NCBI RefSeq assembly: GCF_001936595.1 | Contig: NZ_MLBG01000044.1 | Location: 1-33,182 of the forward strand | DNA length: 33,182 nt | Source: Desulfovibrio sp. DV | GTDB taxonomy: Bacteria; Desulfobacterota; Desulfovibrionia; Desulfovibrionales; Desulfovibrionaceae | Direction: 5' to 3' | Shown here: piece after piece, positions 1 through 33,182 of the stretch | How the letters are laid out: every line of letters begins with the position of its first letter | How positions within the stretch are numbered: the stretch's first letter is position 1 | Made by a program: the position numbers and the translations under genes | The notes under the pieces: generated by a model | What the model was told of the DNA's origin: nothing | Databases searched by the model: none | The model's input: the letters and a program-made list of their open reading frames with translations, nothing else

Positions 1-242
1 GCCCCATCCGCTGTCTGGATCATGGAGATGGCATCGTTAGCGTTCCTGATCCCCTGGTTCATGGTGGCGACATCGGATCGCATCAACTCTCGGACAGCGA
101 GTCCGGCAGCGTCGTCGGCAGAGGAATTGATCCGCAGCCCAGACGACAGCCGCTGGATCGACGTACTCAGCGCCCCATAGTGGGCTGACAAATTTCTGGC
201 GGAGTTCATCGCCATGAGGTTGTGGTTTATGACCAATGCCAT
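1..242 (-). CDS. Flagellin, N-terminal part (gene runs off the left edge)
   Basis: About 80 codons are visible on the minus strand, starting at the ATG complementary to 240-242. The reverse complement reads as a flagellin D0/D1 start: an INHNLMAMNSARNLS-like opening, then RLSSGLRIN, DDAAGLAVRELMRSD, and an ANDAISMIQTADG segment at the window edge. Flagellins are secreted through the flagellar export channel and polymerise into the filament, and this N-terminal helix packs in the filament core. An AAGGAG ribosome-binding site lies about 10 bases upstream of the ATG. The gene diverges from the XRE regulator at 456. The same arrangement, inverted, occurs at 29333-31916. Over a roughly 40-base stretch the two flagellin genes look about 80% identical by eye, so they are paralogues. 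The variable middle and C-terminus are outside the window. Confidence 0.93.
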   Translation of the reverse strand, partial: MALVINHNLMAMNSARNLSAHYGALSTSIQRLSSGLRINSSADDAAGLAVRELMRSDVATMNQGIRNANDAISMIQTADG

Positions 243-455
243 GGGGAGGCATCTCCTTCCTTGTTCAGCGGGTATTTCCCGTCATTTCCCGGAATTATTT
301 TCCGGTGGCCCGGGGCCTGAACTGCCAGAAATCAAGGTTCAGGCGGAAAAATTGGCATAAAATAAAGTTTACTTGTTAATATCTAGCAAATTACATACCT
401 AACTTTCTTATAAGAACGACACGCTAGCCCTAAACTGTCCGAAAAGGACGGTTCC
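243..455. promoter_or_regulatory. Divergent intergenic region between flagellin and XRE gene, with inverted repeats
   Basis: The 213-base gap must hold the promoters of both divergent genes. It contains two perfect inverted repeats: CCGGAA/TTCCGG (289-294 with 300-305, 5-base spacer) and GCCTGAAC/GTTCAGGC (315-322 with 337-344, 14-base spacer). Either could be a regulator-binding site or an mRNA hairpin in the flagellin leader. An A+T-rich stretch follows at 350-420, suitable for the XRE promoter. I see no convincing sigma-54 or sigma-28 consensus and do not assign one. Confidence 0.5.
435..451 (+). promoter_or_regulatory. Hairpin or operator over the ribosome-binding site of the XRE gene
   Basis: CTGTCC (435-440) can pair with GGACGG (446-451) across a GAAAA loop, with one G-U pair. 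The 3' arm contains the AAGGA ribosome-binding sequence of the XRE gene, whose ATG is at 456. The element could hide the ribosome-binding site in mRNA or be an operator for autoregulation. A comparable hairpin covers the ribosome-binding site of the second XRE gene at 29681-29709. Confidence 0.45.
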
Positions 456-782
456 ATGGGCGAGATTCTTAAGGTTTTCGGGAAACGAATCCGGGCATTG
501 CGGCGGGCAAAGGACATGACCCAGGAGCAGCTTGCGGAGCGGGCGGGGCTGTCCCTCCAAAGCGTTGGGGAAATCGAACGGGGCAGGGGGAATCCGACCT
601 TGGTGAATATCGAAAGATTATCTGCCGCACTCGAGGAAGATTTGGCATCCCTCTTTGATCTCGGGGATGTCGGCATGACGCGGGAGCAGGTGCAGAAAGA
701 ACTTCTGGAGTTGCTGGCCGGGGCCAGTGAAGAGCAAGTGCGAGCGATCCTGGCCATGGCCCGGGTGCTAATCCAGAAGTGA
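456..782 (+). CDS. XRE-family helix-turn-helix regulator, flagellin-linked copy 1
   Basis: This 108-aa protein has a Cro/C1-type helix-turn-helix at about residues 8-62 (MTQEQLAERAGLS, then VGEIERGRGNPTLVNIERLS). A short helical tail (about 72-108) is probably for dimerisation. It would bind DNA as a cytoplasmic dimer. The ATG at 456 is preceded by AAGGA. The protein is clearly related to the 113-aa XRE protein at 29333-29674: both carry VGEIERG.GNPTL and a helical C-terminus of similar length. Both are transcribed away from a flagellin gene. That conserved pairing suggests control of the adjacent flagellin, autoregulation, or both, but no target is proven. It could instead be a phage-type repressor that happens to lie here. 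Confidence 0.88.
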   Translation: MGEILKVFGKRIRALRRAKDMTQEQLAERAGLSLQSVGEIERGRGNPTLVNIERLSAALEEDLASLFDLGDVGMTREQVQKELLELLAGASEEQVRAILAMARVLIQK

Positions 783-805
783 CCTGGGCTTTCCCGCGTC
801 ACCGT

Positions 806-1195
806 TCAATCGTCCTCAGGCAGCATGATCGTCAGAACTGGTTCCGCGCTGTCGCCAGGGCCGATATGGGCAATGACCTCGACTGTCTCCGAATGTCCTG
901 GGGACATGAGGAAGCTCACCTTGAAATAGACCCTGTCCGAGTTGCCCGCTCTTTTGGCTGCGAACAGCGCCAGCGTCAGCAGATCGTGGAGCCTGCCCGT
1001 CACGGACTGACCCTCGCCAGCCAGCCCGGCTGGTGGTTCTATATAATGATGGTATAGGTTGTCGGTGACCACGGTGGGCAGTTTGAAGCCGGTGGCTTTC
1101 GCCTGCTCGGTGACGTCAATGAGGACTCCGTCTGCAATCGCCTGTTCCCTGGTGTAGCTGTAGATGACGTTTCCAAAAGCTTTATCGTTCGGCAT
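806..1195 (-). CDS. DUF6573-like protein of plasmid/phage type
   Basis: From the ATG at 1195 the protein is 129 aa. Its opening, FGNVIYSYTREQAIADGVLIDVTEQA, followed by GFKLPTVVTDNLYHHYIEPP and a TGRLHDLLTLALFA segment, matches what I remember of DUF6573, a small family common on plasmids, phages and integrative elements with no known biochemical role. An in-frame ATG at 1207 would add four residues; I prefer 1195 because AGGATGG lies just upstream of it and family members usually start a few residues before FG. The start overlaps the end of the upstream 75-aa ORF, so the two are probably translationally coupled. No catalytic motif is visible. Confidence 0.7.
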   Translation of the reverse strand: MPNDKAFGNVIYSYTREQAIADGVLIDVTEQAKATGFKLPTVVTDNLYHHYIEPPAGLAGEGQSVTGRLHDLLTLALFAAKRAGNSDRVYFKVSFLMSPGHSETVEVIAHIGPGDSAEPVLTIMLPEDD

Positions 1196-1409
1196 TGTCA
1201 GGACCATCCTGGTTTGAGTTCAGCAAGTTTTCAAGTTTCTTGCGAAAGTTCCCTGTAAGTTCGAGACCAATTTCGGCATAGCTACGGAGTATCGCTCCAT
1301 CGACTTCGATGGCGGTGGTGTCCATGATCTTGAAAAGTTGCTCAATTGGTCGGAATGCGCTGGTGATTGCTGATTTTAGGTCCAGATTTTCGAGGTCTTG
1401 TGGTTCCAT
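1182..1409 (-). CDS. Small acidic hypothetical protein, 75 aa
   Basis: I do not recognise this protein. It begins MEPQDLENLDLKSAI and is mostly predicted helix, with an IEQLFKIMDTTAIEVDG core and an acidic, asparagine-rich tail. The start is supported by AAGGA six bases before the ATG. Its 3' end overlaps the start of the DUF6573-like gene by 14 bases, which supports a two-gene minus-strand operon. The upstream region holds one copy of a repeat that recurs after the acetoacetate decarboxylase gene. Confidence 0.6.
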   Translation of the reverse strand: MEPQDLENLDLKSAITSAFRPIEQLFKIMDTTAIEVDGAILRSYAEIGLELTGNFRKKLENLLNSNQDGPDNAER

Positions 1410-1846
1410 AGGGTATCCTTCTGGGGCTGCACTACAGAGGCAGTTTTGGGGAAGGATATCCTGGAGCAGGGAAGGCGGTCACGGGGACTTGTATAGGGTG
1501 GAATTGTTTTGGGAATAGCCCTATGGAAATCGGACGTTGGGCCGGGGCTGTGATTTCTCGAGGTTTCGGGACTGCCGGGGTAAGGGGGAAGACTATGGAA
1601 AAAACAAGAGAGTCCCTGTCCGAGTGATGTCGTGGGATGTCCGAGATGGCAGTAGTTTTTTAAAGAATATAATATACGGGTTTTTATGTCTAAAGATGAA
1701 TATGAAATTTGGCTAGACAGCAAGGGCTTGCAATGAATTGACGATATAGTTATGTTCAGGCCAAATTATACATTTACTTCGTGCTCTTTTGTTTGAGGAT
1801 GTGGTTTATTGGGTTTCATGCCAAAACCAACCTTTATGAGGGTGCC
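1410..1846. other. Non-coding stretch with one copy of a direct repeat
   Basis: I see no credible gene in these 437 bases. Open frames here are short and their codon use is unconvincing. The stretch holds the first copy of an imperfect repeat (about 1466-1612), then an A+T-rich segment (1640-1780) that could carry the promoter of the decarboxylase gene. Confidence 0.6.
1466..1612 (+). repeat. Imperfect direct repeat A, copy 1
   Basis: This segment and 2632-2765 share a colinear series of matches: GGTCACGGG, GGGAATAGCCCTATG, AAATCGGAC, TTGGGCCG, GGTTTCGGG, CTGCCGGG and a GGGGAAG...GGAAAAA end, with small indels. Both copies are in the same orientation and bracket the acetoacetate decarboxylase gene. 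The unit is about 130-145 bases, does not look coding, and has no obvious terminal inverted repeats. Confidence 0.75.
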
Positions 1847-2590
1847 ATGAAAATCGATGACATCTTGAAAAAGAATACAACGCCCCTGTGCGCACCGGCC
1901 TATGCTCCCGGACGGCATCATTTTTACAACCGGGAATACTTGAATGTCGTGTATGAGACGGATCCTGAAGCTTTGCGGGAGATCGTTCCGGAGCCGCTTG
2001 AAATAGAGGGAAATACAGTCAGATTTGAATTCATCATGATGCCGGATTCGACCGGCCTTGGTAATTATACGGAAAGCGGCCAAGCGATCTCGGTGAGTTT
2101 TAATGGCGAAAAGGGCGACTATCTGAGCGCCATGTACGTCAGTAGTGTCGGGGCGATCTCGTCCGGGCGCGAGACCAGCGCCTACCCTAAAAAGGCGGGT
2201 CATTCCTCGCTGATAGTTGATGGCGACACCCTTGTCGGTACGTTGGATTACGGTTCCCTGCGCATCGCCACGGCGACCATGGGTTATAAGTGGCAGCGCC
2301 TGTCCGAAGCAGAAGCGGTAGGCGTCATCAGTCGGCCGACATTCATGCTCAAGATACAGCATGGGTTGCAGGGCGAGCTGGAAAAGTGCCTGTTGACGCG
2401 GATGCCGCCGCTTCGGGACCTAGTCGTCAAGTGGGCCTGGACCGGACCGGCGAGGCTTCAACTGTTCGAGCATGCTCTTGCTCCGGTGGCAGACTTGCCC
2501 GTCAGGCGTATTGTCTCGGCCAGCCATATCCTTACCGATTTGAATTTGGAGCCTGTCACTCCGGTCTTCGATTATCTGCAACAGAGGTAG
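1847..2590 (+). CDS. adc: Acetoacetate decarboxylase
   Basis: This 247-aa cytoplasmic enzyme should convert acetoacetate to acetone and CO2. The diagnostic segment SSGRETSAYPKKAG is present; from the chosen start its two lysines are K115 and K116, the same numbers as the Schiff-base lysine and its pKa-lowering neighbour in the clostridial enzyme. Length is normal for the family. An in-frame ATG 22 codons upstream (1781) is unlikely: the extra residues do not look like the family, whereas ATG 1847 has GAGGGTG five bases before it. No CoA-transferase or other solvent-pathway gene is nearby, so this is a lone cargo gene. It is flanked on both sides by the same imperfect repeat. Confidence 0.93.
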   Translation: MKIDDILKKNTTPLCAPAYAPGRHHFYNREYLNVVYETDPEALREIVPEPLEIEGNTVRFEFIMMPDSTGLGNYTESGQAISVSFNGEKGDYLSAMYVSSVGAISSGRETSAYPKKAGHSSLIVDGDTLVGTLDYGSLRIATATMGYKWQRLSEAEAVGVISRPTFMLKIQHGLQGELEKCLLTRMPPLRDLVVKWAWTGPARLQLFEHALAPVADLPVRRIVSASHILTDLNLEPVTPVFDYLQQR

Positions 2591-2888
2591 CGCATCTGGC
2601 TTCACTGGGGATATTTGGTGAAGGCTATCCTGGGCCGGAGGGGTGGTCACGGGAGCTTGGGGGATTTGGGGAATAGCCCTATGAAAATCGGACATTGGGC
2701 CGAGGCTGGGAATCCCTGCGGTTTCGGGGCTGCCGGGCCAAAGGGGAAGGCCCAGCTGGAAAAACCCCAGGACGGGGCCGGTAGAGAGCAGGGGAGGGGT
2801 GTCCGAGGGAATGGGCTGGCCCGGGGCAGGGGAGTCGGGGCTGGAATGTGTTCTAAAAGAAACTAGCGATATCCTAGGACGTTGTGCG
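2591..2888. other. Non-coding stretch after the decarboxylase gene, containing repeat A copy 2
   Basis: G-rich non-coding DNA. Most of it is the second copy of repeat A (2632-2765) and a purine-rich extension (2766-2850). The long frames over it are artefacts of the low stop-codon density. Confidence 0.6.
2632..2765 (+). repeat. Imperfect direct repeat A, copy 2
   Basis: Same-orientation partner of 1466-1612 (shared blocks are listed there). It begins 42 bases after the decarboxylase stop codon. A matching copy lies before the gene, so recombination between the two would delete or circularise the decarboxylase unit. Confidence 0.75.
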
Positions 2889-2911
2889 ATGCAGGTAGCT
2901 GCATTTTTTTA
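2889..2911 (+). terminator. Intrinsic terminator
   Basis: ATGCAG (2889-2894) pairs with CTGCAT (2899-2904) across a four-base loop, followed by a run of seven T and further A/T bases. It would end plus-strand transcripts from the decarboxylase cassette before the MucR-type gene. The 240 bases beyond it, up to 3149, are A+T-rich non-coding DNA that probably holds the next promoter. Confidence 0.75.
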
Positions 2912-3149
2912 TTTATTCGTATTCGTAGATGAAAATAAGCTATTTTTCTTTTCTGGAGCTGATTTGAGGGGCAATTGCTCTCGCTTTGGAGTTGATGACT
3001 CGTGTTTTCTTACAAATCTTTCGTAATCGAATAAATATAATTTCTGCTGATTCGCAAAAGATGAGAGAGTGTGTTTGGACCAGATTGACAAGATTATGTG
3101 CGGAGGCTATCTGCCCGTGAAACATCACCTGAAAAATAAGGAGACTCTC

Positions 3150-3671
3150 ATGGTCGATAAGGAAATTTGGGCGGAAGCGTTGAATTTGGCGAAAGATCAG
3201 CTCCGCCATGGAAAAGTTCATTTCAGTGAACTCGAAGTGGTTACAACGAGCATTTACGAAAAACTTATTTCCCTGAAATGTGGACCGATCATTGATGTTG
3301 TGGCAGAGCCAATGAAGCAAATTGAAGAGCAGCGCCACAGTAAGACTAAGAAAGCTGTCAAGTGTGCTGTCTGTGGTGTAGAGTTTAAAGTTTTAGGTTC
3401 GAAGCATCTTGATTCTCATGGTCTTACCCGTGAACAGTATATGGAAAAATTTGGTGTGTCTAAAAAAGACATGTCCATTAAAATTGCTAGGAAAACTACA
3501 ACGGGTGAAGACAACCCCTTGAAGCAAATGCAAATGATTATGAAAGAGTTTGGTATAAAGCGGAGTGAGGTTAAGAAGTTCGTCATCGACAAGGGCTTCG
3601 ATGGTTTGAAAAGTCTTGCCTCAACTGCTAAAGAGAAGAATGTTGGCATTGTTGAGTTGCTGAAGAAGTAG
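3150..3671 (+). CDS. MucR/Ros-type zinc-finger transcriptional regulator
   Basis: From the ATG at 3150 the protein is 173 aa. It carries the prokaryotic zinc-finger signature of the Ros/MucR family at residues 70-103: C72-x2-C75, then H86-x3-H90, followed by GLTREQYMEKFGV, which matches the family's LT.EEYR.KFGL segment. These proteins bind A+T-rich DNA in the cytoplasm. The C-terminal 60 residues are lysine-rich and helical and go beyond the usual family core. The in-frame ATG at 3069 is rejected because AAGGAG sits seven bases before 3150. A strong terminator follows the stop codon, so the gene is probably monocistronic. Its targets are unknown; it could act on the A+T-rich cargo genes of this island. 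Confidence 0.85.
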   Translation: MVDKEIWAEALNLAKDQLRHGKVHFSELEVVTTSIYEKLISLKCGPIIDVVAEPMKQIEEQRHSKTKKAVKCAVCGVEFKVLGSKHLDSHGLTREQYMEKFGVSKKDMSIKIARKTTTGEDNPLKQMQMIMKEFGIKRSEVKKFVIDKGFDGLKSLASTAKEKNVGIVELLKK

Positions 3672-3723
3672 CCCTGCCACCTCGTTCGCTTAAATCTGGT
3701 GTGATCCCAGAGAGCTCTATGAA

Positions 3724-3775
3724 AAGGCCCACGTCGTCCAGGGAAATTGGTTGGCGTGGGTCTTTATTTGTTTTT
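3724..3775 (+). terminator. Intrinsic terminator, copy 1 of a duplicated element
   Basis: AAGGCCCACG (3724-3733) pairs with CGTGGGTCTT (3755-3764), with one G-U pair, and a T-rich tail follows. The loop contains a small CCA/TGG pairing. An almost identical element, including the loop, lies at 5840-5886. It ends the MucR-type gene and precedes the membrane-protein unit. Confidence 0.85.
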
Positions 3776-3866
3776 GAAATGGAGATATTGAACTCATAAT
3801 TTCCCCAAGGGGTAGCTCTATGGGAAATGACTTTTCGAAGGTTGCTCCTTCGTATGGGGGGATTGG

Positions 3867-5006
3867 ATGGCGATGAAATCGTTCGGCTATGACTTTTTAA
3901 AGAGAAATATCCTCAATATTATTTTAACAATCGGTGTTCCGTTGTCGCTATGGTTTTATTTTCAGAGAGATATAAAAGAGATTACGATAACCTATGAATC
4001 AAACACACCTGTTGTCTCTGTAAATAATAGCTTGTCTCAGGGGATTTCAATATCTTACAACTCCATTCCGATTGAATCGATGAATGTTTTAACGTTTTTG
4101 GTTAGTAATTCAGGGAATAGGCCAATTGAAAAAAGCAGCTATGATAAGCCAGTGAGTATAATATTTAATAATGAAACTCCAGACAACCCTATTATAACAA
4201 AGAAATTGCCTGAGCAATTAGACCCTATACTTTCCTTAGATAAACAAAGCGAACTAAAAATTTCTCCTTTGCTTTTGAATCCCGGAGACTGCTTTGAATT
4301 TAGAATTTCTCTTGTTAATGCTAAGTCGCAAAAACCAAGCTTTAAGGTTGACGGTAGAATTGTTGGCGTCCCACGTATAATAATTAAAGATAACTCAGAT
4401 AGTAAAAGTATTTTTAGTGTTTTTAGCACGATTTATCTGAACGTAGCTATTTCTATGGTTGCTCTTTTAATTACTATGGCATCTGGCGTTAAAGTTTTAA
4501 TGAATTTTTTGAAGTATAATATTAGCAAAAATGCAATTGAAAAAACAATTATCGCTGGAAAAAATATTAATATAACACCAGAAATTAGAAGCTATTCAAA
4601 AAATCTTGCAGAGAGACTGAATATTCAGCGATATGACGTTAAAAGTAACTTATTGATGTTAAGAATTAAGATTGAAGATTTAGTCAATGAATTGGTTAGA
4701 ATGCATGGAGGAGATAGTGGTAAGAAGTCTTATTCGATTGCTGCAAAAATCCGTAATCTAGCTCAAAAAGAAGTGGTCCCCTATGAGATGGTTTCTGCTA
4801 TAAACGATATTCTCCCTGCAATAAACGGTGAGCTTCATAATAACTTTTCGTATATAAATAACACTTCGTTTGAAACAATTCAGGAAATAGCTTTAAATGT
4901 TGTAAGTGTTTTGGAATCTAAACTTTTGTCCGCCAATGAGTCTAGGAAGATATCCTCATCGATTTGTTTAGACGATAAAAATATAAGCAATAATAAGTAT
5001 GATTAA
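3867..5006 (+). CDS. Two-helix membrane protein with an extracytoplasmic-type beta domain
   Basis: This 379-aa protein has two hydrophobic helices, at about residues 14-31 and 187-208. Between them is a beta-rich domain (36-175) with ITITYESNTPVVSVNN, a VSNSGNRPI motif, LLLNPGD and a VDGRIVGV end. I recall this combination from a widespread but uncharacterised family of bacterial membrane proteins. The C-terminal part (215-360) is helical, with a MLRIKIEDLVNEL segment resembling HEPN/DUF4145-like helices, though that link is weak. The first Met is chosen because GGGGGGA lies five bases upstream. The gene is notably A+T-rich and lies between two nearly identical terminators in a defence island, so a sensor or effector role in defence is possible but unproven. 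Confidence 0.75.
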   Translation: MAMKSFGYDFLKRNILNIILTIGVPLSLWFYFQRDIKEITITYESNTPVVSVNNSLSQGISISYNSIPIESMNVLTFLVSNSGNRPIEKSSYDKPVSIIFNNETPDNPIITKKLPEQLDPILSLDKQSELKISPLLLNPGDCFEFRISLVNAKSQKPSFKVDGRIVGVPRIIIKDNSDSKSIFSVFSTIYLNVAISMVALLITMASGVKVLMNFLKYNISKNAIEKTIIAGKNINITPEIRSYSKNLAERLNIQRYDVKSNLLMLRIKIEDLVNELVRMHGGDSGKKSYSIAAKIRNLAQKEVVPYEMVSAINDILPAINGELHNNFSYINNTSFETIQEIALNVVSVLESKLLSANESRKISSSICLDDKNISNNKYD

Positions 5007-5221
5007 ATTTAGGAAGGTTAATCGTGTTCGTAAAGATGGGTTGGGTTTGTTCCTGAAATGTTTCGCAAAAATGCCCCGTGTTTTTTAAGGAAAGTTGTTG
5101 GCTATGGTCTTTCTGTGTTTTAAAGGAAGTAGCATAGATTATTTACAGGAAAGTAATATCGGAATTGTCTGTGTAGTTTTAGATCTAAAGGTAATCGTCC
5201 GAGATACTGGTAGGGAATGTT
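5007..5221. other. Short intergenic region, nothing recognised
   Basis: A+T-rich, no credible gene, and no terminator with a clear T tail. It may hold a promoter for the 147-aa gene. Confidence 0.4.
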
Positions 5222-5665
5222 ATGGGTGATAAAATTGAAATACCAGTTAATATTTTTCTAGACATGTTTAATTCTATCGCCGATCCTTGTGTTAAAGACA
5301 ATGTTGTGAATCACCTGAAAACGGTAGCAGATGAAGCGCCTAGAGCGCATATTCTACGGAGTCTTTATCTTGATAAAAACGGGTGCTTATGTTTTGATGA
5401 TGACTTGTATTGGGAGTCTATATATCACGGCAAGGTTGGAACATATGCAAAAGCCTTCAAAGAAAAATTTGATAAGTTATTTGAAGAAGCAGAGATGTTA
5501 AAGCACATGAGAGAAAGCCGCGAAGAACGGGAAAGTATATGTTCGCACAAAAGTCATATGAAGAGAATTGTTCCAATCTCTACCGAGTTTCGGAAAGAAG
5601 AAGCAGAAGCTTTGCGATCAATGAAAACGTTACTGAAATCTAAAGTTTTCAAACTGGATAAATGA
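5222..5665 (+). CDS. Hypothetical protein, 147 aa
   Basis: I do not recognise this protein. It opens MGDKIEIPVNIFLDMFNSIADP. The middle has DKNGCLCFDDDLYWESIYHGKVG, and the C-terminal half (about 80-147) is a long, highly charged and probably coiled-coil helix rich in Glu, Lys and Arg. There is no signal peptide or membrane segment, so it should be cytoplasmic. A TAGGGA sequence lies upstream of the ATG. It follows the two-helix membrane protein by 215 bases and is closed by the second copy of the duplicated terminator, so the two genes may form one cassette. The heptad-like charge pattern supports it being a real protein. Confidence 0.65.
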   Translation: MGDKIEIPVNIFLDMFNSIADPCVKDNVVNHLKTVADEAPRAHILRSLYLDKNGCLCFDDDLYWESIYHGKVGTYAKAFKEKFDKLFEEAEMLKHMRESREERESICSHKSHMKRIVPISTEFRKEEAEALRSMKTLLKSKVFKLDK

Positions 5666-6041
5666 CTGTATTAATTAACTCCATAGTTGTTCGTTGTTGA
5701 GTGAAGCAATTTCAGCGAGATCATCTTCTCCCCTTTACGGGGGAAATGGAGGGGATAGCTTCACGTTCTCTGCCCCTGAGGCTGAGAAGAGCGTGCTGGA
5801 GAAGAAGTCGTTAGCTCAAAATTTCAAATCCTTGTGTACAAGGCCCACGTCGTCCAGGAAAAATGGTTGGCTTGGGTCTTTTGATTTCTGGAGCTAACCC
5901 ATTTTGATATTTGTGGATCGGGATGGGGATAGTGTCTTCGCGCCAGCAATAATGGCCATCTGGATTTGACCGCTTGACATTCCAGAATATCTGCTTACTC
6001 ATAGAAAATCTTTTTGAAATGAAATTGCCCTAGGAGATCAT
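5666..6041. other. Intergenic region before the CBASS operon
   Basis: These 376 bases hold a C4/G4 inverted repeat near 5730-5745, the second copy of the duplicated terminator (5840-5886), and the leader of the CBASS operon (5890-6041). I see no gene. The CBASS promoter must lie in the last 150 bases, but only a -35-like TTGACA (5974-5979) without a good -10 is visible. Confidence 0.5.
5840..5886 (+). terminator. Intrinsic terminator, copy 2 of a duplicated element
   Basis: AAGGCCCACG (5840-5849) faces CTTGGGTCTT (5871-5880) and a TTTGATTT tail. The stem has one more mismatch than the copy at 3724. The loop, including CGTCCAGG and TGGTTGG, is nearly identical to copy 1, which points to duplication rather than convergence. 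Confidence 0.8.
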
Positions 6042-7034
6042 ATGGCTGACGTCCAAAAATATTTTCTTGAATTCCATGACGCGATAAAATTGAGCAATAT
6101 TGAAGAAAACAAAATATTGCAAGAAAAGCGGGACATATTAATAGGGAACCTCAAGGAAAAATTGCCGGAGGACTTCCCGTCCTTCTCGCAGTTTAATCAA
6201 GGCAGCTATGCCATGAATACAGGAGTTAACCCAAAGGACAGTGACTTCGATATCGATGTGGGAATTGTTTTTGAGTGCTTACGATCTAAGTTTACGCCAG
6301 TAGGACTTAAAAAGAAAATAAGAGATGCACTTGCATACGCGAATAGACAAGTTCTAATTAGACGATCATGTGTGACTGTACAATACATTAAAAGTGGCGA
6401 ACATTGTTATCATGTTGATTTGGCTATTTACGTTAAACGTGAGGAAGACTCTTTCTTTGACCTAGCTAAAGGCAAAGAATTTTCTGAGGAATCTGAAAAA
6501 TATTGGGAACTTTCAGACCCTAAAGGCTTGATTAGTAAAATTCAGGCTGGCTCAACTTCGTGTTTAGAGGCGAAACATACCGCTCAAATGCGTAGGTGTA
6601 TTCGTTATTTGAAGCTTTGGCGTGATCACAAACTCCCAAGTGGAAAACCTGTCAGCATAGCCCTCACATGTGCCGCTCAACAATGGTTCTCTCCAAAAGA
6701 AGATAGATTAGGGAAGGATGACGACCTTGAAGCAATGCTTAATTGGGCTTCTCAGATTCATACCTTTGTCAGTGTCACCAGGAATATTCCGCTTCCTGTT
6801 CAGCCGTACTCTAATCTTTTAGCTGAGTTAACTGAAAATCAACTAAATGGTGTTTGTGATCGCCTTGTAGAACTTAAAAATGCGCTGAAAGAGGCACGTG
6901 CTGAAGATGATCCTGTCGAAGCTTGCAAGAAGCTCATGAAACAATTCGGGAAATGCTTCCCTGTGCCAGAGAAGTCAGAGACAGCCAAAGTCTCTATCAA
7001 AGCGGCTGTCCTACCGTCAGGGACGAGTGCCTAA
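6042..7034 (+). CDS. CBASS cyclic-oligonucleotide synthase (CD-NTase)
   Basis: This 330-aa nucleotidyltransferase makes a cyclic oligonucleotide alarm signal when phage infect. The pol-beta-type active site is visible: GS at 54-55 (NQGSYAMNTG), then D70 and D72 in DFDIDVGIVF, and a third acidic residue D126 in YHVDLAIYV. Length is normal for DncV/CD-NTase proteins. AGGAGAT lies five bases before the ATG. The stop codon overlaps the Cap2 start (TAATG), and the order CD-NTase, Cap2, Cap3, SAVED effector is that of a type II CBASS operon. The protein ends ...SGTSA; a small C-terminal residue fits the family's known use as a Cap2 conjugation substrate. The clade and nucleotide product cannot be told from sequence alone. 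Confidence 0.95.
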   Translation: MADVQKYFLEFHDAIKLSNIEENKILQEKRDILIGNLKEKLPEDFPSFSQFNQGSYAMNTGVNPKDSDFDIDVGIVFECLRSKFTPVGLKKKIRDALAYANRQVLIRRSCVTVQYIKSGEHCYHVDLAIYVKREEDSFFDLAKGKEFSEESEKYWELSDPKGLISKIQAGSTSCLEAKHTAQMRRCIRYLKLWRDHKLPSGKPVSIALTCAAQQWFSPKEDRLGKDDDLEAMLNWASQIHTFVSVTRNIPLPVQPYSNLLAELTENQLNGVCDRLVELKNALKEARAEDDPVEACKKLMKQFGKCFPVPEKSETAKVSIKAAVLPSGTSA

Positions 7035-8770
7035 TGGTAATGACAGTAAAAGAGGAGGTTTTTTTAGAACATCTAAATAAAAATCATAGTGTCAGTGAGG
7101 CTCGGAAAATTGATTGTGACGAAGTTAGCCTCACACAAGTTTCACAGCATGGCCAAAGTACTTTTGCCTTTAAAGCAAAAGTCAAGGATAACTTTTTTGA
7201 AATAGTCGTCATAGTTAGTGATGAATTCCCCAGGGCTCTTCCAGACTACTATCTGCTGCATCCTGGTAAACATGGGCTAATGGGTCACGTGAATTGGAGA
7301 GGGAAGATTTGTTACACCACGGAGGAAAATCTTGCTATTGATGTAGATAGGCCTCTAGATGTTTTAGATTATACACTTAAAAAAGTATTAGATGTCCTTG
7401 AATCTGGAGAGAAAAAAAATTTAACGTCGCTATGGGAAGAGATTCAAGGATATTGGCAGTCGTTACCAGAGTCGTATATAGTCTATTGTTTTTTCGATCC
7501 AGGTGATGCCGTTGAATCAATTTATGCTCAAGAAAAGAAACTCAATGGGAAACATATTGTAACGTGTTTTAACAAAGAGCCATGCGATAAAGAGTATGGC
7601 TTTAACTGTTCGTTTAAGAAAGCTAATCAAATTCACGCTCTTTATATCCCGCTGTCTACGCAAATAAATCCTCCGCTGCCAGGACAGCCTATAACGATGC
7701 AGTTTGTCAAGGATTTGATTTCTAAGGTAGCACCAAATAATTTTCTCAAATTACAGCAAATATTGTCACGTGGACGGCATAGAAAACAGAGACTTCCAAT
7801 ACTTTTTTCTATGCCACGTACGTCTGGGCAAAAGGCTCTACTGGGTCTTGTTCTTCAATTTCGGGGAAGTATTAATTTTATTACTGCTCAGAGTAAGGAC
7901 ATATACCGAATATTTCCTTTGATCGTACAAAGGCATGATAAAAAGTACCTGCTTGAAAGAGGCGGTGTCCAGCAATGTTTAGCTGGAAAGTGTGTATCTA
8001 TCATTGGCTGTGGAGCTGTTGGTTCAAGAATAGCTGACCTCATTGTTCATGATGGAATTGGGGAAGTAATACTTGTGGACCACGACTGCCTTCAAGTCGA
8101 CAATCTCTATAGGCATCTTCTTGGCGGTTCATATATTGGTAACTACAAAAGCACTGCCTTGGCAAATTATTTTAAAACAAAACTCCCTTATGTCAATATT
8201 ACTCCTGAAGTTATGCGCTTAGAAAACTGGATAAAATCGGAAAATTATTGCCGAACTGATATTGTGATTGAGGCTACTGGGAATATAACCTCCGCTAGGA
8301 ATTTCAATAGAATGATTAGGACAAGTATGACCACTGTAAAACCAGTGGTTTACACGTGGCTAGAGCCGTATGGGATTGGGCTTCATGCTCTTCTAACTTG
8401 TCCGCCTCTTTCGGGATGTCTCGAATGCCTTTTTACAAATAAGGGTGAATCTTTTCTGTCAGCGGTTACAAGTTTTCTTAACCCTGGCCAGCATTACGCT
8501 AAAGATCTTGTAGGGTGCGGTGGATCATTTACAGACTTCGCTAACGCTGAAGCTGCGAGGTTAGCGCTCATGGGGCGGGATCTTGCGATCGGATTCTTAC
8601 TCAACAAAAGAAATCCTACTTATCTAATTTATAAAGGGGATAAAAGTCAGGCAATTGCTGCAGGATTGAAACCAAGTGAGTGGTATTTTACTGCAGACAA
8701 CGCTAAAATTTTAAGACTCGAAAATAATTTTCTGGAGGCAACATGTCCGTTATGCAGCGGACAAAACTAA
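7034..8770 (+). CDS. cap2: CBASS Cap2, E2-E1 ubiquitin-transferase-like fusion
   Basis: From the ATG at 7034 the protein is 578 aa. Residues 1-145 form an E2-like domain with LLHPGKHGLMGHVNW and the likely catalytic C93 in GKICYTTEENL. The E1/ThiF-like adenylation domain (about 305-560) has the nucleotide loop GCGAVG (325-330), D348, R360 and a likely transfer cysteine C495 in DLVGCGGSF. Cys pairs at 462/465 and 571/574 (CLEC, CPLC) could bind zinc. In type II CBASS, Cap2 attaches the CD-NTase C-terminus to a target and so primes signalling. The start overlaps the CD-NTase stop (TAATG); an ATG at 7040 is equally possible. The 3' end overlaps cap3 by 28 bases. All catalytic features appear intact. 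Confidence 0.93.
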   Translation: MVMTVKEEVFLEHLNKNHSVSEARKIDCDEVSLTQVSQHGQSTFAFKAKVKDNFFEIVVIVSDEFPRALPDYYLLHPGKHGLMGHVNWRGKICYTTEENLAIDVDRPLDVLDYTLKKVLDVLESGEKKNLTSLWEEIQGYWQSLPESYIVYCFFDPGDAVESIYAQEKKLNGKHIVTCFNKEPCDKEYGFNCSFKKANQIHALYIPLSTQINPPLPGQPITMQFVKDLISKVAPNNFLKLQQILSRGRHRKQRLPILFSMPRTSGQKALLGLVLQFRGSINFITAQSKDIYRIFPLIVQRHDKKYLLERGGVQQCLAGKCVSIIGCGAVGSRIADLIVHDGIGEVILVDHDCLQVDNLYRHLLGGSYIGNYKSTALANYFKTKLPYVNITPEVMRLENWIKSENYCRTDIVIEATGNITSARNFNRMIRTSMTTVKPVVYTWLEPYGIGLHALLTCPPLSGCLECLFTNKGESFLSAVTSFLNPGQHYAKDLVGCGGSFTDFANAEAARLALMGRDLAIGFLLNKRNPTYLIYKGDKSQAIAAGLKPSEWYFTADNAKILRLENNFLEATCPLCSGQN

Positions 8771-9234
8771 TCTATCCGATGCTCCATTGCGGCAGATTGA
8801 ATATTTCAGAAGAAGTAACAAATAAGCTTTTCCCATGGCGTCAACTGAATTCTCTAGACAGAGAAGCTGGCGGTCTTTTACTAGGAAGGCATTTGATAGA
8901 TAGTCCAAACATTATCATTGATGACATCACTGCGCCATTAGAATGTGATAAAAGATCCCGATTTTCATTTTTTCGATCATTGTCACATAATTTAATTGCA
9001 AAAGGTCAGTGGTTATCAAGTGGCAAGACTTGCATAACGCTTGGAACTTGGCATAGCCATCCAGAGGTATATCCAGAACCTTCTTTGCAAGACTGGAATG
9101 ACTGGAAAAAAGTATTGAGAAAAGGCCGTTATCCATCACCATTTTTGTTTTTTCTTATTCTTGGCATAGAGAGTGTAAGGGTCTGGCAAGGCTTTAATCC
9201 TGAAAAGATTTTTGAAATAAAGTGTAATATATGA
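8743..9234 (+). CDS. cap3: CBASS Cap3, JAMM-type deconjugating protease
   Basis: This 163-aa metalloprotease has the complete JAMM motif: E41 in DREAGGLLLG, then H104-S-H106, S114 and D117 (HSH-x7-S-x2-D). In type II CBASS it removes CD-NTase from its conjugates and so balances Cap2. Length is typical. Two starts are possible, 8743 and 8752, both inside the end of cap2. The stop codon overlaps the effector start (ATGA at 9231-9234), so the whole operon is translationally coupled. Confidence 0.93.
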   Translation: MSVMQRTKLIYPMLHCGRLNISEEVTNKLFPWRQLNSLDREAGGLLLGRHLIDSPNIIIDDITAPLECDKRSRFSFFRSLSHNLIAKGQWLSSGKTCITLGTWHSHPEVYPEPSLQDWNDWKKVLRKGRYPSPFLFFLILGIESVRVWQGFNPEKIFEIKCNI

Positions 9235-10313
9235 TAAAAACTGTTAGCAGACTTGTGGTTGAAACGAATGTCCGCATTATTGCTGGCGTAGTTTTGATAT
9301 TGCTTTCTATTCTATTAGGCTTTAATTCTGTAAGCAGTCATTATAAGTTAACTATTCAGTATGAGTCTTATCGTGCTGAAGCTGAGGCCACAAAAGAAGA
9401 CAAAGAAGGGAATGCTCTCGCATTGTATTTAGCAATTTTGTTGTTGGCAGTTGGTGTAATCCTAGTCGTTAGTGGTGCACGTGATAATAGATTGCTGAAA
9501 AGGAATTCAAGAGTACGGACGATATTAGTTCAAATTTTGGGCTTAGAAGCAGAGGCGACGCCCCGGCTAAAGCAGTTTCTTCAAAATGACATTGTTGAGT
9601 CAGGTGATTTGCTTGAAATATCAGTTGATCTTCGGAAATACATAAAGAATAATTGTTTGGTCGATCCTAATGCTGCGTTTGTCGATATATGTCAAATTAA
9701 CGATAGCTTGGCGTCGATAGCACGCAGTCATAACGACTTTAAATTTGAGATAATCTATGGTGGTTTGGCTCCCATCCCTTTACTTGTTCTGGCTGGCTAT
9801 TTGATCTCAAATCGGTGCAACGTAAGAAATATTTTTGAATATAATCGTCTTACTAGCTCTTGGGAGACTTTACAGAATAATCCCAACGATAAATCAGACC
9901 TTATTTGTGACAAGTTGGTGGCAGGTAGCAGTGTCTCAGAAGTGGCAATTTCTCTGTCAGTTTCTTACCAAATTAGTGATGAACAGATTAAAGAAAGTTT
10001 AAATGATGATATAAAAATACTGCATTGCAAATCTCAAAATGTCTGCGTTGACAGTATAAATAGTAGGCAGGCTTTGGACAGATCTGTTGAAACATTTCGT
10101 AAATATATCAATGATATTAACGTAAAGTTCCCTTCTGTTAAAAGGATTCATGTTTTTTGTGCTGCTCAATCATCATTTTGTTTTTCCCTCGGCCGGATAC
10201 TTGCCCCTAATATCCATGGTTCTTTTTGTGTCTATTACTTTAACAGAAATTCAACGCCTTGTTATCCGTGGGCGTTATCTCTTACGGCTGGATCGGACCC
10301 GAAACTTATATAA
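9231..10313 (+). CDS. cap14: CBASS effector, 2TM-SAVED (Cap14-type)
   Basis: This 360-aa protein has two N-terminal transmembrane helices (about 16-32 and 62-82) and a C-terminal SAVED domain (about 165-355). SAVED hallmarks are YGGLAPIPLLVLAGYLI (175-191), FEYNR, and a second half with IHVFCAAQSSFCFSLGRIL followed by VYYFNR. SAVED domains bind cyclic oligonucleotides. In the characterised 2TM-SAVED effectors (Cap14), binding leads to membrane disruption and death of the infected cell. The ATG overlaps the cap3 stop. It is the last gene of the operon; a 10-bp hairpin without a T tail follows at 10400. The SAVED domain is compact and its ligand cannot be predicted. Confidence 0.88.
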   Translation: MIKTVSRLVVETNVRIIAGVVLILLSILLGFNSVSSHYKLTIQYESYRAEAEATKEDKEGNALALYLAILLLAVGVILVVSGARDNRLLKRNSRVRTILVQILGLEAEATPRLKQFLQNDIVESGDLLEISVDLRKYIKNNCLVDPNAAFVDICQINDSLASIARSHNDFKFEIIYGGLAPIPLLVLAGYLISNRCNVRNIFEYNRLTSSWETLQNNPNDKSDLICDKLVAGSSVSEVAISLSVSYQISDEQIKESLNDDIKILHCKSQNVCVDSINSRQALDRSVETFRKYINDINVKFPSVKRIHVFCAAQSSFCFSLGRILAPNIHGSFCVYYFNRNSTPCYPWALSLTAGSDPKLI

Positions 10314-10694
10314 AATATTTGCCAACCATAATTGTGCAGGGTTATAGTTGTCTTGATGGAGAAAGTGTTAAAACTCAACATTGCTGTATGAAAACAGACG
10401 CTTTGAGCGGGAACGTCGCTCAAAGCATCGCCACGTAATCCCTTTGTCTTTATGTAACATACTGAAATAATTAATCATTCATAACATCCGTCTCTCCCCA
10501 ACGTCCTTTTTCTCCACCTCCCCACGAAAAATTTCTTGACCTCTCAGCCCGTGGGAGTGTAGTCCCCTCCGACCAACGACGAGCCAACAAGCGCCAACGG
10601 GTTGGTCCCCAAAAACTTATTCGATTATGGAAAGTTTTGGGTTGACTTGGGGAAGAGTTCGGAATAGATATCCCCTTCCCTGATTCTGTTTATA
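10314..10694. other. Non-coding region downstream of the CBASS operon
   Basis: No gene is visible. It contains the hairpin at 10400-10426 and the start of a cluster of GCCAAC motifs (10573-10605). Base composition shifts from A+T-rich in the operon to G+C-richer here, as at a module boundary. Confidence 0.5.
10400..10426 (+). terminator. Perfect 10-bp hairpin after the CBASS operon
   Basis: GCTTTGAGCG (10400-10409) and CGCTCAAAGC (10417-10426) form a perfect stem with a seven-base loop. There is no T run on either side, so it is not a canonical intrinsic terminator. It may be a transcript-stabilising 3' hairpin or a protein-binding site. Confidence 0.5.
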
Positions 10695-10733
10695 GGAGCG
10701 TAGCTCAGGGGGAGAGCACTTGCTTGACACGCC
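10695..10733 (+). tRNA. Truncated tRNA-Val(GAC), 5' half only
   Basis: The sequence starts as a tRNA: GGAGCGT acceptor strand, D arm AGCTCAGGGGGAGAGC (10702-10717), then anticodon stem CTTGC and loop TTGACAC with anticodon GAC (10726-10728). It loses the tRNA pattern two bases after the loop: the expected GCAAG and the T arm are absent. I found no matching 3' half nearby. It is therefore a relic, not a functional tRNA. tRNA genes are common integration sites, so this may be a scar of an old insertion or a recombination breakpoint. Confidence 0.65.
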
Positions 10734-10786
10734 AAAAGCGTGATATAAACCCCTAAAATCATTACAAAAGCCCCTGTGAAAAAGTG

Positions 10787-10825
10787 ATCTCGTTGGCGAG
10801 TAGCCAACGGGATTTTCTGTTTTTA
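10787..10825 (+). terminator. Terminator-like hairpin downstream of the tRNA relic
   Basis: ATCTCGTTGGC (10787-10797) pairs with GCCAACGGGAT (10803-10813) across a five-base loop, with one G-U pair. TTTCTGTTTTTATT follows. It would terminate plus-strand transcription and may once have served the now-broken tRNA gene or a replacement 3' flank. Confidence 0.65.
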
Positions 10826-11294
10826 TTAGGTCTACTTTCGGCCACGTTGGCGCAACAGTGGTCGGACTGTGGCGGTCCAGCCAACACAGTTCCACCTATC
10901 CCTCCGATGCTCCTGATCCGTCCCGATTTTCCTGTCTATCCCAGGTCCAGCTGGTCAAAAACGCGGTTTCCTTCGTTTTGGGTGTTGCGTATTGGACTGA
11001 TTCGCAGGAAACTGCCGTTGGATAAGGGGGTTCTAGGTCAAAATCCGTATTTACTGTATATTTTCAGTGTATTCCCGTGGCTAACCGCACATGGACGGGG
11101 CTGAACTCGCAGTTTCTTGTGGATTTTAGACCATTTCTGTCGGTTTTTGTCAGTGCAATTGACTATTCTCTTTTTATTTGTTGAAGTCATCGTGTTTTTG
11201 TATTTAATCCTGGATATGGTCAAGATTCACTTGTTGTTTCTTGTGGATGGTTGAGTTGTTCTGAGAAGCTAATTTTCCTAAGGATTTCTAGTCA
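10826..11294. other. Non-coding region before the nuclease cassette
   Basis: No gene is visible. It contains a minus-oriented copy of the dispersed hairpin (10955-10981) and, at 11094-11122, a short match (ACCGCACATGGACGGG and nearby ACTCGCAG) to the start of repeat B at 16284. The segment 11150-11290 is A+T-rich and probably holds the promoter of the 11295 operon. Confidence 0.5.
10955..10981 (-). terminator. Dispersed hairpin terminator family, copy 1
   Basis: Read on the minus strand it is ACGAAGGAAACCGCGTTTTT followed by GACC. It matches the family consensus of an ACGAA-type arm, a GGAAA loop and a CGTTTTTG end seen at six other places in this window. Pairing in this copy is imperfect. 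Confidence 0.5.
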
Positions 11295-12677
11295 ATGCCG
11301 ATTTCTTTAATACGGCCACGGCTTACTGATTTTCATGGAATCCACTCGTCACAGTCCCAAGTTGACTTTGCTATTCCTTTTTTTGATGAGGACATTCCTT
11401 TGTTTGTCGATCCTTTTTTGCTGTGGAGATCTCCTTCATATCAAGATAAATCACTCCATGGGTCAATTGTTAATAGTTTTAATCATTTAGGTTATCTTTC
11501 GAGGACCGGGAAACGAGATGAAGCGATAAGGCAATTAATTATCGCATCTGAGTGTGATGAGGTTGGTTTGGGTTTGTCTTCTACAAAACAAGGGAAAAGA
11601 ATAGGAGAAGATAAAGCTGGTAATATATTAGATGTGTTCGAGCGTATCGATATCTATAGGGAGTGTGGCTTTAAGCATCTTGAAGAGCTTCAGTTGTACA
11701 TTGATGGAGTGTCTTCTGATAGGATAAGTGACATTGCATGTAATTTTATGAAGTCTTTTTTGATTGATTACACTATATATCAGTGCAAAAGCCTTGGAAT
11801 TCCTTGTGAGAATACGCGCATTGAACATTTGTATGATATTGAAAAGTTGACATTTACTGAAAATTTTAATGTTGAATTGCCGGTTAATCCTTCGAATAAG
11901 ATGCCAATCTTGCTTATCCCAAAGCGTTGGTTGAGGCGTAGCCTATGGATTGCGTTTGATGACTATTTTAAATCATATTGCCCTTGTGATGCTAATGTAA
12001 ACCCTGGAGGTGTTGTTTCAAGAGTTGATGTTTTAGTGTATAACAGAGATAACTACGGCGCAATTGATTATTATATAAAAGAAAAAGAAAGAAATAGGGA
12101 TGATTGTCATAATGACCCATTGTTTACGCAAATACCTGTAAACTCTGCGAAAAATAAAATTAAACAAATAAAATCTTTGCCAACGGGCAAGGATGATGGA
12201 GCTGATAAAAAATATGAAGATTTTGTTTGCCAACTATTGGCTTCGCTTTTGTACCCAGATTTAGATTTTGCTGCAGAACAAGTTCGGACTAGTTCTGGAG
12301 TAAGTATTAGAGATGTCGTATTCTACAATAATAGGACGCATAATTTTTTGAAAGAAATATTTGATGATTTTGGAAGTAAGCAGATTGTGATGGAACTCAA
12401 GAATGTAAAAGAAGTTGAGAGAGAGCATGTTGATCAAATCAATAGATATGTAAATGATAATTTTGGTCGGTTCGGTGTTCTCGTGACCCGAAATAATCTT
12501 AAGGCAGCGCGGTATAGAGCTTTAATTGATTTGTGGTCTGGTCAGAGAAAATGCATTATTCCCTTAACTGACACCGATCTTGAGCAAATGGTTGATCTGT
12601 ATGAAAGCAGGCAACGAAGTCCATTGGATGTGCTGAAAAAGAAATATATTGAATTCCGTCGTTCATGTCCAGCTTAG
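11295..12677 (+). CDS. Putative PD-(D/E)XK nuclease, first gene of a three-gene cassette
   Basis: This 460-aa protein ends in a restriction-endonuclease-like domain (about 300-425): E308 in KYEDFVCQLL, D340 in SGVSIRDVVFY and E367-L-K369 in QIVMELKNVKEV match the E...D...ExK pattern, followed by HVDQINRYVNDNFGRFGVLVTR. The N-terminal part has FFDEDIPLFVDPFLLWRSPS, which I associate with uncharacterised defence-island proteins but cannot name. There is no signal peptide or membrane segment. The ATG at 11295 is preceded only by a weak purine stretch. The stop lies just before the next gene's AGGAGG, so the genes are co-transcribed. The nuclease is likely to act on DNA; the trigger is unknown. 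The gene is A+T-rich relative to the flanks, consistent with transfer. Confidence 0.8.
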   Translation: MPISLIRPRLTDFHGIHSSQSQVDFAIPFFDEDIPLFVDPFLLWRSPSYQDKSLHGSIVNSFNHLGYLSRTGKRDEAIRQLIIASECDEVGLGLSSTKQGKRIGEDKAGNILDVFERIDIYRECGFKHLEELQLYIDGVSSDRISDIACNFMKSFLIDYTIYQCKSLGIPCENTRIEHLYDIEKLTFTENFNVELPVNPSNKMPILLIPKRWLRRSLWIAFDDYFKSYCPCDANVNPGGVVSRVDVLVYNRDNYGAIDYYIKEKERNRDDCHNDPLFTQIPVNSAKNKIKQIKSLPTGKDDGADKKYEDFVCQLLASLLYPDLDFAAEQVRTSSGVSIRDVVFYNNRTHNFLKEIFDDFGSKQIVMELKNVKEVEREHVDQINRYVNDNFGRFGVLVTRNNLKAARYRALIDLWSGQRKCIIPLTDTDLEQMVDLYESRQRSPLDVLKKKYIEFRRSCPA

Positions 12678-12687
12678 GAGGTCGAGT

Positions 12688-13065
12688 ATGATGACGCAAT
12701 TGCAGGTCGAACAGTTAGAAAAGCTAATCGAGCAATTAGCAAGTTTGCACAATGAGCTCTCTGTTTTGGCTAAAAAATCTCCAAATGATGCTGTTAATGC
12801 GTTTAAGTTGAAATATATCAATATCGTCGTAGATGGATGCAATGTTCTTCTTGGTGAAAAGTACAAACCTTTTGTGGACTTTGAAGTTTTTGACGCAGAT
12901 GATGTGCCTTCAAATAGCGATGTGACATTCATTCTTTCTCAGTATATCGCATCTGTTGAAATATTTAGATCTGATAATATCGTGTTCAGAAATAGCTTTT
13001 GGCATTATATGGTTGAGGATGAGTCAGTGTCAATTAGGACAAAGGGCCCGGCAAGGTTGAAGTAG
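12688..13065 (+). CDS. Small cassette protein, paralogue 1 (125 aa)
   Basis: The start at ATG 12688 is set by AGGAGG six bases upstream, ten bases after the nuclease stop codon; the in-frame start inside the nuclease gene is rejected. The protein is helical at the N-terminus (EQLEKLIEQLASLHNELSVLAKK) and has a FVDFEVFDADDVPSNSDVTF segment followed by ILSQYIASVEIFRSDN. It aligns along its whole length with the next gene product, so the two are paralogues that arose by duplication. I recall similar small proteins as uncharacterised single genes in other proteobacteria. Their function is unknown. In this context they could be regulatory or immunity partners of the nuclease, or subunits of a complex. 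Confidence 0.8.
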   Translation: MMTQLQVEQLEKLIEQLASLHNELSVLAKKSPNDAVNAFKLKYINIVVDGCNVLLGEKYKPFVDFEVFDADDVPSNSDVTFILSQYIASVEIFRSDNIVFRNSFWHYMVEDESVSIRTKGPARLK

Positions 13066-13070
13066 ATTGT

Positions 13071-13418
13071 ATGGGAAAGAAAAAAACTGTAATGACGAAG
13101 GCAGTTGCTTATGAAGCGACAGCTCCATTGTTTGAACCACTGTATGCAGAAGTGCAAACACTCGCAAAGAAAAAGCCTGACGGTACTTTAAGTACCGCAA
13201 AGGTAATTATCATCAATAGGCTTCTTGAAGACATAAGGGAACTGTTGAAGGATGAGGGCTATTTTAAGTATTTAATGATACTTGATGCTGACCAACTTCC
13301 ACAGTATAGCGACGTTTTGTTGATAATGTCTCACTATAAAGGAGCGTTGTCTTCCTTTCGCGATACATGTTGCTATTATGATTTTGAAACAGGAGAGCAT
13401 GGTTGGGTTTTCGACTAA
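13071..13418 (+). CDS. Small cassette protein, paralogue 2 (115 aa)
   Basis: It begins five bases after the previous stop codon. The alignment to paralogue 1 is clear in three blocks: E...LAKKKPDGTLSTAKVIIIN versus the LAKKSPNDAVNAFKLKYIN region; LMILDADQLPQYSDVLLIM versus FEVFDADDVPSNSDVTFIL; and a SFR...W..D end. Both are small, acidic and cytoplasmic. Retention of two divergent copies suggests they may form a heteromer. No enzyme motif is visible. It is the last gene of the cassette; no T-rich terminator follows closely, but a dispersed hairpin copy lies at 13922. Confidence 0.8.
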   Translation: MGKKKTVMTKAVAYEATAPLFEPLYAEVQTLAKKKPDGTLSTAKVIIINRLLEDIRELLKDEGYFKYLMILDADQLPQYSDVLLIMSHYKGALSSFRDTCCYYDFETGEHGWVFD

Positions 13419-14055
13419 CAACTTTTTGGTTTTTACAAGTATATTATTTAGATATGGGTGATGTTCTGCCCGTTTGCCAGCATCGGGTGAACAATTATGC
13501 AGCTGAAGATCTCAACAGCAAGACCATGGATGCCAAGCAAATAATTCTTTATTACTGGTACAGAAAACACTTCAAGTTTGTCTTCTGCTTTTTTTGTAGC
13601 TTTACCCTCTGTTCAAAATATGTCTTTGCGCCGTTTATAATGGTAACGCTGGAATGTTCTTGTGAAAAAGGTGAACCTCCGTTTTTCAGAGGTCCACATT
13701 TATCGCTACATCGTCACTGTTTTCTTCAATTTATTCGGCCCGGAAGTCCCTGTGACGCTTTTGAACCCACTGTTCACTTAAGACTTCTCTCTAAACTACT
13801 TCTTGAAATTAGCCCGATGCATTTCAGTCTTGCCGAGAAACAACAGCGAGAATGGAAGTAGTTACAACGTTCTTTCGAGTAAATGGTTTGTCATATCTGC
13901 ATTGGCAGGGACTGTTCTGGTCAAATACGAAGGAAACCGCGTTTTTGAAGATGACTAGGAGGAAGAATCGCAGAGTGCTGCCATCTGTGCAGTAAAGATA
14001 CCGTTAAAGCCGGCCTCCCACTCGAAATAGCGGTATTCTTGGCACAAGGACCGTT
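13419..14055. other. Non-coding region after the nuclease cassette
   Basis: A 152-codon frame exists at 13403-13861 but its composition (many Cys, Phe, His and Arg), lack of a ribosome-binding site and overlap with the previous stop argue against a gene. A GGTGAACCTC...GAGGTCCAC inverted repeat lies at 13670-13702. A dispersed hairpin copy is at 13922-13950. Confidence 0.5.
13922..13950 (+). terminator. Dispersed hairpin terminator family, copy 2
   Basis: ATACGAAGGAAACCGCGTTT followed by TTGAAG, close to copy 7 after the flagellin gene; both continue with TTTTTGAAGATG. Stem pairing is weak here because CCGCG replaces the expected TTCG arm. Confidence 0.5.
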
Positions 14056-14400
14056 ACTACGGGTGGAACTTGCAGGACTCTGTATTTTTTCAGAGCCGAA
14101 AAATCGCTAAATTCTGGATTTTAAAAAGTCCAGTAAACTGGAATCCTGGAACATCGTTATCACGGTGATTTTTACGGCAACCACACCGGACTCTTGCCCA
14201 CTGAAATTCTTGAACTTCTCTCCAACAACGGCAACGGCAACACCAAGTAAACTTCCCAAGATGCTGCCGATGGGATATACTCTCCGCTACTGGCCCAATT
14301 AGGCGGCAACTACACCATCGTCGGGAACGATCCTGACCCAGGATACTACGCCATTCAAAAAGGGAACCACTGGGTCACGGTTGAACACTTTTGTGGCTAA
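14056..14400 (+). pseudogene. Repeat B copy 1, containing a decayed reading frame
   Basis: A unit of about 340 bases that recurs in the same orientation at 16276-16630. Shared blocks include TTGCAGGACTCTG, CGAAAAATCGCTAAATTCTG, AAAAAGTCCAGTAAACTGGA and ACGGCAACACCAAGTAAACT, then the CTGCCGATGGGATATACTC region. Its last part reads as protein (DAADGIYSPLLAQLGGNY, then GYYAIQKGNHWVTVEHF) up to TGGCTAA at 14400, but the frame is broken by an in-frame TAA that is also present in the other copy. I do not recognise the protein. It contains a CCAGT/ACTGG hairpin (14129-14142). The unit precedes the DUF4365-like gene; its partner follows it. Confidence 0.65.
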
Positions 14401-14567
14401 TGCAATATAAAGATTTTTTGTGGATATTTTGTTGCTATTATGTTTGCGAAGTCAGTTGTTGAACTCATGTGTATATAGTTGTCGACGTGAATGGTTGCAT
14501 ATGAAGACATATCCTATCTTGTTCAATTTTCTTTGTGTTTCTGTTTTTTTAATTGCATGATGTGTAG

Positions 14568-16148
14568 GTGGCTTTGTTGAAAAATTTTCGTGATATCGGA
14601 AGTATGGGCGAAAGTGCCTTTTCGCTTTTGTGCGCGGAGGTTGGGCTGGTTGCCAATAAATCGAACGTTGATAGAACAGGCTGGGATTATTTTGTTGAAT
14701 TCCCATATGATGATGTTGGCAACATTCCGCTCGATATGCAGAAAGCTGCGTTAGAGTGTAAAGTACAGGTAAAAAGTACAGACAAAATAACGTACAAATA
14801 TCCTCTTAAAGTCTCTAACATGAGAAGGCTTGCAACAGCATTGAGTCCATCTTTTGTGATTATAATAGGATTTAATGGTAAGGGTAGCGTTGATGAGGCA
14901 TATCTTATTCATTTTGACGATGATATTATTGCCAGTGTATTGAAAAAGATTAGATTTTTAGAGCAAGTAAAGAAAAGAAAGTCTTTAAATAGAGCTACAA
15001 TGACGGTGTATTATGATGATACAATGAAACTTGCTGAGATTTCTGGGCAATGCCTGAGAGACAAAATGGTAAGTTACATTGGTGCTGATATCGGTGTTTA
15101 TGTTAAGAATAAACAGAAAACACTTAAGACTGTGGGTTTTGAAGAAGGCAGTGGGGTTATCCACTTTTCTTTTGCAGAAAGAGAAAGCTTCGAAAAGATG
15201 ATCGATGCTTCGTTGGGAATTTCATCTGAAGTTGATGTCGCGTCGTGTCAAATCTTTAACTCTAGGTTTGGAATCAAGAGCAGTGAGCCGACGGTCGATT
15301 TGGAGGCTGCGAAACTAGTTATCAGCAGCGTTAGTCCTTTTGCTGAGGGAGTAGTGTCTTTTTCGACTAAGATCGGTAGTATTAGTGCAATATTTCCATG
15401 TGAAGTCTATGTGTCGCCGCTGGCTGGAATTATTGCAGGTTATAATCGTGGACTTAGGATTGTTAGTGATTGTTTTGAAATTAATGGAAGTCTTACATCT
15501 AATGTTGCAGAAATTTCGTTGAAGTTTGATTATGGAAAACGTTATCCTTTGCTTGAGCTTCAGAATGTTTCTAAATTTTTTAAAGTATTAAGTACAAGGG
15601 AGGCTGATATAGATTGTGTAATTAATTGTAAGAATAAGCTTTGTTTGAATTTTTATTTTGTTTCTAACTTTCCAAGTGACTGGGCTGAAAGTCTTTTCGT
15701 TACAATAAATGAAGCAATCTCGTTGTCGTTACGATTCGGATGTTTTGAGAAAGTGACTGCCTCTGTTTATGAGATGCAAGGTAAAGATTCGTCTATAAAA
15801 CAGCTTCAATCTTTGTTCGATGGGCGAATAAATACTCTTTACGCTGACTTTACTCTTGTCGAAAGAATTGCAATTGAACCTGGAAAGGTTTGTAGGTGTT
15901 TGTTTTTTTGTTGTGCAGTGATTGGTAGATTTGTTTTTGGGGCGATATTCTCATCCGATGGTGTTCTTGTGCAAAAATCTGATGATTCATATTCTTTTTC
16001 ATCTGACAACATCAGCGTCGAACAGATGGTAAACTATAGTTTTGATTATCCGCTTACGTATGCTGATATGGTAGAAAAGTTTGAAAAGCTAGAACTTTTG
16101 TATGACAATGACTATCAGGTACTCCGCCTTTTCAATGACAATAAATAG
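14568..16148 (+). CDS. DUF4365-like putative nuclease, stand-alone cassette
   Basis: This 526-aa protein has an N-terminal domain (about 5-105) with RDIGSMGESAFSLLCAEVGL, DRTGWDYFVEFP and ECKVQVKST. E15, D40 and Q67-V-K69 fit the PD-(D/E)XK-like core of DUF4365 proteins, which occur often in defence islands. The remaining 400 residues are unrecognised and mostly beta/alpha mixed with no membrane segment. The start is uncertain: an in-frame TAG ends at 14567, so candidates are GTG 14568, TTG 14574/14577 or ATG 14604. I keep GTG because it retains all conserved residues. There is no partner gene. The cassette is bracketed by repeat B at 14056-14400 and 16276-16630. The gene is A+T-rich compared with these repeats. 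Confidence 0.75.
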   Translation: MALLKNFRDIGSMGESAFSLLCAEVGLVANKSNVDRTGWDYFVEFPYDDVGNIPLDMQKAALECKVQVKSTDKITYKYPLKVSNMRRLATALSPSFVIIIGFNGKGSVDEAYLIHFDDDIIASVLKKIRFLEQVKKRKSLNRATMTVYYDDTMKLAEISGQCLRDKMVSYIGADIGVYVKNKQKTLKTVGFEEGSGVIHFSFAERESFEKMIDASLGISSEVDVASCQIFNSRFGIKSSEPTVDLEAAKLVISSVSPFAEGVVSFSTKIGSISAIFPCEVYVSPLAGIIAGYNRGLRIVSDCFEINGSLTSNVAEISLKFDYGKRYPLLELQNVSKFFKVLSTREADIDCVINCKNKLCLNFYFVSNFPSDWAESLFVTINEAISLSLRFGCFEKVTASVYEMQGKDSSIKQLQSLFDGRINTLYADFTLVERIAIEPGKVCRCLFFCCAVIGRFVFGAIFSSDGVLVQKSDDSYSFSSDNISVEQMVNYSFDYPLTYADMVEKFEKLELLYDNDYQVLRLFNDNK

Positions 16149-16275
16149 ATAAAGTAAGCACAATATTTTGTCTTCTGTCAAACTCTGGCATTCAATAAAG
16201 CTCCATGAACTCTGATGTTGGAATTTGTAAAAAGTGTTTAAAAATATGCATTGTTTGCCTTTTCCCGTTTGTTCT
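16149..16275. other. Short intergenic region after the DUF4365-like gene
   Basis: A+T-rich, no gene and no clear terminator. Repeat B begins just after it. Confidence 0.4.
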
Positions 16276-16630
16276 TCTGCTTGACCGCACATGGACGGGT
16301 CTAAACTCGCAGGACTCTGCGAATTTCAACGTCGAAAAATCGCTAAATTCTGGTTTTCAAAAAGTCCAGTAAACTGGAATCCTGGAGCATCGGTCACACA
16401 GTGATTTTCGCGGCAACCACAGGGCCATCTTGTCTGCTGTAATTCTTGATCTTTCACCGGCAACGGCAACACCAAGTAAACTTCCCAAGCTGCTGCCGAT
16501 GGGATATACTCGCCACTACTGGCCCAGCTGGGCGGCAACGGGACCGGGACCAACCCAGAACCGATCCTGGCCCAGCATACTACGACGTTAAAAAGGTGAA
16601 CCACCGGAGCAGGGCGGTCCACCTTCAGGC
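16276..16630 (+). pseudogene. Repeat B copy 2, more decayed
   Basis: Same-orientation partner of 14056-14400. It shares the same blocks, including the in-frame TAA in AAGTAAACTTCC and the CCAGT/ACTGG hairpin (16365-16378). It is more degraded at its 3' end, with an extra CCGGGACC insertion and frameshifts. Its start (ACCGCACATGGACGGG) matches 11094 as well, so part of the unit exists a third time before the 11295 cassette. Confidence 0.65.
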
Positions 16631-16649
16631 AACGGGCTAAATCAAGATG

Positions 16650-16925
16650 TTACACGAGATTATTTTCAAACAAATCAATCTTTACAAGGGTATCGAATCC
16701 CAATGTTTTGACAATCCATGCTTCAGCTTCGGTCCATTTGCGGGTTCTAGAGTTTTTCATCTGAGCTTTGATAGTTTCGATGTTTTCTTTGAATTGTTTC
16801 GGCGTGTACAGTGCTGCGTAGTGCCAGTAGATTTCATAGTAGCATTTATCGCATAAGTAATCGAATTGTCGAAACATACCGGGAACAAACCAATGAGATT
16901 CGTCCCATAAACATTGAACTTTCAT
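16650..16925 (-). CDS. Small zinc-ribbon-like protein, 91 aa
   Basis: The protein opens MKVQCLWDESHWFVPGMF and continues with YLCDKCYYEIYWHY and a KQFKENIETIKAQM helix. C5, H11 and the C-x2-C pair in LCDKC are likely zinc ligands. The same arrangement forms the N-terminal half of the neighbouring 156-aa protein, so the genes are tandem relatives. GGAG lies about six bases before the ATG. It is the last gene of the minus-strand mobile block. Function is unknown; a nucleic-acid or protein-binding adaptor would fit. Confidence 0.7.
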   Translation of the reverse strand: MKVQCLWDESHWFVPGMFRQFDYLCDKCYYEIYWHYAALYTPKQFKENIETIKAQMKNSRTRKWTEAEAWIVKTLGFDTLVKIDLFENNLV

Positions 16926-16954
16926 AACTTTCTCCGTGTTTGGTCTTTGACAAA

Positions 16955-16995
16955 AGAAAGACGAGGAGTCTGTGCTAGAGATTCCTCGTCTTCCT
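16955..16995 (-). terminator. Intrinsic terminator of the 156-aa zinc-ribbon gene
   Basis: AAGACGAGGA (16958-16967) and TCCTCGTCTT (16983-16992) form a perfect 10-bp stem. On the minus strand the stem is followed by TCTTTTG. It resembles the terminator at 17531-17570, as if a gene-plus-terminator unit had been duplicated. Confidence 0.8.
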
Positions 16996-17022
16996 ATATC
17001 GCTTAGAGTGATATGCTATTTT

Positions 17023-17493
17023 CTAGTCTTCTTTAGCAATTTCAATAAGTTTTTCAATGATGGTGTTCGTGTCGTCAGTTTTCGACTTGAGGTTGAGAAT
17101 AATATTTCTAATTTCTTCTCCACTGCGATTTTGTTTCAGCTGTAAATAACACTTCTTGTAACAAACGGGGCACAGGTATCTCCAGGTTTCTTTTGGTTTG
17201 ACAGGGTATTTAGTGTCGCAGATCAAGCATGACATCTCGATAGCTTCTTCTTCTGGATTTGATGTGGCCAGCTTCATAATGTTGTTTTTATAGTAGGTGT
17301 CAATTGCCACGACGTGCTTATGAGTCTTTTTGATGTTTTCAATGTCTTTTTCGAAATCATCCCAAGTCATCACTTTCTTGTAAGTGTCTGTAAAAATATT
17401 GAAATAGCACTTTGTGCATAATGATTTAAACTCTTCGCCTTCATTTACTTCAAATACGTGGGACTCGTCCCACAAACATTTCTTAGTAGTCAT
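17023..17493 (-). CDS. Zinc-ribbon-like protein, 156 aa
   Basis: From the ATG at 17493 the protein begins MTTKKCLWDESHVFEV. The first unit (C6, H12, C26-x2-C29) matches the 91-aa neighbour. A second, separate zinc ribbon follows at about 84-116: SCLIC, then LCPVC and KKC. The C-terminus is a charged helix. An upstream TTG-initiated extension (to 17526) is rejected. The ribosome-binding site is weak (AGAAGAAG). It lies between two related terminators, so it is its own transcription unit downstream of the integrase. Accessory proteins of this size are common near integrases of mobile elements, but I can assign no role. Confidence 0.72.
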   Translation of the reverse strand: MTTKKCLWDESHVFEVNEGEEFKSLCTKCYFNIFTDTYKKVMTWDDFEKDIENIKKTHKHVVAIDTYYKNNIMKLATSNPEEEAIEMSCLICDTKYPVKPKETWRYLCPVCYKKCYLQLKQNRSGEEIRNIILNLKSKTDDTNTIIEKLIEIAKED

Positions 17494-17530
17494 AATGCTT
17501 CTTCTTTTTTTGTTAAAAGTTTCCAAGAAT

Positions 17531-17570
17531 AGAAAGACGGAGAATCTTTTTCAAGACACCCCGTCTTCCT
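17531..17570 (-). terminator. Intrinsic terminator of the integrase gene
   Basis: AAGACGG (17534-17540) pairs with CCGTCTT (17561-17567); the minus strand continues with TCTATTCTTGG. It begins only a few bases beyond the integrase stop codon and resembles the element at 16955-16995. Confidence 0.7.
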
Positions 17571-17573
17571 GGA

Positions 17574-18722
17574 CTATGCCACTTCTAAAGCGGGTAACAG
17601 ATTGACTGCTCTTTCTTTTTCTCCTTCCATGTAGTGGTAATAGGTGTCTGCCGTCATCTTCACCGTTGAATGTCCCATCATCTTGGAAACGGCAGCTAAG
17701 TCAGCACCTTTGCGAAGTAAGGTGGTCGCAAACAGATGCCGAAGATCGTACATACTAGTCTGGTAGGTGATACCAGCCCGTTTGCATGCGTTTTTGAATG
17801 CTTTCCGAATCGTGGTCAGGTTCCGGCCCATGTACTCGATGACATATCCGGTTTGTGACTCTGCCTGCTCCTTCTCCAAACGTTTCAGGAACTCAGGGTT
17901 GATCGGAACTGTCCGGTAGGTCTTGGTTTTACTGGCATAAATGCGAACAGTGCTGGCCTTGAAGTCAATGTCTTCCCACTTGAGTGAAAGAAGTTCTGAT
18001 TCACCAGGACGAGTACCCAGGTTGAAGCAAACTTCCATCGCCCACTTTAAATGAGGTTCGGCATTGATCATGATCTTCTTCGCATCGTCCAAGGTGAGCT
18101 TCATGTCCCATGGTTGAACCTTGGGTTTCTTCCAAATCTTCAGGGGATTGACGGAGGTAAAGCCGTTGTCTATCCCGAAGTTGAAGATGAAACTCAAGTA
18201 ATCACAGTACTTATTCACCGTGTACTGGGACCGGACTTTTCCCGTTCTGCTGCTGACTCCTTGAAAGTGCAGGATGAACGGGATCATGTTTTCTTGGTAG
18301 GACAGGGAATCCACTGGCTTGTCGCCAAGAACCGGGATGAACACGTGGTTGACCAAGTGCTCGATGTTCCGAATGTGCTTCTCTGTCCGCCCTGATGCCT
18401 TCATATGGGCCAGATACTTCGATCCAAGCTCAGACAGGACCATCCCGCCAGGAACTCGACCAGTGACCTGGTTAAAGCTCTGGATCGGGGCCGCAGCAGG
18501 GTTCACCATCTGTCCGGTCGCCGGCACTGGTACTAGGACCGATGCCGTCACCGTTTCAGGATCAGGAACCGGTAACCCCTGGTCGAGTGCGTCACGAACA
18601 GCGTGATCAAACTTTTCAGCTTTTGCTTGACCAAGTTCACCACGACCAAACGATTTGTCATGTCTTTTGCCGTTGAAATGCCAATAGACCATCCATCGGC
18701 TATCACGTTGATAGACGCCCAT
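17574..18722 (-). CDS. int: Tyrosine recombinase / phage-type integrase
   Basis: From the ATG at 18722 (AGAGG upstream) this is a full-length integrase of 382 aa. Domains: an N-terminal AP2-like arm-binding part (GVYQRDSRWMVYWHFNGKR), a proline-rich linker (about 50-95), a SAM-like core-binding domain (95-200) and the catalytic domain (205-375). Catalytic residues visible are R238 (GTRPGE), K267 (SKTKTYR), R328 (YDLRHLFAT, with Tyr/Asp where the usual first His stands), H351 (MGHS) and nucleophile Y361. It should catalyse site-specific integration and excision of the minus-strand element. No attachment-site pair is obvious in the window. A second, shorter recombinase lies immediately upstream. 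Confidence 0.92.
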   Translation of the reverse strand: MGVYQRDSRWMVYWHFNGKRHDKSFGRGELGQAKAEKFDHAVRDALDQGLPVPDPETVTASVLVPVPATGQMVNPAAAPIQSFNQVTGRVPGGMVLSELGSKYLAHMKASGRTEKHIRNIEHLVNHVFIPVLGDKPVDSLSYQENMIPFILHFQGVSSRTGKVRSQYTVNKYCDYLSFIFNFGIDNGFTSVNPLKIWKKPKVQPWDMKLTLDDAKKIMINAEPHLKWAMEVCFNLGTRPGESELLSLKWEDIDFKASTVRIYASKTKTYRTVPINPEFLKRLEKEQAESQTGYVIEYMGRNLTTIRKAFKNACKRAGITYQTSMYDLRHLFATTLLRKGADLAAVSKMMGHSTVKMTADTYYHYMEGEKERAVNLLPALEVA

Positions 18723-18798
18723 AAAAACCTCTTCTGTTCTAGGTTGAAGTAACAATTTAAATTCTGGACCGAGGGGAATTGAGGCGCTCTACAAATAA

Positions 18799-18816
18799 AG
18801 GGGATTTTACTCCCCT
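18799..18816 (-). terminator. Intrinsic terminator of the short recombinase gene
   Basis: AGGGGA (18799-18804) and TCCCCT (18811-18816) form a 6-bp stem; on the minus strand TTTATTTG follows. It lies ten bases past the stop codon at 18827. Confidence 0.7.
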
Positions 18817-18826
18817 CGTTAGAAAT

Positions 18827-19384
18827 CTAAATAGAGTTCATCAAAACTTCTTCGACTTCTTCCTCCTTCACGCCGATATATCTTCTTGTGATACTCGGGC
18901 TACTGTGGTTCAGTCTTTTAGCTATGACCTCCCATGAAGTGCCGTAGGTTTTCCGCTGGTGATAACACCAAGTCTTCCTAAGACTATGCGCTCCGTAGTT
19001 TCCTGGAAGGTGGATCGCATCGCACCATTGTTGCACATACATTGTTACAGCGTAAGTCGTAATTGCATAATTACTCCCTTTCCGGCTCTTAAACAGGAAA
19101 TGCTCGTCCTTTGCATCCACAGTCTTCAAATAGTCGTCAAGAGCATCTTTAATATCCTTGTTGACCATGAAAACATTCTCTTTGCCTGTCTTTTTCTCCT
19201 TGATGACAATACGGTCACCAACCTTGGCGTGCATTATGTCCGAAATTCTGAGTGCAAGGATGTCCTGTACCCGGAGTCCAGTGTTGATGCCCATTATGAA
19301 CAAGAGTCTGTTGCGAGGTTGATCTGCCAAGAGCTTTTTAATACTCTTGATGTCCTTTGCATTCGTTATGGGTTCTACCTTCAT
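18827..19384 (-). CDS. Short tyrosine recombinase, catalytic domain only
   Basis: From the ATG at 19384 (GGAGGA six bases upstream) the protein is 185 aa. It consists of a catalytic domain only: R38 (GINTGLRVQD), K65 or K68 (KEKKTGKEN), H133-x2-R136 (AHSLRKTW), H160 (LNHSS) and Y169 (RRYIGV). The SAM-like core-binding domain of normal integrases is missing. Such minimal recombinases are a recognisable group in Firmicutes and deltaproteobacteria and may resolve multimers of a replicon or act with a partner. It lies between the HTH/AbrB-like gene and the full-length integrase. Given the nearby replication genes, dimer resolution is plausible but unproven. Confidence 0.88.
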   Translation of the reverse strand: MKVEPITNAKDIKSIKKLLADQPRNRLLFIMGINTGLRVQDILALRISDIMHAKVGDRIVIKEKKTGKENVFMVNKDIKDALDDYLKTVDAKDEHFLFKSRKGSNYAITTYAVTMYVQQWCDAIHLPGNYGAHSLRKTWCYHQRKTYGTSWEVIAKRLNHSSPSITRRYIGVKEEEVEEVLMNSI

Positions 19385-19774
19385 AGATTCCTCCAATCTG
19401 GTTTTTACTTTTGGGAAGACCAGAAACGAATATTGAAAACTGCTGGTCCAAGGGCTTGGCCCTGGGGCTTGCCGTTAACGCCTTGTGATTCTTTGGAATC
19501 TTCAACTTTCTAGGTCGAATGTACGTTAATAGGTAAAACCGTCCTTCGACGATGTGCAGTAGGTTCCAATTTTGAATACTTATATCTGTAGTTTTGTGGC
19601 TAAAATCGAAAATACAATGCGAAGAATCGTACGGTGACAATCTGCCAAGATTTGCCAGTAGCTCGGTCAGTAAAGACAAAGTATTTTTAAGTTTACAGAA
19701 GTATAAAAAACTTATTCGAGTTAAAAAATAAGAAATGCCACGCAGACGAATCCGCATGACATTTCAGTTGGAGG
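19385..19774. other. Intergenic region with a terminator
   Basis: These 390 bases contain the terminator of the HTH/AbrB-like gene (19723-19764) and the leader of the short recombinase. I see no gene on either strand. Confidence 0.5.
19723..19764 (-). terminator. Intrinsic terminator of the HTH/AbrB-like gene
   Basis: AAATGCCACGC (19733-19743) pairs with GCATGACATTT (19754-19764), 11 pairs including two G-U. The minus strand continues with TTATTTTTTAA, a good U tail. Confidence 0.8.
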
Positions 19775-20155
19775 TTATGGGAGAATCTTGTTCAAGATGA
19801 TCTTGCCATCGATGACTTCGATTGTGAACTCGTCGCCTTCGTTGACTTCAAGATCACCGAGATCGTGGGCTTTCAGATTGACCTTCAGAAAACCGAATTG
19901 GTTTACCTTCGGTCTCTTTGAGTCCTTGAGATAAAGTCCCTTGACCTCATAGAGCACCCTGTCGGTACTTATGAGCTTCAAGATATACTGTTTAAGCGTC
20001 TGACGATGTTTGATCTTCATGCGCTCCATTATCGTAGCAGCATCCAGACCTTCTTTGATAAGGCTACGAAGAGTCTTCGGATCATACTTCGATTCGATTT
20101 TCTTCTTCGCCGTCCCGTCTTGAACGTCAGTTGAATTACCATTCTTGGCTCCCAT
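19775..20155 (-). CDS. Putative DNA-binding protein with HTH and AbrB-like domains
   Basis: The 126-aa protein starts at ATG 20155, with AAGGAGG five bases upstream; an in-frame ATG at 20233 is rejected. Residues 26-62 look like a helix-turn-helix (PKTLRSLIKEGLDAATIMER, then KHRQTLKQYILKL). Residues 85-124 (FGFLKVNLKAHDLGDLEVNE, then GDEFTIEVIDGKIILNKI) have the swapped-hairpin pattern of AbrB/MazE-like proteins. Both halves suggest a small transcription factor, possibly controlling replication or recombination of the element. It lies just beyond the terminator of the structured non-coding region. The family assignment is from pattern only. Confidence 0.72.
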   Translation of the reverse strand: MGAKNGNSTDVQDGTAKKKIESKYDPKTLRSLIKEGLDAATIMERMKIKHRQTLKQYILKLISTDRVLYEVKGLYLKDSKRPKVNQFGFLKVNLKAHDLGDLEVNEGDEFTIEVIDGKIILNKILP

Positions 20156-20471
20156 AACGCCTCCTTTGCATAGAAATGTTACTTTATCTGGTATATCTCT
20201 ACGAATTGCTGAAAAATGCATGAAAATACGCATTTCTTGGGCAAAAACGCATCAAATTTCTCGTGCTTCTGGGATGGAAATCGTAATTTGGGCGTAGGAC
20301 GCTGTTCCTGGGGTTTTTTGCTGGCGGGGGATGCCAAGCCATAGGACAAGCCCCGAAAACCCAGGAGACGGGATTTTACAAGGGGTGTTCCCGGGGCCAG
20401 GACAAGTTCAACCAGCCCCAGCGAGGTAATTGACGCCGGGTGGACCAGGAGATGCGAAAAAACCAACCGTT
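20156..20471. other. Non-coding leader of the HTH/AbrB-like gene
   Basis: These 316 bases lie between the HTH/AbrB-like gene and the terminator of the structured region. G+C-rich blocks around 20300-20440 show no coding signature. The promoter of the HTH/AbrB-like gene should be within it. Confidence 0.45.
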
Positions 20472-20508
20472 AGAAAAAAGAAAAAGGCCCTCACGAATGA
20501 AAGCCTTT
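20472..20508 (-). terminator. Intrinsic terminator at the 3' end of the structured non-coding region
   Basis: AAAGGC (20483-20488) pairs with GCCTTT (20503-20508). On the minus strand the stem is followed by TTTCTTTTTTC. There is no protein-coding gene upstream on that strand for 1.2 kb, so the terminator implies a minus-strand non-coding transcript. Confidence 0.75.
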
Positions 20509-21410
20509 GTAAAGAATCTACTTTGCAGCTTACGGAATCATGCGACCATCTAAATTTCTTCAGATGGAAGCAGAACTCCTAAGAGTCGAAAGGAGCGTCA
20601 CCGGTCCTAGCACTCTGTTGCAACCGTACAAGCGGTTTTCCCGCATACGGCTACGTCAATTGGTATTCGATGTATCATAAGTGTCTAATGTTTTGAAGTA
20701 GCTTTGAATTACGCTGTGCTACTGAAGAACAGCGGCTTCGGGTTTATACCCAAAGCAGTGGTTTTGTTGTTTTGTTTAAGTGACATCTCGTGCTACATCG
20801 AATACCGTTCGATAGTTTCTTACAAACTTCAGCCACCCTTATGAAAATCAAGCTTTTCATCTCCGTGAAAATCTTTTCACAAGGGCTTCCTTTGGTCTAT
20901 TGCAATCCTTTAAAGCCATCCCATGTCTAATCGCATTCATATGTCCAAACGTGATTTCACTTGAGCTATCACGCTTTTAGAAGATTATTAAAAATCAACG
21001 AATTTCAGTTTGCCATGAACTTCATCCGACATATGGGCCACCTTGACTTCTGTATTATTTAATACATACGGGCTGGTTTTCGTCTCAACTTCTCCCCCGT
21101 CTGGATTGCTCCATAACGGGTAAGTCATTCTTAGGTAGATCTGGTTCGAGGAGAGTACGACCGATCTGGTTTGTCTTAAGTAATGTTTATTTTTCGACTT
21201 GATGTCTTTTCAAGAGAAGACATCTCCTGGCATTTGCTAGGACAGGATTTGGAATATACAAAGCACCCATGGCGTTTGTAAACCGCAAAGTAGAATTCTA
21301 AACAATTTGCTGGATATTAATATCTGTAGCAAATCGCCGTTTAATTCACTTAGGTTCCGTTTGATTTAAACGAAACTACAGATATACATTGAATATCATG
21401 CTTGTTTCAG
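20472..21410 (-). ncRNA. Candidate large structured non-coding RNA, about 0.9 kb
   Basis: No credible ORF on either strand, but dense inverted repeats. Examples: GGTATTCGATGTA (20662-20674) with TACATCGAATACC (20794-20806), 13 bp, about 120 apart; GCTTCGGGT with ACCCAAAGC (20735-20756, one mismatch); ATGAAAA/TTTTCAT (20841-20860) and GTGAAAA/TTTTCAC (20865-20880) enclosed by CCCTT/AAGGG (20836-20885), a three-way junction; CATATGTC (20938-20945) with GACATATG (21028-21035); CGTGAT/ATCACG (20950-20973); TGTATT/AATACA (21051-21066); CCCGT/ACGGG (21096-21120); GATGTCTT/AAGACATC (21201-21224); CCTGGCA/TGCTAGG (21226-21241); ATTTGCT/AGCAAAT around GATAT/ATATC (21305-21334). The strand is set by the intrinsic terminator at its minus-strand 3' end. 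Size, layout and place on a mobile replicon recall the ornate phage/plasmid RNAs (GOLLD, ROOL), but I cannot assign a class. The 5' end is approximate. Confidence 0.62.
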
Positions 21411-21445
21411 TCCTGATGCGGCAGAATGAGTCCCAGTGGTGAAAA

Positions 21446-21698
21446 GGTAATGATGGGTAATGAGATCGAATTTAGAACTCATTACCGAAAAATCAAAGAA
21501 AATCAAATAGTTTTGAAAAAGGTAATGAGGTAATGAGGGTAATGATAGAAAATATAAAAAATACTTTTTTTATAAAAAATCGGTGGATTGGGAAAAATGG
21601 GAGGGGGTGCAAAAATTTCGTGTTACCCGGTCCCAAATGCTCATTACCTCATTACCTATTGAAATCATTAAAGTTTTTTTGTTTTTCAGGGTAATGAG
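21446..21698. other. Probable replication origin with nine iterons
   Basis: The 8-9 base motif GGTAATGA(G) occurs as direct copies at 21446, 21456, 21521, 21529, 21538 and 21690, and inverted (CTCATTACC) at 21478, 21640 and 21648. Copies at 21521-21545 are contiguous with an 8-9 base period. Between the arms, 21541-21595 is almost pure A+T, as expected for a DNA-unwinding element. The array sits just beyond the 3' end of the primase-helicase gene. This is the layout of an iteron-controlled origin. The motif could also be an operator array for another element protein. Confidence 0.72.
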
Positions 21699-21755
21699 GT
21701 TCCAAAAATACCAATAAGTGACAACCAAGTACAACGAGTTGTGCGTGTTGACCTG

Positions 21756-24575
21756 TTAGTTGGACACGCCACTGTCACTTTCAATGGACAAGTCAATACC
21801 TATTAGGTCTTTGATGACAAGTACTGACAAGCAATAGCACGCCGTTCTGGCCTTACCAACATGAACTGTCTTAGTGTTTTGTCTCGCGCTGGGTATTAAA
21901 ATACCTTTTGACTTCCAACTTTTAATGGTTGGTTCGGCATCATAGTTCAATTTTGTCAGTCTTTCGTTAAGTTGGTGACTTACAATCGCAATGTAATCAT
22001 CTGTTGTTTGCCAACGGCCAAGCCAGCCTCCTGACGGTTCAATGGCGTTTGACCCTCCATCTGTCCTGTGCTTTCCATAGAATTTTTGCTGGTTACTACC
22101 GATCCAAGATATTATTTCTTTCAATGCTTTTAAATGGATGTCAGTATGCTCCTTAACTTCGCCAATGTATTCAGCGAATAATTTCCTAAATGTTGCGGTT
22201 ATTCCTGCCGTTGGTTCTAGTCCTGCAAAACAAGATGAAACTAACCATGCAGTTGATTCTAAGGCAGCAAAGTATTCGCTGATTCTATCGATTACACCAC
22301 TTCCTTTTTCAGACAGTGAGTACTCTAGATTGATTTTATTGTACGCCACTTTCCATTCGTCCCAGAAATTTTGCTTCGTTAAAATATGATATACGAACAA
22401 TGGTCCGGCAAATCCATAATTGTTGCAAGCCGTCTCATTAATATTTCGAACTAGTTGTTCCTTGGGTTCATCCCCTAAGGGGCTGCCCCAGAAAGATATT
22501 ACTCTTGCTGAAGCTCCTCCATGTCCTTTTGCTGCATCTATCGATTGTTGCTCCCCAGAACTGATCAACACGCTTTGATAGGTTGTGGTTTCAACAGTTC
22601 CGATTTTTCCTCCACGTCCTCGTCCTTTCCCAGAAGCAAAGCTGTAGATTATATTAGAAATGATTTTGTTTGCTTCATCTCGAGTATACTTAGAGAATAA
22701 GCGTTTTGTATCGTCAAGGACAACTGGAATGTCATTGAATGTACTAGCTCGCCGTTCTAACCAAACAGGAGTGGAGTCCCAAGTAAAATAAATAGAACAA
22801 ATTTCTTTTTCATTGGGGCATCCCCATACGGAAACTGCTAATCGTTGACACGTTGATTTGCCTTTCGAAGTTTCGCCAGCGGTTTCAACTATCAGATTCG
22901 GCATTCCAAGAATTTTTAATAGAGGGGCAGCAAAAGAAGCCATTAAAATACTATAAGCAATGGGGAAATCTTTGACTTCGATCGCCATCTTATACCATTC
23001 GTCAACAGTTCCCTTAGAATCCAATCCGTCTAGGAATTGGTCGTCGCCCTCGCCTTCTCCTTTATAAGTGATTTGTTTTATTCCTAAACCTTGTAGTTGC
23101 TGACTGTTTAAGATCCCGTCTTTCGTGATTAAGTACCGACCCCAAACAAAGTAAGTATTTTCTTCGTGCCAACCCAGCTTGTTGGTAGTGTAAGAAATGG
23201 GAATATTCTCTCTGTTTGCCGACTCGTAAATGGAAAGATAAAATATGAATTGCTTTTTGTTTAATGAATTTATCGGAATTCCTAAATTTGTTATTTCAAC
23301 TACTTTTAAAGATTCAAATAAACTTACACGGTCAAAGAGATGTTCTTTCCATTCGCCATCGATGAACCATGCGAGTAGGATGCGTTCGAACTTAGAATCA
23401 CAAACTTTAGCCCTGCTTTTTATGACTACTGGACAATCAAAGATTAACTCCCTTGCTCCATCCGGTGTCATAGACATGAAGATGCCTTTTGTCGTTAAAT
23501 AAAAATTAGAAGGAAGTTCAGCTAATTCAGAAACAGGAGCATCTGGTAGCATAGACTTGATTTTTACATAGTTGCTATCCGTAAAGAAATTTTTCGGCGA
23601 CTTCTTTGAAAAATTTGCTAAAGGGGTGAGAGAGCTTGAACCCTTTGGCTTTTTGATAATATGCTCGTAAATTCCCAGAAGTTCTTTTTCATCAATTGGA
23701 GGATTGAATCTAGTGCTATTGGCTTCGTTTATCTTGGCAAAAATCTCTTCATCGCTATAATTTTTAGCATGAAGAGAAGCGCAGTAACTTATCATTGTAT
23801 TATGTCGGGAGCCACTTGGGATGATTTCTGGTAATACAAATTTCGAGGGTTCGGTGGCAGGCTGTATCTTCTCTAGAATGCCGGTCAAGTAGCTGTCGTC
23901 ATATTTTATGATGCTGGCCATGAATTGTAATTCTTCTTCGGTCGTGTCAAAAATGTCTTTATATGCCTTTTCAGGAGACAAGAAACGAGTAGATCGTTTT
24001 TCAGCAGCCTCTTTTTGATAGGGGAGAGCGATTAAATTGCCGATCTTCAGTCCGGTTATATCGTTTTGTGCCGGGAATAACTTGTCAAAAGATCTTTGGT
24101 GGGATGTTCCTATGAGAAGACCAGCTTGTTTCAACACATGATTTGCAATATCTCTACCTTTTTTAGCATGGACTTGCTCTTTAAAAAAGAAGTAGACGTG
24201 ATATCCGTCGCCAGACCTCGACTTTAATACGTAGGCTTCTATTCCAAGTTCTTTAAGACCATTAACATAAAGAAGCATGTCGTCGTACGGGGATTCATTC
24301 CCCGTATGGTTGTCAAAATCAGCAGCGATAAAATAACAACAGCTATTTTCTAAAAGAGGGTAAAGCCCAAGTATGGTTTCGCCTCGGAAATGTTTTTGCA
24401 ACAGTTCATCGGTTAACGGCTGATATTCTTTTGAGTTCTGAATTAAAACTGGTCTGTAGCCTCGGTCTACTTCTCCTGAGCTTTTTATGTACTCAAAATA
24501 TTCGGCAAAAACATCTTCACGCCCTCTAAATAAAGAACGGTAAAGTGAAATCAGATCATTAGAATCGTGTGCCAT
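21756..24575 (-). CDS. TOTE-type primase fused to a DUF927-like helicase (replication protein)
   Basis: This 939-aa protein has an N-terminal archaeo-eukaryotic primase domain of the TOTE type (about 10-235): D86 and D88 (YFIAADFDNHTG) and H126 (RSGDGYHVYFFF) are the expected catalytic residues, followed by LIALPYQKEA. Residues 250-310 resemble a primase-C-terminal helical unit. The second half is a DUF927-like ATPase with Walker A GETSKGKST (567-575), Walker B IPVVLDD (616-622) and a GKGRGRGGKIGTVETT segment. Such fusions are replication proteins of plasmids, prophages and integrative elements. The ATG at 24575 has only a weak AGAAG upstream. With the iterons at 21446-21698 it should form the element's replication module. 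Confidence 0.9.
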   Translation of the reverse strand: MAHDSNDLISLYRSLFRGREDVFAEYFEYIKSSGEVDRGYRPVLIQNSKEYQPLTDELLQKHFRGETILGLYPLLENSCCYFIAADFDNHTGNESPYDDMLLYVNGLKELGIEAYVLKSRSGDGYHVYFFFKEQVHAKKGRDIANHVLKQAGLLIGTSHQRSFDKLFPAQNDITGLKIGNLIALPYQKEAAEKRSTRFLSPEKAYKDIFDTTEEELQFMASIIKYDDSYLTGILEKIQPATEPSKFVLPEIIPSGSRHNTMISYCASLHAKNYSDEEIFAKINEANSTRFNPPIDEKELLGIYEHIIKKPKGSSSLTPLANFSKKSPKNFFTDSNYVKIKSMLPDAPVSELAELPSNFYLTTKGIFMSMTPDGARELIFDCPVVIKSRAKVCDSKFERILLAWFIDGEWKEHLFDRVSLFESLKVVEITNLGIPINSLNKKQFIFYLSIYESANRENIPISYTTNKLGWHEENTYFVWGRYLITKDGILNSQQLQGLGIKQITYKGEGEGDDQFLDGLDSKGTVDEWYKMAIEVKDFPIAYSILMASFAAPLLKILGMPNLIVETAGETSKGKSTCQRLAVSVWGCPNEKEICSIYFTWDSTPVWLERRASTFNDIPVVLDDTKRLFSKYTRDEANKIISNIIYSFASGKGRGRGGKIGTVETTTYQSVLISSGEQQSIDAAKGHGGASARVISFWGSPLGDEPKEQLVRNINETACNNYGFAGPLFVYHILTKQNFWDEWKVAYNKINLEYSLSEKGSGVIDRISEYFAALESTAWLVSSCFAGLEPTAGITATFRKLFAEYIGEVKEHTDIHLKALKEIISWIGSNQQKFYGKHRTDGGSNAIEPSGGWLGRWQTTDDYIAIVSHQLNERLTKLNYDAEPTIKSWKSKGILIPSARQNTKTVHVGKARTACYCLSVLVIKDLIGIDLSIESDSGVSN

Positions 24576-24876
24576 GATATTTCTTCTCTCAGGGTTGGGA
24601 GATTCCTGGAACTATTATTGCTCAGGGACAGGGGTATCCAGGTCTTTTCTTCCGATAATTCGGCTGATTGGTCAATCTCCTGGGCTAGTTATCCCAGAAA
24701 TGTTCATGTGACTCGTGGTAAAACCTGCTTGGCGTTGCCACGGCGTAGCTTAGTAACCATCCTGACCTACACCATAACTGATAGTGACAATGCCGCCGGG
24801 TAGAAAGCGGGGCGCTCGTGCCATCCTGCTTAAATCCCTTCGCTATCCTAGGACATATTCTCGTTCTTCATGTTTT

Positions 24877-24910
24877 TTGCTGCCGGTAGCCCGTCGGCAA
24901 GCAATTTTTT
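24877..24910 (+). terminator. Plus-strand intrinsic terminator upstream of the replication gene
   Basis: TTGCTGCCG (24877-24885) pairs with CGGCAAGCAA (24895-24904) with one bulged A, followed by six T on the plus strand. No plus-strand gene ends here. It may terminate a small RNA antisense to the leader of the replication mRNA, a common way to control copy number; the RNA itself is not seen. Confidence 0.6.
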
Positions 24911-24935
24911 AGAATTTCCATGCTTTTAGTCTGTC

Positions 24936-24962
24936 CAAAAACGAAAGAAAATTCGTTTTTGC
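24936..24962. terminator. Dispersed hairpin terminator family, copy 3 (bidirectional)
   Basis: AAAACGAA and TTCGTTTT form a perfect 8-bp stem around AGAAAA, with T5 after the stem on both strands. It would end the TIM-barrel gene (minus strand) and any plus-strand transcript. Confidence 0.72.
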
Positions 24963-24996
24963 TAACTTACTGATTTTATTTGCTAATTTTTACTCA

Positions 24997-25021
24997 GGGG
25001 TGGCCGTTTTCCGACCACCCC
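24997..25021. other. G+C-rich hairpin after the TIM-barrel gene
   Basis: GGGGTGG (24997-25003) pairs perfectly with CCACCCC (25015-25021). No T run on either strand, so its role (RNA stability, binding site) is open. Confidence 0.5.
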
Positions 25022-25047
25022 GGTGCCTATCGCATAACCTGCTGATT

Positions 25048-25938
25048 TTATACGGTGAAGAGTGGATTCTTCCGATGCAGTTCCGTTACCACGTCTTCCA
25101 AGGTCCGGTAATACATCATCCCGAGGAACTGACGGTAAAGACCTCCTTTTAATCCAGCCAGTTGATATACAGTCAAACCGTAATTTCCGACAAACCGTTT
25201 GAATTCATCAAGATATTCGTATTCCCATAAGAGTTGCATTCCCGACTTCATCTTGCCTTGTTCGTTAGGGATATAGAGAACATCGGTTTTGTTCTCTCCT
25301 TGTTTTGCAGGGTTCCAGTAACGAACAACGCCGGTATTGCCGTCATCTAACCATGATTTTGAATCACACGATGTTGCAGGGCAGCCAACTAATATATTAA
25401 ACTCCGTAATGCCGAATAGATGCACATAGAGTCTATAGGCAATTGCTTGGAAAACTCTTGGGAAAAGCAATTTGGGGTTAGTTTTACCTTCCTGTTTTCC
25501 GATGGCAACAGAAGTGTGCCCTTTTCGAATAAAAGCGTTGACTTCGAAATTTCTTAAGTTGTGCACAACAGGCGTGATATTTTCAATTCCAAGGTTTTCG
25601 AGCCTCGCTAGATGGGCGTGATTGATTTCGAACCCATCAGGTTCAAAACTCTCGTCAAAGCTGAATGCTAATTTATATCGCTCCCGATTGTACTTTAAGT
25701 GGATAGCATGTTTTGCGGATAGTTGCTGCGTTGTTATGTTCAGTTTTGAATTATTATCGCTGAACTTCCCGCAGTCAAGTGCTACTTGGTTTATGATGCT
25801 GCCGTAACGAGTGAAGTATGCATCAAGGTCTGAAGGCATGTCGGCTATTGTAAGCAAAACGTTGAGTTTTGTGCCCGGTGCCCGTTCCAGCACTTCATCT
25901 AGGGCGGCTTCAACGGGTGATGACAGGTATATGTCCAT
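25048..25938 (-). CDS. TGT/DpdA-like TIM-barrel protein
   Basis: This 296-aa protein has the layout of queuine tRNA-ribosyltransferase-like proteins found in phages and DNA-deazapurine systems. A strand-end acidic motif VALDCGKFSDNN (53-62) stands where TGT-type enzymes have DSGAF. ITPVVHN (121-127), SVAIGKQEG (143-151) and VHLFGITEFNILVG (172-185) follow as successive barrel strands, then CDSKSWLDDGNTGVVRY (191-207), like the DSSSWL segment of DpdA-type proteins. TGT enzymes swap a guanine base for a 7-deazaguanine. AGGAGG lies just before the ATG at 25938. No preQ0 synthesis genes or other dpd genes are visible, so activity would need host supply. It follows the DUF3102-like gene by 61 bases. 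Confident on fold, cautious on reaction. Confidence 0.6.
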   Translation of the reverse strand: MDIYLSSPVEAALDEVLERAPGTKLNVLLTIADMPSDLDAYFTRYGSIINQVALDCGKFSDNNSKLNITTQQLSAKHAIHLKYNRERYKLAFSFDESFEPDGFEINHAHLARLENLGIENITPVVHNLRNFEVNAFIRKGHTSVAIGKQEGKTNPKLLFPRVFQAIAYRLYVHLFGITEFNILVGCPATSCDSKSWLDDGNTGVVRYWNPAKQGENKTDVLYIPNEQGKMKSGMQLLWEYEYLDEFKRFVGNYGLTVYQLAGLKGGLYRQFLGMMYYRTLEDVVTELHRKNPLFTV

Positions 25939-25952
25939 GTGTCCTCCTAGGA

Positions 25953-25983
25953 CGGCCCCCCCGGTGATGTGCCAGGGGGAGCC
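25953..25983 (-). other. G+C-rich hairpin between the DUF3102-like and TIM-barrel genes
   Basis: GGCCCCCC faces GGGGGAGCC across about 12 bases, in the 61-base gap between two minus-strand genes. Without a T tail it is more likely an attenuator or mRNA-processing element than a full terminator. Confidence 0.45.
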
Positions 25984-25999
25984 GTGGATGAATGATTGG

Positions 26000-27682
26000 T
26001 TAAGACGGGAAGACGGTTTCGCCGAACGTCTTCAGCGTGGTCATCAGCGTGTGGTAGAGTTCCCGATCCACCTTCAGCTTTGAGGGGTCGAGTTTCTCGA
26101 GTGCCAGCTGGACCGTTTCGCGGGTTTTTTCGAAGGTGGAGTTGATTTCCGGGATGGTCGGAGTCTTGGGCTTGCCCTTTCCATTGCCCTTTTTCTCGTT
26201 GGGATCGGTGAGTTCAAAAACGCGTTTTCCGTCGTTTTTGAGGGTGGCGCTGAGAAAATCGGTCGGCGTCAGTTCGCTTTCACCGTTCTCGTGCCGCTCC
26301 TTCCAGGCAAGCATTTCCGCGATGTCCTTGTCGGTGATTTCTTCACCGTATTCGTAAATATCCCGGAGGACGTGCTGGTCGATAAACAGCCCCAGCTTTT
26401 TCAGATTGCTATTCGAAATTGCGGCGAGTGAAAGCCGTTCGTACTCTTCTGGAAGGATCTGCGGATGCCCCTGGACGTTGATAAGCACCATTCCGATGGG
26501 ATCGTCGGCGCTACTAAACGGGCCTTTTGACGCGATGGCTGCTAACGCGATCAGCTTGGTTTTGCCAAGGTAGCAGTAGCGCGCTATTTCTCTAACATTT
26601 GCCAGCCTCATACACTGTTGAAGGTCACGCGGTTCGATTTGGGGAAAATATTTGCGAGAAATATCTGTCCAATCACCGTGAGGAACATCCTTTTTTACGG
26701 TGTTGGCCAGTTCACCGATCATGATCGCGCAAATACACCGGAGAGCGTCGGCTTTCATCATCACTGGGTTGATTATGCCAAGAGTTGCAGAAACGATCTT
26801 TGCTCGTTGTTCCAGGGTCTTCCCGAGCATCGCATTCTTGAACTCGTCGAGTTGTGAGGTGAACTGAACCAGCGCACGATCCTTAATCTCCGCCGGTCCG
26901 TCCTCCGTCAGCACTTGAAATAACGATAACCATTCCTTGCCGCGTTCCAGTGCTGTTTTGGTCGGAAGTATTTGGTCGACAGCTTCCTTGACCACTTCGG
27001 ACTCTGCCACCGTCCCATTTATCGAGTCAGGTTCGGCGGTATCGTGCGGATTGTCTCCGTCTGGAGCGGGAGTGGCCTCGGCATCAGAAATGGTCTCCTC
27101 CGCCGTCGTGTTCACCCCTGCATCGTTATTAATGGCCGGTTCCGTGTGGATGTTCTCCTGGGCTTCATCCTGGGCGGCCGGCGCGGAGACTTGTGGTTCT
27201 TCCCGGTACCCCTCGGCATCATGCGTGGTCAGCGGAGTCGAATCCTCGGACACGGTGACGTCAATTACCGGGGTGGTGCCCAGGTCAGCCGCCGGATCAA
27301 CATTCGGCATAGCCGTGGTGCTGCCTTCCTGGTCCTCATCCTGGGCGGTCGGCGCGCCCACTTGGGGTTCTTCCTGGTGCCCCTCGGCATAATCATATGT
27401 TGTCAGCGGAATTGAATCCTCGGGCACGGCGGCGTCATCTACTGGGGTGGTGTCCCGGTCAGCTGCCGGGGTAGCCACCGTTTCTTCCGTGATGCCATTG
27501 GTGGGGTTGCCTTTGTCGTTGTCCTTTTCCGACATTTCGACCGGACGGGCAGTGCCGGGGTCGAACTGCGGATCGGGTTCCTCTTCCGGCCAAGCAGGAG
27601 TGATCTGGACCGCGCCGTGGCGGTGGATGCTTCTCGCTTGGTCCTTTTGTCGGGGATTATCCGACGCCGGGATGTCACTCAT
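26000..27682 (-). CDS. DUF3102-like protein with long disordered acidic head
   Basis: The 560-aa protein begins at ATG 27682, with GGAGGG seven bases upstream. Residues 1-235 are low-complexity, acidic and rich in Pro, Thr, Ala and Glu, including two tandem copies of a unit of about 55 aa (70-123 and 128-180, sharing SIPLTT/STPLTT, EEPQV and AQDE). The ordered part (240-470) has IGELANTVKKDVPHGDW and FPQIEPRDLQQCMRL, similar to the DUF3102 pattern GEWLPWL...AQRYMRL of plasmid and phage proteins. A C-terminal helical region has a lysine/glycine-rich linker (GNGKGKPK). It is the first gene of the minus-strand block and probably acts in replication or maintenance of the element. A dispersed hairpin is embedded in its coding sequence. 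Confidence 0.65.
   Translation of the reverse strand: MSDIPASDNPRQKDQARSIHRHGAVQITPAWPEEEPDPQFDPGTARPVEMSEKDNDKGNPTNGITEETVATPAADRDTTPVDDAAVPEDSIPLTTYDYAEGHQEEPQVGAPTAQDEDQEGSTTAMPNVDPAADLGTTPVIDVTVSEDSTPLTTHDAEGYREEPQVSAPAAQDEAQENIHTEPAINNDAGVNTTAEETISDAEATPAPDGDNPHDTAEPDSINGTVAESEVVKEAVDQILPTKTALERGKEWLSLFQVLTEDGPAEIKDRALVQFTSQLDEFKNAMLGKTLEQRAKIVSATLGIINPVMMKADALRCICAIMIGELANTVKKDVPHGDWTDISRKYFPQIEPRDLQQCMRLANVREIARYCYLGKTKLIALAAIASKGPFSSADDPIGMVLINVQGHPQILPEEYERLSLAAISNSNLKKLGLFIDQHVLRDIYEYGEEITDKDIAEMLAWKERHENGESELTPTDFLSATLKNDGKRVFELTDPNEKKGNGKGKPKTPTIPEINSTFEKTRETVQLALEKLDPSKLKVDRELYHTLMTTLKTFGETVFPS
26214..26241 (-). repeat. Dispersed hairpin family, copy 4, inside a coding sequence
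   Basis: On the minus strand it reads as an ACGACGGAAAACGCGTTTTT core, encoding NDGKRVFEL of the DUF3102-like protein. This is the only copy within a gene. It could lower expression of the 3' part or have been captured into the frame. Confidence 0.5.
27143..27475 (-). repeat. Tandem repeat of about 170 bp within the DUF3102-like gene
   Basis: Two in-frame copies (about 27314-27475 and 27143-27301) encode the repeated acidic unit; DNA such as CTGGGCGG and GGTTCTTCC...CCCCTCGGCAT is shared. In-frame duplication keeps the frame and lengthens the disordered head. Confidence 0.7.
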
Positions 27683-27869
27683 CTGGTGACCCTCCTTAAG
27701 TTTGATGGGTGGGGTGTAGCAGATGGTGAATAATTCAGTCTACTTAGCGTGTAGACTATGACATGGAGCGATAGCCTATAGGGGGTACTTGACATCTCTT
27801 TGGTCTGCGGTAAGAGCGCCGAGTATGGGGTGTGGCCGCTGGCCAGCGAAGGAAGTGGAGGGTAATCGT
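27683..27869. promoter_or_regulatory. Divergent promoter region of the mobile block and the 27870 gene
   Basis: This 187-base gap separates the minus-strand block from the plus-strand 27870 gene. It contains AGTCTAC (27737-27743) and GTAGACT (27751-27757), a perfect inverted repeat with a seven-base spacer and an operator-like shape, centrally placed to control both directions. No regulator of the block is known to bind it. Confidence 0.55.
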
Positions 27870-28823
27870 ATGGCAAAGAAAGCTACTGATAAGGCAACTA
27901 TTTTGAGTGATAAAGAGGCTGAATTTCGTAAACATAATTTTAGCCGGAATAAAATTTTAGGGTTTCTGAGGTGGTATAAAGAGGCAAAAGGAGATCCGTT
28001 AAGCTATACGGATGCATTGTGTCTGGTTCGATCCTGTATCGATTTTTATTATGACCACCTGATTGGTCTTATCCAAACAGGGCCTTATCAGAAGATCCAT
28101 GCGTTGGCGGTAAAACATGTTGTTGGGAAAAAATTTGATTTAAGAAATGAGCCTGTTGAAACTTACCGAGCTTTTAAAGATGAAGCATCAAGGTGTCTTT
28201 ATGACTTAGTTAGTGGCCAATATAGAAAGAAGATAAAGAATGAAGAGTTAGAATATGCCAAAGAAGGCCTAAGTAGATATCTACACATCTTAAGTGCAAT
28301 ACACATGATTAAGGCTGGCCAGTCTTCCTGCGAACTTCCAAGCTTTATGAATATGCTGTACGATTTGATATATTTGACCTTCACTGATATTTATATTTTT
28401 GTGCACTTCTACCAGACAAATGAAATTAAAAAATTAATTAATAGCGAAATTTCTGCAAGGGGGCCAAATAAGCGATGGAAAACAACCAACGAGTTAAACC
28501 AGGAGGCAGTGAATATAATTTACGATTTATGGGAAAATGATGATCCCAGGCTGCATGGCAAAATAGCTAGGGATGTCGTGGGTGAGATTAATGAGCCGAT
28601 TCTGGTGCCAATTATAAAAGAATTGCTTCGGAAGTATCCGAACAAGGATTTTAATGCTGCTGAAATGGAAGAATACAAAAAAGAACTTCAAATAAAGTCA
28701 CGTGGGAAAGTGGCTAATGCTGGAACTGTCATGAAATTAATTTTTCAGCGTGCTCTTGTAAAAAAGAGGGCAAACGACCCGCAAAAAGGAACAAGGAAAT
28801 TTAAGGAATATCGAAAGGAATGA
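27870..28823 (+). CDS. Hypothetical lysine-rich helical protein, 317 aa
   Basis: I do not recognise this protein. It starts at ATG 27870 (GGAGGG upstream); an in-frame ATG 27 codons earlier is rejected. It is basic and almost entirely predicted helix, with FLRWYKEAKGDPLSYTDALC near the N-terminus, a hydrophobic central part (MLYDLIYLTFTDIYIFVHFY, about 188-207 of the protein) that could be buried core or a weak membrane segment, and a very basic C-terminus (VKKRANDPQKG, then RKFKEYRKE). The DNA is A+T-rich. It diverges from the replicon block across an inverted repeat and is followed 65 bases later by a dispersed hairpin terminator. Confidence 0.65.
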   Translation: MAKKATDKATILSDKEAEFRKHNFSRNKILGFLRWYKEAKGDPLSYTDALCLVRSCIDFYYDHLIGLIQTGPYQKIHALAVKHVVGKKFDLRNEPVETYRAFKDEASRCLYDLVSGQYRKKIKNEELEYAKEGLSRYLHILSAIHMIKAGQSSCELPSFMNMLYDLIYLTFTDIYIFVHFYQTNEIKKLINSEISARGPNKRWKTTNELNQEAVNIIYDLWENDDPRLHGKIARDVVGEINEPILVPIIKELLRKYPNKDFNAAEMEEYKKELQIKSRGKVANAGTVMKLIFQRALVKKRANDPQKGTRKFKEYRKE

Positions 28824-28887
28824 ATTTCTTTGTTTTGTGAATTTGAGTTAGTGATTTGTCAGGCAACTTGTTGGCGTTAGGAACTGT

Positions 28888-28918
28888 TTTGAATACGCGG
28901 GAAAACGCGTTTTTGGAG
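28888..28918 (+). terminator. Dispersed hairpin terminator family, copy 5
   Basis: ACGCG, a GGAAAA loop, CGCGT and then TTTTGG, 65 bases after the 27870-28823 gene. The stem is short but G+C-rich, so it is a reasonable intrinsic terminator for that gene. Confidence 0.65.
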
Positions 28919-29084
28919 GTGGGGTGCGAGTGCGTTGCAACGTGATTACTGCTTTTCTCGAGATTTACCACTTAGACCCATATTTTGACTAGCTGATGCT
29001 CCAGAATGCGGGGGTAGACTTTTAAGTTTGCCACCAGCGGCCATTTCCTAGCTCTTCTGTGCCACCTCATCACCACTTTGGTTT

Positions 29085-29172
29085 GAAATGTCACGCAGCT
29101 TTTCATCTTGAAATAGTATGAAATTAGGGCGGTTCCCCGGCGAGCCAATTTGACTCGTAAAGATAATCTTTC
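29085..29172 (-). repeat. Repeat C copy 1, with a relic of an XRE gene tail
   Basis: GAAATGTCACGCAGCT at its left end and GACTCGTAAAGATAATCTTT at its right end match copies at 29271-29362 and (left end) 31975-31996. The right end corresponds to the last codons of the XRE gene at 29333, so this is a decayed duplicate of that gene's 3' end and trailer. Confidence 0.65.
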
Positions 29173-29205
29173 CGTCTGGTTGGGTTGATTCGGTCCGAAT
29201 TTCGC

Positions 29206-29362
29206 TTTTGAAAAACGAAAGGAAATTCGTTTTTGGAGAAGTCCAAGGGGGCGGATGCATAATCTGGGTTCTAAACGGCACGCAGCTATTTCATCTGGAA
29301 ACCGTATGGAATTCGTGCGTTTCCCCTCAAGCCTATTTGACTCGTAAAGATAATCTTTTCGC
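29206..29362. repeat. Repeat C copy 2, with dispersed hairpin copy 6
   Basis: Starts with the hairpin AAAACGAA/TTCGTTTT (29211-29233, AGGAAA loop, T5 tail), then GGTTCTAAACGGCACGCAGC and TATGGAATTCGTGCGTTTC, overlapping the end of the XRE gene. The same order of hairpin and motifs is found after the flagellin gene (31929-32028), with about 27 bases deleted there. The two copies are in direct orientation and flank the XRE/flagellin pair. Confidence 0.72.
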
Positions 29363-29674
29363 TAGGTTAATTACATTCTGTAACAACTTCAGTTCTGCCG
29401 TTGGCATTTCCCGCACCACGTCAATGACCTGCCCCTGGAGCAGTTCCCTTTCCTGCTCCGGTTCCTCCACGGCCAGAAGCTGCGAAACGGTCACGCCTAA
29501 TCCCTTGGAAAGCCGCTCCAGACTCTGAAGAGTCGGGTTCCCATCACCTCGTTCAATCTCGCCCACATGCTGGACGGAAACTTTGGCCTGCTCGGCCAAA
29601 TTTTCCTGGGTCCAACCGCGCAGTTTTCTTAGGGTCTTTACCCGGTCACCAAGAGCTTTTTCCAAATTTTCCAT
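29333..29674 (-). CDS. XRE-family helix-turn-helix regulator, flagellin-linked copy 2
   Basis: This 113-aa protein has a Cro/C1-type HTH at about 8-62 (WTQENLAEQAKVSVQHVGEI, ERGDGNPTLQSLERL) and a helical C-terminus (75-113). The start at 29674 has GAGG seven bases upstream. It is a relative of the 108-aa XRE protein at 456-782 and, like it, diverges from a flagellin gene. The leader carries a strong inverted repeat that includes the ribosome-binding site, suggesting autoregulation. Its 3' end overlaps repeat C. A regulatory role on the neighbouring flagellin is likely but is inferred only from the repeated arrangement. Confidence 0.88.
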   Translation of the reverse strand: MENLEKALGDRVKTLRKLRGWTQENLAEQAKVSVQHVGEIERGDGNPTLQSLERLSKGLGVTVSQLLAVEEPEQERELLQGQVIDVVREMPTAELKLLQNVINLAKRLSLRVK

Positions 29675-29680
29675 GGAGTT

Positions 29681-29709
29681 ACCTCACCGTATTTCCTTTA
29701 CGGGGAGGT
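29681..29709 (-). promoter_or_regulatory. Inverted repeat covering the ribosome-binding site of XRE copy 2
   Basis: ACCTC-A-CCGTA (29681-29691) and TACGG-G-GAGGT (29699-29709) form an 11-position stem with one mismatch. On the minus strand its 3' arm holds the GAGG ribosome-binding site. It may be an mRNA hairpin or a palindromic operator. Compare 435-451 before XRE copy 1. Confidence 0.6.
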
Positions 29710-29861
29710 AGTCCTTAGCAAAAGCAGTCAGGGTATAGATTTTGAATAAATAACTATACGTCGGTAAAGATTTCCGGTTGTGCCAGTGGCTTGGCTGGCC
29801 CGGCTGGTTTCGAGATGTTCCAGATAAAAACTGTTATTTTAAAAAGTTAAGTGATTCACGC

Positions 29862-31916
29862 ATGAATTTTGGCATAAATCACAACCTGATGGCCATGAAC
29901 GTGTCCCGGAACCTGGGTAATCACTACCAGGAACTCGGAGTATCGACACGGCGGCTGTCATCTGGCCTAAGGATCGGCACCGCTGCTGATGATGCAGCTG
30001 GTTTGGCCGTTCGTGAACTCATGCGGTCGGATGTGAGCACCCTGAACCAAGGGGTAAGAAATGCCAATGACGCGATCTCGATGATCCAGACGGCAGATGG
30101 GGCACTTGAAGTTATTGATGAAAAGCTTATACGGATGAAAGAATTAGCCGAGCAAGCTGCAACAGGAACATACACTTCTGACCAGCGAATGATCATATCT
30201 TCTGAATTCCAAGCTATGGCCAGTGAAATCCAGAGGATTGCTGTTGCCACTGATTTCAATGGGATAAAGCTTCTTGATAATTCATTGGCAAATGCTACTG
30301 GGGCATGGGGGTGGTCAAATCCATCCACGCAAGCTGCTCATAGTGGAACTTCTTTAGATTCTACTGGTCCAGCTAAGGTTCATTTTGGAACCGGTAACAC
30401 TTCTGCGGAAGATTATTATTATGTTGGAGTAAGTAATTCACAAGTAGGTGCTATCCTTGAGCCAAATGGAGTAACTGAAAACGGCGACGAATTCCAAGTC
30501 AATACGTATACGACAAGTGTCCAGGCAAATCCTGCGGTTACAGGTCTTGCAAATGGTGGTTATGTGGCAACATGGCAATCAGTTGGTCAGGATGGGGATG
30601 ATTTTGGGATATTTGCGAAGGTCTATGATAAAGCTGGTAAGGCTCAGACTGGGGATATCCAAGTAAACAGCTATACAACATGGATTCAATCCCTTCCAAC
30701 AGCGACAAGCCTTGCTGATGGTGGGTTTTTAGTTTCTTGGAATTCTGATTCGCAACCGCCAGATAGTGGTAGCTGGGGTGTTTTTGCTCAGCGTTATAAT
30801 GCATCCGGTGAACCCTTGGGTAATGAATTTCTTGTCAATACATCAACATCAAATGCTCAAAATAGTCCAAGCGTCACTGGGTTGCCGGATGGCGGCTATG
30901 TTGCCACTTGGATGTCAAATCATACCGGCGATGCGAATATATATAAGCAGCAATATGACAAAACTGGTGCAGCTGTCGGTGCTGAAACGTTAGTCAGTTC
31001 AGTTCCTGGAACACAGCATACACCCAGTGTCTCAAGTCTACAGGACGGAGGATACGCAATAACATGGCGGTCAGATCAAAATGGTTCCAATGACATCTAT
31101 TTGCGAATATTTGGTGCAGATGGAAATCCAGTAACGGCGGAAGCGATTGTGAATGATGTCCAGACAGGAAGTCAGATTGATCCAAAAATTACAACATTGA
31201 AAAATGGTAATTTTGTTGTAGCCTATTCTTCAGACCAATCAGGAACAAACGATATTTTCTACCAAGTGTTCGATTCAACTGGGAATAAATTGGGTTCGAA
31301 TAGGATGGCTAATTCTTATACAACTCTAAATCAGCAAGAACCATCGGCCACTAGCCTAGCTGGTGGAGGATTTATGTTGTCCTGGTCGTCGCAAAACCAA
31401 GATGGTAGTGGTTATGGAATTTATGGGCAACAGTTTGACAGTAACGGAAATGCGCTAGATGAAGAAGTAAAAATTAGTACAGAATCGAATAATGACCAGG
31501 GACGGCCATCTATCGCTGGATTGACGGATGGCGGTGTTGTGGCAGTTTGGCACTCCATGGACCAAGATAGTAGTGATTGGGGGGTGTTTGGGCAAAGATA
31601 TTCACCTACTTTTAATATCAATACGCAAGAATCTGCGCAGAATTATTTGGACAATATAAAAGATGCTGCCGTTCGGGTAAATGCAAACAGAGCGAATCTT
31701 GGTGCTACTCAAAATAGGCTAGAAAATACAATTTCCAATCTTCAGATTCAAGCAGAAAATTTACAAGATGCCGAATCGCAGATATCTGACGTAGATGTAG
31801 CGGATGAAATGACTAACTTCGTAAAAGAACAGATATTAAGTCAAGCAGCTACGGCGATGTTGGCACAAGCCAATTCGATCCCAAAGATGGCGATTCAATT
31901 GATTAGCGGCGGGTAG
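29862..31916 (+). CDS. Flagellin with a seven-repeat, propeller-like surface domain
   Basis: This 684-aa flagellin has an N-terminal D0/D1 (1-145: NHNLMAMNVSRNLGNHYQEL, RLSSGLRI, AADDAAGLAVRELM, MIQTADGALEVIDEKLIRMK) and a C-terminal D1/D0 (585-684: RANLGATQNRLENTISNL, ending NSIPKMAIQLISGG). Between them, residues 207-584 are seven tandem repeats of 51-57 aa with the pattern VNTYTT...P.VT.L.DGGYVATW.S......GIF...YD..G...G. Seven WD-like repeats of this size would fit a seven-bladed beta-propeller on the outside of the filament. Most flagellins of this group are about 300-500 aa. An in-frame ATG 28 codons upstream is rejected because the family begins at MNFGINHN; the ribosome-binding site is weak. 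The repeat region is A+T-richer than the conserved ends. A hairpin terminator (31929) follows. Confidence 0.93.
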   Translation: MNFGINHNLMAMNVSRNLGNHYQELGVSTRRLSSGLRIGTAADDAAGLAVRELMRSDVSTLNQGVRNANDAISMIQTADGALEVIDEKLIRMKELAEQAATGTYTSDQRMIISSEFQAMASEIQRIAVATDFNGIKLLDNSLANATGAWGWSNPSTQAAHSGTSLDSTGPAKVHFGTGNTSAEDYYYVGVSNSQVGAILEPNGVTENGDEFQVNTYTTSVQANPAVTGLANGGYVATWQSVGQDGDDFGIFAKVYDKAGKAQTGDIQVNSYTTWIQSLPTATSLADGGFLVSWNSDSQPPDSGSWGVFAQRYNASGEPLGNEFLVNTSTSNAQNSPSVTGLPDGGYVATWMSNHTGDANIYKQQYDKTGAAVGAETLVSSVPGTQHTPSVSSLQDGGYAITWRSDQNGSNDIYLRIFGADGNPVTAEAIVNDVQTGSQIDPKITTLKNGNFVVAYSSDQSGTNDIFYQVFDSTGNKLGSNRMANSYTTLNQQEPSATSLAGGGFMLSWSSQNQDGSGYGIYGQQFDSNGNALDEEVKISTESNNDQGRPSIAGLTDGGVVAVWHSMDQDSSDWGVFGQRYSPTFNINTQESAQNYLDNIKDAAVRVNANRANLGATQNRLENTISNLQIQAENLQDAESQISDVDVADEMTNFVKEQILSQAATAMLAQANSIPKMAIQLISGG

Positions 31917-31928
31917 TAGCTATTGGTG

Positions 31929-32028
31929 CTTTTGAAATACGAAGGAAAATTCGTTTTTGAAGATGCCTGGGTTCGAAATGTCACGCAGCTATTTCCTCGT
32001 ATTTTCGTATGGAATTCGTGCGTTTCAA
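31929..32028 (+). repeat. Repeat C copy 3, with dispersed hairpin copy 7 acting as flagellin terminator
   Basis: ACGAA, a GGAAAA loop and TTCGT then TTTTG (31940-31957) follow the flagellin stop by about 20 bases: a likely terminator. GGGTTCGAAATGTCACGCAG and TATGGAATTCGTGCGTTTC (ends about 32027) match repeat C copy 2 at 29206-29323. Confidence 0.72.
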
Positions 32029-32290
32029 ATCGAAGAACCGAGTTCAATCACTCCTGAGCATCAACGACGACGCCTATTTGACCCCATTTGAAACTTTTTT
32101 CTGTAAATTTGGTGGGTTCAGTACTTATGGAAAATTCCAGTTTACTGGACTTTTACATTTCCACTGCGAAGGATCGGAAATAGGATTAGGAGGGGAGTGG
32201 GGTGAATGAGGCCTGATTTAACGTAACAGTCTGTTTTCACGCAGAATTTTTCACATGGCAGGCAATGCCCCGTTCTGGTAAATCGACAGC
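32029..32290. other. Non-coding region with an inverted CCAGT hairpin
   Basis: No gene. It contains TCCAGTTTACTGGA (32136-32149), the reverse complement of the TCCAGTAAACTGGA hairpin in both copies of repeat B, here with the same flanking T/A runs. Confidence 0.5.
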
Positions 32291-32467
32291 ATGGAATGGT
32301 TTATAGGATCAGCCCTGGTCATGGGCATAATCGTCGTACTCGGGCTGTTTCTTGGGAAGAAGAAAGGTCATAAGAAACGTTCTGTCCCTGGATTCTTCAG
32401 CTTTGACCAATACAAAGAGCAAGAACTTTCCAGACGTGGAGTGTTCGATAAGACAAAATGGAAATGA
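32291..32467 (+). CDS. Small single-helix membrane protein, 58 aa
   Basis: ATG 32291 to TGA 32467. One hydrophobic helix near the N-terminus (FIGSALVMGIIVVLGLFLG, residues 4-22), then KKKGHKKR, which sets the C-terminus in the cytoplasm by the positive-inside rule, then SVPGFFSFDQYKEQELSRRG. The codon use and clean TM-plus-basic layout support a real gene. The ribosome-binding site is weak. Function unknown. Confidence 0.6.
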   Translation: MEWFIGSALVMGIIVVLGLFLGKKKGHKKRSVPGFFSFDQYKEQELSRRGVFDKTKWK

Positions 32468-32485
32468 TAAAGGCAATATAGCCGC

Positions 32486-32992
32486 TTAATAAGGGTCTTT
32501 CTTTCCTGCTTCTTTTTCTTTTAGATACCGTTTGTATTCATTTTCGGTAATCTTATAGGTGTATGTAATCTCAGTATAAGAATTTTCCATGTCGATGGAG
32601 TATTCGAGTTTGACTCGCTTCCAATCCCAGGTGCAGATGAAGTTGTCTAGCGAATCCTCAACCTTGGTGCACTCGCCGTATTTTTGTTTGAACATGTTGA
32701 AGACTTGTGTTGTGGGACATTCTGGAAGACGCATGTATGCTTTAAAGATTCTGCCGTTAAAGCCTTCGTAGAACAAATCTTTCACATCACATGTGCCAAG
32801 TTTCATGTCTTCGTTCTGTTTCTTGAAAATTTCAATCTTCTCGTTTCGGGCTCCAGACTTAAACATCCCAGGAACAGCGGCGTAATGGGTGTCCCATTCA
32901 ATCCCTCGGAAATCCCTTGGTTCTTTTGATGGCTGACCAAAGCAATTTGAAGTAAGGGACATAAGCAAAAGTAACAAAGTATATTTACGCAT
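32486..32992 (-). CDS. Exported hypothetical protein, 168 aa
   Basis: The N-terminus MRKYTLLLLLMSLTSNCFGQ is a signal peptide; cleavage after the FGQ region is likely, and SNC is a poor lipobox. The mature part has RDFRGIEWDTHYAAVPGMFK, a pattern seen in small periplasmic proteins of unknown function, then four cysteines (GTCDV, PECPTT, GECTK, FICTW) that could form disulphides, and a basic end KEAGKKDPY. The ATG (32992-32990) immediately follows the TAA of the upstream partial gene, so the two are co-translated. I recognise no enzyme motif. Confidence 0.75.
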   Translation of the reverse strand: MRKYTLLLLLMSLTSNCFGQPSKEPRDFRGIEWDTHYAAVPGMFKSGARNEKIEIFKKQNEDMKLGTCDVKDLFYEGFNGRIFKAYMRLPECPTTQVFNMFKQKYGECTKVEDSLDNFICTWDWKRVKLEYSIDMENSYTEITYTYKITENEYKRYLKEKEAGKKDPY

Positions 32993-33182
32993 TTAATTTA
33001 ATCTCTTTGCCAGAATCTTTCTCCCAACCCCGCTGATAAGAATGTAGTTGTATCTTCCCTTCTTCAAGATGCTGCATACAGGGCCAGTCAGATCAGTTTC
33101 AAAATTGAAGGAACTTTCAAGAGTTTCGAAGACATCACCCGTCATCGTTTTGATAATTGTCCCTGTCTGTATCCCGTCCTTC
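32993..33182 (-). CDS. C-terminal fragment of a gene running off the right edge
   Basis: The minus-strand frame is open from the window end to TAA at 32995-32993, giving 62 codons: ...GIQTGTIIKTMTGDVFETLE, later CSILKKGRYNYILISGVGRK. It stops directly before the ATG of the exported protein gene. The segment looks beta-rich but I cannot name the family. N-terminus unseen. Confidence 0.7.
   Translation of the reverse strand, partial: KDGIQTGTIIKTMTGDVFETLESSFNFETDLTGPVCSILKKGRYNYILISGVGRKILAKRLN

Follow-up and report, generated by a model that had tools for sequence, protein, structure and literature searches.

A probable group II intron-type ribozyme without an intron-encoded protein, in a noncoding gene of an integrative element of Desulfovibrio sp. 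DV

The minus strand of the analysed stretch of Desulfovibrio sp. DV (33,182 nucleotides of contig NZ_MLBG01000044.1, referred to below as the window; the genome that carries it comprises 4.85 Mb in 219 contigs) contains the gene of a real structured RNA, which is a group II intron-type ribozyme and not a member of a GOLLD/ROOL-type class. The best explanation, to which a probability of roughly 0.7 is assigned, is that this ribozyme, with its six domains in order and without an intron-encoded protein, is now a fixed part of a short noncoding transcript that an integrative element encodes. In the structural parts tested, the RNA agrees with a group II intron, the termini excepted: it has a covarying structure, a domain V, a bulged A in domain VI and a pairing between EBS1 and IBS1; it ends in a terminator, encloses no open reading frame (ORF), is linked to two neighbouring genes, and occurs in a genome that, as assembled, yielded no GIIM maturase domain. 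Because the termini deviate and the Rfam cut-off is not reached, the RNA is better described as a new group II ribozyme variant than as a canonical group II intron.

Extent and folding of the RNA gene

20471-21329, minus strand: whole conserved RNA unit, 859 nt in the 12-locus alignment A1, with ends set by homology and a consensus fold
20475-20508, minus strand: intrinsic terminator, predicted at 20508-20483 and kept in the 11 aligned relatives

A large, conserved, structured and apparently noncoding minus-strand RNA on a mobile element had been proposed here in the original prediction, and is supported by homologues that show compensatory changes. The region is free of ORFs, as anticipated (none of at least 60 amino acids between 20467 and 21755), and the predicted minus-strand terminator is present. 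The minus strand of segment 20470-21420 folds at -306.3 kcal/mol, against -225.0 +/- 9.8 kcal/mol for 20 dinucleotide-shuffled controls (z -8.3); for the plus strand of the same segment, the comparison with dinucleotide shuffles gave z -4.9. Alignment A1 consists of the window and 11 relatives and spans 859 bases of the window; RNAalifold predicted 203 pairs for its 12 sequences, 43 of them with compensatory change, and the consensus runs from a helix closing the whole RNA (P1) through domains I, II, III, IV, V and VI to a hairpin and the terminator. A second subfamily (A4, seven members), to which the window is matched by blastn over short stretches only, was folded on its own and yielded 222 pairs, 45 of them compensatory, in an identical layout; the six domains are thus found in the order I to VI in both separate consensus folds (12 and 7 sequences).

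The inverted repeats of the original prediction were found at their positions, and several acquire a place in this architecture. The 13-bp pair of 20662-20674 with 20794-20806 is present, extends to 16 nt at 94% pairing, and forms the base of domain IV. The proposed three-way junction at 20836-20885 corresponds to domain II, drawn in the consensus as a long hairpin. The nested hairpins at 21305-21334 appear in the single-sequence fold, but their position is upstream of the covarying structure, and the consensus fold leaves them unpaired; the RNA does not reach to 21410 as had been assumed, since homology to the relatives begins only at about 21335-21325. The long-range helix that closes the whole RNA (21294-21278 with 20533-20517, 17 nt, 88%) had been missed. 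A promoter scan returned a single site, at 21282-21253 on the minus strand and inside the RNA, fewer than shuffled sequences lead one to expect, and no promoter is claimed.

Group II domains

20890-21263, minus strand: domain I (consensus fold, alignment columns 80-478)
20832-20889, minus strand: domain II (consensus fold, columns 479-536)
20814-20828, minus strand: domain III hairpin (consensus fold, columns 540-554)
20656-20812, minus strand: domain IV, with no ORF inside (consensus fold, columns 556-716)
20620-20654, minus strand: domain V, with AGC triad, two-nucleotide bulge UU and GAAAA loop (RF00029, 34.0 bits; template in 43 of 44 loci)
20582-20616, minus strand: domain VI, with a bulged A at 20586 (bulge in both consensus folds)

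The original prediction had suggested a likeness to GOLLD and ROOL, or a wholly new class without a recognisable motif, and had proposed an Rfam comparison that included group I and group II introns. Rfam matched the window to none of the GOLLD, ROOL, OLE and HEARO models, whereas the comparison with introns was rewarding: a motif does exist, namely group II domain V together with domain VI. With permissive filters, RF00029 (domain V/VI) matched window positions 20579-20655 on the minus strand with 34.0 bits (E 1.8e-4); its gathering cut-off is 40 bits, above the window as well as the best member (39.9 bits), and at gathering score the window has no Rfam match. Five of the nine other members searched were matched by RF00029 with 31.3-39.9 bits, and the remaining four (L018, L022, L033, L044) gave no match at E values up to 0.5. 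The group-II-D1D4 models matched neither the window (E up to 5) nor the nine members (E up to 0.5). For orientation, three standard group II introns of order relatives (L012, L014, L016) reached 50-54 bits with domain V, which has the same GAAAA loop, and only L014 matched D1D4-4, with 44.3 bits against a cut-off of 49. Of the five Rfam matches to the window at E values up to 5, the other four were judged to be due to chance: ctRNA_p42d (28.3 bits, cut-off 50) and Phe_leader sit on the terminator hairpin, and SQ2397 and SBWMV2_UPD-PKk fall far under their cut-offs.

Domain V was followed through all 44 homologous loci (38 in the genus and 6 outside) with a template whose elements are the triad, the lower and upper stems, the loop and a bulge of two bases; it demands AGC or CGC and scans the 3' side of domain I only. 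At least 10 of 11 template points were scored in 43 loci; the exception, L082, scored 9, and a score of 10 was reached by one of 2,200 mononucleotide-shuffled segments. This agreement spans considerable sequence variety: the lower stem occurs in 12 different pairings and the upper stem in 9. Of the triads, 33 are AGC and 11 are CGC, the two given as usual for group II domain V in the relevant part of PMC12350094, and every one of the 44 loci has C or U as the second base of the bulge. Less uniformity is seen at the base of domain V: L020 and L022 have insertions in the 3' strand, and one pair is lost there in L018, L022 and L028. The bulged A of domain VI lies near the helix base in both consensus folds (column 809 in A1, 708 in A4), and 43 of 44 loci share a short sequence motif around the bulge, a count that refers to the motif and not to the bulge as such.

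Putative splice-site features and the closing helix

21267-21273, minus strand: IBS1 (GCCATGG), directly preceding the presumed 5' splice site; covaries with EBS1 in 13 distinct combinations
21266, minus strand: presumed first intron base
21008-21020, minus strand: EBS1 hairpin (GTT-CATGGCA-AAC) in domain I, complementary to IBS1
between 20578 and 20579, minus strand: candidate 3' splice site, placed by an assumed distance to the branch A; AY is not conserved
21278-21294, minus strand: 5' strand of P1, in the presumed 5' exon; pairs with 20517-20533
20517-20533, minus strand: 3' strand of P1, in the presumed 3' exon; pairs with 21278-21294
20536-20578, minus strand: 3' exon hairpin that stacks on P1 (consensus fold, and fold of the predicted joined exons)

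IBS1 was read as the bases just before a G-N-G-C-Y motif that are complementary to the domain I loop EBS1, the hairpin of which is identical across the 12 rows of A1 save for one stem base in L020. Among the 43 loci with a readable 5' site, 41 represent 13 distinct EBS1-IBS1 combinations; 21 of these 41 loci were entered into the test, and inspection by eye assigned the remaining 20 to the same combinations. Two loci with an EBS1 loop one base shorter (L074, L085) were left out, as was L021, whose contig starts inside the RNA and provides no 5' site; L030, a truncated copy at a contig end, stands outside the 44 loci. Pairing was found at 77 of 78 positions, compared to 73.6 +/- 1.2 for shuffled partners (permutation p 0.008, uncorrected for relatedness), and two-sided changes occur at four of six positions.

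Group II introns have the consensus termini GUGYG ... AY. The presumed intron begins with GNGCY in all 43 loci with a readable site (GUGC in 23, GAGC in 10, GCGC in 8, GGGC in 2) and never with GUGYG; under the assumption that it ends seven bases past the bulged A, its 3' terminus is AY in only one of 43 loci. Altered termini are known among group II introns, according to passages of PMC4424553.

P1 is clear in both aligned subfamilies and less so across all loci. Tested on 43 loci, it gave a moderate signal, with a mean score of 23.1 for each locus's own strands, 18.0 for swapped and 17.4 for shuffled strands; 386 of 1,600 shuffles reached the score of the own strands. The best helix falls in the same place in 31 of the 43 loci (in a frame set post hoc), L073 and L076 reaching as many as 17 perfect pairs, and another helix scored best in the remaining 12 (L033, L037, L069, L071, L072, L077, L078, L079, L080, L082, L083, L086), of which L033, L069 and L086 by eye also contain their subfamily's P1 helix. 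For the predicted joined exons, folding gives a single hairpin and the terminator (z -8.65), and the same stems would form in the unspliced RNA. A search with the exon junction of the window's subfamily produced 18 matches in 8 of the 14 genus genomes, none of which spans the junction; no empty site was found for these exons.

Partner genes

19775-20155, minus strand: partner gene, 126-aa protein, helical in its N-terminal half and with a C terminus of weak AbrB/MazE likeness (A2; 41 of 44 loci)
18827-19396, minus strand: partner gene, 189-aa tyrosine recombinase, catalytic domain only (PF00589; 41 of 44 loci)
17574-18755, minus strand: larger tyrosine integrase of the element (PF00589)
21756-24575, minus strand: primase/helicase of the element (AEP, DUF927; Cch-like below the model's cut-off; domain matches)

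HMMs built from A2 and A3 located the genes of the small protein and the recombinase downstream of the RNA and on the same strand in 41 of 44 loci; of the other three, L088 is cut short, and L038 and L037 have the small gene at a greater distance. The small gene is split over two frames in L034, and the recombinase gene likewise in L023. This recurring neighbourhood indicates that the RNA belongs to integrative elements and interrupts no recognisable protein gene. The small protein has 79 matches, many of them weak, in 11 of the 14 genus genomes, compared to 38 RNA copies in 10 genomes; its family therefore also occurs without a detected RNA, and the link is one-sided. The partner-protein search led to seven loci, five in Solidesulfovibrio aerotolerans, one in S. 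alcoholivorans and one in an uncultured delta-proteobacterium. The AbrB likeness of the small protein is a guess (sequence E 0.34; Foldseek best E 0.3, for a model with mean pLDDT 76.5); a Gabija anti-defence protein ranked above AbrB (E 0.014) and was judged a chance match. Viral contigs contained no relative of the small protein, and plasmid and phage collections no DNA match.

Distribution and maturase genes

The RNA is present in 38 copies in 10 of the 14 genomes of the genus. With stricter filters, under which weak matches are lost, it was found in 15 of 348 genomes of the class, in 4 of 59 genera that all belong to one family, and in 2 of 395 genomes of a phylum sample, namely the genome of the window and one of the same family. 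A literature search found no publication on this RNA; some of its copies might be contained in the supplementary tables of PMC8919778.

As a rule, a group II intron moves together with a protein of its own and relies on it, which makes a maturase-free gene, here one kept by mobile elements of sulphate-reducing bacteria, unusual. The RNA has no ORF inside and thus lacks the intron-encoded reverse transcriptase/maturase that is a criterion of a mobile group II retroelement. Among the genomes of the genus, the GIIM domain was detected only in G009 and G002, so that nine of the ten RNA-bearing genomes are without it, including G005 with 13 RNA copies; some of the GIIM-negative genomes are drafts, and two of them, G004 (one contig) and G005 (three contigs), are listed as 100% complete. 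The sole RVT_1 match in the genome of the window (L039, 1372-2751, minus strand) obtains its best score as a reverse transcriptase of retron type II-A. Passages of PMC4424553 (2015) describe ORF-less bacterial group II introns as rare and as nearly always found in genomes that also contain related protein-bearing introns; a later survey, in the section concerned, counts 888 introns without protein in 14,506 genomes (PMC8919778).

Possible mechanism and alternative interpretations

From these features we infer splicing, its products and a benefit to the element, for an RNA whose termini deviate from consensus. The exon ends, paired as P1, would hold both splice sites together, and the 5' exon would dock on EBS1; attack on the 5' site at 21267/21266 would come from the bulged A at 20586, and the 5' exon would then be joined near 20579/20578. 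The predicted products would be a lariat of ~690 nt and a short hairpin RNA ending in the terminator. The useful product is most likely the ribozyme (or lariat) and not the joined exon, because exon sequences differ among relatives while the ribozyme core is kept. The weakest step of this scheme is the last, in which the ribozyme or lariat, jointly with the small protein and the recombinase, may serve the element. Tentatively, and with odds somewhat below even, the element family could have recruited a group II ribozyme as a dedicated noncoding gene, one that has ceased to spread in the manner of an intron; the maturase-free ribozyme or lariat might then act for the element, perhaps in trans on RNA or DNA (by reverse splicing, or by cleaving rivals), or as an RNA that partners the small protein and the recombinase.

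A group II fold that has been domesticated as a structural or regulatory RNA and no longer splices, for example one that binds the small partner protein or acts on the control region of the element, would accommodate the near-absence of a 3' AY (one of 43 loci at the assumed distance), the variable position 2 of the presumed intron, the insertions at the base of domain V in L020 and L022, the lack of an empty site for the exons of the window's subfamily, and the partner genes in 41 of 44 loci. Against it stand the bulged A of domain VI, which is kept in both folds, and the covarying EBS1-IBS1 pairing, both needed most obviously by a reaction at the 5' splice site, as well as a domain V that fits the template in 43 of 44 loci; a non-splicing RNA is unlikely, and is nevertheless to be taken seriously. 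Far less can be said for an ordinary ORF-less group II intron mobilised in trans by a reverse transcriptase elsewhere, an already disfavoured and quite improbable reading: many copies per genome (13 in G005) and the GIIM genes of G009 and G002 would suit it, but nine of ten RNA-bearing genus genomes are without GIIM. Moreover, 41 of 44 copies share one gene neighbourhood and no empty site was found, and copy number therefore seems to follow the DNA element.

That the RNA is a decaying, functionless intron relic is very improbable; the sub-threshold Rfam score and a domain V base disrupted in a few copies speak for it, whereas 43 and 45 compensatory pairs, the EBS1-IBS1 covariation, and the spread of 44 loci over four genera speak against it. 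GOLLD and ROOL are large RNAs in a mobile-element setting, and the RNA described here resembles them in size and mobile setting; it differs by its group II ribozyme fold. A new large RNA class of this kind, with a chance likeness to domain V, would suit the size, the mobile setting and the terminator, and is scarcely credible, as domain order, domain VI bulge, EBS1-IBS1 pairing and domain V jointly fit group II, and Rfam shows no match to such families.

Relation to known group II RNAs

The preferred reading, a maturase-free group II ribozyme in a noncoding gene, can be placed beside three known systems. With canonical bacterial group II introns (RF00029 and the D1-D4 clan), the RNA has in common six ordered domains, the AGC/CGC triad with its two-nucleotide bulge, the bulged A of domain VI, and EBS1-IBS1; it differs by the absence of an ORF and of a D1-D4 match, by its 5' GNGCY and rare 3' AY, by the lack of a maturase in nine of ten genomes, and by exons that form a helix and belong to a noncoding gene. 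The circularly permuted group II RNAs, as portrayed in parts of PMC8637638, are likewise noncoding RNAs of about 900 nt, with no ORF inside and an associated ORF nearby; they are found on chromosomes and plasmids, their biological role is given as unknown, and an AcpG gene is frequently, not constantly, in the vicinity. Their domain order is D5-D6-D1-D2-D3-D4 (PMC8637638, same parts), in contrast to D1 to D6 in both consensus folds here; domain V was found 3' of domain I in 44 of 44 loci in a scan of that side only. Since its domains are in the normal order, the RNA is not a circularly permuted group II RNA. The third system, the ORF-less group II intron C.te.I1 of Clostridium tetani, occurs in a genome without a related maturase gene and figures in the relevant passages of PMC4424553 as the sole known exception; unlike C.te.I1, the RNA described here is a multi-copy family over four genera, and a noncoding gene with recurring neighbours.

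A whole family, with up to 13 copies per genome, persists in genomes that have no group II maturase, accompanied by recurring partner genes. Its members form a natural collection of ribozymes that might splice without help; they are also the counterpart, in canonical domain order, of the circularly permuted group II RNAs, and possibly an example of a DNA element that has domesticated a group II ribozyme. The screen for protein-free introns in PMC8919778, as outlined in the part of that study concerned, asks for a domain V and a D1-D4 match; a screen of this type would be expected to miss the RNA, because no D1-D4 model matched the tested members.

Further observations on the element

Between the terminator and the small gene lies a GC-rich spacer (window 20267-20430) that is alike by eye in both main subfamilies; a consensus structure was sought in this spacer, and none was found. 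Of 43 loci, which are related, 9 carry a TAGAGAWAT box upstream of the RNA, and 19 carry one in the interval that separates the RNA from the small gene; the box was picked after viewing the sequences, and shuffles give about 0.2 loci. The box may indicate joint regulation of the RNA and the small gene. In two loci of a divergent subfamily (L074, L085), an extra ORF is seen by eye between the RNA and the small gene; it starts with MDDNRNLIFSYTRAQ or MDEFNLIYSYSRAQ and resembles window positions 806-1207, again by eye.

Repeats of GGTAATGAG in both orientations (window 21440-21700) adjoin the primase/helicase gene, and this repeat region is perhaps a replication origin. By eye, a flagellin-like ORF is cut by the left contig end (window 3-242), a second one of 712 aa has a repeat-rich middle (window 29778-31916), and two similar small XRE-like regulator ORFs lie near the contig ends (window 456-782 and 29333-29674). 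As cargo of the element, PADLOC identified a CBASS operon and a PDC-M36A candidate defence gene (window 6042-10313 and 11295-12677); the CBASS operon consists of cyclase, E1-E2, JAB and a SAVED-2TM effector.
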